This document shows positions 1-64,000 of a DNA stretch of 64,000 bases, piece after piece; the stretch's first letter is position 1; each line of letters opens with the position of its first letter. Under the pieces are notes generated by a model. It was not told the DNA's origin. It ran no database searches and saw only the letters and a list, made by a program, of their open reading frames with translations. A program made the translations under genes and the position numbers. The DNA is from Salinisphaera orenii subsp. orenii MK-B5. Lineage in GTDB: Bacteria > Pseudomonadota > Gammaproteobacteria > Nevskiales > Salinisphaeraceae. Location of the stretch: positions 62,001 through 126,000 of the forward strand of contig NZ_AYKH01000002.1 of NCBI RefSeq assembly GCF_003788635.1, written 5' to 3'.

Positions 1-719
1 TCGACACCGACTGGCAGACCATCGAGCTCCGCGGCGTGACCTTCGCCTACGACCGCGAGGACGGCTTCGGCATCGGCCCCATCGACCTCACGATCGAACG
101 CGGCGAGCTGATCTTTCTCATCGGCGGCAACGGCAGCGGCAAGACCACGCTGGCCCGGCTGCTGACCGGGCTCTACCGCCCCACCGGCGGCACCGGCGGC
201 ACCATCCGGGTCGACGGCCGGCCGGTCGCCGAAGCCGATCGCGGCGCCTATCGCCGCCTGTTCACGGCCGTGTTCACCGACTTCCACCTGTTCGACACGC
301 TGCTGGACGGCGCCGGCAATCCGGCCGATGCGGCATTCGTCGACGACTGGCGACACCGCCTCGGGCTGGACGCCAAGCTGAGTGTCGACGCCGATGCCCG
401 CATCGCCGATACGGCGCTGTCCCAGGGCCAGCGCAAGCGTCTGGCCCTGATGCTGGCACTGGCGGAATCGCGCGACGTGCTGCTGCTCGACGAATGGGCG
501 GCCGATCAGGACCCGGGCTTTCGCCGCGTGTTCTACCGCGACCTGCTGCCGATCTTCCGCGAACGCGGGCACACGGTCTTCGCCATCAGCCACGACGACA
601 GCTATTTCGAGCACGCCGACCGCCTGCTCGAGATGCGCGCCGGCCGGCTGACCGAGCTGACCGGCGAGATGCGCCGCGCGGCGAGTGCGGATGCCGTGGC
701 CCGGACCGGCGAACGCTAG
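1..719 (+). CDS. Cyclic peptide/siderophore export ABC transporter, C-terminal ATPase (partial)
   Basis: Only the nucleotide-binding domain is present; the gene enters from beyond the left edge, with the reading frame beginning at base 3. An in-frame GTG at 36 is internal to the ATPase fold and is not taken as the start. Visible motifs are Walker [10 protein letters not shown], the signature [11 protein letters not shown] and Walker [13 protein letters not shown]. The signature and the region around [11 protein letters not shown] resemble the PvdE/SyrD cyclic-peptide exporter family, in which a transmembrane domain precedes this ATPase on one chain and moves non-ribosomal peptides or siderophore precursors across the inner membrane. 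A GG-rich insertion (PTGGTGGT) sits just before the strand following Walker A. The siderophore importer next door supports a siderophore export role, which is inferred. Confidence 0.8.
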
Positions 720-805
720 AGTCTGTTGACGTGTCCTGCGAGCGCTCTGTTTCCGACCGCACATCCTGTCCGGCAAGGCGCGAACCGCCGGCTCTGGGCG
801 TGTCA

Positions 806-843
806 CGACCCAGGCCCGCAACGCCGGCCCCCTGGTCGTTTTT
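806..843 (+). terminator. Possible rho-independent terminator of the exporter gene
   Basis: CGACCCAGG pairs with CCTGGTCG (one bulged base) around a GC-rich loop of about 16 bases, followed by five T residues. It lies 87 bases past the exporter stop codon. The loop is large, so this is tentative. From 844 to 1099 I see no gene or clear signal; that stretch separates the exporter from the convergent fhuB. Confidence 0.35.
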
Positions 844-1099
844 CATGGGCGGCCCGACCCATCGGAACAAACGCCCGGAAAATCAGCGATACGACGGCAA
901 TCCAGCGTTCTAGCGTGCTTGTGCAGAATGACTGCATGGCGCGCTACTAAGCCTCGTCTTGCCGCACAACAGCGTTTGGCGCGGACGCGTACGAAACGTC
1001 AAAAGGCCCTAGCCGTCCGACGCGGCGGCGCGGTCGGCGGCACCCGCGGCCGATACCGGATCGTTCACCGCCCCGCGCGGTATGCGTCTCAATGCCCGG

Positions 1100-3070
1100 C
1101 TAGAGCCGCCGGAGTCGCCACATGAAATAGCTGCCGCCGACCAGCGTGGCCACCAGCCCGGCCGGTATTTCATTGGGAAACAGCAGCATGCGGCCGAGCC
1201 AGTCGGCGGCGATCATCAGCAGCCCGCCGAGCAGCGCCGCACCGACGAACTGCTCGCGCGCCCGGGCCAGTCCGAGCAGACGGGCCATGTGCGGCGCCAG
1301 CAGGCCGACAAAGCTGAGTGGGCCGACCACCAGCGTCGCTCCGGCGGTCAGCACCGCCATGACCAGGAGCAGGATCAGGCGGCTCCAGGTGACGTTGACC
1401 CCGAGCGCGCGCGCCGTGGGCGCGCCCAGCGGCAGCAGATCCAGCCACACCACCAGCGGCCGGACCACCAGGAGCAGCAGCGCGGCGAGCACCGACACGG
1501 TCAGCGCCAGCGACAGATCGACGTAATAGGTGGTCCCCGACATCCAGGCCAGCAGCTGCTGGGTGCGCGGGTCGCTGCCGGCGAGCACGATCTTGGAGAT
1601 GGCGTCGAACAGAAACAGCACGCTGATGCCGGTCAGCAGCACGCGCTCCGGCTCGAAGCCGCTGCGGGCGTTGAGTGCGACCAGCAGCGCCAGCGTGAGC
1701 AGCGCCCCGACCACCCCGGCGCCCAGCATCGCGGGCGTGCCGGCCGTCGGCCAGACCAGCACCAGACCGAGCACACCGATGGCGGTGCCGGCGCTGATGC
1801 CCAGCACTTCGGGACTCGCCATGGGGTTGGCCGAGACGCGCTGCACGATGGTGCCGGCCACCGCCAGCATCACCCCGGCCGCGCCCGCAGCGAGCACCCG
1901 TGCGACCCGCCACGCCCCGGTCTCGGCCCAGGGCAGCTCGAACGGCCAGCTCCAACCGTGCACGCCCTGACCGACGAGCAGCGCCACTACCACCATGGCC
2001 GCCATCGCCGCCAGCAGGCCGAGCAGCAGTCCACCCGTGGCGGAACGGCGCGGCGCCGGTGCGCCGGCGACCGCGGTCGGCGCCTCGCGATGCATGTTCA
2101 AACGCGGGATCAGCCACAGCAGCAGCGGCGCACCCAGCGCCGCGGTGGTCGCCCCGGTCGGGATCAACGCCGCGCCGTCCGCAGTCCACAGCTGGAGCAG
2201 CTGGTCGGTGACCGCCAGCAGCAGGGCGCCGAGCACCGGCGCCCAGACCAGCCGCGCCAGCAATCGGCGCGCGCCGGCCAGGCGCACGATCGACGGCGCC
2301 GCCAGCCCGATGAAGCCGATGACGCCCAGCTCCACGACCACCGCCGTGCTGGTGAACACGGCCACGCCCAGGCTCGCCGCGCGCAGCCAGGCCAGCGACA
2401 CGCCCAGATTGCGGGCGTTGGTGTCATCCAGATCCAGCAGGGCCAGGGCGCGCGCCAGGGCGGCCGCGGCGACGCCGCCGATCAGCAGCCGCGGCAGCAG
2501 ATAGCCCACGCCGCCCCAGTTGTTCTGGGCCAGTGAACCGGCGCCCCAGATCATCATGCCGCGCAGGGCTTCCTGGTTGAACAGCAGCAGCACGACCGCG
2601 AGCGAGCCGAGATAGAGGTTGACCACCAGCCCGGCGAGCACCACGACCGTCGGCGCCAGCGATCGTCGCCAGGCCAGCAGGAACACCAGCCCCATCGCCG
2701 CGGCGCCGCCGACGAACCCGACCACGCCGCGGGCGTGCAACATGAGCGCGGGCGCGAAAAGCGTGCCAAGCAGCAGGAACAGATGCACGCCGCTGACCAC
2801 GCCGAGCGTGGTCGGCGCGGCCAGCGGGTTGCGCAGCGTCTGCTGCATGAGCACGCCGGCCAGGGCCAGCCCCGCACCGCCGAGCAGCGACGCCGCCAGC
2901 CGCGGCAGCCAGACGTGGCGGGCGAGAATGCCGGACAGCGATTCCCCGGGCGCCCAGAGCGCGGCCAGACCCGCCGGCGCGCTCTCGCGCAGCGTCAACA
3001 CCGCGAGCACCGCGAGCACGACGGCGAACAGGCCGCACAGCCGGCCGGGGGTGAGCGCGGGCCGCGGCAT
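1100..3070 (-). CDS. fhuB: Ferric siderophore ABC permease, fused double-domain (FhuB type)
   Basis: This inner-membrane permease imports ferric siderophore from the periplasm. The protein is 656 residues, about twice the usual FecCD permease length, and contains two homologous halves of roughly ten hydrophobic segments each, as in FhuB. Each half has the family pattern around GPLSFVGLLAPHMAR or the related GVIGFIGLAAPSIVR. The ATG chosen at 3070 shares bases with the stop of the binding-protein gene (TGATG), implying translational coupling; an upstream in-frame extension would run through that gene and is rejected. Order ATPase, binding protein, permease matches fhuCDB. Hydroxamate specificity is inferred from the fused architecture. 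Confidence 0.9.
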   Translation of the reverse strand: MPRPALTPGRLCGLFAVVLAVLAVLTLRESAPAGLAALWAPGESLSGILARHVWLPRLAASLLGGAGLALAGVLMQQTLRNPLAAPTTLGVVSGVHLFLLLGTLFAPALMLHARGVVGFVGGAAAMGLVFLLAWRRSLAPTVVVLAGLVVNLYLGSLAVVLLLFNQEALRGMMIWGAGSLAQNNWGGVGYLLPRLLIGGVAAAALARALALLDLDDTNARNLGVSLAWLRAASLGVAVFTSTAVVVELGVIGFIGLAAPSIVRLAGARRLLARLVWAPVLGALLLAVTDQLLQLWTADGAALIPTGATTAALGAPLLLWLIPRLNMHREAPTAVAGAPAPRRSATGGLLLGLLAAMAAMVVVALLVGQGVHGWSWPFELPWAETGAWRVARVLAAGAAGVMLAVAGTIVQRVSANPMASPEVLGISAGTAIGVLGLVLVWPTAGTPAMLGAGVVGALLTLALLVALNARSGFEPERVLLTGISVLFLFDAISKIVLAGSDPRTQQLLAWMSGTTYYVDLSLALTVSVLAALLLLVVRPLVVWLDLLPLGAPTARALGVNVTWSRLILLLVMAVLTAGATLVVGPLSFVGLLAPHMARLLGLARAREQFVGAALLGGLLMIAADWLGRMLLFPNEIPAGLVATLVGGSYFMWRLRRL

Positions 3071-4002
3071 CAGGAGTCGGGCGTCCCGGCCACCTGCGGC
3101 GCGCTCAGCGCGTCGGCGAGCGCCCGCGCAAAGCGCGCCGCCGAGGGCAGCCCGCCGAAACTCCATACCGCCGGCAGGTCCAGCACCGGCCCCTGCCTCA
3201 CGGCCGGCAGATGGTTCCAGAGCACGCTGCCATCGATCTCCTCGGCCACGCCGACCGGCATCGGATCGAGCACGGCCATGCGCGCGTCGTCAACCTCGGC
3301 CAGCCGCTCGAGCGAGACGAGCGCAAAGCCCCAGAAGGTGGTCGAGCCGGTCCAGGCATTGTCGAGACCCATGCGCGTCATCACGTCGTCGAGCAGGCTG
3401 CCCTCGCCGTAGACGCGCACGTGACGCGCGTCCATGAACTGCACCACCAGCAGCCGCGGCGCCTCGGCCGGGACACGTTCGGCCGCCGTCTCGACGGTCC
3501 GACGCGTGTCCGCCACCAGCCGCTCGGCCGCGTCCGCGCGACCGACCAGCGCCCCCAGGCGGCGGGTCGACTCGACGGTGTTATCCCAGGCGCTGCCCTC
3601 GTGGTAGTAGACGTCGATTGTCTCCACCGGAGCGATCGCCTCGAGCCGCGCGCGCGAACTGGCATACATCGGCGTGATCGTGATCAAGTCGAGATCCAGC
3701 TGCGACATCAGCTCCATGTTCGGCTGCACCCGCAGGCCGAGTTCGCGCACCGAGTCGGGCACCGGCGGCACGCCCACCCAGTCCTGATAGGCATCGATCT
3801 GGGCCATGGCCACCGGCGGCGCGCCGAGCGCGATCAGCGTCTGCGCCTGCCCCCAGTCGATCGCGGCCACCCGCGGGCGGTCCCCGCCGTCGGTCGCGGC
3901 CGCCACGGCGCCGCAAAAAAACAGGGCCAGCCCGACGAGCCAGCCCGAAGTCCACGCGCGCCGCCGCCCGGCGGCGCTGCGAGCGCCTGCCCGTCGCGTC
4001 AC
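3070..4002 (-). CDS. fhuD: Periplasmic ferric siderophore-binding protein (FhuD type)
   Basis: The product is 310 residues, the size of FhuD-class binding proteins that hand ferric siderophores to the FhuB/FhuC importer. An arginine-rich N-terminus (RRAGARSAAGRRRAW) precedes a hydrophobic stretch ending near AVAAA, consistent with Sec or Tat export. The fold pattern includes VAAIDWGQAQTLIALG near the mature N-terminus and LDLITITPMY at about residue 115. The start is a GTG at 4002 whose bases overlap the fhuC stop (GTGA), and its own stop overlaps the fhuB ATG, so all three genes are coupled. A longer in-frame extension reaching 4995 overlaps fhuC completely and is not credible. Confidence 0.85.
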   Translation of the reverse strand: MTRRAGARSAAGRRRAWTSGWLVGLALFFCGAVAAATDGGDRPRVAAIDWGQAQTLIALGAPPVAMAQIDAYQDWVGVPPVPDSVRELGLRVQPNMELMSQLDLDLITITPMYASSRARLEAIAPVETIDVYYHEGSAWDNTVESTRRLGALVGRADAAERLVADTRRTVETAAERVPAEAPRLLVVQFMDARHVRVYGEGSLLDDVMTRMGLDNAWTGSTTFWGFALVSLERLAEVDDARMAVLDPMPVGVAEEIDGSVLWNHLPAVRQGPVLDLPAVWSFGGLPSAARFARALADALSAPQVAGTPDS

Positions 4003-4766
4003 TGGACGACGGCGATGGGGTGGTTGTCCGCGGGGTGGGCCATCACGCTCATGCGGATGCCGTAGATGGCCTCGAGCGTCGTGTCCCGCATGAGTTCGTG
4101 CGGCGTGCCCCGGGCCAGCAGACGGCCGCCGCGCAGGGCCACGAGCTGATCGCAGTAGCGCGAGACCATGTTCACGTCGTGCAGCACGATGATCACGCCC
4201 AGCCCCAGCGAACCGGCGAGCTCGCGGATCAGCGCCAGCGTGTCGACCTGATGCGCGATGTCCAGCGCCGACAGCGGCTCGTCGAGCAGCAGGAAACGGC
4301 TGCCCTGCGCCAACAGCATCGCCAGCCAGACGCGCTGCTTCTCGCCGCCGGAGAGCGTGTCGACCATGCGCTCGGCGAGCGTGGCCGTGTGCGTCAGATC
4401 GAGCGCGCGATCGACCTGGCCCCGGTCTTCGGCGGTCATGCGCCCGAGCAGACCGCGCCAGGGATAGCGCCCGAAGGCGACCAGTTCGCGCACCGTCAGG
4501 CTGGTCGCACCGGGCAGATGCTGGGGCAGATAGGCCACGTTGCGCGCGAACTCGCGATCGCCCCAGGCCTGCACCGACCGGCCGTTGAGACAGACCTCGC
4601 CGCAGCTGGCGCACTGCTGGCGCGCGAGCAGCTTGAGCAGCGTCGACTTGCCCGAGCCGTTGTGGCCGATCAGGCCGTAGACCAGGCCCTCGCGGAAACT
4701 CAGATCGTCGGCCTCCAGCAGACAGTGGCCGTTGACCTCGAAGCGGCAGGCGTTGAGTTCGAACAT
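3999..4766 (-). CDS. fhuC: Ferric siderophore ABC transporter ATPase (FhuC type)
   Basis: The 255-residue cytoplasmic ATPase powers import with FhuB. It has Walker A GHNGSGKST, the signature LSGGEKQRVWLA, Walker B FLLLDEPLSALD and the switch histidine in VIIVLHDVN. Two Cys (QQCASCGE) follow the Walker A helix, which is not typical of the family. The ATG at 4766 follows GGAGAAG at good spacing. It is the first gene of the leftward operon and lies downstream of a Fur-like site, so iron repression is likely. Confidence 0.9.
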   Translation of the reverse strand: MFELNACRFEVNGHCLLEADDLSFREGLVYGLIGHNGSGKSTLLKLLARQQCASCGEVCLNGRSVQAWGDREFARNVAYLPQHLPGATSLTVRELVAFGRYPWRGLLGRMTAEDRGQVDRALDLTHTATLAERMVDTLSGGEKQRVWLAMLLAQGSRFLLLDEPLSALDIAHQVDTLALIRELAGSLGLGVIIVLHDVNMVSRYCDQLVALRGGRLLARGTPHELMRDTTLEAIYGIRMSVMAHPADNHPIAVVQ

Positions 4767-4831
4767 GGGCTTCTCCAGGGCGCCCGCCGCGAACGCCGTC
4801 CGGCGGCGGGGAGCGCGCCACGAGAATAAAC

Positions 4832-4850
4832 TGAATACGAATGCGTATCA
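4832..4850 (-). promoter_or_regulatory. Fur-box-like operator upstream of fhuCDB
   Basis: The minus strand reads TGATACGCATTCGTATTCA, with imperfect inverted arms GATACG/CGTATT around CATT; it resembles the hexameric NATWAT pattern of Fur sites. It is AT-rich in otherwise GC-rich DNA and lies 66 bases upstream of the fhuC ATG. The 402-base interval 4767-5168 holds this site and presumably the divergent rhodanese promoter; I see no gene in it. Confidence 0.55.
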
Positions 4851-5168
4851 AAAAGAGCGGCGCTTCGGCAGGCGCCGCGTGAGACCGCGCTCGCGGTGCC
4901 TGACAACCGCACTGCAGGCCACACTCCGACGGTATCCGACCCGCAGTGTGCGCCCCCGCACGCCGGCATGCGAGACATGGAACCCCGCCGGGCAACCGGC
5001 CGGTCGGCGGCGCCCGCGCGTTTCGGCGGCGTCGCCCACCCCGCCGAAACGGACGACATCCGATATCGTCTTGCGTATCGGTGGCTTATGCAGGTACCGA
5101 ACGCAGCGGCTCGCACTCGTCGCCCGCCGCGCTTAAGCTGCTGCGATCGCGAGCGGCAAGGAGACGGG

Positions 5169-5567
5169 ATGTCGATTCTGCACTGGACCCGATCACTGAT
5201 CGACGGCGCAAAGGCGCCACCCGACGACGACTCCACCGCCGTTTCCCTTGCCGGCGCCTACCGCGCCTATCGCGCGGGCGCGCGCTTCGTGGACGTGCGC
5301 CAGACGTTCGAATGGCGCGACGGCCATATCGCGGGATCGGTGCATCGGCCGGTCGACGAGCTCGTCTCCGACCCGCGCCTGACGGTGACCGCGGACGCCC
5401 TGATCGTGACCTACTGCGCGGCCGGCGCACGCGCGGCCCGGGCGGCGGCCGCACTCCGGGCCAACGGCTACGCCCGGGTGCGGGCCCTGGCCGTCGGCTA
5501 TGGCGACTGGCGTCGTGCCGGCTATCCGGTGGAACGGCCCGAACGGCGCGACCCATCCGCGCGCTGA
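5169..5567 (+). CDS. Single-domain rhodanese (sulfurtransferase-like)
   Basis: The 132-residue protein has the rhodanese landmarks: the CH2A-like FVDVRQTFEWRDGHIAGS, and an active-site loop YCAAGARA that supplies the catalytic Cys in a C-x2-G-x-R setting. Such proteins carry a persulfide on the Cys and transfer sulfane sulfur or serve as redox sensors. The ATG at 5169 follows AAGGAGA; in-frame upstream starts lack a ribosome-binding site. No signal peptide is evident, so it is probably cytoplasmic. It is monocistronic, divergent from the siderophore operon, and no partner can be assigned from context. Confidence 0.8.
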   Translation: MSILHWTRSLIDGAKAPPDDDSTAVSLAGAYRAYRAGARFVDVRQTFEWRDGHIAGSVHRPVDELVSDPRLTVTADALIVTYCAAGARAARAAAALRANGYARVRALAVGYGDWRRAGYPVERPERRDPSAR

Positions 5568-5847
5568 GCCGCGCAGTGGGCGCACGCGTGGCCCGTACTG
5601 GCGTTCGCCGACGGTCGGATGCGCCCCGCGCCCGAATCGCCGCCAGCCGCATGTCAATACGTGTTCACGCCGATTCACGGCCGCCGCGCGGGCCCCGCCA
5701 TCGCGCCGCAACGTTGACGCTGGCGGTCTCGATACCGATATTGTCGCTTGACCCGCGCCGCGGGTGCACCGCCCGAGGCCGGGCGGCGACCGAAAGTTCA
5801 GGGAGAGCCGCGTTGACCCGTCTGCCGCCGGAAAAGGACTGGAGCTG

Positions 5848-6872
5848 ATGCCCGCCGTCATCGACGCCATCGAATACATGCTGCCGGCGCGCACCGAATC
5901 GATCGAGGAGATCGCCGCACGCTTTCCCAACTGGCCGCTGGAGAAGATCGCCGAGAAGACCGGCATCCGCGCCCGCCACGTCGCCGCCGAGGATGAATGC
6001 GCCTCCGACTTCGGCGTGATCGCGGCCCGCCAGCTGTTCGAACGCACCGGCACCGATCCGGGCGAGATCGACTATCTGATCTTCTGCACCCAGACGCCGG
6101 ACTATCTGGCCCCGACCACCGCCTGCCTGATCCAGGACCGGCTCGGCCTGGGCCGTCACGTCGGCGCGCTGGACATCAACCTCGGCTGCTCGGGCTACAT
6201 CTACGCGCTGGGCGTGGCCAAGGCGTTGCTCGAGACCGGCCAGGCGAGCCGGCTGCTGCTGATCACTGCCGATACCTACAGCAAGTTCGTCCATCCGGGC
6301 GACAAGAGCGTGCGCGCGCTGTTCGGCGACGCGGCCGCGGCCACGCTGATGAGCAACCGCGGCGACGACGAGACCATCGGCCCCTTCGTCTACGGCACCG
6401 ACGGCTCGGGCGCGGACGATCTGATCGTGCCCACCAGCGGCATGCGCAAGCAGCCCTACAACCACAGCGCCGAGGAATACACCGATCGCCACGGCAACAC
6501 CCGCAGCGATCATCACATCTACATGAACGGCCGCGCGGTGATCGAATTCACGCTGCGCGAGGTGCCGAAGTCCATTCTGACGCTCTGCGAGCGCGCCGGC
6601 CTGTCGCTGGACCAGATCGACGCCGTCATACCCCACCAGGCCAGCGCCACCGTGCTCAACGGCGTGCGCAAGAAGCTGGGCCTGCCGCCGGAGCGCTTCA
6701 TCGTGTGCATGGAGGACATCGGCAACACCGTCTCCTGCAGCGTGCCGATCGCGCTCAAGCGCGCGGTCACCGAGGGCCGCATCGGCCCGGGGGATCGCCT
6801 GCTGCTGGCCGGCTTCGGCGTCGGCCTGTCCTGGGGCGCGACCATCGTGCGCCTGCCGACGGACTTCCAGCG

Positions 6873-6876
<4 letters not shown>
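5848..6876 (+). CDS. 3-oxoacyl-ACP synthase III-like ketosynthase (FabH family)
   Basis: The 342-residue protein has the thiolase-fold catalytic triad of FabH enzymes: Cys114 in LGCSGYIYAL, His263 in IPHQAS and Asn293 in GNTVSCSVP. The family condenses an acyl-CoA starter with malonyl-ACP or transfers acyl groups. It stands alone, with no fab genes beside it, so a specialised acyl transfer is as plausible as fatty-acid initiation. The ATG at 5848 follows GGAG. Its TAG stop shares the four bases CTAG with the stop of the convergent response regulator gene. The 280 bases before it (5568-5847) show no gene. Confidence 0.82.
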
Positions 6877-8242
<1,366 letters not shown>

Positions 8243-8246
<4 letters not shown>

Positions 8247-9673
8247 GCGATCGTCTCCCGGGGCAGGCGACAACAGACGCGCGTGCCCCCGTCCGGCGCC
8301 GCACTGTAGTCCAGGCTGCCCCCGTGCCCGTGGATGACCTTGTAGGCGAACGGGATGCCGAGCCCGGTGCCGCGGCGCTTGGTCGTGGGCAGCGGGGCCC
8401 TCGCCTCGGGGTCCGGGGCCACCGCCATGCCCGGGCCGGCGTCGTCGATGACGAGCTCGACCTGGGCGTCGGTCGCGCGCGTGGCCACCCGGAGCGTGGT
8501 CTCCGGCGGCGACGCCTCGAGGGCGTTGGCGAGCAGCCCGTGCAGGGCCTGTTCCAGCAGCGGCCCGTCCACGGCCACGCGGGCTGCAGCGCCGCGCTCG
8601 CGATCGAGCGTGAGGCCGGCCGCGGCCAGCCGGCCGCCCAGCGCGGCGACGGCCCCGTCGACGATATCGTCGAAGACGTGATCGCGCCGGTCCAGCTTGA
8701 GCGGGTGCAGATAGGCCAGCAGCGCATCGAGCCAGCGTTCGAGGCGGTCGGCGGCATCGATGATGTCGGCGCCGGTCTCGACCACCTCGTCGGTGTCGGC
8801 CTCACGGTCGAGCATCTGCGCGTTGGCGCGGATGCCGGCGAGCGGATTGCGGATATTGTGCGCGATGACCGGGACCAGCGCGCCGAGTGCAGCCTGGCGC
8901 TCGCGCTCGACCAGCGCACGCCGGTTGGCCTCCAACTCCGCGGCCATGCCGTTGACGGTTTCGGCCAGCCGGCGCAGCTCGGTCACGCCCTGCGCGTTCA
9001 GCCGGTGGGACAGATCCCCGCGCGCCAGTTCGCCGGTTCCGTCGAGCAGTCGCTGCAGCGGTTGGAGAAAATCTCGGACGAAACGCCGGTTGAGCCACAC
9101 GGCCAGGGCCAGGCCGAACACCAGCGGCAGCCAGGCCAGCCATGGCGCCAACCGATTCCACAGCCCCAGCCGCTCGGAGAGCCTGTCGCGCTCGGCCGCG
9201 ACTTCGGCGGTCAGGGCGTTGTAGGCCGCCTCGAAGTCGCCGGTGCTCCATTGGTCGATCGGCGCGTCCGCCGCGGCGGCACTGCCTGGGTTGGTCACCA
9301 CGCGGTTCATGGCGGCCAGAATCAGGCCGTAGGCGGCTTCCATGCGGGCTATGCTCGCCTGTTCGTCGGCGGTCTCGGCATAGCCGCGCATGCGATAGAA
9401 ATGCTCGTCGATGCGGTAGAGACGCTGCCAGTAATCCTCGCGCGGCCCGCGGGCGCGGACCTCGTCGATCGCACGGATCTGGCGGTAGAGATCGCCACGC
9501 ACGGCCTGCGCCTCCACCAGCAGCCCGTTGAGCCGCAGCGAGGCCTGGTACCCCGACTGCCACAGATTGGCCCACAGCCCGCCGACGCCGGCGGCCGCCG
9601 CCAGAATCAGCAGCAGCGCGAACTGATAGCGCCGGATCAGGCTCTTGAGCGACAGACTGTGCGCGTTCGACAT
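8243..9673 (-). CDS. Membrane sensor histidine kinase partnering the NtrC-type regulator
   Basis: The protein has about 476 residues: a transmembrane helix near 17-36, a helical periplasmic sensor of about 140 residues, a second helix near 177-195, a HAMP segment, a dimerisation helix with His272 in IAHNIRNPLAG, and an ATPase domain with N box LLANALEAS, DDAGPGM and GTGLGIPFAYKV. The start at 9673 is the best candidate directly before the hydrophobic N-terminus, but no strong ribosome-binding site is seen and an in-frame ATG lies at 9709. It is first in a two-gene leftward operon and divergent from pqqA, sharing the repeat array at 9734-9794 as its upstream region. Confidence 0.82.
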
Positions 9674-9733
9674 GCCGCCGAGTCTAGAGACGCGGACGGG
9701 CGCTGTCTCCATGCGCCGCGCCGGCACCGCCGC

Positions 9734-9794
9734 TGGCCACTATTGGCCATTCGGGCGGCCAGTTTCAGCCACTCTCCTGGCCACTCACCGGCCA
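9734..9794. repeat. Six phased GGCCA repeats between sensor kinase and pqqA
   Basis: Six hexamers, TGGCCA, TGGCCA, CGGCCA, CAGCCA, TGGCCA and CGGCCA, start at 9734, 9744, 9756, 9766, 9778 and 9789. Spacings of 10, 12, 10, 12 and 11 bases average one DNA helical turn, so all lie on one face of the helix. The array ends 80 bases upstream of the sigma-54 element of pqqA and 61 bases upstream of the kinase start. This is the layout expected of a multimeric activator or repressor site. Confidence 0.6.
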
Positions 9795-9873
9795 ACGCCA
9801 ATGTCGCTGAACGAAACCGGAATACAACGTATGCAAATCAGCGATTTAGAAAAAAACATGACAAAGCCATGCC

Positions 9874-9888
9874 TGGCATGGACGATGC
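9874..9888 (+). promoter_or_regulatory. Sigma-54 (-24/-12) promoter of pqqA
   Basis: TGGCATGGACGATGC matches TGGCAC-N5-TTGC with two mismatches and exact GG-to-GC spacing. Transcription would start near 9900, leaving about 30 bases before the pqqA ATG. Confidence 0.7.
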
Positions 9889-9929
9889 ATTATTTCGTGT
9901 GCCATTCCACACAATCAGAGGAGATCGGC

Positions 9930-10007
9930 ATGAAACAGTGGACGACCCCGACGGCGCATGACATGCGTCTTGGATTCGAAATCACGATGTACGTCAGCAA
10001 CCGCTAG
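9930..10007 (+). CDS. pqqA: PQQ precursor peptide PqqA
   Basis: This 25-residue peptide is the ribosomal precursor of pyrroloquinoline quinone. The conserved core GFEITMY provides Glu17 and Tyr21, the two residues cross-linked by PqqE and kept in the cofactor; the N-terminus MKQWTTP is also family-typical. A GAGGAGAT ribosome-binding site precedes the ATG at 9930. A longer in-frame extension to 9645 is rejected because it runs through the promoter. The sigma-54 element upstream and the hairpin downstream should give high pqqA transcript relative to pqqE, the ratio expected for a precursor peptide. Confidence 0.95.
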
Positions 10008-10025
10008 CACGCGGTGGCCGACGAG

Positions 10026-10055
10026 GGAGGGGGCCGCGCGCCCCCTCTTTTGTTT
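10026..10055 (+). terminator. Attenuator hairpin between pqqA and pqqE
   Basis: AGGGGG (10028-10033) pairs with CCCCCT (10041-10046) around a seven-base loop; one or two further pairs extend the stem, and TTTTGTTT follows. It lies 20 bases after the pqqA stop and before pqqE, and probably ends most pqqA transcripts while allowing read-through. Confidence 0.7.
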
Positions 10056-10072
10056 CCATAGCCGGCAAACCC

Positions 10073-11227
10073 ATGGAATTCCCCACACGACACGACGGCG
10101 AGACGACGGCACGACCGCTCTGGCTGCTGGCCGAGCTCACCTACGCCTGCCCGCTGCAGTGCCCGTACTGCAGCAACCCCACCGAACTGGCGCAGATCGG
10201 CCGGGAGATGGACACCGCGGACTGGATCCGCGTGCTGGGCCAGGCCCGCGCGATGGGCGCGGCCCAGCTCGGCCTGTCCGGCGGCGAGCCGCTGGTGCGG
10301 CGCGATCTGGAAGAGATCGTGGCCGAGGGCCGGCGCCTAGGTTTCTACTCCAATCTGATCACCTCGGGCGTGGGCATGGACGCCGACCGCGCCGCGCGCC
10401 TGGCTGAGGCCGGGCTCGACCACATCCAGATCAGCTTCCAGGCCAGCAACGCCGAGCTCAACAACTTCCTCGGCGGCACCGACAGCTTCGAGCAGAAGAA
10501 GGAGATGGCCCGCGCGATCAAGAGTCAGGGCTATCCCATGGTCCTCAACATCGTCCTGCACCGGAAGAACATCGACGATATCGAGGAGATCATCGCCATG
10601 GCCGAGGCGTTGGACGCCGACTACGTGGAACTGGCCAACACCCAGTACTACGGCTGGGCCTGGCACAACCGCGAGGCTCTGCTGCCCACGCGCGAGCAAC
10701 TCGCCCACGCCGAGCGCGTGACCACCGAATATCGCGAGCGCGGCGGCGCGATGAAGCTCTACTTCGTCGTGCCCGATTATTACGAGGAACGGCCCAAGGC
10801 CTGCATGAGCGGCTGGGGCGAAATCTTCCTGACCATCGCTCCGGACGGGCTCGCCCTCCCCTGCCACGCCGCACGCCAGCTGCCGGGACTCTCGTTTCCC
10901 GACGTACGTGAGCACGACCTGGACTGGATCTGGTGCGAGTCGCCCGCCTTCAACCACTTCCGCGGCTACGACTGGATGGCCGAGCCCTGCCGCAGCTGCA
11001 GCGAGAAGACCAAGGACTACGGCGGCTGCCGCTGTCAGGCCTACATGCTCACCGGCGACATGTACGCCGCCGACCCGGTGTGCGCGAAGTCGCCGTCCCA
11101 CCACCGCGTGACCGACGCCGTGGAACGGGCCAACGAGCGCCCGGTGGCCGAGGCCTCGTCCCAGCCGATTGTGTTCCGCAACCCGCGCAACTCCAAGCGC
11201 ATTCACGGTACCGCGACCGAGCGCTGA
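10073..11227 (+). CDS. pqqE: PqqA peptide cyclase (radical SAM)
   Basis: The 384-residue radical SAM enzyme forms the Glu-Tyr carbon-carbon bond in PqqA, the first PQQ biosynthetic step, with PqqD as chaperone. The [4Fe-4S]/SAM motif is Cys26-x3-Cys30-x2-Cys33 (CPLQCPYC), followed by LSGGEPL. A SPASM-type C-terminal Cys set is visible in [25 protein letters not shown] and GGCRCQA. The ATG at 10073 has only a weak ribosome-binding site. It is separated from pqqD, which lies convergently on the opposite strand; most clusters keep pqqD directly before pqqE. Confidence 0.95.
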
Positions 11228-11235
11228 TCGACCGG

Positions 11236-11255
11236 CGTCCGCGCCGCAGCGGACG
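11236..11255. terminator. Hairpin between convergent pqqE and pqqD
   Basis: CGTCCGC and GCGGACG form a perfect seven-base stem around GCCGCA, 8 bases past the pqqE stop and 11 bases past the pqqD stop. There is no T tract in either direction, so intrinsic termination is uncertain. Confidence 0.3.
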
Positions 11256-11266
11256 GCCCTCGACCG

Positions 11267-11563
11267 TCAGTCCAGCGTCACCCAGCCGTGCGAACGCGCG
11301 AGCTGCAGAAAGTGATGGACGTCGTCGTCCACCGCGGCGCCGCCGAAATCGGCCGACAGCGCCGCGCACAGCTCGGCCACCGTGCGCGCGCCGTCGCAGC
11401 GACCCAGAATCTCCGCCGCGCTCGGATTGAGGGTGACCATGCCTTCGGGATAGAGCAGCACGTGACAGTCCTGGGCGGGCTCGAACTGCAGCCGATGGCC
11501 GCGCGCGATCCGCGGCACGGCGTCGCGCCGGATCTCCGGCGGGGTCGTCTCGGGATCGTTCAC
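11267..11563 (-). CDS. pqqD: PQQ biosynthesis peptide chaperone PqqD
   Basis: At 98 residues it has the usual PqqD length and binds PqqA for presentation to PqqE. Family features include [25 protein letters not shown] in two adjacent strands, then [14 protein letters not shown] and a C-terminal helix pair. The start is a GTG at 11563 overlapping the pqqC stop (GTGA), which sets the start and couples translation; an in-frame ATG at 11620 would overlap pqqC by 60 bases and is less likely. Confidence 0.9.
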
Positions 11564-12384
11564 GGTCGCGGCTCCGCGCAGCTGTGATAGGGCGGCATGT
11601 CGGCCACATAGGCCATCCACATCGCGTCTAGCATGCTCCAGAGCACGTCGAGCTTGAACTGGAGGATGGACAGGGCGTGCTCCTGATCGGCGCGGGTGGT
11701 GAAGTGATCCAGCGTGATCGCCAGTCCGTGCTCGACGTCCCGGCGGGCCTCGGACAGGCGCTTGCGGAAATAAGTCAGGCCGGCGTCATCGATCCACGGG
11801 TAGTGATCGGGCCAGCCGGTCAGGCGCTGCTGGTGAATCTCGGGCGCGAACAGTTCCGTGAGCGAGGAACAGGCCGCCTCCTGCCAGCTCGCGCGGCGGG
11901 CGAAATTGACGTAGGCGTCGACCGCGAAGCGCACCCCGGGCAGCACGTCGGTGAGCGCGGCCACGCGCTCGCGATCCAGCCCGCAGGCATCGGCCAGCGC
12001 CAGCCAGGCTTCAATGCCCCCGGTCTCGCCGGGCGCGCCGTCGTGATCGATGATCCGCTGGACCCACTCGCGCCGCACGGCCGGGTCCGGACAGTTGGCG
12101 AGCACGTTGGCGTCCTTGATCGGGATGCAGACCTGATAGTAATAGCGGTTGATCACCCAGCCACGAATCTGATCCTTCGTGCAGCGGCCTTCGTGCATCA
12201 TCCGGTGGTAGGGATGATGGATGTGATAGCGCGCGCCCAGCGCCCGTAATCTCGCCTCGAACTCGTCGCGCGGCCAGGGCGCCGCCGGCGCGCTCGTGCC
12301 GGCCGCGGCCGGCGCCATCGGGGCCGCCCGGCCGCGGGTCTCATCCGCGCCGGCGGCACCCGTCACGCTTTCAGGCCTGTTCAT
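11560..12384 (-). CDS. pqqC: Pyrroloquinoline-quinone synthase PqqC
   Basis: The 274-residue cytoplasmic oxidase carries out the final ring closure and eight-electron oxidation giving PQQ. Family blocks include [30 protein letters not shown] and [11 protein letters not shown]. The first 37 residues (Ala/Pro-rich, ending at [11 protein letters not shown]) extend beyond the usual family start and look disordered. Its ATG overlaps the pqqB stop (ATGA) and its stop overlaps the pqqD start, so pqqBCD are one coupled unit. Confidence 0.95.
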
Positions 12385-13292
12385 AGCGGAATCTCCATGC
12401 CATCGAAGGCGACCTCCACCCCCGCGCGTTCGACGGTCGCCCGTTCGGGCGAGTCCGGATCGAGGATGGGGTTGGTGTTGTTGATGTGGATGAGCACCCG
12501 GCGCGTGTCCGGAAACCGGCCGAGCCAGGCCAGCATGCCGTGCTCGCCCGACTGCGGCAGGTGGCCCATCGAGGCCGCGGTCTTGGTGCCCACACCCTGG
12601 TCGATCATCTCGGTCTCGGTGAAGAAGGTCCCGTCCACCAGCAGACAGTCGGCATCGCGTGCAACCGCGGCCAATTCGTCGTCCGGTGCACCCAGGCCCG
12701 GCGCATAGAACAGCCGCCCGCCGGTCGTCTCGTCGGTCACGATCAGGCCGATGTTGTCGCCCGGATGCGAATCGCCCCGGTGCGGCGAATACGGCGGCGC
12801 CGCCGAGCTGAGTTCGACCGTGTCGAAGCGCAGCCCGGGCACGCCGGCCATGGTGAACTCGCCACCGGCGGTATCGATCTCATGCCAGTCCACGCCGCAG
12901 TAATGGGCCAGCACGTTGAACAGCGGCAGCCCGGTGGTCAGGTCCTCGTACACCGGCCGCGTGGACCATACCGTCAACGGCTCGCCCTCGCGCAGGATCG
13001 TGAGCCCCGCGGTGTGGTCGATCTGGCTGTCCATGAGCAGGATCGCCGCAATGCCGGTGCCGCGGGTGTCCGGGGCCGGCCGCAGCGCCGGGAAATCCAG
13101 GATCTGCTGACGCACATCCGGCGAGGCATTGACCAGCAGCCAGTGGCGGCCATCGGCGCTGACCGCGATCGACGACTGGGTGCGCGGGCTCGCCCGGGTC
13201 GTGCCCTCGTGCCAGGCCCGGTTGAGACCGACGTTGGTGTTCCACTGCGGAAACCCGCCGCCGGCCGCGGAGCCGAGTACGCGTACGAACAT
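12381..13292 (-). CDS. pqqB: PQQ biosynthesis protein PqqB
   Basis: The 303-residue metallo-beta-lactamase-fold protein has the family N-terminus [14 protein letters not shown], plus [28 protein letters not shown] and [11 protein letters not shown]. PqqB is thought to hydroxylate the tyrosine side chain after PqqE. The segment after PQWN reads TNVGLNR; as I recall, many homologues have a Cys-x-Cys-x2-Cys zinc site there, so that site is absent here. It heads the leftward pqqBCD operon, with a sigma-54 element 41 bases upstream. Confidence 0.93.
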
Positions 13293-13332
13293 GCTGATCC
13301 CTGATTCGATGAAGCGGCTGTCCTGCCCGCAG

Positions 13333-13347
13333 GCAGGACTCGTGCCA
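13333..13347 (-). promoter_or_regulatory. Sigma-54 (-24/-12) promoter of pqqBCD
   Basis: The minus strand reads TGGCACGAGTCCTGC, nine of ten consensus positions of TGGCAC-N5-TTGC with exact spacing. The predicted start is near 13321, about 30 bases before pqqB. An imperfect inverted repeat (GTCA-GTGGCC/GGCCTGAC, 13367-13388) lies just upstream and could bind a regulator. Confidence 0.72.
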
Positions 13348-13488
13348 CTTCGTGGTGTGCTGCGCGGTCAGTGGCCTGTCGGCCTGACGGCGCCCGTGCG
13401 GCCGCATCCGCGGGCGCGAATCGCGGCCGATGATGCCGCGCGATCCCGTCGCGCGGCACGGCAGCGCCGGAGACGCGGGCGGCGCATG

Positions 13489-15468
<1,980 letters not shown>

Positions 15469-15631
15469 GGTGCTCTCCTCCTCGTGACGCGGCTCGCACC
15501 CGCGCCCGTTCGTTGTTATCGCCGATGAAATCAGCCGACCGCATCTCGCGCGGCCTTGTCATTGTTCGTCTTCGCTTTTAGCACCTTTGGCGCGAACGGA
15601 CAAGCGCAGTCATCGCAAAGCCACACCGGAT

Positions 15632-15644
15632 GCAACACGGTTGC
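15632..15644. promoter_or_regulatory. Inverted repeat, possible activator site for aldehyde dehydrogenase
   Basis: GCAAC-ACG-GTTGC is a perfect inverted repeat centred 83 bases upstream of the -24 element, a normal enhancer distance. The octamer TGCAACAC that overlaps it (15631-15638) recurs upstream of the porin sigma-54 promoter at 43014-43021. The 381-base interval 15469-15849 holds this site and the promoter below; no gene is seen. Confidence 0.4.
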
Positions 15645-15720
15645 GCCACATTCGTGACAGTGCCATCGTCGAAGCGCCGATAAAGACAGAACAGAGCGGG
15701 CGAAGGACGGCGAGCGGGCG

Positions 15721-15735
15721 TGGCCTGATCCTTGC
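15721..15735 (+). promoter_or_regulatory. Sigma-54 (-24/-12) promoter of the aldehyde dehydrogenase gene
   Basis: TGGCCTGATCCTTGC, followed by T, keeps the invariant GG and GC with exact spacing and matches eight of ten consensus positions. It predicts a start near 15747 and an untranslated leader of about 100 bases. Confidence 0.7.
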
Positions 15736-15849
15736 TTCGAACCCGCTCAGGCACGGTCGCCGCGCAAGGGGCGGACACGTGCTCGACACACGCCGCCGCC
15801 ACCGCATCGGTGGCGGCGTACGCGAACATGCACTGGAGGAGATACAACC

Positions 15850-17361
15850 ATGTGTGCAGTAGCTGCATCCGAAGTCGCGCTGGATCCCAGCGTCAAACAA
15901 TTCATCGATACGCCGCGCAAGATGCTCATCGGCGGCCAGTGGGTCGCGAGTGAATCCGGCGAGACCTTCGACGTCTACAACCCGTCCAACGACCAGGTCA
16001 TCGCGCAGGCGCAGTCGTCGGGCAAGAGCGACGTCGACAAGGCCGTGAAGGCCGCCCGCAAGGCCTTCGACGACGGCCCGTGGACGAAGATGGCGCCGGC
16101 CGAGCGCCAGCGCATCGTCTGGAAGATCGGCGATCTGATCATGGAGCACCAGGAGGAGCTCGCCCAGCTCGAGTCCCTGGACAACGGCAAGCCGATCTCG
16201 ATCGCCCGGGCGGCCGACATCCCGCTGGCCGCGGAGATGTTCCGCTACATGGCCGGCTGGGCGACCAAGCTCAACGGCGAACTGATCAGCCCGACCGTGC
16301 CCTACGCCCCCGGCGCCGAGTGGCACGCCTACACCCGCCGCGAGGCCGTGGGCGTCTGCGGCCAGATCATTCCGTGGAACTTCCCGCTGCTGATGGCTGC
16401 GTGGAAGCTGGCCCCGGCGCTGGCCACCGGCAACACCATCGTCATGAAACTCGCCGAGGAGACGCCGCTGTCCGGGCTCAAGCTCGCCGAGCTCATGCAG
16501 GAAGCCGGCGTGCCGGACGGCGCGGTCAACGTCATCACCGGCTTCGGCGAAGAGGCCGGCGCGCCGCTGGCCGCGCATCCGCAGGTGGACAAGATCGCCT
16601 TCACCGGTTCCACCGAAGTCGGCCGTCTGATCGTCGACGCCGCCAAGGGCAACCTCAAGAAGGTGTCGCTGGAACTGGGCGGCAAGTCGCCGAACATCAT
16701 TCTCGAGGACGCCGATCTGGACAAGGCGATTCCGGGCGCGGCCAACGCCATCTTCTTCAACCACGGCCAGTGCTGCGCGGCCGGTTCGCGTCTGTTCGTG
16801 CACGAGCGGATCTACGACCAGGTGGTCGAGGGCATGGCCGACTTCGCCCGCAACATCAAGCTCGGTCCGGGCATGGATCCGGAGACCCAGATGGGGCCGC
16901 TCGTCTCGCGCACCCAGCTCGAGCGCGTGACCGGCTTCCTGGACTCCGGCAAGAGCCAGGGCGCCAAGGCCGCGGCCGGCGGTGAGCGCGGCGAGGGCGA
17001 CGGCTACTTCGTCAAGCCCACGGTACTCACCGACGTCTCGGACGACATGAAGGTGGTCCAGGAAGAGATCTTCGGCCCGGTCGTCACCGCGACCAAGTTC
17101 TCCGACTTCGACGAGGAACTCGTCAAGCGCGCGAACGACACCGTGTTCGGCCTGGCCTCGGGTGTGTGGACCCAGGACATCGGCAGAGCGCACCGGCTGG
17201 CCAACCAGCTGCGCGCCGGCACCGTGTGGGTCAACTGCTACAACATCTTCGATGCGGCGCTGCCGTTCGGCGGTTTCAAGCAGTCCGGCTGGGGCCGCGA
17301 GATGGGCGCCCAGGTGCTCGACAACTACCTCGAGACGAAGACGGTCACCGTCTCGCTCTAG
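15850..17361 (+). CDS. NAD(P)-dependent aldehyde dehydrogenase
   Basis: The 503-residue enzyme oxidises aldehydes to carboxylic acids. Catalytic elements are visible: IIPWNFP, the general-base Glu in LELGGKSPN, the nucleophile in GQCCAAGSR and EEIFGPV near the C-terminus. The catalytic-lysine block reads VMKLAEETPL, where Leu replaces the usual Pro. The start at 15850 (MCAVAASE) has GGAGGAGA just upstream. It sits beside the AcoR-type activator and has its own sigma-54 element and terminator, so it is monocistronic and probably removes aldehydes made by the alcohol dehydrogenase at 38-40 kb. Confidence 0.93.
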   Translation: MCAVAASEVALDPSVKQFIDTPRKMLIGGQWVASESGETFDVYNPSNDQVIAQAQSSGKSDVDKAVKAARKAFDDGPWTKMAPAERQRIVWKIGDLIMEHQEELAQLESLDNGKPISIARAADIPLAAEMFRYMAGWATKLNGELISPTVPYAPGAEWHAYTRREAVGVCGQIIPWNFPLLMAAWKLAPALATGNTIVMKLAEETPLSGLKLAELMQEAGVPDGAVNVITGFGEEAGAPLAAHPQVDKIAFTGSTEVGRLIVDAAKGNLKKVSLELGGKSPNIILEDADLDKAIPGAANAIFFNHGQCCAAGSRLFVHERIYDQVVEGMADFARNIKLGPGMDPETQMGPLVSRTQLERVTGFLDSGKSQGAKAAAGGERGEGDGYFVKPTVLTDVSDDMKVVQEEIFGPVVTATKFSDFDEELVKRANDTVFGLASGVWTQDIGRAHRLANQLRAGTVWVNCYNIFDAALPFGGFKQSGWGREMGAQVLDNYLETKTVTVSL

Positions 17362-17396
17362 CAGGTCCGACGGCATCGCTGCGGCGATGCGTCACG

Positions 17397-17427
17397 AGCC
17401 GGCTGCCGTCGTGGCAGCCGGCTTTTT
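17397..17427 (+). terminator. Rho-independent terminator of aldehyde dehydrogenase
   Basis: AGCCGGCTGCC and GGCAGCCGGCT form a perfect 11-base stem with a five-base loop (GTCGT), running into TTTTT. It lies 36 bases past the stop codon. Confidence 0.9.
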
Positions 17428-17558
17428 AATGGCTGGCGTTCGGGCGTCGTTGCACACGCGCCGCCGTCGGCGTTCATGCCATGATGCGGCCATCGACGGT
17501 GTCGCACGGGCGCGTCCGTTGCGGTTCTCGTTGCGGGCGCCAGGGAGGAGGAGCATTC

Positions 17559-18191
17559 ATGAACAAGCGGCCGATACAGGTTCTGCTGGTCGACGACCAC
17601 GCCGTGGTGCGGGCCGGCTACAGCCGGCTGTTGAAGATGGCCGACGACATCACGGTCGCCGGCGAGGCGGACAGCGGCGAACGCGCCTATGCGGCCTGCC
17701 GCGAGACCGCCTTCGACGTCATCGTCATGGACCTGTCGCTGCCGGGCATGAGCGGCATCGAGGCCACCAAGCGCATCCACGGCCGCCATCCGGGGGTGCG
17801 CGTGCTGGTGTTCTCCGTCCACGAGGAGAACATCTTCGTGCGCCGCGCCCTGGCCGCCGGTGCGACCGGCTACATCAGCAAGCGCGAGGTCTCCGACGTG
17901 CTGGTCGATGCGGTCCGCTGCGTGGCCCGAGGCGAGCGCTATATCGGCGCCCTGCTCGACGCCGATCCCGATCGCGGCGATATCAATCCGCTCGCCCAGT
18001 TGTCGGCCCGTGAGTTCGAGATCTTCCGGTTGCTGGCCTCGGGTGCCAGCATTCAGGCGATCGCGGACGAACTGTTCCTGAGCCCCAAGACCGTGGCCAA
18101 TCACACCAGCCGCCTGCGCGCCAAGCTCGGCACCCAAGGCACGGCCGATCTCACGCGGCTGGCGATCCGGACCGGCGTCGTCAGCCTGTAG
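17559..18191 (+). CDS. NarL/FixJ-type response regulator
   Basis: The 210-residue protein has a receiver domain (Asp12/Asp13, phosphoacceptor Asp58 in VIVMDLSLPG, Lys108 in YISKREV) and a C-terminal LuxR-type helix-turn-helix (LSAREFEIFRLLASG through LSPKTVANHTSRLRAKL). The ATG at 17559 follows GGAGGAGGAG. It is paired with the kinase four bases downstream. Similar pairs (ExaDE, ErbR/AgmR) govern PQQ-dependent alcohol oxidation in pseudomonads; the location between pqq genes and the TonB receptor fits such a role, but this is inferred from context. Confidence 0.88.
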   Translation: MNKRPIQVLLVDDHAVVRAGYSRLLKMADDITVAGEADSGERAYAACRETAFDVIVMDLSLPGMSGIEATKRIHGRHPGVRVLVFSVHEENIFVRRALAAGATGYISKREVSDVLVDAVRCVARGERYIGALLDADPDRGDINPLAQLSAREFEIFRLLASGASIQAIADELFLSPKTVANHTSRLRAKLGTQGTADLTRLAIRTGVVSL

Positions 18192-18195
18192 ACCG

Positions 18196-19503
18196 ATGTG
18201 GAGACCCGCCCGCCTGCGGCTGCGCCAGCGCCTGATGCTCTCGGTGACGCTGCTGCTGGCGGTGATCCTGCTGGCCGCCGGCGTGCTCGTCATCGTCAAC
18301 GCCCATCGGGCGATCTCCGACGAGATGGATTCCAGCGTCACCCTGGCCTCGGATCTCATCGAAGCCAGCCTCAGCTCGGGCGACGGTGCGCTGGCGGCGG
18401 CGCGCGAGCTGGCCGACATCGGGCACCTGCGACATCTGTGCCTGTCGCTGATCGTCGCCGATCGGTCGCCCCGGCCCTGCGCGACCGACGCCACCAGCCG
18501 CGCCCCGGCCTGGTTCGCCGCCGCGACTCGGCCCGCGGAACTGCCCGAACGCATCATTCGCGTGGCTCCGGACACGCGCATCCGCGTGCTCGCCGATCCG
18601 CACGACGAAATCGACGAGACCTGGCGTGACACGCGCGGGCTGCTCGGTCTGCTGCTGGTCTTCTACGCCGCCATCCTGGTCACCGTCTACCTGCTCCTGG
18701 GCCGTGCGATCGTGCCGGTGCGCCGTATCGACGCCGCCCTGCGCGGCATCGAGCACGGCCGGTACGACATGCGGCTGCCGACCTTCACGCTGCCGGAATT
18801 CGACGGTATCGCCGCCCAGTTCAATCACATGGCGGCCACGCTCGCCGCCGCCCGGGACGAGAACCAGCGCCTGCGCGATCATTCCCTGCGCATCCAGGAG
18901 GATGAACGCCGCAGCCTCGCGCGCGAACTGCACGACGAGCTCGGGCAGAGCCTGACCGCGATCCGGGCGGACGCGGCCGGCATCCTCGCGCACCGCGACG
19001 CCCTGCCCACAGGCGTCGCGGAATCCGCCCGCGCCATCGCCGATGTCGCCGGCCGGCTCTACGACCAGGCCCGCGTGATGATGCGCCGGCTGCGGCCGCC
19101 CGGGCTCGATGAACTGGGCCTGACGGCGGCACTGGAGGAGCATATCGCCGGCTGGCAGCGCACGCGGCCCGACGTGGCCTTCGTGTTCGACGGCGACGAC
19201 ACACCGGACACGCTGACCACGAACACCGCCATTCACGTCTTCCGGCTCGTGCAGGAGGCCCTGACCAATGCCCTGCGGCATGCGCGACCGGGACGAATCA
19301 GCGTGCGCCTGGCCGCCCATACGGATCGGCTGCGCGTCGCCGTCAGCGACGACGGCTGCGGCTTCGACACCGATGCCACGGCCCCGGGGCTGGGCCTGGC
19401 GGGCATGGCCGAGCGCATCGAGCTGCTGGGCGGCGACTTTCACCTGACGAGCCATCCCGGGCACGGCACCCGCGTGGCCGCCGACGTACCGCTCAGCCAC
19501 TGA
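18196..19503 (+). CDS. HisKA_3-type membrane sensor histidine kinase
   Basis: The 435-residue kinase has membrane helices near 14-35 and 148-168 flanking a periplasmic domain of about 110 residues, then HAMP, a HisKA_3 helix with His246 in SLARELHDELGQSL, and an HATPase domain (LVQEALTNALRHA, SDDGCGFD, GLGLAGMAERIELLGG). This kinase class phosphorylates NarL-type regulators, matching its upstream neighbour. Two Cys (residues 82 and 95) occur in the periplasmic sensor. The ligand is unknown. Confidence 0.88.
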   Translation: MWRPARLRLRQRLMLSVTLLLAVILLAAGVLVIVNAHRAISDEMDSSVTLASDLIEASLSSGDGALAAARELADIGHLRHLCLSLIVADRSPRPCATDATSRAPAWFAAATRPAELPERIIRVAPDTRIRVLADPHDEIDETWRDTRGLLGLLLVFYAAILVTVYLLLGRAIVPVRRIDAALRGIEHGRYDMRLPTFTLPEFDGIAAQFNHMAATLAAARDENQRLRDHSLRIQEDERRSLARELHDELGQSLTAIRADAAGILAHRDALPTGVAESARAIADVAGRLYDQARVMMRRLRPPGLDELGLTAALEEHIAGWQRTRPDVAFVFDGDDTPDTLTTNTAIHVFRLVQEALTNALRHARPGRISVRLAAHTDRLRVAVSDDGCGFDTDATAPGLGLAGMAERIELLGGDFHLTSHPGHGTRVAADVPLSH

Positions 19504-19514
19504 CACCCGAGACC

Positions 19515-19527
19515 GGGAATATTTCCC
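19515..19527. promoter_or_regulatory. Palindrome upstream of the TonB receptor gene
   Basis: GGGAA-TAT-TTCCC is a perfect 13-base palindrome 86 bases before the receptor start. NarL-type regulators bind short inverted repeats of this kind, and the adjacent NarL-type pair is the obvious candidate. I found no second copy in the window. Confidence 0.4.
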
Positions 19528-19612
19528 ATTGAGGCCGGCGTCCCGGTCGATGAATACTGCATGCACGGCCACTCGGCCGATGCACAAGACGAAAAATCCG
19601 AAGGGGATGGAT

Positions 19613-21937
19613 ATGGGAGCAACAAGAGGCCTCTGCATGGCCCTGGGGGTGCTGTGCGCGACGACCGCGGCGGCACAGGACAACGAACTCGGCGCCATCG
19701 AGGTGATCGGGGCAACGCCGTTTTCGGGCAGCGACATCGACGCGGAGCGCTATCCGGCCAACGTGCAGCATGGCGATGCCGAGGACATCGCCGACAGCGC
19801 GACGCTCAACCTCAATGAATACATGAATCAGGAACTGGGCAGCGTCCACGTCAACGACGCGACCAACAACCCGTTCCAGCCGGATCTCAACTACCGCGGC
19901 TACACCGCGTCGCCGCTGCTCGGCCTGCCCCAGGGGCTGTCCGTTTACCAGGACGGCGTGCGCGTGAACGAGCCGTTCGGCGACACCGTCAACTGGGGCC
20001 TGATTCCCGACGTGGCGATCGATTCGATCGACCTCGTGCCCGGCTCCAACCCGCTGTTCGGCCAGAACACGCTGGGCGGCGCGATTTCGGTCAAGACCAA
20101 GACCGGCTTCACCTACGAGGGCAGTGAGTTCGAATTCTTCGGCGGCGACTTCGGCCGCTACGGCGGTCACGTCCAGGCCGGCGGCAACGACGGCGAGACC
20201 GGCTGGTACTTCGCCGCCCAGGGCATGTCGGAAGACGGCTGGCGGGACTTCTCGGATTCCGAGGTGACCCAGCTGTTCACCCAGTTCTCGACGCTCACCG
20301 ACAACGGCACGCTGGATTTCTCGATCACCGCGGCCGACAACACCCTCCGCGGCAACGGCGCGATACCGCGCGAACTGGCCGACGCCGAGGGCCGGGACTC
20401 GATCTTCACCTACCCGGACGAAACCAATCCGAACATGGTGATGCTCAATCTCCGCGGCACCGAAGAGATGACCGAGGACTTCACGCTGGCCTGGGGCGCC
20501 TACTACCGCCGCAACGAGATCAACACCTTCAACGGCGACGGTTCCGAGTTCGAAGCCTGCGACGGCAATCCGGGCGTACTCTGTGAAGAAGCCGAAGGCG
20601 GCGGGGAACCCGAGGTCGTGGTCGATACCGACGGCAACCCGATCGCGACGCGCCCGGCCGTGCTGGGCGGCACCCAGAACACCTCGCAGACCAAGGAGGA
20701 CGGCTTCGGCTTCAACCTTCAGGGGCAGCAGAACGGCGTACTCGGCGGCGAACTGATCGTCGGCACCAGCCTCGACTACGGCAGCAGCGAATTCCAGTCG
20801 CGCACCGAGCTGGCGCGCCTGACCGACGAGCGCGGCACCGTCGGCAGCGGCATCTTCAGCGGCGAATCACTGACGGGCGTGTCGGCCCACAACAGCACCG
20901 CCAGCCTGTTCTTCATGCAGCGCACGCCGCTGACCGACAGCGTCGAGGCCACCGTCTCCGGACGCTACAACCGCACCGCCATCTCTCTGCACGACACCTC
21001 GCCGGGCTATCCGGGCGAAGAGGACGACGGCACCAGCCTGAGCGGCGATCACGAGTTCAAACGGCTGAATCTGGCCGGCGGCCTGACCTGGGAGATCAAC
21101 GATCACCTGACCAGCTTCGGCAGTGTCTCGCAGTCCTCCCGGGCGCCTTCGCCGGTCGAGCTCACCTGTGCGAATCCGGACGCGCCGTGCCGACTGCCCA
21201 ACGGCTTCGTCGACGATCCGCCGCTCGAACAGGTGGTGGCCACGACCTACGAGATCGGCCTGCGCGGCGGAAACGACGACCTGCACTGGAGTGCCGCGGC
21301 CTTCCGCTCGGACAACCAGGACGACATCCTGTTCATCGCGGCCGAATCGCGCTTCGCCGGCTACTTCGACAACGTCGGCAAGACCCGGCGCCAGGGCGTC
21401 GAGCTCGGCCTGGACTGGACGTTCGCGGACAGCTGGCGCGTCTCGGCCAACTACACCTACCTGAACGCCGAGTTCCGCGATCCGTTCATCACCAATTCCC
21501 CGAACCATCCGCTAGCCGACGACGACGCCGCGCCCGGCGACGATCCGACGCAGCAGGTGGAGTCCGGTGATCGCATCCCGCTGATCCCGGAGCACCTGTT
21601 CAACGTGGGTCTCGACTGGCGCGCGACCGATCGTCTGATGGTGGGCATGGATGTCATCGGCAACGGTGACCAGATCTACCGCGGCGACGAATCGAACACC
21701 GACGACGAACAGATCGACGGCTATGCCATCGTCAACGCCAACGCCTCGTTCAAGGTCACCGACCGCATCACGACGTTCGTGCGGGTCAACAACCTGTTCG
21801 ATTCCGACTACGAAACCTTCGGCCTGTACGGCGAAGCCGACGAAGTGCTCGAAGGCGATCGCTACGAAGATGCCAGCCGCTTCATCGGTCCGGGCGCGCC
21901 CCGGGGCATCTGGGGCGGTGTGCGCGTGGAGCTCTAG
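19613..21937 (+). CDS. TonB-dependent outer-membrane receptor (candidate metal or metallophore receptor)
   Basis: The protein has 774 residues: signal peptide to about 20, a TonB-box-like stretch (AIEVIGATP), a plug domain (about 50-165, with NYRGYTASPLLGLPQGLSVY and NEPFGDTVNWGLIP), then a 22-strand-type barrel ending GGVRVEL. The family imports iron chelates, cobalamin, PQQ or metallophores using TonB energy. The extracellular regions are strongly acidic (for example EEAEGGGEPEVVVDTDG, DDDAAPGDDP). Position between the NarL-type pair and a PepSY protein, near a lanthanide-type alcohol dehydrogenase, suggests a LutH-like role; uptake of PQQ or iron chelates remains possible. The start at 19613 is chosen for spacing to AAGGGG; ATGs at 19580 and 19607 are alternatives. 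Confidence 0.85.
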   Translation: MGATRGLCMALGVLCATTAAAQDNELGAIEVIGATPFSGSDIDAERYPANVQHGDAEDIADSATLNLNEYMNQELGSVHVNDATNNPFQPDLNYRGYTASPLLGLPQGLSVYQDGVRVNEPFGDTVNWGLIPDVAIDSIDLVPGSNPLFGQNTLGGAISVKTKTGFTYEGSEFEFFGGDFGRYGGHVQAGGNDGETGWYFAAQGMSEDGWRDFSDSEVTQLFTQFSTLTDNGTLDFSITAADNTLRGNGAIPRELADAEGRDSIFTYPDETNPNMVMLNLRGTEEMTEDFTLAWGAYYRRNEINTFNGDGSEFEACDGNPGVLCEEAEGGGEPEVVVDTDGNPIATRPAVLGGTQNTSQTKEDGFGFNLQGQQNGVLGGELIVGTSLDYGSSEFQSRTELARLTDERGTVGSGIFSGESLTGVSAHNSTASLFFMQRTPLTDSVEATVSGRYNRTAISLHDTSPGYPGEEDDGTSLSGDHEFKRLNLAGGLTWEINDHLTSFGSVSQSSRAPSPVELTCANPDAPCRLPNGFVDDPPLEQVVATTYEIGLRGGNDDLHWSAAAFRSDNQDDILFIAAESRFAGYFDNVGKTRRQGVELGLDWTFADSWRVSANYTYLNAEFRDPFITNSPNHPLADDDAAPGDDPTQQVESGDRIPLIPEHLFNVGLDWRATDRLMVGMDVIGNGDQIYRGDESNTDDEQIDGYAIVNANASFKVTDRITTFVRVNNLFDSDYETFGLYGEADEVLEGDRYEDASRFIGPGAPRGIWGGVRVEL

Positions 21938-21971
21938 CGCCGCATCACAGCATCGATTGAGGTCTCCTCCG

Positions 21972-22033
21972 GCAGGGGCCGGCCGGCAACACTTTCTCCC
22001 CTCGGTGTGCCGGTCGGTTCCCTGCTTTTTTTT
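21972..22033 (+). terminator. Terminator of the TonB receptor gene
   Basis: An outer stem GCAGGG/CCCTGC encloses a bulged inner stem CCGGCAACAC/GTGTGCCGG and runs straight into eight T residues. This separates the receptor transcript from the PepSY gene, which must then have its own promoter within about 50 bases or rely on read-through. Confidence 0.7.
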
Positions 22034-22079
22034 GGCACAATCGAGCCATGAATCACCCACGATCGAAAGAGGTATCCGT

Positions 22080-22658
22080 ATGATTTCGACCACGCGCAGC
22101 ATTCTGTATACCGTCCCGCTGGCACTGCTGGCAGCCGGCCCTGCTTTCGCCGGAAGCGGTGATCGTGACGTCTCCCTGGACGGATGCATCAAGTCCGCCC
22201 AATCCGTGCGCCAGGGCGACATCGTCAAGGTCGAGTATCTGAGCGTGAGCCCCGCGGGCGCACCGACCTACGAGATCGAGATCCGGGACAGCTCTGACAC
22301 GGAGTGGGAGCTGATGTGCAATGCCCGCTCGGGTGACATCTACGAGATCGAGACCGAAGTCGACTCCGCCGACGACGAACTCTTCTCAAAGACCGCCAAG
22401 ATCAGCGAGGAGGAAGCCAGAACGACCGCCACCGATCGCTTTGGCGGCGAGATCGTCGCACTCGAGTACGAAGTCGAAGCCGACGGCTCGCCGACCTACG
22501 AGATCGATCTGGCCCAGGACGGCCAGGACACCGAATTCAAGGTCGAGGTCGACGCCGTCTCCGGCGATATCATCGAAGTGTCGGTCGAACAGTGGCAGAT
22601 CGGTCAGGAGCCGGAGGAAGCCGGCGACCGGCAGAACGCGTCGAGCGACGCGTCCTGA
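22080..22658 (+). CDS. Periplasmic acidic protein with two PepSY repeats (lanpepsy-like candidate)
   Basis: The 192-residue exported protein has a signal peptide ending near GPAFA and then two tandem PepSY-like units, about 39-95 and 115-170. Each has the pattern (V/A)-x-Y-x7-G-(A/S)-P-T-Y-E-I followed by (R/V)SGDI-x-E. The mature chain is very rich in Asp and Glu. The family includes lanpepsy, a periplasmic lanthanide-binding protein of methylotrophs, as well as many unrelated inhibitors and sensors. Next to a TonB receptor and in the same island as a lanthanide-type dehydrogenase, a metal-binding role is plausible but not shown. The ATG at 22080 follows AAGAGG. Confidence 0.75.
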   Translation: MISTTRSILYTVPLALLAAGPAFAGSGDRDVSLDGCIKSAQSVRQGDIVKVEYLSVSPAGAPTYEIEIRDSSDTEWELMCNARSGDIYEIETEVDSADDELFSKTAKISEEEARTTATDRFGGEIVALEYEVEADGSPTYEIDLAQDGQDTEFKVEVDAVSGDIIEVSVEQWQIGQEPEEAGDRQNASSDAS

Positions 22659-22674
22659 TGATCCCATCACGTTC

Positions 22675-22703
22675 TGGGCGCGGGCCCGCCGGGCCCGCGC
22701 CCA
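22675..22703. terminator. Strong GC hairpin after the PepSY gene
   Basis: TGGGCGCGGGCCC and GGGCCCGCGCCCA pair perfectly over 13 bases with a three-base loop, 16 bases after the PepSY stop. No T tract follows. The remaining interval to 23030, before the convergent pedC end, shows no gene. Confidence 0.45.
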
Positions 22704-23030
22704 GACGCTCGCTGCAAAGGCGCTATACCGTGGTCCGCACTAACGCTTGCCGGCGGCCACGGGAACAAACCCGGCCGCCCGGGCCATCGAATGGCGGCCG
22801 CGTATAGCGAATCTCAGCACGCGGCGCGAGCGCTCTCCCGCCGGATACCCCAGAGGGCTCGTCTCCCGCCTGCCCGGCCCGATCGCCGCGTGGCGTCAGC
22901 GAACCAAACACCGCGCCTGATTCGAGCCGAGCGGCCCTCGGGCGCAAGTTTCCAGCCCACCCGGGCCGAAAGTCGACGAGGCTCATGTCTACGCGCCGGC
23001 CGACGCCTGTCAGCCCGGCCGACGAGACGC

Positions 23031-23843
23031 TTACCCCTTGCGCCGCACCAACCCCCGCTGCGGATCGTAGCCCCAGACGGCGATCGCGAAGAAAGCCGCG
23101 AGCGCGCCGGCGACCACGGCGAAGGCGACGGCGTTGAACTGGCCGTACATCGCGAAGCGCACCAATTCCACGCCGTGGGTGAACGGGTTGATGCGCGACA
23201 GCTGGTAGATGATCGTCGCGCCCGACTCCTCCAGCTTCCACAGCGGATACAGCGCCGGCGACAGAAAGAACATCGGGAAGATGACGAAGTTCATGGTGCC
23301 GGCGAAGTTCTCGAGCTGCTTGATGTAGACCGACAGCAGCAGCCCGAGCGCGCCGAGCATGAGCCCGGTCAGGATGAGCGCGGGCAGCACCGTGAGCAGA
23401 CCCGGCCACCACGGCAGGTCGACGCCGAACAGGGCACAGACCACGAGAAACGCGTAGGCCTGCAGCACCGACAGCACGGTGCCCGCGGTCAGCTTGCAGG
23501 CAAGCAGCACGCTCCGCGGCAGCGGCGCGGTCAGCAGCAGCCGCATCAGGCCCATCTCGCGGTCGTAGACCATCGCCAGCGACGACTGCATGCCGTTGAA
23601 CAGCAACACCATGCCCAGCAGCCCCGGCACCACGTAGACCTGATACTCGATGTAGCTGTCGTAGGGCGGCAGCACGGAGACGCCGAAGACGTTCTTGAAG
23701 CCGGCGGCGAAGATCAGCAGCCACAGGCTCGGGCGCACCACGGCCGAGGCGAGACGGCCGCGCTGGTGGAAGAACTTGACCGTCTCGCGCGAGGACAGCG
23801 CCAGCAGCGCCTGCAGGACATGGCCGATGCGCGGCAGGCTCAT
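23031..23843 (-). CDS. pedC: ABC-2 type permease of the PQQ-alcohol-dehydrogenase-linked Ped system
   Basis: The 270-residue protein has six hydrophobic segments of ABC-2 type and the family blocks GMQSSLAMVYDREMGLMRLLL and FFLSPALYPLW. It matches the permease found beside PQQ-dependent alcohol dehydrogenases (PedC). In Pseudomonas putida the PedA1A2BC system is needed for growth that depends on rare-earth elements. ABC-2 permeases usually export, so the direction of transport is unclear. It is the last gene of the seven-gene leftward operon and starts by ATGA overlap with the preceding stop. Confidence 0.88.
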   Translation of the reverse strand: MSLPRIGHVLQALLALSSRETVKFFHQRGRLASAVVRPSLWLLIFAAGFKNVFGVSVLPPYDSYIEYQVYVVPGLLGMVLLFNGMQSSLAMVYDREMGLMRLLLTAPLPRSVLLACKLTAGTVLSVLQAYAFLVVCALFGVDLPWWPGLLTVLPALILTGLMLGALGLLLSVYIKQLENFAGTMNFVIFPMFFLSPALYPLWKLEESGATIIYQLSRINPFTHGVELVRFAMYGQFNAVAFAVVAGALAAFFAIAVWGYDPQRGLVRRKG

Positions 23844-25081
23844 GACGCGTCCTCCACGGGCCGCTCGCAGGCGCTCTCACGCGGGTCGAAGCCGAGGGTG
23901 TCCAGATAGTTGTCCGGATGCAGGAAACCTTCCAGCGGCGCGCGCGCGATCACCCAGTTGCCGCTCGCCAGCAGAATCGGCTGGCGCAGCTGGCCGTTCC
24001 AGTGCCGATAGCCCATGCGGTAGCCCTTGAAGCCGTCGAGATTGAATTCGTCGCCAAGCATGTAGTCGACGAGCGTGCCGTGGCCGGTTTCACCCGTGCG
24101 TTGAACCGCCTCGACGACCGACTTGACCGCCACCCAGGCAGCCCAGTCGTAGGCGGTCATGTGTCGATCGGCCTTGTCCTCCAGCCGATTGTTGAGCTGG
24201 CGTGCGCCGTGACGCATCCAGGCCCAGTGCCAGGCCTGCGGTACCAGGCCGCTGCTGCCGACGACCGGCCGTGGTTTCTGGACCGCGAAATTGGCGCGGC
24301 GGGAGAACTCGCCCTGGGTATCGGCGATATAGACCACATCGTAGTCCAGCCCCGAGGTCAGCAGCTTGGGGTTGTTCTTCTCGCGCTCGCGCGGGTTGTT
24401 GCCAAGCACGAACCGGCGCTCGGCCACCACGTTCAGGCCGAAGCGCTCGGCCGAACGCCGGAAGGAGTCCGCCAGCACGGCGTCGGCGCGCTCCGGCCCG
24501 ACCAGAAGCAGTACGTCGTTCCACTGGCGCGAGACCAGGTATTGCGCGAGCGCGTCGTTGCGCATGGCGTCGGACGGAATCGTGTGCAGCAGGTTGGCCT
24601 GACAGTGCGCGCCCCTGAGGCGATCGTCGCGGGCGGCCACGTTGAACAGCGTGATGTCCTCGCCGGCGAACTCGTCGGCCACGCGCGAGACCGTCCCCGG
24701 CGGCAGATCGAGCAGAAAGAAGCGCGTGTCCTGATCGCGCATCTCGCGTATCGCGGCCAGCACCTCACGCGTATTGCCGACCTGCCGCTCGTCGAGCGAG
24801 AATTCAACGCCGGCTGAGATGCCCGGGAAGCGCGCCTCGTCGATCGCCACGCGGGCGCCGGCGACCGGCCGGCCCCAGGGCTCGCCCTGGAACTCCTGAT
24901 CGAGCCGGGCCTGCGAGTAGCGCGGATCCTCGTCCCAGCCGATGTAGCCGAAGGCGAACGGAGTGAGATCGTCCTTCTGCGCCAGCGCCGACGACGGCAG
25001 GCCCGCCGTCAGCACCGCCAGCAGCATCAGCGCGGCGATCAGGCATCGTCCGTCACGCCCTCGCCTGCGGTTCGCGAGCAT
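23840..25081 (-). CDS. Substrate-binding protein of the Ped-type ABC system
   Basis: The exported protein of about 413 residues has a signal peptide (LIAALMLLAVLTAGLPSSALA) and a periplasmic-binding fold like branched-chain amino-acid receptors. It matches the binding protein specific to PQQ-alcohol dehydrogenase systems (PedA group). Visible blocks include FAFGYIGWDEDPRYSQARLD and YDWAAWVAVKSVVEAV. The ATG at 25081 follows GAGGTGG; a GTG six bases further upstream is possible. Two Cys (near 16 and 186) do not form a lipobox. The ligand is unknown; the metal or a metal chelate is the attractive hypothesis. Confidence 0.82.
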   Translation of the reverse strand: MLANRRRGRDGRCLIAALMLLAVLTAGLPSSALAQKDDLTPFAFGYIGWDEDPRYSQARLDQEFQGEPWGRPVAGARVAIDEARFPGISAGVEFSLDERQVGNTREVLAAIREMRDQDTRFFLLDLPPGTVSRVADEFAGEDITLFNVAARDDRLRGAHCQANLLHTIPSDAMRNDALAQYLVSRQWNDVLLLVGPERADAVLADSFRRSAERFGLNVVAERRFVLGNNPREREKNNPKLLTSGLDYDVVYIADTQGEFSRRANFAVQKPRPVVGSSGLVPQAWHWAWMRHGARQLNNRLEDKADRHMTAYDWAAWVAVKSVVEAVQRTGETGHGTLVDYMLGDEFNLDGFKGYRMGYRHWNGQLRQPILLASGNWVIARAPLEGFLHPDNYLDTLGFDPRESACERPVEDAS

Positions 25082-25089
25082 CGCCACCT

Positions 25090-26088
25090 CTACTCCGACG
25101 CCGTATCGACGACCACGCTGTGCGGCACCCGGCCGACGGGAATCGAGCGCAGCTGCTCGCGTTCGTCAACGTCGACCACCGACATGTCGTCGGACAGACC
25201 GTTGGTCACGTACAGCTGGCTGCCGTCGTTGGACAGCGCGACGCCCCAGGCGCGATCGCCCACGAGCACGTAGTCCTGCACCTCGCGCGAGGCCACGTCC
25301 ACGAACGCCACGTGGTTGGCGCGACCGAGCGTCACGAAGGCCTGGCTGCCGTCGTCGGAGAACGTGATCCCGACCGGGGTGACGTCCTCGGGCCGGAAGC
25401 CGTCCGGATCGAACTCGATGGTGTCGGTGACTTCGTTGCTCTCGGTGTCGATGATGCTCACCGAACCCGACAGTTCGTTGGTCACCCACAGATGGGCGCC
25501 GTCCTCGGTCAGCGCGAAGCGGCGCGGCCGATTGCCGACCACGATGTTGGCCTCGATCTCGTGGCTGTCGAGGTTCACCCGGTGGACCATGTTGGCCACC
25601 TCCGAGGTGACGTAGGCGGTCTTGCCGTCCGGCGTGACCAGCACGCCCTCCGGCTCCTGGCCGACGTCGACCTGGGTGACTGCCTTCTTGGCCTCGATGT
25701 CGTAGACCGTGAACCGGGCGTCGTCCTCGTTGGAGATGTACAGATGCTTGCCGTCCGGGCCGATGGCGAAGATCTCCGGATCGTCGATGCCGGTCAGGCG
25801 GTCGACGACCTCACCCTTGTCGACATCGATGATGTCGATCGAGTCGTCGTCGCCGCAGGCCACGTAGAGCCGGCTGTGGTCGGGCGAGAACGCCAGCCAG
25901 CGCGGCCGCTCCGAGACCTCGATGGTGTCCGTCTTTTCGAGGTTCTCGCCGTCGAGCACGGTGACGACGTCGTCGTCCTCGCTGGATACGTAGACATTGC
26001 CGGTACCGGCCGCCCACAGCGCGGGGCTGGCAACGAGCAGCGCGGCCGCGGCGATGCCCGGCAGCAATCGATTGGATGAAATAGACAT
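25090..26088 (-). CDS. YVTN beta-propeller protein of the Ped-type system
   Basis: The 332-residue exported protein has a signal peptide (GIAAAALLVASPALWA) and about seven repeated blades, each with the pattern NVYVSSEDDDVVTVLD, RLYVACGDDDSIDIID or HLYISNEDDARFTVYD. It matches the propeller subfamily found with PQQ-linked catabolism ABC genes. It is periplasmic and many blade loops are acidic (EDDD, GDDDS, EDDA), so metal binding is conceivable. The ATG at 26088 overlaps the pedB stop (TGATG) and follows GGAG; a TTG one codon earlier is less likely. Confidence 0.85.
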   Translation of the reverse strand: MSISSNRLLPGIAAAALLVASPALWAAGTGNVYVSSEDDDVVTVLDGENLEKTDTIEVSERPRWLAFSPDHSRLYVACGDDDSIDIIDVDKGEVVDRLTGIDDPEIFAIGPDGKHLYISNEDDARFTVYDIEAKKAVTQVDVGQEPEGVLVTPDGKTAYVTSEVANMVHRVNLDSHEIEANIVVGNRPRRFALTEDGAHLWVTNELSGSVSIIDTESNEVTDTIEFDPDGFRPEDVTPVGITFSDDGSQAFVTLGRANHVAFVDVASREVQDYVLVGDRAWGVALSNDGSQLYVTNGLSDDMSVVDVDEREQLRSIPVGRVPHSVVVDTASE

Positions 26089-26861
26089 CAAACAGTCTCC
26101 TCTTTCTTCTGTGGCGTCTCCCCGGTCAGGGCCATGAAGGCCGCACCGAGCGAGTTCGTTCCGGCCCGTTCGCGCAATGCCGCCGGCGTGTCCACGGCGA
26201 TGCGCTGGCCCTGGTGCAACACGATCACGCGGTGCGCGCGCTCGGCTTCATCGACGAGATGGGTCGCCCAGAGCACGCCCATGCCGCGATCACGGCAAAG
26301 CTGGTGGACATAGTCAACCAGCAGCTCGCGGGAACCGGGATCGAGGCCCACTGTGGGCTCGTCCATGAGCAGCAGCGCCGGATCGTGCAGCAGCGCCCGC
26401 GCGAGCTCGACCTTGCGCCGATTGCCGCCCGAGAGGTTGCGCGCGGCCTCGCGGCTGCGCTCGGCCAGGCCGATGCGCGCCAGTTCGTCCTCGATGCGGC
26501 GCTTCGCCGCCCGGCCCATGCCGTGGAGGCGGGTGTGGAAACGCAGGTTCGCGGCCACCGACAGATCGAGGTCGAGCGTGGGCTGCTGGAACACCACGCC
26601 GAGCTTGGCCAGCGCGGCCCGGGACTCGTGGCGCATGTCGTGGCCGGCGACCTCGATACGCCCTTCGTCGGGCACGAACAGACCGGTCAGCAGCTGAAAC
26701 AGCGTGCTCTTGCCGGCGCCGTTGGGTCCCAGCAGCGCCACGAATTCGCCGCGGGCGACCGCGATCGAGAGGGTATCCAGCGCCTTGAGGCTGCCGTAGG
26801 ACTTGCTGACCTCCTCGACGGCCAGCGCTGCGCGATCCGGCGTGTCGGCTGCGCCGCTCAT
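26088..26861 (-). CDS. pedB: ATPase of the Ped-type ABC system
   Basis: The 257-residue ATPase has Walker A LGPNGAGKSTL, signature LSGGNRRKVELARAL and Walker B LLLMDEPTVGLDPGS. The signature with NRRK is typical of ABC-2-linked ATPases. It pairs with the ABC-2 permease two genes downstream. Its ATG overlaps the stop of the upstream taurine-type ATPase (ATGA), which fuses two transporter systems in one operon. Confidence 0.88.
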   Translation of the reverse strand: MSGAADTPDRAALAVEEVSKSYGSLKALDTLSIAVARGEFVALLGPNGAGKSTLFQLLTGLFVPDEGRIEVAGHDMRHESRAALAKLGVVFQQPTLDLDLSVAANLRFHTRLHGMGRAAKRRIEDELARIGLAERSREAARNLSGGNRRKVELARALLHDPALLLMDEPTVGLDPGSRELLVDYVHQLCRDRGMGVLWATHLVDEAERAHRVIVLHQGQRIAVDTPAALRERAGTNSLGAAFMALTGETPQKKEETV

Positions 26862-27658
26862 GCCTGCTCCTCGTTGTTCTCGTCCTGATTCGCGTCGGCC
26901 CCGAGTATGCCTGACAGCAGCTGCGGGTGGCGGGCCAGCAGCGACTGCTGCGCGGCGGCCACGTCGACGGATTCCAGATCGCGGCCGCGGGGCGTATCCA
27001 CCGGATGATCGAGCAGCACGCGGGCCGGCGCATCGCCCATGAACAGCACCCGGTCCGCCATGGCCAGCGCTTCACGCAGATCGTGGGTGACGAACAGCAC
27101 CAGCGGCCGCTGGCGTTCGCACAGAGCCAGCAGCGAGCGTCGCAGCCGGTTGCCCGTAGGCATGTCCAGGGAGACGAACGGCTCGTCCATGAGCAGCAGG
27201 CGCGGTTCGTTGACGAACGCCCGGGCCAGGGCCACGCGCCGCTGCATGCCGCCCGAGAGCTGGTTCGGCCAGACCTGATGCGCGGCCTCGAGACCGACCT
27301 CGTCGAGCAGCGCGGCCGCGCGCGACTCGAACCCCGACTCGCGCGCCGCGCGTTCGGCCTCGACCAGACGGACGTTGTCCAGCGCGGTCAACCAGGGCAT
27401 CAGCCGCGGCTCCTGGAACATCATGCCCATGTGCTCGGGCGACTGGCCGGGCCGCGACAGCGGCGCACTGTCCCAGGTGATCGCGCCGTCGTAGTGGGCA
27501 TCGAGCCCGGCGACCAGCGACAGCAGCGTGCTCTTGCCGGCCCCGGACGGCCCAACGAGGGCGATGAATTCGCCCGGCGCGGCGGTGATTTCGATCTCGC
27601 CGAGCACCGCCTCGCCGTCGAAGCGCTTCTCCCGAATCGCGATCCGCAGTCCGCTCAT
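26858..27658 (-). CDS. ATPase of a taurine/nitrate/sulfonate-type ABC importer
   Basis: The 266-residue protein has Walker A GPSGAGKST, Q-loop MMFQEPRLMPW, signature LSGGMQRRVALARAF and Walker B LLLMDEPFVSLD, a pattern typical of SsuB/TauB ATPases. A C-terminal extension of about 45 residues ends in an acidic tail (ADANQDENNEEQA). The ATG overlaps the permease stop (ATGA). It should energise the permease and lipoprotein encoded upstream. Confidence 0.85.
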   Translation of the reverse strand: MSGLRIAIREKRFDGEAVLGEIEITAAPGEFIALVGPSGAGKSTLLSLVAGLDAHYDGAITWDSAPLSRPGQSPEHMGMMFQEPRLMPWLTALDNVRLVEAERAARESGFESRAAALLDEVGLEAAHQVWPNQLSGGMQRRVALARAFVNEPRLLLMDEPFVSLDMPTGNRLRRSLLALCERQRPLVLFVTHDLREALAMADRVLFMGDAPARVLLDHPVDTPRGRDLESVDVAAAQQSLLARHPQLLSGILGADANQDENNEEQA

Positions 27659-28398
27659 GAGCGCCACCGATTCAGCCGGTTGTCCATGGGCCGCATGATG
27701 AAGGCCTCCACCAGCAGCACGATGCCGGCGAACGCCAGCGTGTAGGCCAGGATGCTGGTGATGTCGAAGAACTGGTAGTACAGATGCAGCTGGAAGCCGA
27801 CACCGTTGCTGCGACCGAGCAGTTCGACCACCAGCACGATCTTCCAGATCAGCGCCAGCCCGTTGCGCGCCGACGCCATCAGATAGGGATACAGCTGCGG
27901 CAGAAAGACCCGCCGCAGCGCGGTCAGGCGCGGCAGACGATAGGCCTGGGCCACGGCCAGCAGCTTCGGATCCACCGCCCGGGCGCCCTCGCGGACCATG
28001 ACCACCACGATCGGGATCTTGTTCAGCGCGACCGCGAGCACGGCGGCGACATCGGTCAGCCCGAACCACAGGTAGCACAGGATGATGGTCACCAACGCCG
28101 GGATATTGAGGCCCAGCACCAGGGCGCCGTCGAACACTAGATCCAGCTGCTTGTAGCGGCCCATGATGATACCGATGGCGGTACCGATGGCCATCGCCAG
28201 AAAGAACGCCACCGCGACTCGCGCCAGCGTCACCGACAGATGAAAGGGCAGCTCGCCGGAGGCGGTGTGCGTGGCGACGCTGGCCAGCACCGCCAGCGGG
28301 GTCGGCAGCAGGTCGCTGGCGGCGATCAGCGCCACCAGCTGCCAGATCAGAACGAGGCCCGCCAGCGAGGCGGTACGGATCAGCCAGCGCCATTTCAT
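27655..28398 (-). CDS. Permease of a taurine/nitrate-type ABC importer
   Basis: The 247-residue membrane protein has six predicted helices and the EAA loop EGARAVDPKLLAVAQAYRLP that contacts the ATPase. It is of the SsuC/TauC class. The start overlaps the stop of the binding-protein gene. The substrate cannot be read from the sequence. Confidence 0.87.
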   Translation of the reverse strand: MKWRWLIRTASLAGLVLIWQLVALIAASDLLPTPLAVLASVATHTASGELPFHLSVTLARVAVAFFLAMAIGTAIGIIMGRYKQLDLVFDGALVLGLNIPALVTIILCYLWFGLTDVAAVLAVALNKIPIVVVMVREGARAVDPKLLAVAQAYRLPRLTALRRVFLPQLYPYLMASARNGLALIWKIVLVVELLGRSNGVGFQLHLYYQFFDITSILAYTLAFAGIVLLVEAFIMRPMDNRLNRWRS

Positions 28399-29405
28399 TG
28401 CAGGCGGAAGCCGTCCCAGAACACGTCGGGCGAGAGTTCGCTGACGCCGCCGGTGATCTCGCCGTCGCTCTCCTGGGCGAGTATGTTGAACACCTGCCCC
28501 GCCGCAGCGATCTCGGCCGCGCCGTAGTGCTCGATGATCCCGGCCCGGTAGCCCTCGCGGATGGCCGCGAACACGGCCTCGCTCTCGGGTTTGACCAGCG
28601 GTTCGAGCGGCTGCCAGGCCTCGTCGGACTCGGCCAGGATCTCCTTGGCCTCGTAGGTCGCCTCCATGAAGGACTGGAGCGCTTCGCGGTTGTCATCCGC
28701 CCAGTCGCTGGAGAACACCCAGCCGAGCAGCGGCGGCACCGTCTCGATGCCCAGCCCGTCGAGCATGTCCTCGACCGAGAGCAGCGGCTCCATGCCGAGC
28801 GCGGACAGCCGTGCGTTGTAGTGCCAGAAATTGATCGCCGCCGGCAGCGTGCCGTCCATCACGAGCTTGTTGATCATCGGCGGCGCGGCGAAGGTGGGCT
28901 CGACCGCGGATTCCAGATCCACACCCTCGGTCTGGTGCGCGTACGCGCGCGCCAGCAGCCAGGTCTTGTCGATCGGGCCGCCGGCGATGCCGAGCTTGCG
29001 GCCGTCCAGGTCCGCGAGGCTGTCGATCTCCGCGGCCGGATTGACCATGATCGCGCCCACCGCCAGCGAATACGGGGCGAACTGGTAGTCCTTGTCCTTG
29101 GCCCGCTGGCGGGCGACCCAGAGCCAGTCGGAGACGATCAGATCGACGCGATCGCCCTGCAGCGCCACCGCGAGCGCGTTCTCCGACGCCAGCGGCACAA
29201 CCTCGATGTCGATGCCGTGCGCTTCGTCGAGACCGCGACGATCGACCACGTCGAGTTCCCAGTTGACACTGCCGAACTTGAGCACGCCCACGCGCAGCGT
29301 GTCCGGTTCGCTGTCCTCACCGGTACAGCCCGTCAGCAGTGCCAGCAGCATCGCAGCCGCCAGACACGCCGCCGTGCCCCGACGCATGCGTCCATATATC
29401 GTCAT
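28395..29405 (-). CDS. Lipoprotein substrate-binding protein (SsuA/NMT1 type)
   Basis: The 336-residue protein begins with a lipoprotein signal (AMLLALLTGC), so it is anchored to the membrane. The fold is that of SsuA/ThiY-type binding proteins: LRVGVLKFGSVNWELDVVD, a GDRVDLIVSDW segment, and the IDSLADLDGRKLGIAGG hinge region. It is first in the seven-gene operon; GGAGAGACA precedes its ATG. Proteins of this kind recur in quinoprotein clusters, and the ligand may be an alcohol, a metal complex or a PQQ-related compound. Confidence 0.83.
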   Translation of the reverse strand: MTIYGRMRRGTAACLAAAMLLALLTGCTGEDSEPDTLRVGVLKFGSVNWELDVVDRRGLDEAHGIDIEVVPLASENALAVALQGDRVDLIVSDWLWVARQRAKDKDYQFAPYSLAVGAIMVNPAAEIDSLADLDGRKLGIAGGPIDKTWLLARAYAHQTEGVDLESAVEPTFAAPPMINKLVMDGTLPAAINFWHYNARLSALGMEPLLSVEDMLDGLGIETVPPLLGWVFSSDWADDNREALQSFMEATYEAKEILAESDEAWQPLEPLVKPESEAVFAAIREGYRAGIIEHYGAAEIAAAGQVFNILAQESDGEITGGVSELSPDVFWDGFRLQ

Positions 29406-29764
29406 TGTCTCTCCTGCCTCGCACCGGCCCGCCTCGCGGGACGGCTGGCGCCGTCGCCCGGAGCCGTCGGTTCTGAGAGCCGCGGCCCGTATCGTATTGT
29501 TCGTTCTGATGACCCGGCCGTGCGTGATCCGGCATCGCCCGCCGCCAGCCGTTGCCGCACGTTATTCCGCGCCAAGCAATCAAATTGCCCGTAAAGCGCT
29601 TCCGAAGCAACCAAGCCGGGGCGTGTTTCTTCCCCGATTCGACCATAGCCCCGCGCCGACGTTCCCGAGTTTCTACCGCGACGACACGCAATCGGCTGCA
29701 ATCGGCCTGTCACGAAAACGAGACGGTTGCTCGAGCGGCGCGGGCGGCGTAGCGTCAGTGCATT
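29406..29764. other. Divergent intergenic region, no gene seen
   Basis: These 359 bases must hold the promoter of the seven-gene ABC operon and that of the cytochrome c pair. I find no sigma-54 element, palindrome or coding region of note; base composition is locally lower in GC near 29490-29600. Confidence 0.6.
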
Positions 29765-30082
29765 ATGCAATCCCGATTCCGGCTGCCGATTGTCCTGATC
29801 GCACTCGCCGTCGGCCCGGCCCAGGCCCAAGCCCTGGCCGGCACGACCGACGGCGCCGATCTGGCCGCCGCCTGCACCGGCTGTCACGGGCCGGGCGGCC
29901 ACAGCGCCGGCGCGGTGCCCGACATCGCCGGCATGCCGGTGGCCGAGTTCGAGCGGCGCATGGCCGCGTTCCGCGACGGCGAAGGCACGATCATGAATCG
30001 TCTCGCGCCGGCCTACGATGCCGCCGCGACGGCCGCCCTCGCGCGGTATTTCGCCGACCGACCCGAGCCCGCCTCGCCATGA
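29765..30082 (+). CDS. Small c-type cytochrome, flavocytochrome c heme subunit type
   Basis: The 105-residue exported protein has a signal peptide (IVLIALAVGPAQA) and one heme motif CTGCH with GPGGHSAGAVPDIAGM after it, as in FccA/SoxE-type monoheme cytochromes. It accepts electrons from the flavoprotein encoded next. ATGA overlap joins the two genes. No strong ribosome-binding site precedes the ATG. Confidence 0.82.
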   Translation: MQSRFRLPIVLIALAVGPAQAQALAGTTDGADLAAACTGCHGPGGHSAGAVPDIAGMPVAEFERRMAAFRDGEGTIMNRLAPAYDAAATAALARYFADRPEPASP

Positions 30083-31389
30083 GCGACGGTCACGATGCGC
30101 GTCGCCGCGCGCTCATGCGCGCCCTGGCGGGCACCGGCCTGCTCGCGGCAGCGGCGCCGATGCCGATCCTCGGCGCGCAGCGCGGGCCCCGGATCGTGAT
30201 CGCCGGCGGCGGCTTCGCCGGTGCCAGCTGCGCGCTGGCGTTGCGGCGGCTGGCCCCGGCGGCGCGGGTCACCCTGATCGACCGGCAGCGGGAATTCGTC
30301 ACCGGCCCGTTCTGCAACACGGTCGTCGGCGGTTTGAACCCGGCCGCCGCGATCACGCAGGACCATCGCGGCCTGGCCGCGGCCGGCGTGGATGTCGTCC
30401 ACGCCGAGATCGAGGGCGTGGATCCCTCGGCACGCGCCGCGCATCTGGCCGACGGCCGCCGGATCGCGGGCGACCGGCTGGTGGTCGCCCCCGGCATCGA
30501 CTTCGACTACGACGCGCTCGACGGCTACGGCCCGGAAGCGCTGGACCGCGTACCCGCGGCCTGGCCGGGCGGCGCCGCGGCGCTGCGCCGCCTGCACGGC
30601 CAGCTGCAGGCCATGCCCGAGGACGGCCGCGTGGTTCTCACCGTGCCGGACAATCCCTACCGCTGTCCGCCGGGACCCTACGAACGCGCCAGCCTGATCG
30701 CGCATTTTCTGGCCGAACACAAGCCGCGCGCCCGCGTGCTGCTGCTCGATGCCAAGAACCACTTCTCCAAGGAGCCGCTGTTCCGGATCGGCTGGGACAG
30801 CCGCTATCCGGGCCGCGTCGAATGGCGCGGACGTGACGACGGCGCCCGGGCGATGGCCATCGACGTCGCCGGCCGCCGGGTGCACACGGTCGGGGGTGAC
30901 GAGATCGCCGCCGACGTGCTCAACGTCATTCCCCCGCAGCGGGCCGGCCGTCTCGCACGCGACGCGGGGCTGGCCGACGACGCCGGCTGGGTGCCGGTGA
31001 ACGTGCACGACTTCGCGGCGCCCGGCCACGAGGGGGTGCACGTGCTGGGCGACGCGATCCGCGCGGAGCCGATGCCGAAGTCGGCCTATTCGGCACACAT
31101 GCAAGCCCAGGTCTGTGCCCGGGCGATCGCGCAGGCGCTGGCGGGCGAGCCGCCGGGCGAAGCGCCTCTGATCAACGCCTGCTACAGCCTGGTCGCGCCG
31201 GACTATGGCATCAGCGTCACCGAGGTCTACCGGATCAACGGCGACCGCATCGCCGCGGTCCAGCAGGCCGGCGGCACATCCGCGTTGGCGGCGGGCCCCG
31301 ACACGCGCCGGGCCGAATCCGAATACGCCCGTTCGCTGTATCGGAATCTGGTGCGGGACAGTTTCGGCAGCGGCGCTGCGCCGGGGTGA
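30079..31389 (+). CDS. Flavocytochrome c sulfide dehydrogenase-type flavoprotein (FccB-like)
   Basis: The 436-residue protein has a twin-arginine-like leader (RRRALMRALAGTG), an FAD-binding site (RIVIAGGGFAGASCAL), a Cys at the covalent FAD position (FCNTVVGG) and the redox Cys pair in NPYRCPPGPYE and INACYSLVAP, followed by the FCSD C-terminal domain (DYGISVTEVYRIN). FCSD enzymes oxidise sulfide or bound sulfane sulfur in the periplasm and pass electrons to the c-type partner. Lying near a SoxYZ-like carrier of a quinoprotein cluster, it may act on carrier-bound sulfur rather than free sulfide; this is inference. Confidence 0.85.
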   Translation: MSDGHDARRRALMRALAGTGLLAAAAPMPILGAQRGPRIVIAGGGFAGASCALALRRLAPAARVTLIDRQREFVTGPFCNTVVGGLNPAAAITQDHRGLAAAGVDVVHAEIEGVDPSARAAHLADGRRIAGDRLVVAPGIDFDYDALDGYGPEALDRVPAAWPGGAAALRRLHGQLQAMPEDGRVVLTVPDNPYRCPPGPYERASLIAHFLAEHKPRARVLLLDAKNHFSKEPLFRIGWDSRYPGRVEWRGRDDGARAMAIDVAGRRVHTVGGDEIAADVLNVIPPQRAGRLARDAGLADDAGWVPVNVHDFAAPGHEGVHVLGDAIRAEPMPKSAYSAHMQAQVCARAIAQALAGEPPGEAPLINACYSLVAPDYGISVTEVYRINGDRIAAVQQAGGTSALAAGPDTRRAESEYARSLYRNLVRDSFGSGAAPG

Positions 31390-31446
31390 ACGGGATCGGC
31401 GCCGGGTGGCGAAAACCCGGCCGGCGGCAGCGAACGGGAGAACAAG

Positions 31447-32184
31447 ATGGGGCTATCGACGACAGCGCAACCACACCGCGAAGGCGCTGCATGGCGCGTC
31501 CTGCAGCAGTGGCTGATCATCACCGGCGTCCTCGTGTTCGCATTGTTCGTGGCGCATCAGTACCGGGCCCTCGAGGCGCTGGTCGCGGGCGATCGCACGC
31601 GCATGACGCTCGTGATCGCGGCGATCTTCGTCGTGACCTGGTGCTACGCAGGGCTGCGCAGCGCTTGGCTGTCACGCGAGGCGGCCCGCTTCGACGCCAT
31701 CATGATCGGCGCCCGAAACGGCGACACGCTCGCCGTGGCCACGGACGGCGGCCTGAGCGTCGGCGCGCGGCGCGTGCCCGACAGCGCCGGCGCGCACTAT
31801 CTGGCCGCACTCCTGCATATTCGCAACACCCGTTCCGCGGAGGCGCCGGAGGCGCTCGTCGACGTGCTCGGCGAACGCCTGTCCGGCCCGCATGAATTCG
31901 GCTGGTTCATCGTCAACGGCCTGATCAAGCTCGGGCTGCTGGGCACGGTGATCGGCTTCATCGTGATGCTGGCGACCGTGGACAGCGCCACCTCCTTCGA
32001 CGTCGCCGCGGTCCAGCAGCTGCTGGTCGGCATGAGCCAGGGCATGCGGGTGGCGCTGTACACGACGCTCGCGGGTCTGGCGACGAGCATGGTGCTGAGC
32101 CTGCACTATCTGCTGCTCGATCGGGCCGCCGACCGGCTGCAGGCGCGGATCGTGACCTTCGCCCAGCAGCGGCACCTCGGCTAA
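31447..32184 (+). CDS. MotA/TolQ/ExbB-family proton channel-like protein
   Basis: The 245-residue membrane protein has four hydrophobic segments near 20-40, 52-70, 157-178 and 200-220. The third and fourth carry the family patterns LIKLGLLGTVIGFIVML and ALYTTLAGLATSM, including the Thr/Ser residues lining the proton path of ExbB and MotA. GGGAGAAC precedes the ATG. The next gene encodes an ExbD-like partner, so the pair should form a proton-driven stator. No TonB, OmpA-like or flagellar gene is present nearby. Confidence 0.78.
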   Translation: MGLSTTAQPHREGAAWRVLQQWLIITGVLVFALFVAHQYRALEALVAGDRTRMTLVIAAIFVVTWCYAGLRSAWLSREAARFDAIMIGARNGDTLAVATDGGLSVGARRVPDSAGAHYLAALLHIRNTRSAEAPEALVDVLGERLSGPHEFGWFIVNGLIKLGLLGTVIGFIVMLATVDSATSFDVAAVQQLLVGMSQGMRVALYTTLAGLATSMVLSLHYLLLDRAADRLQARIVTFAQQRHLG

Positions 32185-32194
32185 CACGACGCGC

Positions 32195-32803
32195 ATGGCG
32201 TTCCGACGCAAGCGCCGCGGCACCGAGACGGATCCCTTCACGGATCTGCTGTTCAACGCCCTGCTGGGCTTCACCTTCATGTTCCTGATTTCGGTGTTCT
32301 TCCTGAATCCGCCGACCAAGGAAGGCGACATCCCGGCGAAGGCCGAGTACATCATCACCGCCACCTGGGAACCGGGCCGACCCGACGACGTCGACCTGTG
32401 GGTGCGCGGGCCGGGCGGCACCAAGGTGTGGTACCTCAATCCGGAGTCGGGGCTGATGAACCTCGACCGCGACGACCGCGGCCTGCAGAACGACGAGATG
32501 ATCGTCGACGGCCGGCGCGTAACCAATGACCTCAATCAGGAAGTGGTCACGATCCGCGGTCAGGCGCCGGGCGAGTACGTCGTCAACCTGCACTATTACG
32601 CCACCGAGAGCGATCGCGAAGAGGGCCGGCCGGTGGACGTCGAGGTGACGGTGACCCGGATCAATCCGCAGGTCTCGATCGTCTACCGGAACAACACCAC
32701 ACTCGAATACGTCGGCCAGGAGAAGACCGCGGTGCGCTTCACCGTCAACGATGACGGCTCGGTCGACGACGTGAACACCCTGCCGGCATCGATCGTGGAA
32801 TGA
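32195..32803 (+). CDS. ExbD/MotB-like membrane anchor with a large periplasmic beta domain
   Basis: The 202-residue protein has one N-terminal helix (about 15-37, TDPFTDLLFNALLGFTFMFL) with an Asp placed as in ExbD and MotB. The rest is periplasmic and unlike ExbD: a beta-rich domain with DDVDLWVRGPGGTKVWYLN, LNLDRDDRG and GEYVVNLHYYA, resembling DUF2135/YfaP-type domains. Residues after about 165 form a possible strand-rich tail. The pairing of a stator helix with this domain is unusual, and the force transmitted probably acts on an unknown periplasmic partner. Confidence 0.65.
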   Translation: MAFRRKRRGTETDPFTDLLFNALLGFTFMFLISVFFLNPPTKEGDIPAKAEYIITATWEPGRPDDVDLWVRGPGGTKVWYLNPESGLMNLDRDDRGLQNDEMIVDGRRVTNDLNQEVVTIRGQAPGEYVVNLHYYATESDREEGRPVDVEVTVTRINPQVSIVYRNNTTLEYVGQEKTAVRFTVNDDGSVDDVNTLPASIVE

Positions 32804-32830
32804 TCGGGATCGGCTTCAACGAGGTATGCC

Positions 32831-33343
32831 ATGACTGAGACCCTTTGGCTGCTCGCCGGCGCCTACGTGGCCCTGGGCGTGCTCGTGCTCGCGCTCAACA
32901 TCCGCAGCGGCTGGCCGCTGTGGGTGCGACTGGCCTGCATCGTGGCCGTGAGCGCGCTCTACTTCGTGACCTGGCAATCGCTGCAGGGGCTGCGCGGCTG
33001 GCCGACCGGTCAGGCTCTGCCCCACCATTTCATTCTCAACGCGTCGACAGTGACCGAACCCGACGAGGGCGACGGCGACCCCGGCCGCATCTACCTGTGG
33101 GTGACGCCGGTGATCGACGACGACCCGATCGGCACGCCGCGCGCCTTCGCGCTGCCCTACGAGCGCCGGCTGCACACACAGGTCCAGCGCGCCCGCGACG
33201 AGATGCGCAACGGCCAGCTGCAGCTCGGCACGGCCACTCCGGACGTCGAGGGCCGGCGTGCCGCCGACACCAACTACTTCGCGCCGGAAACGCAGCAGAT
33301 CCAGCTCGAGGACCTGCCCGAGCCGAGCCTGCCGGAGAAATGA
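32831..33343 (+). CDS. Uncharacterised membrane-anchored protein of the stator-like module
   Basis: I do not recognise a family for this 170-residue protein. Two hydrophobic segments (about 5-25 and 32-50) are followed by a soluble region with IYLWVTPVIDDDPIGTPRAFALPYERRLH, a helical stretch rich in Arg/Gln and an acidic, Pro-rich tail. GAGGT precedes the ATG. It lies between the ExbD-like gene and the lipoprotein gene, whose start overlaps its stop, so it probably works in the same complex. Confidence 0.7.
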   Translation: MTETLWLLAGAYVALGVLVLALNIRSGWPLWVRLACIVAVSALYFVTWQSLQGLRGWPTGQALPHHFILNASTVTEPDEGDGDPGRIYLWVTPVIDDDPIGTPRAFALPYERRLHTQVQRARDEMRNGQLQLGTATPDVEGRRAADTNYFAPETQQIQLEDLPEPSLPEK

Positions 33344-34068
33344 GCATGCGCCGATCGTTTCGCACCGGCCTGGTCCTGGCCGCCGTCGGCACGCTGCTGG
33401 CCGGCTGTGACAGCGCGCCGGAACCCGATGCGCTGTTCCCGCTCGCAGCGGGGCTCGAATGGCAGTATCGCGTGACCACCCGTCCCCACGGCGAAGACCC
33501 GCGCGACAGCCGCCTGACCATGAGCAACGTCGAACGCGGCTACTTCGCCGGCGAGGAGGACATCCTCATCCGGCGCAACCAGCACGGCACGCGCTACTAC
33601 ATCGCCGAACGCGAGGACGGACTCTATCGGGTGGCCGTGAAATCGGTCGCACAGACGGTACCGATCATGGATCAGCCGCCGGTGCGCATCCTGCCGCGAC
33701 CGGTCGAGACCGGCCAGCGCTGGCGCGCCCCCGCCCACACCTATCTGCTCGGCCGCGCGCGCACCTTCATCTCCGACCATGCGCCCGGCAACACCATTGA
33801 TCTCGATTACCACATCGAAGCCACCGACGCCGAGATCGAGGTGCCCGCAGGCCGTTACAGCGACTGCGTGCTCGCAGTCGGCCGGGCCAGCTTCCATCTG
33901 GACGCGGAGACGGGCTTCGCCGCCTCGGACGTGCCCATCGAGCAGCGGGAGTGGTACTGCCCCGGCGTCGGCCTCACGCGGCTGTCGCGGGACGAACGCC
34001 TGACCAGCGGCGACCGCACGATCACCGGTGGACGCATCGAGATCGTGCTGACGGGGGCGCCGGGCTGA
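33340..34068 (+). CDS. Uncharacterised lipoprotein of the stator-like module
   Basis: The 242-residue product has a lipobox LLAGC near residue 22. The mature part is beta-rich (LFPLAAGLEWQYRV, FAGEEDILIRRNQHGTRYYIA) and ends with GVGLTRLSRDERL, a pattern seen in lipoproteins with a repeated strand-turn fold. The start at 33340 overlaps the previous stop (ATGA); an ATG at 33346 is the alternative. An outer-membrane-facing partner for the stator pair is a reasonable guess. Confidence 0.72.
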   Translation: MSMRRSFRTGLVLAAVGTLLAGCDSAPEPDALFPLAAGLEWQYRVTTRPHGEDPRDSRLTMSNVERGYFAGEEDILIRRNQHGTRYYIAEREDGLYRVAVKSVAQTVPIMDQPPVRILPRPVETGQRWRAPAHTYLLGRARTFISDHAPGNTIDLDYHIEATDAEIEVPAGRYSDCVLAVGRASFHLDAETGFAASDVPIEQREWYCPGVGLTRLSRDERLTSGDRTITGGRIEIVLTGAPG

Positions 34069-34352
34069 AACGGCTCGCCGGTTCGTCGACGCCCGCCGCG
34101 GGCCGCGTCGCCGCCGGTCGTGATACACCCGCGCCATCAACGCCGTACGCCGGGACCATCGGGTCGACCGGTGCCGCGGGACGCGCCGGCTTGATGGCCT
34201 TCGAAGCTCCGGGCCACGGGATCGGATTCGGATCATCGGCGCCGTTGCGATCGCAGGCCGGGCTGCATCGCCCCACGGCCGGCGGTCTCACGCCCGGCGA
34301 AGCGCTCGAACGATACTCGCAGCAAGGCCGACGCGGGCGATTTCGGCTGATC

Positions 34353-35300
34353 CTACTCGGTGCGCTCGGGCAGCGCCGACTGCTCGATGGCCGGATACAG
34401 ATGCGAGACCGAACGGCGGTACTCGCCGGGCTGCACCGCGAGCCGCGCCCAGCGCTCGGGCAGCGGCTGGAACATCACCTCGGCCGCACTCATGCCGTCG
34501 TTCGCATCCTGCGTGAAGCGATCCACCAGCCAGGCGAGATAGTCGCCGGTCTGGCTCAGGGGCGCGTCGTCCGGCGTGCTCGGCCCGTGCCCCGGGACCA
34601 GCACGGCGAATTCGCGCTCCCGGGTCTGCGCCAGTACCGCCCGCCAGGCGTCGATATCGGCATTGGGTGTGGTCGGCGCGCGATCGTGGAAGGCGATGTC
34701 GCCGGCGAAGAGCACGCCGGTGGTGGTATCCATAATCATCAGATCGGCGGCGGTGTGGCCGGAGGCCGCCAGCAGTTGCAGCCGATGATCGCCGAAGGTG
34801 GCGGTCGTGCCGGCCTCGACGGTCTGATCCGGCACGACGGCGCTGGTGCCGCGCATGGCCGCGCCCACGAGGTTGTACAGATTCCCGGCCAGATCGGCGC
34901 CAACGGCGCGCACAGCGTCGATGGTGCCCGGCAGCGCCGCGATCGGCACATCGTCGAAGGCGTTGTTCCCCAGAAAATGATCCGGATGGGCGTGGCTGAT
35001 ATAGACCTGGACCACCGGCTGCTCGGTGATCCTGCCGATGGCTTCGCGCAGCGCCTGGCCGTAGAGGCGCGAGGGTCCGGTGTCGATGACCACGACGCCC
35101 TCGTCGGTCACGATGAAACCGGTATTGGCGATCGCGCCATGATTGGCGTCGTTGAAGTTCTCCTGGGCACCGAACACGACGTAGGTATCGGCGGCGACCT
35201 CCACCGGCTCGATGTCGTAATAGCGCGATGCCGCCATCGCCCCCGGCATTACGAGCAGCCCCGCCAGCAGCAGGCACCCGGACAACGCACCCCGGCTCAT
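34353..35300 (-). CDS. Quinoprotein-relay zinc metallohydrolase (metallo-beta-lactamase fold)
   Basis: The 315-residue exported protein (signal LLLAGLLVMPGAMA) has the zinc motif HAHPDH at 103-108, a third His in AASGHTAADL, an Asp in LFAGDIAF and a final His in VPGHGPST. It matches the metallohydrolase of the quinoprotein relay set, which co-occurs with SoxYZ-like carriers and PQQ dehydrogenases. It may hydrolyse a thioester on the carrier, but the reaction is not established. It starts by ATGA overlap and is last in the operon. The 284 bases before 34353, facing the convergent lipoprotein gene, show no gene. Confidence 0.85.
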   Translation of the reverse strand: MSRGALSGCLLLAGLLVMPGAMAASRYYDIEPVEVAADTYVVFGAQENFNDANHGAIANTGFIVTDEGVVVIDTGPSRLYGQALREAIGRITEQPVVQVYISHAHPDHFLGNNAFDDVPIAALPGTIDAVRAVGADLAGNLYNLVGAAMRGTSAVVPDQTVEAGTTATFGDHRLQLLAASGHTAADLMIMDTTTGVLFAGDIAFHDRAPTTPNADIDAWRAVLAQTREREFAVLVPGHGPSTPDDAPLSQTGDYLAWLVDRFTQDANDGMSAAEVMFQPLPERWARLAVQPGEYRRSVSHLYPAIEQSALPERTE

Positions 35301-36064
35301 GAGGCGGGCGCCGGAATGCGGGCGCTAAAGACATTGCCGTTGTTGTCACGGCCTTCCACGGTGACCGCACCGGCATGCTTCAGATCGAGCGCGAACACCG
35401 GGTTCTCGGCGACCGGCTCGTCCGGTTCGAGCCGGGCCAGCGTCCGGCCGTCGGCATCGCTGACGGTCACGCTGCGGATGAAAAACGCCGGGATGCCGGC
35501 GGCCAGGCCGGTGTCCATCGGATGCACGACCCGAAACTTCAGGCGCTGGCTGCGATCGCCCCGGGCCCACAGCCGGCCCTCGACCTCGCCCAGACGGGAC
35601 TCCCACAGCGGGCTGGCGCTGCCGACGCTCGGCGCGGTGCAGCCGCCACCCTCGGCGTCCACCCAGACGCCGCCGACGTGCCAGGTGCCGTCGGCGGTGC
35701 GCATCGCCGCGCGTATCGGCGTGGCTTGCTGCACCTTGAAATGGAAGCCGATCGCGGGTGCGGCGCGAACCGGGTAATAGTCCAGTACGGGGTTGATCGG
35801 GCTGTGGTCGGCGAGCACCAGCACCCGCTCGACGTCCTCCAGGCCCTCGGCCCGCACCTGCACTGGCGTGGCCAGCGAATCCTCGGCGTAGTCGGGGGCG
35901 ACGACCCGAACCCGGTCGTCGAAAACCACCTTCGCATCGGGGAAGTACTGCCGCAGCATATAGCGCCACTGAGACGAATCCAGCGGATCATCCGACGCTG
36001 CAGCCGCCGCCGGCATCGCCAGCACCAAAAGCATCAGGGCCAGGGTTTTAGAGATCGTGTTCAT
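35297..36064 (-). CDS. Quinoprotein-associated SoxYZ-like sulfur carrier
   Basis: The 255-residue exported protein fuses SoxY-like and SoxZ-like parts. The SoxY half (about 30-150) ends with DAEGGGCTAPS, placing Cys142 as the likely sulfur- or acyl-carrying residue; the SoxZ half follows (RVVHPMDTGLAAG, FFIRSVTVSDADG). Such carriers occur in quinoprotein clusters together with the metallohydrolase, and are thought to shuttle intermediates on the Cys. The ATG at 36064 lies 187 bases after the fusion gene; no separate promoter is evident in that gap, so it probably belongs to the same transcript. Confidence 0.88.
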   Translation of the reverse strand: MNTISKTLALMLLVLAMPAAAAASDDPLDSSQWRYMLRQYFPDAKVVFDDRVRVVAPDYAEDSLATPVQVRAEGLEDVERVLVLADHSPINPVLDYYPVRAAPAIGFHFKVQQATPIRAAMRTADGTWHVGGVWVDAEGGGCTAPSVGSASPLWESRLGEVEGRLWARGDRSQRLKFRVVHPMDTGLAAGIPAFFIRSVTVSDADGRTLARLEPDEPVAENPVFALDLKHAGAVTVEGRDNNGNVFSARIPAPAS

Positions 36065-36250
36065 TCGTTGGCCTCCTCACGCGCCGTGACTCACCGTGCC
36101 CGACATCCCGACCGCCGACTCGTACCGCGACGATGCAATCGCCGCGTCTCACCCGGCCGAATGCGGCGACCACGGCGCAGCGCCCGCCGGAAAGACGGCG
36201 TCTGCCTACCGGCTCGATCGCCGTCGCCCCGGTCGGGCTTACGCCGACAC

Positions 36251-37678
36251 TCAGCTGGTGGTCGGGCGCTCCTCCCCGCCGGCCGCGTCGCCGTCATCAT
36301 GCGGCGAACGATACGGTACATCGTACTGCTTGAAGATCGCCTCGATGGTGCCGTCGCTGCGCATTTCGGCCATTTCGGTCCGGATCGCCTGTGCCAGATC
36401 GGGATTGCCGGCCTTGATGGCCACGCCCACGTCCCAGTCCGTCTGATACATACCGGTGAGCTTGACCGTGCGCGTCGTCACGTTCTGTTCGTCGAGCATG
36501 GCCGCGGCCCCGGCCAGTTCGCCGACCGGGGCCATCACGGCACTCACCTCGCCCTCGTTGAGCGCGGTCATGGCCTCGGGCACCGAATCGAAGTGCACGA
36601 CGTCCTCGCGCAGCTGGCCCTGAAACGCGGAGGTCAGAAAATAATCGCCGAGGGAATCGATCTCGACACCGATGCGTTGGCCCTTGAGCGCCAGCGCGCC
36701 GTCGATGTCGCCGCCCAGGCGGCTGGCATCGTAGGCGAAACCCATGGTCTCGTTGTAGTAGGGCGCGATGAAGGTCGCCTGATCGTTGGCGTTCTGGAAG
36801 GCATCCGCCATGCCCACATGCAGCATCGCATCCGCCGTACCACCGCCGAGGTAGTGCCCCTTCCAGACCTGGTTTCGGATGTCGTCGCCCATGGTTTCGT
36901 CGGCGGTGAAGCTGCGCAGCGAGAAGCCGACCCCCAGCCGCTCGGCCAGCGCCCGGCCGATGTCGACATCGATGCCGGTCACACCGGCGCTCTCCGAGCT
37001 GTAGGACCACGGCGGGAAGTCGCGATAGACCGCCACTTCGATGGTGCCGTTGTTGCGGATCCGCTGCAGTCCGTCGGGACGGTCGGTGTCGGCCGCCGGC
37101 GTGGCGCGGGCCGTGTCCGCGTCGCGGCCATCAGCATCCGTGGATGGCTCGCCGGTCGAGTCGGCCGCCGCCGAATCCTCCGTTTCGGCTTCGTCTTCGT
37201 CGCTTGAGCCGTTCTCGTCGGACTGCTCGTACAGGGACTCGAGATCCTTGTCGTTGTACTCGTAGTGGCGCTTGTCGACATAGGCGCGGATCGCCCACAT
37301 CGTCTTCTGGTCGAGCACGCCCTCGAAGGCGGGCATCTTGGTCATGCCCGCACGCTTGACGCCGTTACGGACGTGGTTGATGAAGTACTCGTCGTACTGC
37401 GGCCCGAGCTCGCGCAAATCCGGCGCGATGCCGCCCGAGATCATGTCGATGCCGTGACAGCGGGCGCAGTTGGCGTCGTAAGCACTTTCGCCGACGTCCA
37501 TGGCCTTCTTCGAACCCCGGTAGGGATTCTCGCTCAGCCACTGGCCATCGGGCAGGTCGGCTAGCGCGCTGGTATCGACCGCCTCGCCGCCGCCCCCGTG
37601 CTGGGCGAAGGCCGGCACGCCGAACACGATCGCGCCCGTGGCGGCCAGCGCCATCGCCGCATGCTTGAATCTCGTCAT
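36251..37678 (-). CDS. Cytochrome c-550/MoxJ-like binding-protein fusion
   Basis: The 475-residue periplasmic protein joins two modules normally made separately. After the signal peptide (ending PAFA), residues 33-152 form a cytochrome c with heme motif CARCH (71-75) and a Met ligand in MTKMPAF, very like the PedF-type cytochrome encoded just upstream. An acidic low-complexity linker (about 152-198) leads to a binding-protein fold of the quinoprotein-associated MoxJ/XoxJ-like class (205-465: GTIEVAVYRDFPPWSY, GIDVDIGRALAERLG). The fusion could bind the dehydrogenase and take up its electrons in one step. The ATG at 37678 follows GGAGGAGAA. Confidence 0.88.
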   Translation of the reverse strand: MTRFKHAAMALAATGAIVFGVPAFAQHGGGGEAVDTSALADLPDGQWLSENPYRGSKKAMDVGESAYDANCARCHGIDMISGGIAPDLRELGPQYDEYFINHVRNGVKRAGMTKMPAFEGVLDQKTMWAIRAYVDKRHYEYNDKDLESLYEQSDENGSSDEDEAETEDSAAADSTGEPSTDADGRDADTARATPAADTDRPDGLQRIRNNGTIEVAVYRDFPPWSYSSESAGVTGIDVDIGRALAERLGVGFSLRSFTADETMGDDIRNQVWKGHYLGGGTADAMLHVGMADAFQNANDQATFIAPYYNETMGFAYDASRLGGDIDGALALKGQRIGVEIDSLGDYFLTSAFQGQLREDVVHFDSVPEAMTALNEGEVSAVMAPVGELAGAAAMLDEQNVTTRTVKLTGMYQTDWDVGVAIKAGNPDLAQAIRTEMAEMRSDGTIEAIFKQYDVPYRSPHDDGDAAGGEERPTTS

Positions 37679-37719
37679 AGGGTGTTTCTCCTCCGATCCG
37701 GCGCTGCCGACGCGGCGCG

Positions 37720-38199
37720 TCAGCCGCGGCCCTCGGCCTGCTCGTAGAGCGCGGCCGGATCCTTGTCGTTGTATTCGTAGTGGCGTTTGTCCAGATAGGC
37801 GCGGATCGCCCACATCGCTTCCTGATCCAGCACACCCTCGAAGGCCGGCATGTAGGTCATGCCGTTGCGCTGCACGCCGCTGCGGACCTTGCCGATGAAA
37901 TAATCGTCATACTCGGGGCCGAGTTCACGCAGGTCCGGTGCGATGCCACCGGAAACGGCATCGAGCCCGTGGCACCGGGCACAGTTCTGCCCGTATGCGG
38001 AGGCACCGATCTCGATGGCCTGCCGATTGCCGCGGTAGGGATTCTCATCCAGCCACGCGTCCGCCGCGAGCGGTTCGAGACCGTCGGTAGCCACCGCCTG
38101 CGGCCCGACGTCGCCGTGCGCCCACGCCGGGCCGACGGCCAGCCAGAGCGCGCTGGCGCCGATAGCGACGGTCAGCGCACGCCTGTTCGTTCTGTTCAT
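37720..38199 (-). CDS. pedF: Cytochrome c-550, PedF type
   Basis: The 159-residue exported cytochrome has a signal peptide ending PAWA and heme motif CARCH (73-77) with Met ligand in MTYMPAF. It is the electron acceptor expected for PQQ alcohol dehydrogenases of the Exa/Ped type. From NPYRG to YNDKD it is clearly a paralogue of the N-terminal module of the next gene, indicating tandem duplication. It follows the dehydrogenase gene at 67 bases. Confidence 0.88.
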   Translation of the reverse strand: MNRTNRRALTVAIGASALWLAVGPAWAHGDVGPQAVATDGLEPLAADAWLDENPYRGNRQAIEIGASAYGQNCARCHGLDAVSGGIAPDLRELGPEYDDYFIGKVRSGVQRNGMTYMPAFEGVLDQEAMWAIRAYLDKRHYEYNDKDPAALYEQAEGRG

Positions 38200-38266
38200 G
38201 TGTCAGTGGATCCGTGCAATGAGGCGCAGGCCGGCGCGAACGCCGGCCCTGCCTCCCGATGAGACG

Positions 38267-40033
38267 TTACTGCTTGAGGCCGTCGGGGATCTTGAAGACC
38301 CAGACGCTGCCCCCCTGGTTGAGGAACTTGACGCGCTTGGCGACTTCGCCGCCCCACAGCGGAACGGCGCCGCCCCAGCCGGAAGTCACGGAGACGTACT
38401 GATCGCCGTCCATCTCCCAGGTGATCGGCTGACCGACCACGCCGGAGCCGGTCTGGAACTTCCACAGCTCCTCGCCGGTCTCGGCGTCGAGCGCCTTCAG
38501 ATAGCCCTCGGGCGTGCCGTAGAAGACCAGGCCGCCGGCCGTGGTCATCGTGCCGCTCCACAGCGGCGCGTTGTTCTTGGCCTCCCACTTGATCTCCCCG
38601 GTCTTCGGGTCGATCGCACGCACTGCGCCGATATAATCTTCGTTGAGCGGCTGGATGTTGAAGCCCGCACCCAGATAGGCCGCGCCGGCCTTGTAGGTGA
38701 TCGGCTCGTTCCAGATGTCCATGCCCCACTCGTTGGTCGGCACGTAGAACAGCCCCGTGTTGGGGTTGTAGGACATCGGCATCCAGTTCTTCGCCCCCAG
38801 GAAGGACGGCGTCACGAACACCGACTCGCCCTTGCTGCCCTCGGTCTCCGACGGATCGCCCGGGCGCTTGCCGGTCTCGACCGGACGGCCGGTCTCCATG
38901 TCGACCTTCTCGGCCCAGTTGACCTCGTTGACGAACTTGGTCGCGCTCTCGAGATCGCCGTTCGTGCGGTCCAGCACGTAGAAGAACCCGTTGCGGTCGG
39001 CCGACGCACAGTATTTCTCGCCGTCGCTGTCGAACGGGATGCACATGTTGGTGCCGTCGTAGTCCCAGGCGTCATGCGGCGTCTTCTGGTAATGCCAGGC
39101 GATCTTGCCGGTCTCGGGCTCGATGGCCAGCATCGACGACGAGAACAGGTTGTCGCCCGGACGCATGTGCGAGTTCCAGGGCGAGGGGTTGCCGGCACCG
39201 AAATAGATCAGGTCGGTTTCCGGATCGTAGGTCCCGCCCAGCCATGTGGCCGCGCCGCCGCGCTTGTACATGTCTCCGGGCCAGGTCTCGCCGCGGGTGC
39301 CGCTGATGCCGTTCTCGGTCTTTTCGCCGTCCTTCCAGACATAGCCCATGTTGCCTTCGACGGTGGGCCGGCTCCAGAGCATCTCGCCCGTCTTGGCGTC
39401 ACGCGCCTCCACTCTGCCGAGCACGCCGAACTCGCCGCCGGAGACGCCGGTGACGACCATGTCGTTCACGATCAGCGGCGCCGCGGTGTAGGAGTATCCC
39501 TCCTTGTAGTCGGCCATGGTCTCGCTCCAGACCACGTCGCCGGTCTCCTGGTCCAGCGCGACGAGCTTGGCGTCGAGCGTGCCGAAGATGAACAGATCGC
39601 CGTAGAGCGCGCCGCCACGGTTGACGACGTCACAGCAGGGCATGATGCCGTCGGGCAGACGCTGCTCGTACTGCCAGATCTCCTCGCCGGTCTTCACGTC
39701 GATCGCCCAGGCGCGCGAATACGACCCGGTGACGAACATCTTGCCGTCGTGAACCAGCGGCTGGGATTCCTGGCCGCGCTGCTTCTCGCCGCCGAACGAG
39801 AACGCCCACGCCGGGTAGAGATGTTCGACGTTGTCGGTGTTGATCTTGTCCAGCGGGCTGAAACGCTGCATCTGGGTGCCCATGCCCACGTGCAGCACGT
39901 TGTCGGTCGATTGCTGGTCGTTCTTGATCTGTTCCCAGCTGACCCCGGCGGCCATTGCCGTCGAAGACGCCAGAAACAGCGTCCCGAGCGCCAACAACCC
40001 CCCTCGCCTTCCGAGGACGGAATCGGTTTTCAT
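38267..40033 (-). CDS. PQQ-dependent alcohol dehydrogenase, lanthanide-type active site
   Basis: The 588-residue periplasmic quinoprotein has a signal peptide to about 29 and the eight-bladed propeller pattern (repeated W-docking motifs such as [14 protein letters not shown]). Adjacent Cys133-Cys134 form the disulfide ring near PQQ. Metal-ligand positions are Glu201 (GGEFG), Asn282 (AGNPSPWN) and catalytic Asp324 in WDYDG. Asp326, two residues on, is the residue characteristic of lanthanide-dependent XoxF, ExaF and PedH enzymes; calcium enzymes have a neutral residue there. It oxidises primary alcohols and possibly aldehydes and passes electrons to the downstream cytochrome. GGAGGAGACC precedes the ATG, and a sigma-54 promoter lies upstream. 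Confidence 0.92.
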
Positions 40034-40101
40034 GGTCTCCTCCTGAATACGGTTTTTCTTGTGTGTCACCGGCGAATCCGGCGACGCCGTGACCACGGGT
40101 C

Positions 40102-40116
40102 GCAAGAAGGGTGCCA
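40102..40116 (-). promoter_or_regulatory. Sigma-54 (-24/-12) promoter of the alcohol dehydrogenase operon
   Basis: The minus strand reads TGGCACCCTTCTTGC, a perfect match to TGGCAC-N5-TTGC. It predicts a start near 40090 and a leader of about 57 bases. An AT-rich segment (40160-40195), unusual for this DNA, lies upstream and may assist bending toward an activator. Confidence 0.85.
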
Positions 40117-40257
40117 GCGATTGATTGCGGCACGACCGATTCAAAAAGACACCGCGATTGCACCTCAAAGTATTGATTTAAAAATAGTAAAACGCGCCAA
40201 ACCCCGCGCGCCGGCCCGCCGTGGCCACGACCGCGAACCGGTCTTCTGGGGGACGTC

Positions 40258-40286
40258 ATAAAAAGCAGCCGGGAAAATGTCCCGGC
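40258..40286 (-). terminator. Terminator of the SHOCT lipoprotein gene
   Basis: Read leftward, GCCGGGA and TCCCGGC form a seven-base stem around a five-base loop; after GCT comes a TTTTTAT tract. It lies 36 bases past the lipoprotein stop. Confidence 0.75.
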
Positions 40287-40322
40287 CGCGTGACAGATTG
40301 TCCCGATCGGGCGTATCGCGGG

Positions 40323-41267
40323 TTACGGCAGTCGTTCGAGCAGCGCGTCCTTTTTCTGCTCGTAGTCGTCGGCGCTGATCAGATTCTGCTCGCGCAGGCG
40401 CTTGAGACGGGTCAGTCGCTCTTCGATACGCGACCATTCGGCGTCCCGCGGGGCAGGGGCCGCGGGCGCCGGCTCAGCCGTCATCGACGCCGACGACTCG
40501 GCCGCCGCGGGAGCCTCGGATGCGGGTTCAGCCGTGCCGGTCTCGGGCTTGCCGGCGGCGGCCGGGCCGTATTCCAGCGGCTGCGCCGCGGTGCTCGCAC
40601 TCGATTCGATCACCCGCGGCGCCGCGGCCCGGGCCGCCTCGATCGCCTCGGGCGTGGCCTCGAGCTCGATCCAGTCGCGCCGTTCGCCGTGCCAATGCCA
40701 GCTCTCGCCGGCCACGAGGCGCTGCGCACCCACCTGTCGCGGTTCCGCGCGGCTGCCATACTCGAATTCGTTGATCGACATGTCGCGGAATTCGCTGAAC
40801 CTGTCGTCGAACTCGCCGAAGATGATGTGCAGCGTATCCCCCCGATAGAACGCCCGGCCCGTGGTCACGTGGCGGGCGCTGCCGGCGAACTGACCCTGGG
40901 CGACGCGTCGGAACACCACGAAGGCCACGTCCTGACGCGGACCGGCGCGCACGAACGCCTTGGACAACGAGGCCGATAGCTGCCGGATGCGCGACGGCGA
41001 CGTCAGCGTCGACGCCCGGCCGTCCTCGTTCTCGATCCGCAGCGAGCTCAGCAGGGCCTCGAGCTGAGCCGGCTCGAAGGCTGCCGGATGCTCGTTGGTC
41101 TGCTGCGCGCCCGCATCCTGCGGGATGAGCCGAATCCGGATCTCCTCGGTGTTCACGACGTTGACGTAGGCCGGCGGATTGTCCCGGTCGCCGACGTTCG
41201 GCAGCGCGCTGCAGCCCGCCGTCATCGACGCGATCATCAAACCCGTCAGTATTCGCTTGTTATGCAT
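40323..41267 (-). CDS. Lipoprotein with C-terminal SHOCT domain
   Basis: The 314-residue protein has a lipobox SMTAGC at about residue 19, then a soluble domain of about 190 residues with no family I recognise (VAFVVFRRVAQGQFAG, YRGDTLHIIFGEFDD, SWHWHGERRDWIELEA). An Ala/Pro/Glu-rich linker leads to a SHOCT motif (ERLTRLKRLREQNLISADDYEQKK), a short domain typical of oligomerising or membrane-associated proteins. GGGAGGAGCA precedes the ATG. It lies between the alcohol dehydrogenase operon and the porin but has its own terminator. Confidence 0.78.
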   Translation of the reverse strand: MHNKRILTGLMIASMTAGCSALPNVGDRDNPPAYVNVVNTEEIRIRLIPQDAGAQQTNEHPAAFEPAQLEALLSSLRIENEDGRASTLTSPSRIRQLSASLSKAFVRAGPRQDVAFVVFRRVAQGQFAGSARHVTTGRAFYRGDTLHIIFGEFDDRFSEFRDMSINEFEYGSRAEPRQVGAQRLVAGESWHWHGERRDWIELEATPEAIEAARAAAPRVIESSASTAAQPLEYGPAAAGKPETGTAEPASEAPAAAESSASMTAEPAPAAPAPRDAEWSRIEERLTRLKRLREQNLISADDYEQKKDALLERLP

Positions 41268-41352
41268 TGCTCCTCCCTGTTCGCCCTGCATCGTTCGACT
41301 GCTGGCTTCGATCATAGAGCATGACCGGTTCGAACAACGCCGGGCCATGACG

Positions 41353-41387
41353 AAAAAAGCCGGGCAGAGGGAAACCGCTGCCCGGCT
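41353..41387 (-). terminator. Terminator of the porin gene
   Basis: Read leftward, AGCCGGGCAG and CTGCCCGGCT pair over ten bases with a ten-base loop, directly followed by TTTTTT. It lies 24 bases past the porin stop. Confidence 0.85.
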
Positions 41388-41410
41388 GGAGAATGCGGAT
41401 CGCGCTGCTC

Positions 41411-42742
41411 TCAGAAGGAGAAGAACGCACCCACGTTGACGTTGTTGGCGTCGTACTCGTCGCCCGCATGGTTCTGCGACTCGGCGTAGGAGTACTCGGC
41501 CGTCAGGGTCAGATTCGGCGTGAAGCTGTAGTAGTAGCCGGCCGTGACCTTCTGGTTGGATTCGAACAGGCAGACCGCATCCGCATCGCAGACACCGTCG
41601 GCGGTCGGGTTGGCCTCGTCGAATTCGGTGGTATCCAGATAGGAGATACCGTAGTTCAGGCCGAACTTGTTCTTGCCCGCGGTGTAGGTTACCTGCGCCA
41701 GACCACCGTAGGAATCGCGCTTGTTGCCCTCGGCGTCGAAGGCGTCGAACAGATAGGCCACCGAACCCAGGCCTTCGGTGTAGTAACCCGACAGCAGGAA
41801 GTCCAGCGCGCCCAGCGACTGCTTGTAGTTCAGATCGACGCCGTAGACGCGCTCGTCGTCAATCACTTGAGTACCCGGCTCGAGCGCGCCATCATTGTCA
41901 ATATCAATATCGTTGCCATTAACTTCCAACGTAACGGCGTTCATCGATACAAAGGCACCATCCCACTCATAGCGTAGCTGGCCGTGAAACCCTGGCAGGC
42001 TCTCGCCTACGCCAACAGTCGACGGCGAACTCAGCGAATCGATCGTCTGAAACACACCGGCGGTCGCGGTGAAGCCACCCATGTCCGGGGTGGTGTAGTT
42101 GATCTGACTGAGCGTATCCGTATAGATGTAGCCGAAGCCGATCGAACCCAGCGTGGTGTTCGCCGGCGAACCGACCGCGTTCGTCGCCACGCCGACGGCC
42201 GGGATCGTCATGTCGTTGATGATGGCGTCATAGCCGAACAGGCCGAAGTCGCGACCGGCCTTGACCGTGCCGAACTCCGAATTGCCGAACTCCAGAAAGA
42301 CCTGACGGATGTCCAGACTGGTCGAGCCGAGCGCCACGTTGTTGCCCGGTGCCAGATTCGGCGAACCGCCGGTGCCGTTCGCGTTGTCGTTGGTCACGAT
42401 GCCCGGATAGAGGCCGAACGTACCCGAGATGTCCCAGCCGTTCTGCTGCGTCGAGGCGCCGAAGACCAGCGCCGCCGGCAGCAGGCCGGTGCGAACCGAC
42501 GATACGTTGTCGTCGATGGGACCGTTGATGTTGCAGGCCCCCACGACACCGCCCGCCAGGGAACCGCCGAAGCTGATCGGCGAACCGCTGTCGCAGGAGG
42601 TGTAGACATAGTTGGCATTAACGTTGCCGTTGACCGAGAACGTCCAGTCGCCGGCCTCCATGTCGATGGCATGGGCCGCGGGCACCGTTCCGATCAGGGC
42701 CAGCGAACCCGCCGCTGACAGCGCCAGTTTCCTCAATCGCAT
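41411..42742 (-). CDS. Outer-membrane trimeric porin (Gram-negative porin family)
   Basis: The 443-residue protein has a signal peptide ending PAAHA, many alternating amphipathic strands and a C-terminal Phe (NVGAFFSF), as needed for BAM insertion. The family blocks FGTVKAGRDFGLFGYD and GGLAQVTYTAGKNKFGLNYG are visible. Loops are strongly acidic (NGNDIDIDNDGALEPG). Its sigma-54 promoter, shared in type with the alcohol-oxidation genes, suggests it admits alcohols or related substrates. The ATG at 42742 is preceded by GAGAGGGG. Confidence 0.88.
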   Translation of the reverse strand: MRLRKLALSAAGSLALIGTVPAAHAIDMEAGDWTFSVNGNVNANYVYTSCDSGSPISFGGSLAGGVVGACNINGPIDDNVSSVRTGLLPAALVFGASTQQNGWDISGTFGLYPGIVTNDNANGTGGSPNLAPGNNVALGSTSLDIRQVFLEFGNSEFGTVKAGRDFGLFGYDAIINDMTIPAVGVATNAVGSPANTTLGSIGFGYIYTDTLSQINYTTPDMGGFTATAGVFQTIDSLSSPSTVGVGESLPGFHGQLRYEWDGAFVSMNAVTLEVNGNDIDIDNDGALEPGTQVIDDERVYGVDLNYKQSLGALDFLLSGYYTEGLGSVAYLFDAFDAEGNKRDSYGGLAQVTYTAGKNKFGLNYGISYLDTTEFDEANPTADGVCDADAVCLFESNQKVTAGYYYSFTPNLTLTAEYSYAESQNHAGDEYDANNVNVGAFFSF

Positions 42743-42879
42743 GTTGAATCCCCTCTCCACTTTGTTCGTTGTTATGCGGCTGCGGCGATCGCGTTGTGCG
42801 AGCGGCACGGCGTGCCTTATTTGTTGTCGAAGCCGCGACTTACCGGTCCATCCCTAATCGACCGGATGAAGTTTTGGCA

Positions 42880-42894
42880 GCAATCCGCGTGCCA
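42880..42894 (-). promoter_or_regulatory. Sigma-54 (-24/-12) promoter of the porin gene
   Basis: The minus strand reads TGGCACGCGGATTGC, a perfect consensus match. The start would be near 42868, leaving a leader of about 126 bases. In the 314-base gap 42743-43056 there are also a GACA-GCC-TGTC inverted repeat (42974-42984) and the octamer TGCAACAC (43014-43021), which recurs upstream of the aldehyde dehydrogenase. Confidence 0.82.
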
Positions 42895-43056
42895 TGCTGG
42901 AACGAGACCCGCCGGCTGCGGGTTTTCAGGGAATAATCGGAAGATGGGGTGCGCGGCAGCGATTCACTCGCGTGACAGCCTGTCGCCGAGGCGATGCACC
43001 ACTGTCTTGTTTTTGCAACACACCCAGACGGCCACCGGCTGCAGGGCGCAGCAAAC

Positions 43057-44259
43057 TCACATGTAGCACCGCAGGCGCGAGAGGCGCTCGTCGCCCGGCG
43101 GATGGGTCGCATGGAACGCGGCGTACCAGCGATCCATGGTGGGCGCGTTGAGGTTGTGGGCCAGCAGCCGCCGCAGGGCCGAAACCAGCGCCGCGGGCTC
43201 TGCGTGGCGGGCCGCGAACGCGTCGGCTTCATACTCGTAGCGACGCTTGAGCGCCGACAGCAAAGGCCGCAACGGCCAGGCCAGTGCCGGCAGCAGCACG
43301 AACAGAGCGGCCGCCATCACTACCGGCGCAGCCTCCATGCCGGCTGCCGACAGCAGCGCCGGCAGCAGCGACACCGCAGCAAGAATCAGGCCGAACAACA
43401 GGCCATAATAACGTTGCAAATGACCGCACCGAAAATGGCCCAGCTCATGCGCCAGCACGGCCTCGATCTCGGCCGGTGGCAGCTGCTCCATGAGCGTATC
43501 GAGCAGCACGATCCGCTTGCTGCGGCCGACACCGGCGAAGTAGGCGTTGGCCAGCGTCGAGCGGCGCGATCCGTCCATGATGCGGACATCACTCAGGTGC
43601 GCGCCGCTGCGGTCCATCATCGCGGCCAGACGCTGGCGCAGCGCACCGGCTGGCAGCGATGTGAAACGATTGAACAGGGGCGCGATCAGGTTGGGCCGGG
43701 CCCAGAAATACGCGAGTGCGGCAGCGATCGCGAGCAGTCCGCACAGCGGCCAGGCCACGGCGGCCGGCATCAGGCCGAACGGCCAGAGTGCCCAGGCGGC
43801 GGCCAGAGTCGCCAGCAGCACGGCCAGGCCGCCCGATGCGAGCCTGTCCCGCGCCATGCCCGCCGCGTCGAGACGGGACGTTCCGAAGGCGCGCTCGACC
43901 GCCCACCAGCGCCCCCAGCGCAGCGGCTGCCCGAGCAGCTGATCGACGGCGGCGAACAGCGCCACGAAAACCACGCCCGAGAGCCAGCCGTCCGGCGTCA
44001 CCGCGCGCGCCAGCAGGCTCAGTCCACCGCCCAGCCAGACGGCCACGCGCAGCACGGTCTCGGCCGAGGCCAGCCACTGGAACAGCGCGCGCCGCTGACC
44101 GTAGCGGATGCGTCGACAATGCGTGGCCGCCGGCTCGCGGCCCGGCTCGACCCGTGCCAGATGACGCCACTGGCGCCAGGCGAGCACGGCCTCGAGCACG
44201 AGTCCGGCAAGCAACCACACCGCCAGCACGATCGCCACGGTCCACGGCAGACCGCTCAT
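43057..44259 (-). CDS. M48-family membrane zinc metalloprotease
   Basis: The 400-residue protein has several hydrophobic segments (near 6-25, 66-85, 92-108, 141-185, 287-332) and the zinc site HELGH at 271-275 with a distal Glu in EYEADAF at about 344. This is the CAAX-protease/Ste24-like M48 class with an N-terminal M48_N domain. Its substrate is unknown, and quality control of membrane proteins is the usual role. It is divergent from the formaldehyde gene. A 47-residue C-terminal tail follows the last motif and contains ERLSRLRCYM at its end. Confidence 0.86.
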   Translation of the reverse strand: MSGLPWTVAIVLAVWLLAGLVLEAVLAWRQWRHLARVEPGREPAATHCRRIRYGQRRALFQWLASAETVLRVAVWLGGGLSLLARAVTPDGWLSGVVFVALFAAVDQLLGQPLRWGRWWAVERAFGTSRLDAAGMARDRLASGGLAVLLATLAAAWALWPFGLMPAAVAWPLCGLLAIAAALAYFWARPNLIAPLFNRFTSLPAGALRQRLAAMMDRSGAHLSDVRIMDGSRRSTLANAYFAGVGRSKRIVLLDTLMEQLPPAEIEAVLAHELGHFRCGHLQRYYGLLFGLILAAVSLLPALLSAAGMEAAPVVMAAALFVLLPALAWPLRPLLSALKRRYEYEADAFAARHAEPAALVSALRRLLAHNLNAPTMDRWYAAFHATHPPGDERLSRLRCYM

Positions 44260-44358
44260 GGCGCCGGCATCGTTCGGGAACCGGCCCGCGCGGCCCGTCG
44301 GCCCCACGCCCCGCGCCGCGCGCCTCGGCCCATCGCCCGTGCAGACAGCATCTCCAAG

Positions 44359-44386
44359 TTGACCTGCTGCGCAAGCCGCGTAATGT
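44359..44386 (+). promoter_or_regulatory. Possible sigma-70 promoter of the gfa gene
   Basis: TTGACC (44359-44364) and TAATGT (44381-44386) are spaced by 16 bases and lie 84 bases upstream of the gfa start. It is one of few sequences in this interval close to a housekeeping promoter; the evidence is by eye only. Confidence 0.35.
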
Positions 44387-44469
44387 GACGGATAGCGCGG
44401 ACGCGATCGAACACCCGCGGCCCGCATCCACAACGAACAATCACATTTTCCGAAGACGAGGAGTACTCC

Positions 44470-45033
44470 ATGAGCATCGCGATCCATCCTTCCGTGGACA
44501 AGGGCATGACGCCGGCGGCCGACAACTTCTCCGGCGGCACCCTGCGCTGCAAGTGCAGCGACCCGGTCGAGGTCAGCGTATCCTCTCAGTGCGCACACAA
44601 CCACGTCTGCGGCTGCACCATGTGCTGGAAGCCGGAGGGCGCCCTGTTCGCGCAGATCGCCGTCGTGCCCAGCGACAGCGTCAAGGTCACCAAGAACCAG
44701 GACAAGCTGAAGGTGGTCAACCCGGACGCCGCGATCAAGCGTCACGCCTGTCAGGATTGCGGCGTGCACATGTACGGCCACATCGAGGACACCAACCACC
44801 CGTTCCACGGGCTGGACTTCATCCATACCGAGCTCTCGGACGACGACGGCTGGGCGCCGCCCCAGTTCGCGGCCTTCGTGTCGTCGATCATCGAATCGGG
44901 CCAGGACCCGGAGAAGATGGGCGATATCCGCCGTCACCTCCACGACACCGGCCTCGAGCCCTACGACTGCCTGTCGCCGACGCTGATGGACGTGATCGCC
45001 ACGCACACGGCCAAGCAGAAGGGCGTGCTCTAG
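44470..45033 (+). CDS. gfa: S-(hydroxymethyl)glutathione synthase (glutathione-dependent formaldehyde-activating enzyme)
   Basis: The 187-residue zinc protein condenses formaldehyde with glutathione, the first step of glutathione-linked formaldehyde oxidation. The Gfa zinc ligands are visible: C-x-C at 27-29 (CKC), the cluster CGCTMC (47-52) and C-x2-C at 94-97 (CQDC). Length equals the family norm. GAGGAG precedes the ATG. No S-(hydroxymethyl)glutathione dehydrogenase follows in the window, so the rest of the route must be elsewhere. Its presence suggests the quinoprotein also meets methanol or other C1 sources. Confidence 0.88.
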
Positions 45034-45058
45034 CAGCCGCGACCCACCGGCCCGACGT

Positions 45059-45087
45059 CGATCGCCCCGGTCATGCCGGGGCGATCG
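45059..45087 (+). terminator. Hairpin after gfa
   Basis: CGATCGCCCCGG and CCGGGGCGATCG form a perfect 12-base stem with a five-base loop, 25 bases past the gfa stop. Only two T residues follow, so this may be a transcript-stabilising hairpin rather than an intrinsic terminator. Confidence 0.5.
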
Positions 45088-45250
45088 CGTTGGGGCACCG
45101 GTACGACGAGCCGCGCCCGTCGACCTGCCGCTGTCCCGCGCGGCGCGCGCCGTGCGGGCATCTTCGCGCCGGCGTGCTACAGCGCTGAATCGCCGCATCT
45201 CTTGTGTTTCACGGGACGCTTGCTTTCAGGGTGGGCCGCCCTGAACCGTC

Positions 45251-45317
45251 GGCCCTGGGGGCCCTGGGGGCCCTGGGGGCTCTGGGGCTCTGGGGCTCTG
45301 GGGCTCTGGGGCTCTGC
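45251..45317. repeat. Tandem repeat, three 9-base then five 8-base units
   Basis: Three copies of GGCCCTGGG (45251-45277) are followed by five copies of GGCTCTGG, the last ending in C (45278-45317). The shift from nine-base to eight-base units marks two phases of slippage. It lies in the 370-base gap 45034-45403, 87 bases beyond the end of the AtuA operon. I see no gene across it. Confidence 0.9.
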
Positions 45318-45403
45318 ACGCCAGGATCGTGGCGTACCACGCAGCGACGGCCGGACACGAGGTGCAGCGGCCGACGCGGCGTTCGTGTGAGGCGTTGACG
45401 GCC

Positions 45404-45772
45404 CTAGTCGAAGGTCGGCGTCGGCCCGCGCAACAGCTCGGTATCGAAGTCGGCCGGCAGCGCGATCTCGATCGGCAGCACTGCCGAGGCCAGCGTCTTG
45501 CCGTAGTTGTCCAGTCGCAGACTGCGCGACACGCCCCCGCCCAGCGCGCCTTCGCAGACGAAGTTGAGCACGCCCAGCCCGTCGACCGCGTAACGCCGCA
45601 CCTCGCCTTCGACGACGCCGGCGAGCCGATCGGCGACCCGGGCTGCGGTGAGCTGCTCGTGCAGCAGCACGTAGGCCGGGCGATTGTAGGCGATGACGGC
45701 GATGTTGGAGGTATCGCCCTTGTCGCCGGAGCGCGAATGGGCCAGCGCCCGAACGGTGGTGTGGTGAGCCAT
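45404..45772 (-). CDS. AtuA-related C-terminal domain protein
   Basis: The 122-residue protein corresponds to the small domain that is often encoded directly after, or fused to, AtuA/DUF1446 proteins. Family patterns are RSGDKGDTSNIAVIA and LNFVCEGALGGGVSRSLRLDNYGK. It is last in the TRAP/CoA-transferase operon, five bases downstream of the AtuA gene, and probably forms a complex with it. Its biochemical role is not established. A longer in-frame reading to 46516 overlaps the AtuA gene and is rejected. Confidence 0.85.
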   Translation of the reverse strand: MAHHTTVRALAHSRSGDKGDTSNIAVIAYNRPAYVLLHEQLTAARVADRLAGVVEGEVRRYAVDGLGVLNFVCEGALGGGVSRSLRLDNYGKTLASAVLPIEIALPADFDTELLRGPTPTFD

Positions 45773-45777
45773 GCGAC

Positions 45778-47127
45778 CTACTCCGAGTCGACGAAGACGA
45801 TGTCCGGCGCGACCGCCTCGCGGTCGATCAGCGTCGACCAGATGCCGATGACCTCGCGTACGCGATCGGCGTACGGCACCCGCTTGCCGGTGGAGCCCAG
45901 CCCGGACACGGCCATGCCGTCGACCTCCCGGCCGATCTTGGCGGCTTCGGCGCGCGTGGCGCAGCGCGCGGCCACCCGCACCCCGACCTCGTAGGGTTCG
46001 GCCGCCGGTTCCGGCGTGGCCGCCCCGTGGATGGCGTTCACGCCCAGAAAATCGAAGCGCAGGTCCGCCGCCTTCAGGTCGACCACCGCAAAGCGTTCGC
46101 GCAGAATCCGTTCGGCCAGCCGCGCCTTGTCGAGGGCGCCCGGCCCCGCGTAGAAGAACATGTCCTCGCCGATGAAACCCTCCTGCGCGCCGATCGAGAC
46201 CTTGAGCGTGTCCGTGCGGGGGCTGCCGGTGATGCCCGACACGCGTACCCGATCCAGCCCGATCGGCTCGATCGACGCGCCGGTGAAGTCCACCACCACG
46301 TCCGGCGTGATGTAGCGCGCCGGATCGTGCACTTCGTAGAACATCTGCTCGAGCACCGTGCGCCGGTCGATCACGCCGCCGGTGCCCGCAACCTTGGTCA
46401 GCACCGCCGCGCCGTCGGCCTCCACTTCGGCGACCGGAAAGCCGAGATTCCACGGCTCGGGCACGTCCTTGTAGCCGGGATCGACGAAATAGCCGCCGGT
46501 CACCTGGGCGCCGCATTCCAACAGATGGCCGATGCCCGCGCCCTGACCCAGCCGCGCGGTGTCCGCCCGCGTCCAGCCGAAGGTGTGCATCATGGGCGCG
46601 AGAAACAGCGCCGGATCGGCCACGCGACCGGTCACCACCACGTCCGCCCCCGCGGCCAGGGCGGCGACGATCGGCTCCGCGCCGAAATAGGCCTCGGCGG
46701 AGACGATATCGCCCTCGATCGTGTCGATCGAGGCGCCGGTTTCCAGAATCGGCCCCGCCAGCCGGCCGATGCGGTCGGTGACCTCGGCGCCGATCACGGC
46801 CGCCACCTTCCAGTCATGGGCGCCGTGGGCGTCGAGCCGGGCCCGAATCGCCCGCGCCGCGCCCAGCGGGTTCACCCAGCCCTGGTTGGTCACGATCTTC
46901 GTGCCGCGGCGGATGCAGTGCGGCAGGACCGCGTCGAAGCGATCCTCCAGATAGGTGTCGTAGCCGCCGAAGTCCGGATCGCGGCGACGACGCACCTGGG
47001 CGGTCGAGACCGTGGCCTCGGCCATGGTCTCGAAACACAGATAATCGAGATCGCCCTTCTCGGCCACCTGTGCGGCCGGCGAGATGCGATCGCCCCACCA
47101 GCCGGAGCCGGTTCCGATTCTCAGCAT
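45778..47127 (-). CDS. AtuA-family (DUF1446) acyl-CoA metabolism protein
   Basis: The 449-residue protein has the DUF1446 hallmark blocks GTGSGWWGDRI near the N-terminus, CFETMAEATVSTAQ, TNQGWVNPLGAARA and VVTGRVADPALFLAP. AtuA proteins act in acyclic terpene and other branched acyl-CoA degradation, but their exact reaction is unsettled. Here it lies between the TRAP large subunit and its small partner and presumably processes the imported acid after CoA activation. Codon use matches its neighbours. Confidence 0.85.
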   Translation of the reverse strand: MLRIGTGSGWWGDRISPAAQVAEKGDLDYLCFETMAEATVSTAQVRRRRDPDFGGYDTYLEDRFDAVLPHCIRRGTKIVTNQGWVNPLGAARAIRARLDAHGAHDWKVAAVIGAEVTDRIGRLAGPILETGASIDTIEGDIVSAEAYFGAEPIVAALAAGADVVVTGRVADPALFLAPMMHTFGWTRADTARLGQGAGIGHLLECGAQVTGGYFVDPGYKDVPEPWNLGFPVAEVEADGAAVLTKVAGTGGVIDRRTVLEQMFYEVHDPARYITPDVVVDFTGASIEPIGLDRVRVSGITGSPRTDTLKVSIGAQEGFIGEDMFFYAGPGALDKARLAERILRERFAVVDLKAADLRFDFLGVNAIHGAATPEPAAEPYEVGVRVAARCATRAEAAKIGREVDGMAVSGLGSTGKRVPYADRVREVIGIWSTLIDREAVAPDIVFVDSE

Positions 47128-47164
47128 GGTTCGTCCGTGGTTTTAAGCCAGAAAACGATGTCGC

Positions 47165-48472
47165 TCACTGCATCAGGCTGGGTATGTATAGCGAGATCGA
47201 CGGGAACGAGAACAGCAGCACCATGACCACGGCCTCGGCGCACAGGAACCACAGGGTCCCGCGCACGACGCGATCGAAGGGCACCGCATCGCCGACCGCG
47301 GCCGAGGTCACGAACAGATTGAGCCCGATCGGTGGCGTGAGCAGGCCGATCTCGATGAACTTGACCACGATCACGCCGAACCAGATCTCGTCGACGCCCA
47401 GGCTGGTCATGATCGGCGCCAGGATCGGCAGCGTCACCAGCATCAGGCCGATGGGATCGAGAAACATCCCGAGCACGAGATAGAACGCTGAGGTGAGCAG
47501 GAAGAACACCAGCAGGTTCACCGAGTATTCGTTGACCAGCAGGCCGATCTGCATGGGGATCTGGCTCAGGGTCAGGAAACGGCTGAACAGCACCGCGCCG
47601 ACCGCGATCAGAAAGATCGCCGCGGTGGTGCGCACGGTCTCGACCACCGAAATCCGCAGCATGCCCCAGGAAAAGGAACGATCGAGCACCGAGGCCACGA
47701 TCGCCACCACCGCGCCGAAGGCGCCGGCCTCGGTGGCGGTGACGGTGCCGGAGTACAGACCGCCGACGATGCCGGCCACGATCAGCGGCAGCGGCCAGGC
47801 CCGAACCAGCAGCCGCCATTTCTCGCCGCGCGTGAACACGTCGTTGCTGCGTGGCGCGAGCTCGGGGTTAAGCGTCGCCCGCACCATGATCAGCCCGGTA
47901 TAGGCCACCATCGTGAGCAGCCCCGGCAGCAGCCCCGCCAGCAGCAGTGCGCCGACCGAGGCCTCCATGAACACCGCATAGAGAATGAACGGGATCGACG
48001 GCGGGATGAGCGCGCCGAGCGTTCCGGAGGCGGCCACGACGCCCGTGGCCAGGCCCTTGTCGTAGCCGGCGCGCAGCATCTCGGGCACGGCCAGTCGCGA
48101 CATCGCCCCGGCCATGGCCACGCTCGAACCCGACGCCGCGGCGAAGCCGGCGCTGGCCAGATTCGTCGCGATCGCCAGCCCGCCGGGCAAAAACGACAGC
48201 CACGCCCGCGCGGCGCGGAACAGATGTGCGGTCAGCCCCGAATGGAAGGCCACCGCCCCCATCAGGATGAACATGGGGATCGCGGTGAGCGACCAGTGCG
48301 CCACGAAATCGAACGTGGCCGCGCCCAGGGAGGACAGCATCGCCGTGAGTCCGCGCAGCCAGTAGATGCCCACGGCCGCGGTGGCACCCAGGGCCACGCC
48401 GATCGGCACGCGGATGGCGATGAGCACCAGCAGCAGGCCGACGCAGTACAGTCCGATCATCGGGGGGCTCAT
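47165..48472 (-). CDS. dctM: TRAP transporter large permease (DctM)
   Basis: The 435-residue membrane protein has about 12 hydrophobic segments and the DctM blocks GVVAASGTLGALIPPSIPFI, TATEAGAFGAVVAI and MFLDPIGLMLVTLPIL. It uses an ion gradient to import organic acids delivered by the DctP-type protein. The ATG overlaps the dctQ stop (ATGA), which decides the start against a longer in-frame reading. Confidence 0.92.
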   Translation of the reverse strand: MSPPMIGLYCVGLLLVLIAIRVPIGVALGATAAVGIYWLRGLTAMLSSLGAATFDFVAHWSLTAIPMFILMGAVAFHSGLTAHLFRAARAWLSFLPGGLAIATNLASAGFAAASGSSVAMAGAMSRLAVPEMLRAGYDKGLATGVVAASGTLGALIPPSIPFILYAVFMEASVGALLLAGLLPGLLTMVAYTGLIMVRATLNPELAPRSNDVFTRGEKWRLLVRAWPLPLIVAGIVGGLYSGTVTATEAGAFGAVVAIVASVLDRSFSWGMLRISVVETVRTTAAIFLIAVGAVLFSRFLTLSQIPMQIGLLVNEYSVNLLVFFLLTSAFYLVLGMFLDPIGLMLVTLPILAPIMTSLGVDEIWFGVIVVKFIEIGLLTPPIGLNLFVTSAAVGDAVPFDRVVRGTLWFLCAEAVVMVLLFSFPSISLYIPSLMQ

Positions 48473-49002
48473 CGCGTGGCCTCCTCGTCGTCGATGACCA
48501 GGCCTTCGGCGGCCTCGTGCGTGTCGGCACCGACGAGCATGCGGCCGAGCCGCCAGACCACCGCCGCCGCCGCCAGCACCAGACCCGCCACCGCCAGCCA
48601 GCGCGCCGGCCATACCGTCAGATGGGCGAAGATGGCATCGACTTCCTCGCCCTGGCGCGTCTTGGTCAGCGCGGTCCGCCACAGGCCCCAGCCGAAGCAC
48701 AGGAAGAATGCCAGCGTGATCATCTCGGCCAGCAGATCCGTGACCCGCCGCACGCGGGCCGGCAGGAGATTGGCCAGCACATCCACGCGGATATGGGCGT
48801 TCTGCCAGGCCGCGGTGAAGATGCCGAGAAAGACCGCGGCGACCATGTAGAAGTAGCTCACGACCTCGATCGTGCCAAGCAACGGCTCGTTGAAGCCCAC
48901 CCGCATGAACACGGCGACGGTCACATGCACCATCATCAGCACGGTCGCGACGGCGGCGATGAACGCCGCCACCCGGGCCAGCGGCGACAGCACGGATCTC
49001 AT
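48469..49002 (-). CDS. dctQ: TRAP transporter small permease (DctQ)
   Basis: The 177-residue membrane protein has four hydrophobic segments and the DctQ pattern around FNEPLLGTIEVVSYFYMVAAVFLGIFTAAWQNAHIRVDVL. It associates with DctM. ATGA overlaps join it to both the oxidoreductase gene before it and dctM after it. The C-terminal 15 residues are acidic. Confidence 0.9.
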   Translation of the reverse strand: MRSVLSPLARVAAFIAAVATVLMMVHVTVAVFMRVGFNEPLLGTIEVVSYFYMVAAVFLGIFTAAWQNAHIRVDVLANLLPARVRRVTDLLAEMITLAFFLCFGWGLWRTALTKTRQGEEVDAIFAHLTVWPARWLAVAGLVLAAAAVVWRLGRMLVGADTHEAAEGLVIDDEEATR

Positions 49003-50015
49003 GCGTCCACCTCGGCGTCGATGACCAGCACCACCTTGCCGATCGCGCGCCGCTCGACCAGGTGATCGAGCGCGGCCACGACCTCCTCCAGCGGGCGCCG
49101 ATGACCGATCACCGGCGCGATGCGACCGCTCGCCGCGGCCTCCAGCAACGTGGCCATGCTCGCCTTGAGCCGCGGCGCGAACTCGACGCTGCGATCGCGC
49201 ACACCCCAGCCGAAGTATTCGCTGAAATTGAGCCCCAGCAGGCTGATGTTCTTGACCAGCAGGATGTTGGCCGGCACCTGCGGAATGCTGCCGCTGGCAA
49301 AGCCGGCGGTGACCACCCGGCCCTCGACCGCGGTCGCGCGCAGCGACTCGCCGAGCACGTCGCCGCCGACCGGGTCGAACACGACGTCCGCACCGGCGCC
49401 GTCGGTCAGCCCCTTGACCGCGTCGCGAAACCCGCTCCGGGCGTAATTGATCGTATGGGCGGCGCCGGCGGCTTGCGCGGCCTCGCACTTGGCGTCGCTG
49501 CTCGCGGTGGCGATGACCCGCGCACCGGTCATGGCCCCGATCTGAACCGCGGCCAGACCGACCGCGCCGGCCGCGCCGTGCACCAGCAACGTCTCTTCGG
49601 CGGCCAGGCCCGCACGCCAGATCAGCCCGGCATAGGCGGTGCCGTAGGAAATGGGCACGTTGACGGCCCGGTCGAGTCCGAGCCCGTCGGGCACCGGATA
49701 GACCGTGGTGGCCTCGGCGACCACGTGCTCGGCGTACCCGCCCTCGCGCACGATCGCCACCACGCGGTCGCCCACGGCAAACGCATCGACGCCCTCGCCG
49801 ATCGCCTCGACCACCCCCGAGACCTCGCTGCCGGGCACGAACGGCGGCTCCGAGCGGCGCTGGTAGCGGCCGGCGATCACCAGCGTGATCGCGAAGGACA
49901 CGCTCGCATAGGCGGCCCGCAGGCGCACCTGGCCCGGCCCCGGCGACGGCACGTCCCGTTCGGCCACGGCCAGATCGCGATAACTGCCGAGTTGCTCACA
50001 GACGATCGCCCGCAT
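48999..50015 (-). CDS. Zinc-free quinone oxidoreductase/enoyl reductase-like (MDR family)
   Basis: The 338-residue enzyme has the MDR layout: a GroES-like N-terminal part (PFVPGSEVSGVV) and an NADPH fold (LLVHGAAGAVGLAAVQIGAMTGARVIATASS, VVFDPVGGDV). It lacks the zinc ligands of alcohol dehydrogenases. The members closest by pattern act on quinones or acyl-CoA double bonds. In this operon it may reduce an enoyl-CoA intermediate. The ATG at 50015 follows AAGGAGAAA. Confidence 0.86.
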   Translation of the reverse strand: MRAIVCEQLGSYRDLAVAERDVPSPGPGQVRLRAAYASVSFAITLVIAGRYQRRSEPPFVPGSEVSGVVEAIGEGVDAFAVGDRVVAIVREGGYAEHVVAEATTVYPVPDGLGLDRAVNVPISYGTAYAGLIWRAGLAAEETLLVHGAAGAVGLAAVQIGAMTGARVIATASSDAKCEAAQAAGAAHTINYARSGFRDAVKGLTDGAGADVVFDPVGGDVLGESLRATAVEGRVVTAGFASGSIPQVPANILLVKNISLLGLNFSEYFGWGVRDRSVEFAPRLKASMATLLEAAASGRIAPVIGHRRPLEEVVAALDHLVERRAIGKVVLVIDAEVDA

Positions 50016-50029
50016 GGCGCGTTTCTCCT

Positions 50030-51220
50030 TCAGTCCGTCGGTCGCTCGAGACAGGTGCCGGCGCCGATCAGGGTCGATACCTCCGCGGCCGTGTAGCCGG
50101 CCTCCGCCAGGATCTCGCGGGTGTGGCCGCCCAGATCCGGGTCCGGGCGCAGCCGGTCGGGCGTCAGCCCCGCCCCCGGCAGCCCGACCAGCGGCAGCGG
50201 CCCGAGCCCCGGGGCCTCGACCTCGGTGAACAGGCCGAGATGCCGGGCCTGCGGATCGTCCACCAGATCGGCGTATTCGTTGACCGGACCGCAGAGCACC
50301 CCGGCGGCGTTGAAGCGCTCGATCCAGTCGGCGCGATCGCCCTCGGCCAGCACCGCGGCCAGTTCGGCGTGCAGGGTCTCGGCGTGTGCAATGCGATCGC
50401 GATTGTCGGCAAAACGCGGATCGGCGGCCCATTCGGGGCGGCCGACGGCGTCGCAGAGTTTCTCGAACATGGTGTTGCGCAGGCAGGTGAGCGCCATCAT
50501 GCCGGTGCGCGTCGGGAAGAAGCCCGACGGCGCGGTGGTCGGCGTCCCGGCCTGGCCGTCGCGCATCAGGTTCTGCAGCAGCGCGGTCATCTGAAAGGCG
50601 GCCGCGGCCTCCAGCAGTGAGATCTCGAGATGCCGCCCGGCGCCGGTCGCGCGCTGCTCGAACAAGGCCGCGCCCATGGCATAGCCCGCGTACAGCCCCG
50701 TGACCATGTCGACCGCAAGCATGCCCACCCGCCGCGGCGCGCCGTCGGCATCGCGATTCATCGCCGCCATGCCGCTCGCGCCCTGGAGAATGGTGTCCGA
50801 CCCGGGACGCTTCGCATAAGGTCCGTCCTGACCGTAGCCGGATATCGAGGCCAGGATCACCCCCGGCCGCAGCGCGGACAGACGGGGATAGTCGAGCCCG
50901 AGCCGGGCCATGACGCCGGGCCGGAAGCTCTCCACGACCACATCCGCGCTGACGGCGAGCCGGTGCAGCACGCCCCGGCCCTCCTCGGAGCGGGCGTCGA
51001 GACAGATCGCCCGCTTGCCCCAGTTGGCCGGTGCCGCCATGGTGCTGTGGCCGCCGCGGGTCTCGCCCATGAGCCGACCCCAGTCGCCTTCCGGCGGCTC
51101 GACCTTGATCACGTCCGCGCCCATCGCCGCGAGCATGCCGGCGGCGTAGGGCCCGGCCAGCCCCTGGGCCAGATCGAGGACGCGGATGCCGCGGTAGGGC
51201 TGCAGTGCCGCGTCGCTCAT
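50030..51220 (-). CDS. Family III CoA-transferase (CaiB/BaiF)
   Basis: The 396-residue enzyme transfers CoA from a donor acyl-CoA to a carboxylic acid. Family blocks are RVLDLAQGLAGPYAAGMLAAMGADVIKVEPPEGDW (N-terminal), SFRPGVMARLGLDY and the catalytic Asp region RRVGMLAVDMVTG at about 175. Lying directly after the TRAP binding-protein gene, it is likely to activate the imported acid. Its stop is 15 bases before the oxidoreductase ATG. Confidence 0.88.
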   Translation of the reverse strand: MSDAALQPYRGIRVLDLAQGLAGPYAAGMLAAMGADVIKVEPPEGDWGRLMGETRGGHSTMAAPANWGKRAICLDARSEEGRGVLHRLAVSADVVVESFRPGVMARLGLDYPRLSALRPGVILASISGYGQDGPYAKRPGSDTILQGASGMAAMNRDADGAPRRVGMLAVDMVTGLYAGYAMGAALFEQRATGAGRHLEISLLEAAAAFQMTALLQNLMRDGQAGTPTTAPSGFFPTRTGMMALTCLRNTMFEKLCDAVGRPEWAADPRFADNRDRIAHAETLHAELAAVLAEGDRADWIERFNAAGVLCGPVNEYADLVDDPQARHLGLFTEVEAPGLGPLPLVGLPGAGLTPDRLRPDPDLGGHTREILAEAGYTAAEVSTLIGAGTCLERPTD

Positions 51221-51266
51221 GCCGTCCTCGTCGTCGTGCTCCGCCGACCCGCGGGGTTGTCGCGGC

Positions 51267-52388
51267 TCACTGGCCGTTTTCGCTCAGGAGGTGCTTCTTG
51301 AGCAGGGCGTAGTATTCCTGCTCGGACAGATCCTGGCCCTCGATGCGACCACGCCACGCCTCCAGATTGTCCAGAAAGGCCTGAACGATGGCGTCCGGAT
51401 TCTCGACCCCGCGCTCGCGCGCGGTCTTGGCGGACTGCTCGATCTGGGATTCCATGAAGGCGTCACGCCGCTCGGCCATGTCCTCGGAGACATCGACGAA
51501 ACGGATACCCTCGCTTTTGGCCTTGTCGCGCGCCGTCTTCTCTTCCGCGGTGTAGGCATAGACGGTGGAGGCCAGCGCCTGCAGCGCGGCGTCCTGCATG
51601 ATGCCCTGGGTGTCGTCGTCGAGACCCTCCCAGACCTGCTGCGAGATGTTGAACAGCGATCCGCCCTGGAAACCGCCCATCGGCAGGGTCACGACGCTGT
51701 CGACCACCTCGGCCAGCGAGAGCGAATCGAGCCAGCTCACCGCGCCGATCACGCAGTCGAGCTGGCCGCGCTCCATGGCCTCGTAGGCCTCGCTGTTGGG
51801 GATGTTCACCGGCACGCCGCCGATCTGGCTGACCCAGCGCCCGACCTCGGACCCCGGCACCCGCATGCGCAGCCCCGCGGGCTCGAAGCCGTCCGACATG
51901 TCGCCCTTGCACATCGCCTGGTAGGGCGGGGTCGCATAGGTGGCCAGGAAGTGCACGTTCTTGTTCTTGAACTCCTCCATGCATCGCGGACAGTCGTTGA
52001 GCACGGTGTCGGTGATCGCGGCGGCCGTGATCGCGTTGTCGGCGTTGTAGAACGACAGATCCGACAGCACCATGTTCACCGGCAGGGAGGTCGGGAAATA
52101 GACCGAGACGATGAAACCGGCGTCGATGAGCTGATCATTGATGGCCGAGAGCATCGTGTTGGCCGAGGCCGCCGCGCCGGAAGGATAGAAGGCGAATTCG
52201 ATCTCGCCGTCGGTCTCGTCCTCGACGATGTCGACGAAGCGGGCGATACCGTCCTCGCTGGTCGGATGCGCCGGCGGCAGATAGGACCCGTAGGTCAGCT
52301 GCCGGGCCTCGGCGGCCCCGACGATGAAAACGGATGCGGCAAGCGCATAGACGATGCCGCGCAGCGACGGCCCGATGCTGATGGCCAT
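51267..52388 (-). CDS. dctP: TRAP transporter periplasmic binding protein (DctP)
   Basis: The 373-residue exported protein has a signal peptide (ALAASVFIVGAAEA) and the DctP fold: LTYGSYLPPAHPTSEDG, GIRFVDVSEDM, and a segment GGVPVNIPNSEAYEAMERGQLDCVIGAVSW for the ligand lobe. The Arg of GLRMRVPGSEV corresponds to the carboxylate-binding residue. A pair of Cys (CPRC, near residue 132) and another (QAMCKGDM) are atypical. GGAGGAGAG precedes the ATG. It heads a seven-gene leftward catabolic operon. Confidence 0.9.
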   Translation of the reverse strand: MAISIGPSLRGIVYALAASVFIVGAAEARQLTYGSYLPPAHPTSEDGIARFVDIVEDETDGEIEFAFYPSGAAASANTMLSAINDQLIDAGFIVSVYFPTSLPVNMVLSDLSFYNADNAITAAAITDTVLNDCPRCMEEFKNKNVHFLATYATPPYQAMCKGDMSDGFEPAGLRMRVPGSEVGRWVSQIGGVPVNIPNSEAYEAMERGQLDCVIGAVSWLDSLSLAEVVDSVVTLPMGGFQGGSLFNISQQVWEGLDDDTQGIMQDAALQALASTVYAYTAEEKTARDKAKSEGIRFVDVSEDMAERRDAFMESQIEQSAKTARERGVENPDAIVQAFLDNLEAWRGRIEGQDLSEQEYYALLKKHLLSENGQ

Positions 52389-52481
52389 GAAGGCTCTCCT
52401 CCGGTTGTTGTTCGCAGGCGGTTTCTGGCGAACCGCTCCGGGCACGATCAGAGCACAGCGGCCATCGTCCGTCAACCGTGT

Positions 52482-52493
52482 TCCGTATACGGA
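52482..52493. promoter_or_regulatory. GntR-type palindrome upstream of the TRAP operon
   Basis: TCCGTATACGGA is a perfect 12-base palindrome with a GTATAC core, typical of FadR/VanR-class GntR operators. It lies 94 bases before the dctP start. No GntR gene is present in the window. Confidence 0.5.
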
Positions 52494-53316
52494 TAACGCC
52501 ACACGAAGCCGCACCCGCGGCCACGACGCTCCGCTGCATCGGAGTGCCGCACTGCCGACGCGCTGACGACGTGCATGGATCGACTCGTCGCGGACACCAT
52601 CGGCCATCGACGGGGCGCGGATCGCCGCGGCTCGGCAGCCCGGGCCGATGTCCCGTCTGGCGTCATCGTCGACCGCGCCGTGGCAGCGGCAGCGGTGGCC
52701 AAGCCCTATCGCGAAACGGAGAGGCCACGGACCATGTCAGCGCCTTGGCGCGGACACTGCCGGCCACGCGCCGGCGCGATCGTTCGCGGGCCACCGTGCG
52801 GGCTCGTGGTGAGGCGAGTCTGATCGTACCGCGCACGGGCGCGCCGCCGGCATCCGCCGGCCGCGTCACCTCGTCGCGACCGCGCGCCGGCCGATTTTCC
52901 GGACAGATCGACACCGAGACCACTTCTCGAAGCCGCGGCCGAGACTGAAGGCGTCGACGCCGTCGGGCGAACGCGACCGTTGACCCCCGCCTGCTGAATA
53001 CGGCCGGGCGACACGCCGAACGATCGTCGATCCCACGCGCCGCCACTTGCCGGTCGGGCGCCCGAGCGATCGTGCCCAGCGGCAGCTCGGCACACGCCGG
53101 GCACGACGCCGGTATCGCGAGGGCCCGATCCCCACAGCTCCTCGCAGGCCGCAGGGTTGGCTTTGAACGAGCCGCCCGGGTTGCCGGAGCCGTCACGCGG
53201 GGGCGGCGAACGTCATGCAAGTCGCGGCCGGCCACGGGCGCCGCAGATTCGGAGCTCTGCCTCCGAGGCCCGAAGCCTTGGTCTGGCGGACAACCACATC
53301 CCCGCCGGCGCGGCCG
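52494..53316. other. Long intergenic region, no gene seen
   Basis: Between the TRAP operon and the TauE/SafE gene lie over 800 bases with no open reading frame that has family features, a ribosome-binding site and plausible composition. Arg/Ala/Pro-rich readings of 80-190 residues exist on both strands but look like chance frames in GC-rich DNA. It could be a decayed gene or an unrecognised RNA. Confidence 0.6.
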
Positions 53317-54147
53317 TCAGGCGCCGACGACCAGCCGTTCGACGACGATGAACGCCGCGGTGGCCAGCATCGCGACCGCGAATACGAACTGGAGCGTCGC
53401 ACCGGCCAGATAGCGGGCCAGGACGCGACCGGAGAACATCCCGAGCACCCCGCCGATGACGAACAGCCCGGTCAGCGCCCAGTCGATCTCGCGCCCCGAG
53501 ACGGCCGCCGAACCAAGTCCCGACAGCCCGATGAGCGTGATTACCAGCAGGGAGGTCGCGACCGCGCGGTGGATGCCCATTTCGGTGATCAGGATCAGCG
53601 CCGGCACGATCAGGAAACCGCCGCCCACACCGAAGAATCCGGACAGCACGCCCACGACCAGCCCCACTCCGGCCAGCGCAGCGCTGCAGGGCGCATTCAG
53701 ACGCAGACGGCCGTCGTTGCTGTAGTGGCAGACGGTGCCCGCATCGCCTTCGGCCTCGGCCGACAGCCGCGCGCGCACCACCCGCGACTCGTCCGGCCGC
53801 CGCCGGGCCTTGAGGCCCATGCGCACCGCGACCACCGCCATGAGCGCCGCGAACGACAGCACCACCAGCGTATCGCTGACCCGACCGCCGATATAGACGC
53901 CAAGCGGCGCGGCCAGCATGCCGGCGACCGCGAAGATCAACGCCGCGCGCAGCTCGACCACGCCGCGATACAGCCCTTCGGCGGCACCGAAGGCGGCCGT
54001 GATCGCCACCGCGCCGAGCGAGATCGCCACCGCGCTCGCCGGCGCCACGTCCAGGCCGTAGATCAACAGCGGCACGGCGAAGATCGACCCACCGCCGCCG
54101 GTCAGCCCCAGCGCCAGCCCCACCACGATGCCGAAGACGATACCCAT
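53317..54147 (-). CDS. TauE/SafE-family sulfur-compound permease
   Basis: The 276-residue membrane protein has about eight hydrophobic segments and the two family repeats GLALGLTGGGGSIFAVPLL and GVLSGFFGVGGGFLIVPALI. The family exports or imports sulfite, thiosulfate, sulfoacetate or related anions. A hydrophilic cytoplasmic loop (about 108-150) contains two Cys (VCHYSND, APCSAAL). ATG at 54147 is chosen; GTG at 54150 is adjacent. It is divergent from thiosulfate dehydrogenase genes with a shared operator-like site between them, supporting a sulfur role. Confidence 0.85.
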   Translation of the reverse strand: MGIVFGIVVGLALGLTGGGGSIFAVPLLIYGLDVAPASAVAISLGAVAITAAFGAAEGLYRGVVELRAALIFAVAGMLAAPLGVYIGGRVSDTLVVLSFAALMAVVAVRMGLKARRRPDESRVVRARLSAEAEGDAGTVCHYSNDGRLRLNAPCSAALAGVGLVVGVLSGFFGVGGGFLIVPALILITEMGIHRAVATSLLVITLIGLSGLGSAAVSGREIDWALTGLFVIGGVLGMFSGRVLARYLAGATLQFVFAVAMLATAAFIVVERLVVGA

Positions 54148-54226
54148 CACGCGGCACCGCCCGGCTCAGAGATCGCTTCCATCAGAACCTGTCGATATAT
54201 GTTTATGCCATAAACTATCATTCTAT

Positions 54227-54240
54227 TACCCACAGGGGTA
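54227..54240. promoter_or_regulatory. CsoR/CstR-like operator in the TauE/cytochrome c4 promoter
   Basis: TACCC-ACAG-GGGTA is a perfect 5+5 inverted repeat with four-base spacer in an AT-rich stretch. The same arms and spacing (extended to seven bases) occur at 63402-63419. Persulfide-sensing CsoR-family repressors (CstR) bind such G-tract repeats. Confidence 0.6.
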
Positions 54241-54271
54241 TATTGAGGCTGTGCCATACAGGGAGATCGCC

Positions 54272-54931
54272 ATGCACGGATTCACGCACTGGCTCCTGAC
54301 TGCGGCCATGATCGCCACCGGTTCGGCCGCGGCAGCCCAGCCTTCGGGCCAGACCATCGCCAACGAGGGCCTCGGCAGCGATGCCGCGCCCTGCACCAGC
54401 TGTCACGGCGCCGACGGCGGCGGCAACCCGGCCGCCGGATTTCCGCGCCTGGCCGGCATCGGCGCACCCTATCTCGCCGACCAGCTCGACGCCTTCGCCA
54501 GCGGCGCGCGCGACAACGCGGTAATGAAGCCGATCGCCCAGGCATTGTCCGACGACCAGCGCCGCGCCGTGGCCGAGTACTACAGCGGGCTGCCCGTGCC
54601 CGAGCAAGACAGCACCGATACGGACGACATACCCGCCGCCGGCGTCGAGCTCGCCGAACACGGGCGCTGGAGCGACGGTCTCCCCGCCTGCGTGCAGTGC
54701 CACGGCCCGGCCGGCGTGGGCGTGGGCGAACGTTTTCCGCCGCTCGCCGGACAGTCCGCGACCTATATCGAGAATCAGCTGCGCGCCTGGCGCAACGGCA
54801 AGCGCCCGGGCGGGCCCATGGGACTGATGGCGGGCGTCGCCGCCAAGCTCGAGGAAGCCGATCTAGCCCCGGTCGCACGCTACTTCGCCGCCCAGTCACC
54901 GACCACCGACGAGGCAGACGATCATGAGTAG
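54272..54931 (+). CDS. Diheme cytochrome c4-type protein (TsdB-like)
   Basis: The 219-residue exported protein has a signal peptide ending SAAAA and two homologous halves with heme motifs CTSCH (41-45) and CVQCH (140-144), each followed by family blocks FPRLAGIGAPYLADQL and FPPLAGQSATYIENQL and Met ligands in VMKPIA and GLMAGV. It is likely the electron carrier for the thiosulfate dehydrogenase encoded next, as in TsdB. An eight-base overlap joins the genes. Confidence 0.86.
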   Translation: MHGFTHWLLTAAMIATGSAAAAQPSGQTIANEGLGSDAAPCTSCHGADGGGNPAAGFPRLAGIGAPYLADQLDAFASGARDNAVMKPIAQALSDDQRRAVAEYYSGLPVPEQDSTDTDDIPAAGVELAEHGRWSDGLPACVQCHGPAGVGVGERFPPLAGQSATYIENQLRAWRNGKRPGGPMGLMAGVAAKLEEADLAPVARYFAAQSPTTDEADDHE

Positions 54932-55973
54932 CCGTATTCCGCTTCTGACCGTCGCCGTGTCGTTCTTCCTGCTCGCCGGCGTTCTCGTCTGGATCGCCAC
55001 TCAGGAACGCGGCCGACCGTCTCCCGAGCCCCGAGCGACGGCGCAGGCAAGCGACGCCCCCGGCACAAGCGACGAACGGCCGGCGGGCAGCGCGCCCGAT
55101 GAGCCGGCCTCGACCACCAGCGCCGGACCGACCGCCGACGACGGTTCGCAGCCCTTCACGCCGCCGCCGCGCGACGCCCTGCCCGACGACGAATTCGGCG
55201 CCATGGTGCGCAAGGGCGAGCAGGTGTTCACCAATACCCAGGAGCACGCCGGGCAATTCGTCGGCAACGACCTGCAGTGCGCCAACTGTCATCTCGACGC
55301 GGGCCGGCTGGCGGATTCGGCGCCGCTCTGGGCAGCCTGGGGCGAATACCCGGCCTTTCGCGGCAAGAACAAGCACGTCAACGACTTCGCCGAGCGCATC
55401 CAGGGCTGCTTTCGCTACAGCATGAACGGCACGCCGCCGCCGCGCGGTCACGACGTCCTGCTCGCGCTGCAGGCCTACAGCTACTGGCTGGCCAGCGGCG
55501 CGCCGGTGGGCGAATCCCTGCCCGGGCGCGGTTATCCCGAGCTCGACGAACCCGAACAGTCGCCGAGCTATGCCCGCGGCCAAGACGTCTTCGAAAGCCA
55601 CTGCGCGCTCTGCCACGGCGACGACGGCCAGGGCCAGCGCGCGGCCGACGGCGAAATCGCCTTCCCGCCGCTGTGGGGGCTGCGCTCCTACAACTGGGGC
55701 GCCGGCATGCACCGCGTGAACACAGCCGCGGCGTTCATCAAGGCCAACATGCCGCTCGGGGCGACCACGCTGAGCGATCAGCAGGCCTGGGACGTCGCAC
55801 GGTTCATCAACAGCCACGAACGGCCGCAGGATCCACGCTTCACCGGATCGGTCGAGGAGACCGCGGAACGCTTCCACGGCCAGTACTCGACCTACGGCCA
55901 GACCGTCGACGGCCGTCGGCTCGGCGCGAACGCGCCGCCCGCTGGAACCGCGCCCGCGTCGCCCTCACCGTAG
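54924..55973 (+). CDS. tsdA: Thiosulfate dehydrogenase (diheme cytochrome c)
   Basis: The 349-residue membrane-anchored periplasmic protein has an N-terminal helix (about 5-25), a Pro/Ala/Ser-rich linker (about 30-80), a first heme motif CANCH (119-123), and a second CALCH (227-231). The Cys162 in NDFAERIQGCFRYSMNG matches the unusual Cys heme ligand of TsdA, which oxidises two thiosulfates to tetrathionate. The family is usually shorter; the extra N-terminal linker is a difference. It follows the c4 gene and precedes a DUF442 protein. Confidence 0.88.
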   Translation: MSSRIPLLTVAVSFFLLAGVLVWIATQERGRPSPEPRATAQASDAPGTSDERPAGSAPDEPASTTSAGPTADDGSQPFTPPPRDALPDDEFGAMVRKGEQVFTNTQEHAGQFVGNDLQCANCHLDAGRLADSAPLWAAWGEYPAFRGKNKHVNDFAERIQGCFRYSMNGTPPPRGHDVLLALQAYSYWLASGAPVGESLPGRGYPELDEPEQSPSYARGQDVFESHCALCHGDDGQGQRAADGEIAFPPLWGLRSYNWGAGMHRVNTAAAFIKANMPLGATTLSDQQAWDVARFINSHERPQDPRFTGSVEETAERFHGQYSTYGQTVDGRRLGANAPPAGTAPASPSP

Positions 55974-56010
55974 GGGTCAGCACAGCCATCACCTCGAACA
56001 GGAAACCGAC

Positions 56011-56460
56011 ATGGCCGACTACACATCGGATCTCGCCAACGCCCGCAAACTCGACGGCGACATCGTCGCCGCCGGCCAGCCGACGGCGGCACAGCTCGAC
56101 GCCGCCCGCCGCGAGGGCGTACACACGGTCGTGAACCTGCGCCCCGCGGGCGAGTTCGACGCATTCGACGAAGCCGCGCACGTGCGCGACGCCGGCATGA
56201 CCTACGTGCACATCCCCGTGGCCGGGCCCGACGACATCAACGACGCCAGCGCACGCCGGCTCGACGAAGCGCTGGGGGCCGAGGGCGGCGTGCCCGCGCT
56301 CGTGCACTGCGCGAGCAGCAACCGCGTCGGCGCGCTGCTGGCCTATCGCGCCCGCCATATCCAGGGCCGCAGCGCCGACGAAGCCATGGAGATCGGCCGC
56401 GCCGCCGGCCTGAATCCGAAATCGCCGCTGCTGGAGGCCACCCGCGCCAAGCTCGGCTGA
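56011..56460 (+). CDS. DUF442/TIGR01244-type phosphatase-like protein
   Basis: The 149-residue protein has a tyrosine-phosphatase-like fold with P-loop HCASSNRVG (Cys100, Arg105), as in the N-terminal domain of Blh-type persulfide hydrolases. The family is linked to sulfide/thiol detoxification rather than classic protein phosphatases. It is 37 bases downstream of tsdA and probably co-transcribed. No signal peptide is apparent. Confidence 0.83.
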   Translation: MADYTSDLANARKLDGDIVAAGQPTAAQLDAARREGVHTVVNLRPAGEFDAFDEAAHVRDAGMTYVHIPVAGPDDINDASARRLDEALGAEGGVPALVHCASSNRVGALLAYRARHIQGRSADEAMEIGRAAGLNPKSPLLEATRAKLG

Positions 56461-56551
56461 ATCGGGCGATACGTGGCGCAGGCGCCCATGGTGATGACGC
56501 CCGACTGAAACGCCGCCCGGCGTACGGCCGCAGGCGCGAGGCGCCGAGAGC

Positions 56552-57895
56552 TCAGCTTTGCGTCGCGCCGGCGCCCGGCAGCGAGAGCATCGCGACAAGT
56601 CCGCTCGCGGCGCGCGGCTCGAAGGCCAGCTCGCCGTCGAAACGCGCGGCGATGGCGGCGACGATCGTCAGGCCCAGGCCACTGCCCGCGCCGCTGGCCG
56701 CGCCCTGACCGCCCCCGACCGCGCCGCGCCAGAAACGCCGGGTGAGGGCGTCGGTGCTGCGATCCGCCGGCCAGTCGCCGCGATCGCGCACGGTGAACAC
56801 GACCTGCGCGCCAGCCGTGTCGATATCGAGGGTCACCGGCTCGCCGGCCGGCGCATGCCGCAGGGCGTTCTCCAGCAGGTTGCGCAACGCCGCACTCGCC
56901 AGCGCCGGCGGCGCGGCGATCACGGCTCCGGGCGCGCGGTCGTCGACCTGCACGCGGTCGGCCGCGGACAGATCGGCCAGCGCCGCCGCCGCGATCCCCT
57001 GACCCGAGGCGGGTTCGGCATCGGCGAACACGGCATCGCCGGATTCCACCCGGGCCAGCAGCAGCAGTTGCTCGAGCGTGCGCTGCAGCCGGGCGATACC
57101 AGCCTCGGCGTCGGCGATCGCGGCCGCGCCGCGGGCCGGGCCCAGCCGGGACGCGAGCTGGACATGCGTCTTGATCGCGGTCAGGGGCGTGCGCAGTTCG
57201 TGGGCGGCATCGCTGGTGAAGCGCTGTTCGCGTGCGAGCGCTTCGCCGGTACGCACGAGCAGCCGGTTGAGCGTATCGATCGCCGGGCGCAGCTCGCTGG
57301 GCGCCCGCGCGATCTCGATCGGGGTGAGCGTGTCGGGCGCGCGCTGAGAGAGTTCGCTGCGCAGTCGGTCCAGCGGCGCCAGTCCGCGCCGGATACCGAA
57401 CCAGAGCACGACGAGACTGCCCAGCAGCGCGACCACGAACGGCACGACCGCGACGACGATCACGTTGCGCTGCAGGGTCACACGTTCGGACAGCCGGTCG
57501 GCGGTGGTGATGTGCAGCCCGTTCTGCACATAGGTGAACAGCCGCCAGGATTCACCGTCGATGACGCGATCGGCAAAGCCGGGCGCCGGGGCTTCGAGAC
57601 CGCCCTCGAATTCGCCGTGGGTCCGCAACAGCACCTGGCCGCGCGGCGAGCTGATCTGGCAGGCGACGCCGGTACTCGCGGGAATCGACAGCACCGGGCT
57701 GCCCGCCTGGTCCCAGGCATTCTCCGGCAGTTGCGCGACCAGCCCCGCCACCATGCGCGCCGACGCCGCCAGACGCTGGTCGAGCGTATCGCGCATCTGC
57801 TGACGCAGATCGCTGTAGAGCCAGGCCGCGGCCAGCAGCCACAGCAGTGCGAACGACAGCCCGAGGGTGAGCAACAGGCGCGCGCGCAGACTCAT
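56552..57895 (-). CDS. EnvZ/QseC-type sensor histidine kinase
   Basis: The 447-residue kinase has membrane helices near 7-28 and 155-178, a periplasmic domain between, HAMP, a HisKA domain with His in SDAAHELRTPLTAIKTH (about 233) and an HATPase domain (LLENALRHA, GAGSGLGLTIV). Its start overlaps the regulator stop (ATGA). The pair lies divergent to the Dsb operon and shares its promoter region. The signal is unknown. Confidence 0.87.
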   Translation of the reverse strand: MSLRARLLLTLGLSFALLWLLAAAWLYSDLRQQMRDTLDQRLAASARMVAGLVAQLPENAWDQAGSPVLSIPASTGVACQISSPRGQVLLRTHGEFEGGLEAPAPGFADRVIDGESWRLFTYVQNGLHITTADRLSERVTLQRNVIVVAVVPFVVALLGSLVVLWFGIRRGLAPLDRLRSELSQRAPDTLTPIEIARAPSELRPAIDTLNRLLVRTGEALAREQRFTSDAAHELRTPLTAIKTHVQLASRLGPARGAAAIADAEAGIARLQRTLEQLLLLARVESGDAVFADAEPASGQGIAAAALADLSAADRVQVDDRAPGAVIAAPPALASAALRNLLENALRHAPAGEPVTLDIDTAGAQVVFTVRDRGDWPADRSTDALTRRFWRGAVGGGQGAASGAGSGLGLTIVAAIAARFDGELAFEPRAASGLVAMLSLPGAGATQS

Positions 57896-58578
57896 GCCGG
57901 CCCGCCGCGATCGATATCGGCCGGCTCGCCCAGCCGGTAACCCAGCCCGCGCACGGTGCGGATGAGCCCGGGGCCGAGCTTGCGCCGGAGGTTGTAGATA
58001 TGCACGTTCACCGCGTTGCTCTCGACGTCCGTGTCGAGGCCGTAGAGCGCGTCCTTGAGCTGTTCCAGGCTCAGAATCGCACGACGCGCGTACAGCAGTT
58101 TGGCCAGCAGCGCGAACTCGCGCCGCGTGAGCTCGACCTCGCGGCCGTCGCGCCAGACCTGGCGGCCGGCGGGATCGAAACACACCGGCCCGTGCTCGAT
58201 CAGCGAGGTCGCGCGCCCGGCCGCACGCCGCAGCAGCGCCTGCAGGCGGGCGGTCAGCTCGTCGAGATCGAAAGGCTTGAGCAGATAGTCGTCGGCACCG
58301 GCCTGCAGCCCGGTCACGCGATCGGCCACAGCGTCGCGGGCGGTGAGCACGAGCACCGGCACCGGATTGTCCTGGCGCCGCCATTCGCGCAGCAGCGCCA
58401 GACCGTCGGTATCGGGCAGGCCCAGGTCGAGGACCACGACATCGCTGTCCACGGCGGCCAGCAACAGCCGGGCCTGTTCGGCGTTCGTGGCCCAGTCCAC
58501 GGTGAAGCCGGCCACCTCGAGTCCGCTGCGAATGCCCGAGCCGACCAGCGTGTCGTCTTCGATGAGCAGTACGTGCAT
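57892..58578 (-). CDS. OmpR-family response regulator (QseB/PmrA type)
   Basis: The 228-residue protein has a receiver domain (Asp8/Asp9, phosphoacceptor Asp51 in VVVLDLGLPDTDG, Lys101 in DYLLKPFDLDEL) and a winged-helix domain (ELTRREFALLAKLL, NAVNVHIYNLRRKLG, RGLGYRL). Two 17-base boxes with CTTAAT-like half-sites in the promoter fit a regulator of the PmrA/QseB branch. The ATG at 58578 is chosen because the motif set begins there; a longer in-frame start at 58668 would run over the boxes. Confidence 0.87.
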   Translation of the reverse strand: MHVLLIEDDTLVGSGIRSGLEVAGFTVDWATNAEQARLLLAAVDSDVVVLDLGLPDTDGLALLREWRRQDNPVPVLVLTARDAVADRVTGLQAGADDYLLKPFDLDELTARLQALLRRAAGRATSLIEHGPVCFDPAGRQVWRDGREVELTRREFALLAKLLYARRAILSLEQLKDALYGLDTDVESNAVNVHIYNLRRKLGPGLIRTVRGLGYRLGEPADIDRGGPA

Positions 58579-58620
58579 GATGCGTTCGCGCCAACCAATC
58601 GGCCCAGTATGCCCGGCGCG

Positions 58621-58679
58621 ATTAAGCGGCGATGAAGTCTCGCGCCGCCTGCCGGCCGAGCACTTCATGCTGACTTAAT
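58621..58679. promoter_or_regulatory. Pair of divergent PmrA/QseB-type boxes
   Basis: ATTAAG-N5-ATGAAG at 58621-58637 and its mirror CTTCAT-N5-CTTAAT at 58663-58679 form a symmetric arrangement 59 bases long. Both halves match CTTAAT-N5-CTTAAT-type direct repeats bound by the PmrA/QseB family. One box faces the regulator gene and the other faces the DsbD gene, suggesting autoregulation and control of the Dsb operon. Confidence 0.6.
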
Positions 58680-58729
58680 CGGCCGGCTCGAGTCTCGGCC
58701 CATCGGTTTTACGGCAAGGCCCTTGCCCG

Positions 58730-60601
58730 ATGGGTTCAATGCATCCTCGAGTCGTCATCGCAGCCGCTGCCGTGCTGGCGGTCTGGGCCGGCGCGTTCGC
58801 CCTGCCCGCCGCCGCCCAGAGCGCGGACGAGGATTTTCTCAGCGCGGACCAGGCGTTCTCCGTCGAGGCCGAGGGCGCCGACGACGGCCGCCTCACCGTC
58901 ACCTGGCGCGTCGCACCGGACTATTATCTCTACCGCCATCAGTTCGATGTCCAGGGCGATCCGGCGCCCGTGGCCGACGTCGACATCCCCGCCGGCGAGC
59001 CGATCAGCGACGAGTTCTTCGGCGAATCCGAGGTCTATCACGACGACGTGTCGATCGTCGTCGACCCGGGCGAAGCGCGCCGCCTCGAACTGACCTGGCA
59101 GGGCTGCGCCGAGGCGGGCCTGTGCTACCCGCCCCAGCACACGACGCTGAATCTGGCCGACTACGACCTGGGCGGCGGCGAGGCCGCCCCCGTGGGCTCC
59201 GACGACGAGGGCCGGGCCCCAACCACGCCCGCTGGCGCCGGCGACGCCGTCGCGCTCGGCGAGGATCAGTCGCTGGCCGCGCAGCTGTCCGACAGCAACA
59301 CGGCCTGGGTGCTGCTGGTGTTCTTCGGGCTCGGGCTGCTGCTGGTGTTCACGCCCTGCGTGTTGCCCATGGTGCCGATCCTCACCAGCCTGATCGTGGG
59401 CAGCGGCGCGCGCGGCCGGCGCGGACTGACGCTGTCGCTGGCCTATGTGCTGCCCATGGCCGTGACCTATGCCCTGCTCGGCGTGGCCGCGGCGCTGGCC
59501 GGTGCCAATCTGCAGGCCGCGCTGCAGACGCCCTGGGTGCTGGGTGCGTTCGCGCTCGTGTTCGTGGCACTCGCGCTGGCGATGTTCGGCGTCTACGAAC
59601 TGCAGCTGCCGGCGGCGCTGCGTGACCGGCTCGATCGCGCCAGCAGCGCCCAGCGCGGCGGCAGCCTCGGCGGCGCGGCGGTCATGGGCGGGCTGTCGGC
59701 GCTTTTAGTCGGCCCGTGCATGACTGCGCCGCTGGCTGGCGCGCTGCTGTTCATCGCCGAATCCGGCAACGTGCTCATTGGCGGCAGCGCGCTGTTCGCG
59801 CTCGGCCTGGGCATGGGCGCGCCGCTGGTGCTCGCCGGTAGCCTCGGGGCTCGATTCCTGCCACGCCCGGGGCCGTGGATGAACGGCGTGAAGGCGGTGT
59901 TCGGCTTCGTCCTGCTGGGCATGGCGCTGTGGTTCGTCGCCCGCGTGACGCCCGACCCCTGGATGCTCGGACTGTGGGGCGCGTGGCTGCTCGCCATCGG
60001 CACCACGCTCTATCAGGTCGCGCTGCGCGCCGCCCAAGCGACGCTGCCGTCAGCGATGATCGCGCGCGTGGCCGGCCTGCTGATCGGCCTCTGGGCCGCG
60101 CTGCTGGTGATTGGCGCCGCCGGTGGCGCCAGCGATCCGATGCGGCCGCTGGCCTTTGCCGGCGCGCCCGCGAACACGACCGGCGCGGGCGGCGAAGCCG
60201 GCGCGCAGACACACGACTTCATGACCCGTTTCGAGCCCGTGGCCGATCTCGACGCCCTCGATGCGCAGGTGGCCGAGGCCGGCGCGAACGGCCGCTGGAC
60301 GCTGGTGGATTTCTATGCCGACTGGTGTATCTCCTGCAAGGTGATCGAATCCGAAGTCTTCGGCGACGCCCGCGTGCAGGCGGCACTGGCCGACGTGCAG
60401 CTGCTGCGCCCGGACGTGACCGACAACGACGACGCCGACCGCGCACTGATGGGGCATTACGGCGTCGTCGGTCCGCCCACCCTGCTGCTGATCGGCCCGG
60501 ACGGCGAAGAAGCCCGCAGCGCGCGCATCGTCGGCGAGCTCGACGCCGAGGCCTTTCTCGACCACCTCGAACGCGCACGCGGCGACGCGGAGAATTCCTG
60601 A
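58730..60601 (+). CDS. dsbD: Thiol:disulfide interchange protein DsbD
   Basis: The 623-residue inner-membrane protein passes reducing power from cytoplasmic thioredoxin to periplasmic thiol partners. Three redox Cys pairs are visible: Cys126/Cys132 in the periplasmic alpha domain, Cys210/Cys330 in the membrane domain (FTPCVLPM, VGPCMTAP), and Cys533/Cys536 (DWCISCK) in the C-terminal thioredoxin-like domain. Signal peptide ends near AAAQS. ATG at 58730 or 58739. It is first in a three-gene Dsb operon. Confidence 0.92.
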   Translation: MGSMHPRVVIAAAAVLAVWAGAFALPAAAQSADEDFLSADQAFSVEAEGADDGRLTVTWRVAPDYYLYRHQFDVQGDPAPVADVDIPAGEPISDEFFGESEVYHDDVSIVVDPGEARRLELTWQGCAEAGLCYPPQHTTLNLADYDLGGGEAAPVGSDDEGRAPTTPAGAGDAVALGEDQSLAAQLSDSNTAWVLLVFFGLGLLLVFTPCVLPMVPILTSLIVGSGARGRRGLTLSLAYVLPMAVTYALLGVAAALAGANLQAALQTPWVLGAFALVFVALALAMFGVYELQLPAALRDRLDRASSAQRGGSLGGAAVMGGLSALLVGPCMTAPLAGALLFIAESGNVLIGGSALFALGLGMGAPLVLAGSLGARFLPRPGPWMNGVKAVFGFVLLGMALWFVARVTPDPWMLGLWGAWLLAIGTTLYQVALRAAQATLPSAMIARVAGLLIGLWAALLVIGAAGGASDPMRPLAFAGAPANTTGAGGEAGAQTHDFMTRFEPVADLDALDAQVAEAGANGRWTLVDFYADWCISCKVIESEVFGDARVQAALADVQLLRPDVTDNDDADRALMGHYGVVGPPTLLLIGPDGEEARSARIVGELDAEAFLDHLERARGDAENS

Positions 60602-61422
60602 TGCTGTCCTTCAACCTCGGCCCGCTGGCGATCTCGGTCGCCCATGCCCTGATGCTGTTCGCGCTGGCCACGGCGCTGGTGGCCGGCAAGATCGCCGCGC
60701 GCCGGCGCGACGTGCCCATCACCGACACGCTGTTCAACCTGGCGCTGGCCGGCGCGGTGGCGGCCCGGCTGGTGTTCGTGATCCGCTACTTCGGCGAATA
60801 CCGGCCGGTGCCACTGGGCATTCTCGACATTCGTGACGGCGGTTTCGATGCGATCGGCGGGCTGCTGGGCATGGCCGCCTACGCCAGCTTCGTGGTCTGG
60901 CGCCGCCCGGCGCTGCGCGCGCCGCTGGCCGCCGCGCTGATCGCCGGCGGCCTCGCCTGGGGGCTGACCGGCGGCGCGCTCACCCTGATCGAGCAGCAGG
61001 CGGCAAGCCTGCCCGAGGCGCAACTGCAGACGCTGGACGGCCGCGCCACCGATCTCGCCACGCTGCAGGCCGAAGCCGAGGGCCGGCCGATGGTGGTCAA
61101 TCTCTGGGCGACCTGGTGCCCGCCCTGCCGCGCGGAGATGCCCGTACTCGAGGCCGCCCAGAACGAGCGCGACGACGTGCTGTTCGTGTTCGCCAACCAG
61201 GCCGAGGCGGCGCCCACTATCCAGCGTTTTCTGGACAGCCAGGACCTGCATATCGACCACGTCCTGCGCGACGCCGGCGGGCGCCTGGCCAAACAGGCCG
61301 GTTCCGCCGCGCTGCCCACCACGCTGTTCTATGACGGCGACGGCCGGCTGGTCGACAGCCATCTCGGCCAGCTCTCGCGCGCCTCGCTCGCGGCCGCGCT
61401 GGAACGCTTCGAACGCCCGTGA
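60601..61422 (+). CDS. Membrane-anchored TlpA-like thiol-disulfide protein
   Basis: The 273-residue protein has an N-terminal region of three or four hydrophobic helices (about 5-30, 45-62, 82-100, 110-130), resembling the fold seen before TlpA domains in fusion proteins, then a thioredoxin-like domain with WCPPC (Cys173/Cys176) and VNLWATWCPPCRAEMP. It accepts electrons from DsbD and likely reduces cytochrome apoproteins or other periplasmic Cys. TGATG overlap joins it to dsbD. Confidence 0.85.
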   Translation: MLSFNLGPLAISVAHALMLFALATALVAGKIAARRRDVPITDTLFNLALAGAVAARLVFVIRYFGEYRPVPLGILDIRDGGFDAIGGLLGMAAYASFVVWRRPALRAPLAAALIAGGLAWGLTGGALTLIEQQAASLPEAQLQTLDGRATDLATLQAEAEGRPMVVNLWATWCPPCRAEMPVLEAAQNERDDVLFVFANQAEAAPTIQRFLDSQDLHIDHVLRDAGGRLAKQAGSAALPTTLFYDGDGRLVDSHLGQLSRASLAAALERFERP

Positions 61423-61445
61423 CACCGAGCGCCAAAGGAGAAATC

Positions 61446-62255
61446 ATGACCCGTCTCACCCGCATGCTGCTCGCCGTACCGCTCGCCGCCGTGGTGGCGG
61501 GCGCCTATGTGCTCCTGGCCTGGGCCGGCCCCTCCGACGCTGACAACGACCGCGACGCGGATCGCCCCGCGCCGGTCGCCGCGCTCGCCGACCGCGGCCT
61601 GGAGATCGTCGACCGCTTCGAGGCGCCGGGCGGGCTGACCGGCTACGCCGCCACGTTCCAGGGGCGGCCCATGGCGATCTATCTCACCCCCGACGGCGAG
61701 CACGCGCTGCTGGGCACGCTGGTCGACAGCGACGGCACGGACCTCACCGCCGAGCCGCTCGAGCGCATCGTGTCGGGACCGAAGAACGACGACGCCTGGG
61801 ACCAGCTCGCCGACAGCACGTGGGTACGCGACGGCGACGAAGACGCCGAGCGCATCGTCTACGAACTCACCGATCCCAACTGCCCGTACTGCAACCAGTT
61901 CTGGCAGACCGCGCGGCCCTGGGTCGAAGCCGGCGATGTGCAGATACGCCACGTCATGGTCGGCATCCTGAAGGCCGACAGCGTGCCCAAGGCCGCCACC
62001 ATCGTCGCCGCCGACGATCCGAGCACCGCGCTCGAGCGCCACGAACGCAACTACGCCGACGGCGGCATCACCGCCGCCGACGACATTCCCGAGAGCGCGC
62101 GCGACAAGATCACCGCCAACAACGATCTGATGAGCGCGCTCGGCTACTTTGCCACCCCGACCATTCTCTACCGCGACGCCAATGGCGAGATCGCCGTCAA
62201 GCAGGGCATGCCGCGGGGCGATGAGATCGAACAGATCCTCGGGCCGAAGCCGTGA
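61446..62255 (+). CDS. DsbG/DsbC-type thiol:disulfide interchange protein
   Basis: The 269-residue periplasmic protein has an uncleaved or cleaved N-terminal helix, a dimerisation-like N-terminal part and a thioredoxin-like fold with CPYC (Cys146/Cys149) in YELTDPNCPYCNQFW. The pattern fits DsbG, which reduces sulfenylated or mis-paired Cys with DsbD as electron source. AAAGGAG precedes the ATG at 61446. The 190 bases after it show no gene. Confidence 0.85.
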   Translation: MTRLTRMLLAVPLAAVVAGAYVLLAWAGPSDADNDRDADRPAPVAALADRGLEIVDRFEAPGGLTGYAATFQGRPMAIYLTPDGEHALLGTLVDSDGTDLTAEPLERIVSGPKNDDAWDQLADSTWVRDGDEDAERIVYELTDPNCPYCNQFWQTARPWVEAGDVQIRHVMVGILKADSVPKAATIVAADDPSTALERHERNYADGGITAADDIPESARDKITANNDLMSALGYFATPTILYRDANGEIAVKQGMPRGDEIEQILGPKP

Positions 62256-62445
62256 GCAGCACGCTCTCTCGCACCCGCGTCATGGCTCGGCCACGTAACG
62301 ACTGCAGCATGCGATCGCTGACGTGTCGTATCCGTGCCGTATGCCAGCAAACGCCGAGACCGGCCCGCGGCACAGCCACGACAGCGCGCTGACGTGCCGA
62401 CGATCGACGCACTCCACAACGAGCGCGGCCCGCGCCGGCTGCCGC

Positions 62446-63312
62446 CTAGAAGCGGTTCATCGGAATCTTGAGGTACGACGTGCCGTTGTCTTCCGGCGTG
62501 GGCAGGCGCCCGCCGCGGGTGTTGATCTGCAGCGCGGCGAGCATGAGCGCGGGCAGCGGCAGTTCGGCGTCGCGCTTGTTGCGCAGGGCGACATACCCCG
62601 CTTCGTCCATGTCCTGCAGGTGCGGGTTGCGGGCACGCTGTTCGCCGACCGTGGACTCCCAGCGCGGTTCGCGCCCGTCCGGCATGTAGTCGTGGCCGGT
62701 GAACACGCGGGTGGCGTCCGGCAGTTCGAGAATGCGCTGGATGGAGCGATACAGCGTAGCCGCGTCGCCGCCGGGGAAATCCGCCCGCGCGGTGCCGAAG
62801 TCCGGCTGGAACAGGGTGTCGTGCACGAACGCGGCGTCGCCGATGACATAGGTGATCGAGGCCAGCGTGTGCCCGGGCGAATGCATCACCCGCACGTCGA
62901 GATCACCGACCTTGAAGGTGTCGCCGTCGGCGAACAGACGGTCCCACTGCTGGCCGTCCGTGGCGAAGTCGTCGCCGAAGTTGTAGATGTCCTTCCAGAG
63001 CTTCTGCACGTCGATCACGTGTTCGCCGATACCCCGCGGGGCATCGAGCTGTTCCTGCAGATAGATCGCGGCGGACAGATGATCCGCGTGCGGGTGGGTG
63101 TCCAGGATCCAGTCGACGCTCAGGCCGCGAACACGGACCAGCTCGAGGATGGCGTCGGCGGAGGCCGTGCCGGTGCTTGCGGACTTTTCGTCGTAATCGA
63201 GTACCGGGTCGATGATCGCGCAGCGATCGGTGGCGGTGTCGATGCACACGTACTGGACACTGAAGGTCTTGTGGTCGAAGAAGCCGACGACTTCGGGGGA
63301 TCCGCCCTGCAT
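62446..63312 (-). CDS. Metallo-beta-lactamase-fold persulfide dioxygenase-like protein
   Basis: The 288-residue protein has the glyoxalase II/ETHE1 fold with THPHADH (73-78) and further His residues in MHSPGHT and FTGHDY. Blocks such as QYVCIDTATDRCAIIDPVLDYD match Blh/persulfide dioxygenase proteins that oxidise glutathione persulfide to sulfite. It is divergent from the sulfide:quinone oxidoreductase gene, with a CstR-like site between, so the two should be induced together by sulfide or persulfide. The ATG at 63312 is set by family length. Confidence 0.88.
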   Translation of the reverse strand: MQGGSPEVVGFFDHKTFSVQYVCIDTATDRCAIIDPVLDYDEKSASTGTASADAILELVRVRGLSVDWILDTHPHADHLSAAIYLQEQLDAPRGIGEHVIDVQKLWKDIYNFGDDFATDGQQWDRLFADGDTFKVGDLDVRVMHSPGHTLASITYVIGDAAFVHDTLFQPDFGTARADFPGGDAATLYRSIQRILELPDATRVFTGHDYMPDGREPRWESTVGEQRARNPHLQDMDEAGYVALRNKRDAELPLPALMLAALQINTRGGRLPTPEDNGTSYLKIPMNRF

Positions 63313-63401
63313 GATCTGTCTTCCTGCGGCTGTGAAACGTCGGCCCGGCGCACCGGGCCATTCGAACTTTGAGCTATTTGCAAATAACTGATAGCTTAAT
63401 C

Positions 63402-63419
63402 TATACCCTATGGGGTATA
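63402..63419. promoter_or_regulatory. CsoR/CstR-like operator in the sulfide oxidation promoter
   Basis: TATACCC-TATG-GGGTATA is a perfect seven-base inverted repeat with a four-base spacer, 23 bases upstream of the sulfide:quinone oxidoreductase start and 90 bases from the persulfide dioxygenase start. The same core occurs at 54227-54240. Confidence 0.7.
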
Positions 63420-63441
63420 AGCCGCAAGCAGGAGCCCTCCC

Positions 63442-64000
63442 ATGACCGATCCACGCCCCACCTCTTCGCATCACCGCATCGTGATCGCCGGCGGCGGCAC
63501 CGCCGGTCTGTCGGTGGCCGCGTCGCTGCTGCGCGAATCGCCGCAGCTGGATGTCGCGGTGATCGAGCCCAGCGACGACCACTATTACCAGCCCGGCTGG
63601 ACACTGGTCGGCGGCGGCGACATGCGCGCCGAGGACACCCACCGGCGCGAAGCCGACGTCATGCCCGACAAGGCGACCTGGATCAAGGACGCCGTCGCCG
63701 GCTTCGCGCCGGACGACAATCGCGTGGATCTGGCCTCGGGCGCCGGCGTGAGCTACGACTTCCTGGTCGTCGCGCTCGGCCTGCAGATCGACTGGGACGC
63801 CATCGACGGCCTGCCGGAAACGCTGGGCGCCAACGGCGTGACCTCCAACTACCGCTACGATCTCGCGCCCTATACCCACGAGCTCGCGCGCGGGCTCGGC
63901 AACGGCGCCAACGCGCTGTTCACGCAGCCGGCCATGCCGATCAAGTGCGCCGGCGCGCCGCAGAAAGCGCTGTATCTGACGGCCGATACCCTGCGCAGGC
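63442..64000 (+). CDS. Sulfide:quinone oxidoreductase (partial, runs off the right edge)
   Basis: The first 186 residues are present. They contain the FAD-binding motif RIVIAGGGTAGLSVAASLL, the SQR pattern DHYYQPGWTLVGGG, and a redox Cys in IKCAGAPQKALYL. The family oxidises sulfide to sulfane sulfur and reduces quinone at the inner membrane. AGGAG precedes the ATG. The absence of a heme partner here distinguishes it from the FccAB-like pair at 29.7-31.4 kb. Confidence 0.9.
   Translation, partial: MTDPRPTSSHHRIVIAGGGTAGLSVAASLLRESPQLDVAVIEPSDDHYYQPGWTLVGGGDMRAEDTHRREADVMPDKATWIKDAVAGFAPDDNRVDLASGAGVSYDFLVVALGLQIDWDAIDGLPETLGANGVTSNYRYDLAPYTHELARGLGNGANALFTQPAMPIKCAGAPQKALYLTADTLRR

Follow-up and report, generated by a model that had tools for sequence, protein, structure and literature searches.

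A conserved ExbB/ExbD-like module with a DUF2135-like periplasmic domain, linked in one branch to PQQ alcohol-oxidation genes

What does an ExbB/ExbD-like channel and anchor pair, joined to a further membrane protein and a lipoprotein, do inside a quinoprotein gene island of Salinisphaera orenii subsp. orenii MK-B5? Few classes of proton-driven trans-envelope motor have a known job and others are predicted without a function, while in PQQ/lanthanide alcohol oxidation it is still poorly understood how metal and substrate are handled in the periplasm and at the outer membrane.

Gene set and conserved order

A sequence-only reading of the 64,000-nucleotide stretch containing this locus (hereafter the window) had proposed a four-gene module at 31447–34068, and all four open reading frames proved real and lie on the forward strand (genes A to D, Table 1). 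Matches to B were obtained in 12 of the 61 genomes searched (own genome counted), all 12 of which keep the order A-B-C-D, and a relative of B is encoded in 547 of 582 pattern-matching stretches (one genome per species); the module is therefore a conserved operon rather than a chance arrangement. A was found near B in 124 of 129 loci and C in 126. The A-B-C family, with its unusual periplasmic domain, is common, as the 547 stretches of the scan indicate, and well conserved. Because the patterns DPFTDLLF and M[HN]LDRDDR served to pick out the stretches and the best 80 of the 547 were kept, motif conservation within that scan is biased; a separate class sample was drawn by profile (41 positive genomes; G125, G323, G375 and G376 left out). 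Scanning for promoters and terminators gave nothing useful.

The annotated neighbours in the window include no TonB, Tol or gliding partner, as the sequence-only reading had stated; its account was nevertheless incomplete, since a TonB-dependent receptor gene lies in the same island, about 9.5 kb upstream of the module. For the PQQ alcohol dehydrogenase of the island, the nearest PDB chains are 6zcv/6zcw (847 bits) and 1flg (644).

Table 1. Coordinates of the module and of neighbouring genes in the window.
Feature	Coordinates	Strand	Remarks
TonB-dependent receptor	19529..21937	+	PF00593 161.9 bits, PF07715 41.5 bits
Ped-type ABC transporter set: permease, binding protein, beta-propeller protein, ATPase	23031..26861	-	TIGR03861, TIGR03863, TIGR03866, TIGR03864, all over cut-off
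Small c-type cytochrome	29765..30082	+	PF00034 21.4 bits, cut-off 21.3; PF13442 below cut-off
Flavocytochrome c sulfide dehydrogenase-type flavoprotein	30079..31389	+	PF21706 141.6 bits, PF09242 73.1 bits; directly upstream of A
Gene A	31447..32184	+	245 aa; MotA/TolQ/ExbB-type channel subunit, PF01618
Gene B	32195..32803	+	202 aa; ExbD-like anchor with DUF2135-like beta domain
Gene C	32831..33343	+	170 aa; accessory membrane protein
Gene D	33340..34068	+	242 aa; lipoprotein, DUF3108-like / YmcC-LolA-like beta fold; ATG start overlaps stop of gene C
Quinoprotein relay zinc metallohydrolase 1	34353..35300	-	TIGR04558 392.7 bits, cut-off 300
Quinoprotein-associated SoxYZ-like carrier	35297..36064	-	TIGR04557 203.4 bits, cut-off 140
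PQQ alcohol dehydrogenase, WDYD motif	38267..40033	-	TIGR03075 772.9 bits, cut-off 480; ATG start chosen one codon inside query

Four proteins and a putative proton motor

The expected MotA/ExbB-like channel was recovered in A, which scores 36.2 bits against PF01618, above the cut-off of 22.9, in an alignment limited to model positions 59–124 of 127. By eye it has four membrane segments, with the motifs GLLGT and ALYTT (alignment of 37 members), and its helix-3 threonine is kept in 104 of 125 proteins, ten others having Lys and ten more lacking a match to the motif. Sequence searches of the PDB with A and with B returned nothing useful.

The predicted model of B consists of a single helix (residues 14–37) followed by a beta domain (pLDDT 77.5, pTM 0.64), with the motif DPFTDLLFN in the membrane helix and LDRDDRG in the beta domain. 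One N-terminal helix with a conserved Asp is what defines B subunits of the ExbD/MotB/TolR type, and B has this layout. The ExbD motif is PFxD, which DPFTDLLF resembles; the ExbD/TolR-like reading frames of the host genome have PYIDV, PLIDV, PLINV and PLTNV in this helix. The membrane aspartate, D17, is invariant (49/49) in an alignment whose members were partly picked by that very motif, and is kept in 31 of the 37 strong hits from the class sample drawn by profile; six sister-clade B proteins have no Asp at the usual place. At E ≤ 1, the Pfam and NCBIfam listings for the window's B contain no ExbD, TolR or OmpA-like model, and the TonB model TIGR01352 aligned with 18 residues of it, below cut-off (E 0.028).

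The beta domain had been likened to YfaP/DUF2135. As a search of 56 genomes found no DUF2135 proteins, E. coli YfaP was chosen for comparison, and hhalign aligned it to B with a probability of 64.8 (E 6.2e-5, score 37.2), a score reached by none of 200 shuffled YfaP controls (best 29.6). At E ≤ 0.01, 10 of 49 B members matched DUF2135 (PF09906), the best at 0.0014; the B of the window was not one of them. The hhalign result weakly supports kinship of the B domain with DUF2135/YfaP, and to that extent the likeness is backed. The model's fold also resembles TerD proteins (3ibz, Z 10.3 with 134 residues aligned at 3.7 Å; 2qng, 9.8; 2qz7, 9.6; 2kxt, 7.9) and a radial-spoke protein (7jtk, Z 9.4; next row 6.5). 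Profile comparison with TerD (PF02342; a shallow set of four proteins) gave an hhalign probability of 0.2 and so no support for kinship with TerD, which was set aside. Foldseek of the model against the PDB found no match at E ≤ 0.001, and the Asp-rich stretch at residues 81–100 has a pLDDT of about 52–56; in view of these results together, we make no claim of metal binding for B.

Of the two partners, C has two N-terminal hydrophobic segments (by eye) and a conserved C-terminal PEK or PDK. It matched nothing over cut-off in Pfam or NCBIfam, and no single Pfam family was hit at E ≤ 0.01 by more than 3 of the 37 members of its alignment. D carries the lipobox LLAGC; DUF3108_like (PF21347) was matched at E ≤ 0.01 by 24 of 35 D members (best 1.1e-8), with no match for the window's own D, whose model (pLDDT 87.3) resembles 4fvs (Z 12.2) and 3fzx (Z 12.1) in fold.

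On balance, and with moderate confidence, we read A-B-C-D as a stator that is driven by protons and carries an unusual B domain, and of which one branch has been recruited to PQQ alcohol oxidation. The gene set, its conserved order, the motifs, the predicted folds and the branch-specific linkage are established here, and from them we infer ion flow, a 5:2 assembly, force and contact of the motor with the outer membrane. A and B would form the two halves of an inner-membrane proton motor of the MotAB/ExbBD/TolQR kind, probably with five A around two B, in which the proton path would run between D17 of B and the threonines in the last two helices of A, and proton passage would turn or shift the B dimer. 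The DUF2135-like beta domain on B would replace the ExbD/TolR/OmpA-type domain, C would be an accessory partner in the membrane, and in the window-side branch the motor would work with lipoprotein D, which probably sits in the outer membrane in most species. In E. coli, an Asp directly after the lipid-bearing Cys keeps a lipoprotein in the inner membrane. This residue is present in the window's own D, which by that rule would stay in the inner membrane; this counts against our explanation.

This putative motor shares with ExbBD/TolQR the PF01618 channel family and the single B helix with a PFxD-like motif, and such systems also occur in the host. It differs from them in the four membrane segments of A, seen by eye, in the DUF2135-like periplasmic domain of B, and in its partners, which are C and D rather than a TonB-like protein; no TonB match over cut-off was obtained in the operon. 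MotAB and the generic ion transporters described in the accessible text of PMC12505986, a group that includes proteins of unknown function, belong to the same superfamily; unlike in MotAB, no OmpA-like domain was matched in B and no flagellar context was seen, and DUF2135 does not occur in the main text of that paper. In both NCBIfam and PADLOC, A scores best against models of ZorA, known from Zorya ZorAB, but these matches are all weak (19.7 bits for the window's A against an NCBIfam ZorA cut-off of 100). PADLOC gave no match for B, C or D, and no Zorya effector was found among the annotated neighbours. With weak ZorA matches only and no PADLOC match for B, we rejected a Zorya defence identity.

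Two branches of the family

The tree of B splits the family into a window-side group and a sister clade. By neighbour markers that were profiles built from these same loci, and whose score limits were made stricter following a looser first pass, a strict quinoprotein-relay or PQQ marker lies in 44 of 53 window-side loci (42/49 after collapsing identical B proteins) versus 3 of 73 sister-clade loci, counts that are not corrected for shared ancestry; D is present in 51/53 versus 5/73. The search for relay markers covered entire stretches, reaching about 10 kb (13 kb in the case of the window); where a contig end cuts a stretch short, genes may be missed. Sister-clade membership was transferred by hand from the tree. 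Three duplicate rows were dropped (L018, L020 and L021, equal to L029, L031 and L030), L152 lies outside the tree by length, and L151, L152 and L155 (weak) lie outside the group counts. Identical B rows (the window and L029; L054 and L125; L036, L038 and L128; several sister-clade pairs) arise because the class sample includes genomes also met by name.

The proposed tie between an undescribed ExbB/ExbD-like module and quinoprotein genes is thus upheld in the window-side group, where it recurs, and is not general. Since only 3 of 73 sister-clade loci carry a marker, the function of the A-B-C core is not tied specifically to quinoproteins. Homologous modules standing away from quinoprotein genes and having a known function had been named as what would overturn the link; the sister clade supplies the modules, and a known function for them was not found.

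The sister clade also bears on what the motor is for. Of its 73 loci, 50 have a YkuD-type L,D-transpeptidase near A-B-C and 43 have a vWA+FHA protein there, many lie between NtrYX-like and TilS-AccA-DnaE-like genes, and A-B-C is retained even where the genome measures about 1 Mb (G184, G283, G362, G425), a retention that points to a more general envelope task. All of this would suit a Tol-like general envelope motor, in which A-B-C serves peptidoglycan or outer-membrane upkeep and adjacency to PQQ genes is an inherited arrangement with no working link. We consider such a motor unlikely, given that the PQQ link is found repeatedly in Gamma- and Betaproteobacteria, as well as in single MAGs bearing the labels Deltaproteobacteria/Myxococcota and Nitrospirota, and that the module and the dehydrogenase are jointly absent from the corresponding stretch of G003, which keeps the flavoprotein, SoxH and SoxYZ genes.

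The vWA+FHA partner, in one representative (L057), has a hydrophobic segment between its VWA and FHA domains (by eye). Together with the adjoining NtrYX-like genes, it might suggest a sensor, in which a signal would be switched by proton flow or by the state of the envelope; this is very improbable in our view, as the window operon has no signalling protein and the channel motifs are mostly kept. A parallel to the proposed stator is offered by the vWA motor-coupled transducers, which the accessible text of PMC12204202 likewise proposes as undescribed PMF-driven trans-envelope systems with an alternative periplasmic domain. One family there fuses the Asp helix to a vWA domain, whereas B is DUF2135-like and the sister-clade vWA protein is separate and carries FHA.

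The link to PQQ alcohol oxidation

TIGR04558 scores over cut-off in 8 of 10 class genomes with a window-side copy versus 8 of 360 others, shared ancestry being uncorrected, so that 8 of the 16 genomes with the marker have no window-side copy. Within the genus, four of the five module-bearing genomes have a dehydrogenase of at least 87% identity, as against none of the nine that lack the module; the fifth, G005, has no dehydrogenase above 47% identity.

Among the 20 linked alcohol dehydrogenases of window-side loci scoring at least 600 bits (window and L029 both counted), 19 have the lanthanide-type Asp (WD[YF]D) and 17 satisfy a narrower motif. Taking only the best TIGR03075 hit in each of 23 control genomes, a PedH-like motif was found in four (G000, G020, G123, G150), all of which carry the window-side module, while 12 hits were XoxF-like and 7 of other kinds. 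The Asp is also present in 3/3 dehydrogenases beside TIGR04558 in module-free genomes (G293, G309, G396); the lanthanide-type Asp is therefore a property of the relay clusters, and lanthanide specificity was not adopted as a trait of the module.

The lanthanide-type dehydrogenases and the TonB-dependent receptor in the window, whose family (f35) was grouped near 8 of 89 loci, could together indicate a second, dedicated energiser of that receptor for uptake of lanthanide, PQQ or substrate. We regard this as quite improbable: the operon encodes no TonB-like transducer over cut-off, 8 of 89 is a small share, the lanthanide-type Asp accompanies module-free relay genes as well, and the host genome contains PF01618 genes at four other places, which their neighbours mark as one TolQR-like pair and three operons of the ExbB/ExbD kind.

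If the stator reading holds, the window-side motor would serve the PQQ alcohol-oxidation system, its most likely task being a trans-envelope step in which, for example, a hydrophobic or lipid-anchored component is moved or released; the cargo itself is our guess. More tentatively, and as a possible though doubtful extension, the family may represent an additional class of trans-envelope motor powered by the PMF, next to Ton, Tol, Mot and Zorya, defined by its DUF2135-like B domain, with a PQQ branch dedicated to metal- and PQQ-dependent alcohol oxidation in which proton flow would drive the handling of cofactor, lanthanide or hydrophobic alcohol between D, as an outer-membrane lipoprotein, and the dehydrogenase in the periplasm. 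PQQ/lanthanide alcohol oxidation offers a testable phenotype for this branch.

A search of open-access titles and beginnings of abstracts gave no description of an A-B-C-D module. The Pseudomonas ped cluster, as presented in the accessible text of PMC12997753, resembles the island in having PedF, SoxYZ-like and SoxH-like proteins, a PQQ dehydrogenase and an ABC transporter; ExbB, TolQ and lipoprotein do not occur in the main text of that review. In Methylomicrobium alcaliphilum, the MotA/TolQ/ExbB genes MEALZ_3990/3991 were lower with La than with Ca, according to the accessible part of PMC6277846.

A probable fifth stator set in the host genome

The stretch at 31447-34068 is a compact operon of four plus-strand ORFs, and both these ORFs and the conserved gene order A-B-C-D confirm the four-gene ExbB/ExbD-like module that the sequence-only reading had described. 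Protein A matches only the C-terminal half of its Pfam model, and the window B is 100% identical to B of S. halophila. An own-genome search located four further PF01618 places, which, judging by neighbouring ORFs, appear to be one TolQR-like pair and three ExbB/ExbD-like operons, so that A-D add a fifth stator set to the usual complement.

Features of the module and of its surroundings in the window
Feature	Position	Strand	Description
A	31447-32184	+	MotA/TolQ/ExbB channel protein, over the Pfam cut-off
B	32195-32803	+	Helix 14-37, then a beta domain (predicted model)
C	32831-33343	+	Two N-terminal hydrophobic segments (by eye)
D	33340-34068	+	Lipoprotein; ATGA overlap with C
Apparent fusion	36254-37678	-	PedF-type cytochrome c550 and family-3 solute-binding protein
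PedF	37723-38199		Separate gene, adjoining the apparent fusion
AtuA	45781-47127	-	Acyclic terpene utilisation
TRAP transporter large subunit	47168-48700		Near AtuA
CoA-transferase-like protein	50033-51220		Below curated cut-offs

B was present in 12 of 61 genomes, own genome counted (E <= 0.001), all 12 of which keep the order A-B-C-D, and a profile search detected it in 41 of the 370 genomes of the class. In genome_contigs, a scan based on the B alignment turned up 582 stretches fitting the pattern; 547 of these encode a B relative, and the best 80 were kept for analysis. Near B, A was found in 124 and C in 126 of 129 loci. The module is a real, widespread variant of the proton-driven stator kind and apparently undescribed, no description of it having been found in the open-access literature searched. 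The main text of a 2025 mBio stator survey, which has a broad generic group including proteins of unknown function, does not mention DUF2135 (PMC12505986), and that of a 2026 ped review mentions neither ExbB, TolQ nor a lipoprotein (PMC12997753). Close in spirit are the vWA-based motor-coupled transducers proposed in a 2025 MBE paper (PMC12204202), although these carry a vWA domain and B another one.

Predicted properties of A, B and D

Alignment of 37 A proteins showed that GLLGT and ALYTT are kept in the last two helices, at places matching the pore threonines of ExbB. In a motif count over 125 A proteins, the first of these positions is Thr in 104, Lys in 10 and Ser in one, with 10 unmatched. 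The loci with GLLGK, in which Lys replaces the helix-3 Thr (L066, L068, L074, L075, L088, L097, L100, L101, L106 and L137), also share the B motif DPFYDMLFNML; since these ten group together in a single clade of the B tree, the change probably arose once.

D17 of the B motif DPFTDLLF does not vary in the alignment (49/49) and is kept in 31 of 37 strong matches from the class sample, which is less biased than the motif-pattern scan for judging conservation of this motif. Six B proteins of the sister clade, a 73-row clade of the B tree, lack Asp at the usual place (L135, L136, L138, L139, L140 and L153); their membrane motif is QPFDPITAVLFK or close, their loci hold two C-like ORFs, and they may possibly represent an altered or non-conducting variant. 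With its channel half, an Asp-bearing B anchor and paired threonines, A-B would most simply be read as a proton-driven stator.

Profile comparison suggests kinship of the B domain with DUF2135: hhalign scored it at 37.2 against E. coli YfaP (E 6.2e-5), a score reached by none of 200 shuffled YfaP controls (best 29.6), six other MG1655 proteins scored 13.5-18.5, and 10 of 49 B members matched PF09906 (DUF2135; E <= 0.01). The B model also resembles TerD proteins (Z 10.3, 9.8, 9.6 and 7.9), a kinship to which sequence comparison gives no support.

The D model (pLDDT 87.3) resembles 4fvs (Z 12.2) and 3fzx (Z 12.1; named YmcC-like), followed at Z 9.0 and below by LmcA, DUF1849, lipid-transfer, barrel and LolA-type proteins; 24 of 35 D members matched DUF3108_like. 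From the 60 ORFs best matched by the D profile, 43 had a recognisable lipobox, and in 34 of these the lipid Cys is followed by Ser, Gly or Ala, residues that in E. coli favour the outer membrane; the window D has Asp.

Two branches of the B family

In a maximum-likelihood tree built from 128 B proteins, the sister clade separated from the rows around the window with support 100/98; with two distant rows left out, 53 window-side rows remained. As strict quinoprotein markers we counted SoxH- or SoxYZ-like proteins, PQQ dehydrogenase, Ped ABC parts, PqqB or a CXXCW protein. The sequence-only reading had placed the module inside a quinoprotein island, and this association is real for the window-side branch, where 44 of 53 loci carry at least one marker, and does not extend to the whole family, the sister clade having 3 of 73. 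The interpretation given in that reading is partly supported. Collapsing identical B proteins gave 42 of 49, and admitting the FCSD flavoprotein 47 of 53. Two of the nine unmarked loci (L022, L023, L036, L049, L056, L064, L128, L131 and L132) come from genomes, G414 (L131) and G324 (L132), that encode on another contig a lanthanide-type dehydrogenase and the relay metallohydrolase TIGR04558 over cut-off.

D is present in 51 of 53 window-side loci and 5 of 73 sister-clade loci; the latter instead feature a vWA+FHA protein (43/73) and an L,D-transpeptidase (50/73), domain names being taken from one representative, L057 (PF03734, PF03625, PF00092 with PF00498). Two of the three marked sister-clade loci have only an ABC permease, probably a generic one; the third is L124, whose neighbours are genuinely of relay type. 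Many sister-clade loci are flanked by NtrYX-like and TilS-AccA-DnaE-like genes, named by reading sequences. In L046, L057, L059 and others the conserved block runs NtrYX-like, L,D-transpeptidase, DUF302 (in many), A-B-C, vWA/FHA, TilS, AccA, DnaE-like, and may constitute an envelope system in its own right. Branch labels changed 7 times (type I) and 5 times (type II) on the B tree, against about 42 in shuffles, and were not perfectly separated.

The ten-row subclade L141-L150, some of whose genomes are about 1 Mb, has A and B and a mostly recognisable C, with neither D nor a vWA+FHA protein near A-B. Gammaproteobacterial genomes as small as about 1 Mb retain A-B together with a weak C (L146, G184; L147, G362; L149, G425; L150, G283); in the two examined, L146 and L149, the pair lies between fumarase- and aconitase-like genes, named by reading sequences. 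L031, on a contig titled Endozoicomonas sp. G2_2, has a Salinisphaera-like module and cluster, and its B pairs in the tree with that of S. shabanensis; the genome is possibly mislabelled.

Across the class, TIGR04558 exceeded its cut-off in 16 of 370 genomes: 8 of the 10 with window-side B (G000, G020, G123, G150, G228, G266, G324, G361, G401 and G414) versus 8 of 360 others (Fisher p ~7e-11, uncorrected for ancestry), branch typing covering 37 of the 41 B-positive genomes. Any B occurred in 9 of 16 TIGR04558 genomes versus 32 of 354 others (p ~7e-6). Within the genus, 5 of 14 genomes have the module, all five being among the seven with a SoxYZ-like carrier match; a dehydrogenase of at least 87% identity occurs in four, all module-bearing, and G005 has the module without one. 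In G003, which lacks A-D, SoxH directly follows the FCSD gene; that stretch yielded no dehydrogenase, although the genome encodes two of lower identity (46% and 42%) elsewhere.

Among PDB chains, the window dehydrogenase scores best against 6zcv/6zcw, the lanthanide-dependent PedH (847 bits), with 1flg more distant (644). WD[YF]D occurs in 19 of 20 linked window-side dehydrogenases (Ser in one) and also in 3 of 3 found next to relay genes where the module is absent; lanthanide use therefore characterises the cluster and is no proof for the module.

A possible engine with changeable partners

The unusual B domain, the accessory C, and the presence of D on the window side versus vWA+FHA on the sister side suggest that A-B-C is one engine with changeable partners. 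Proton flow through the predicted A-B stator would drive it, and window-side D would be the partner that, at the outer membrane, handles a hydrophobic or lipid-like component to serve alcohol oxidation in the periplasm, a cargo suggested by the modelled fold of D, which is common to lipid-handling proteins. The nearby AtuA gene, a single case, would fit hydrophobic alcohols. Together with the TRAP and CoA-transferase-like genes, AtuA possibly forms a catabolic cluster beside the quinoprotein island.
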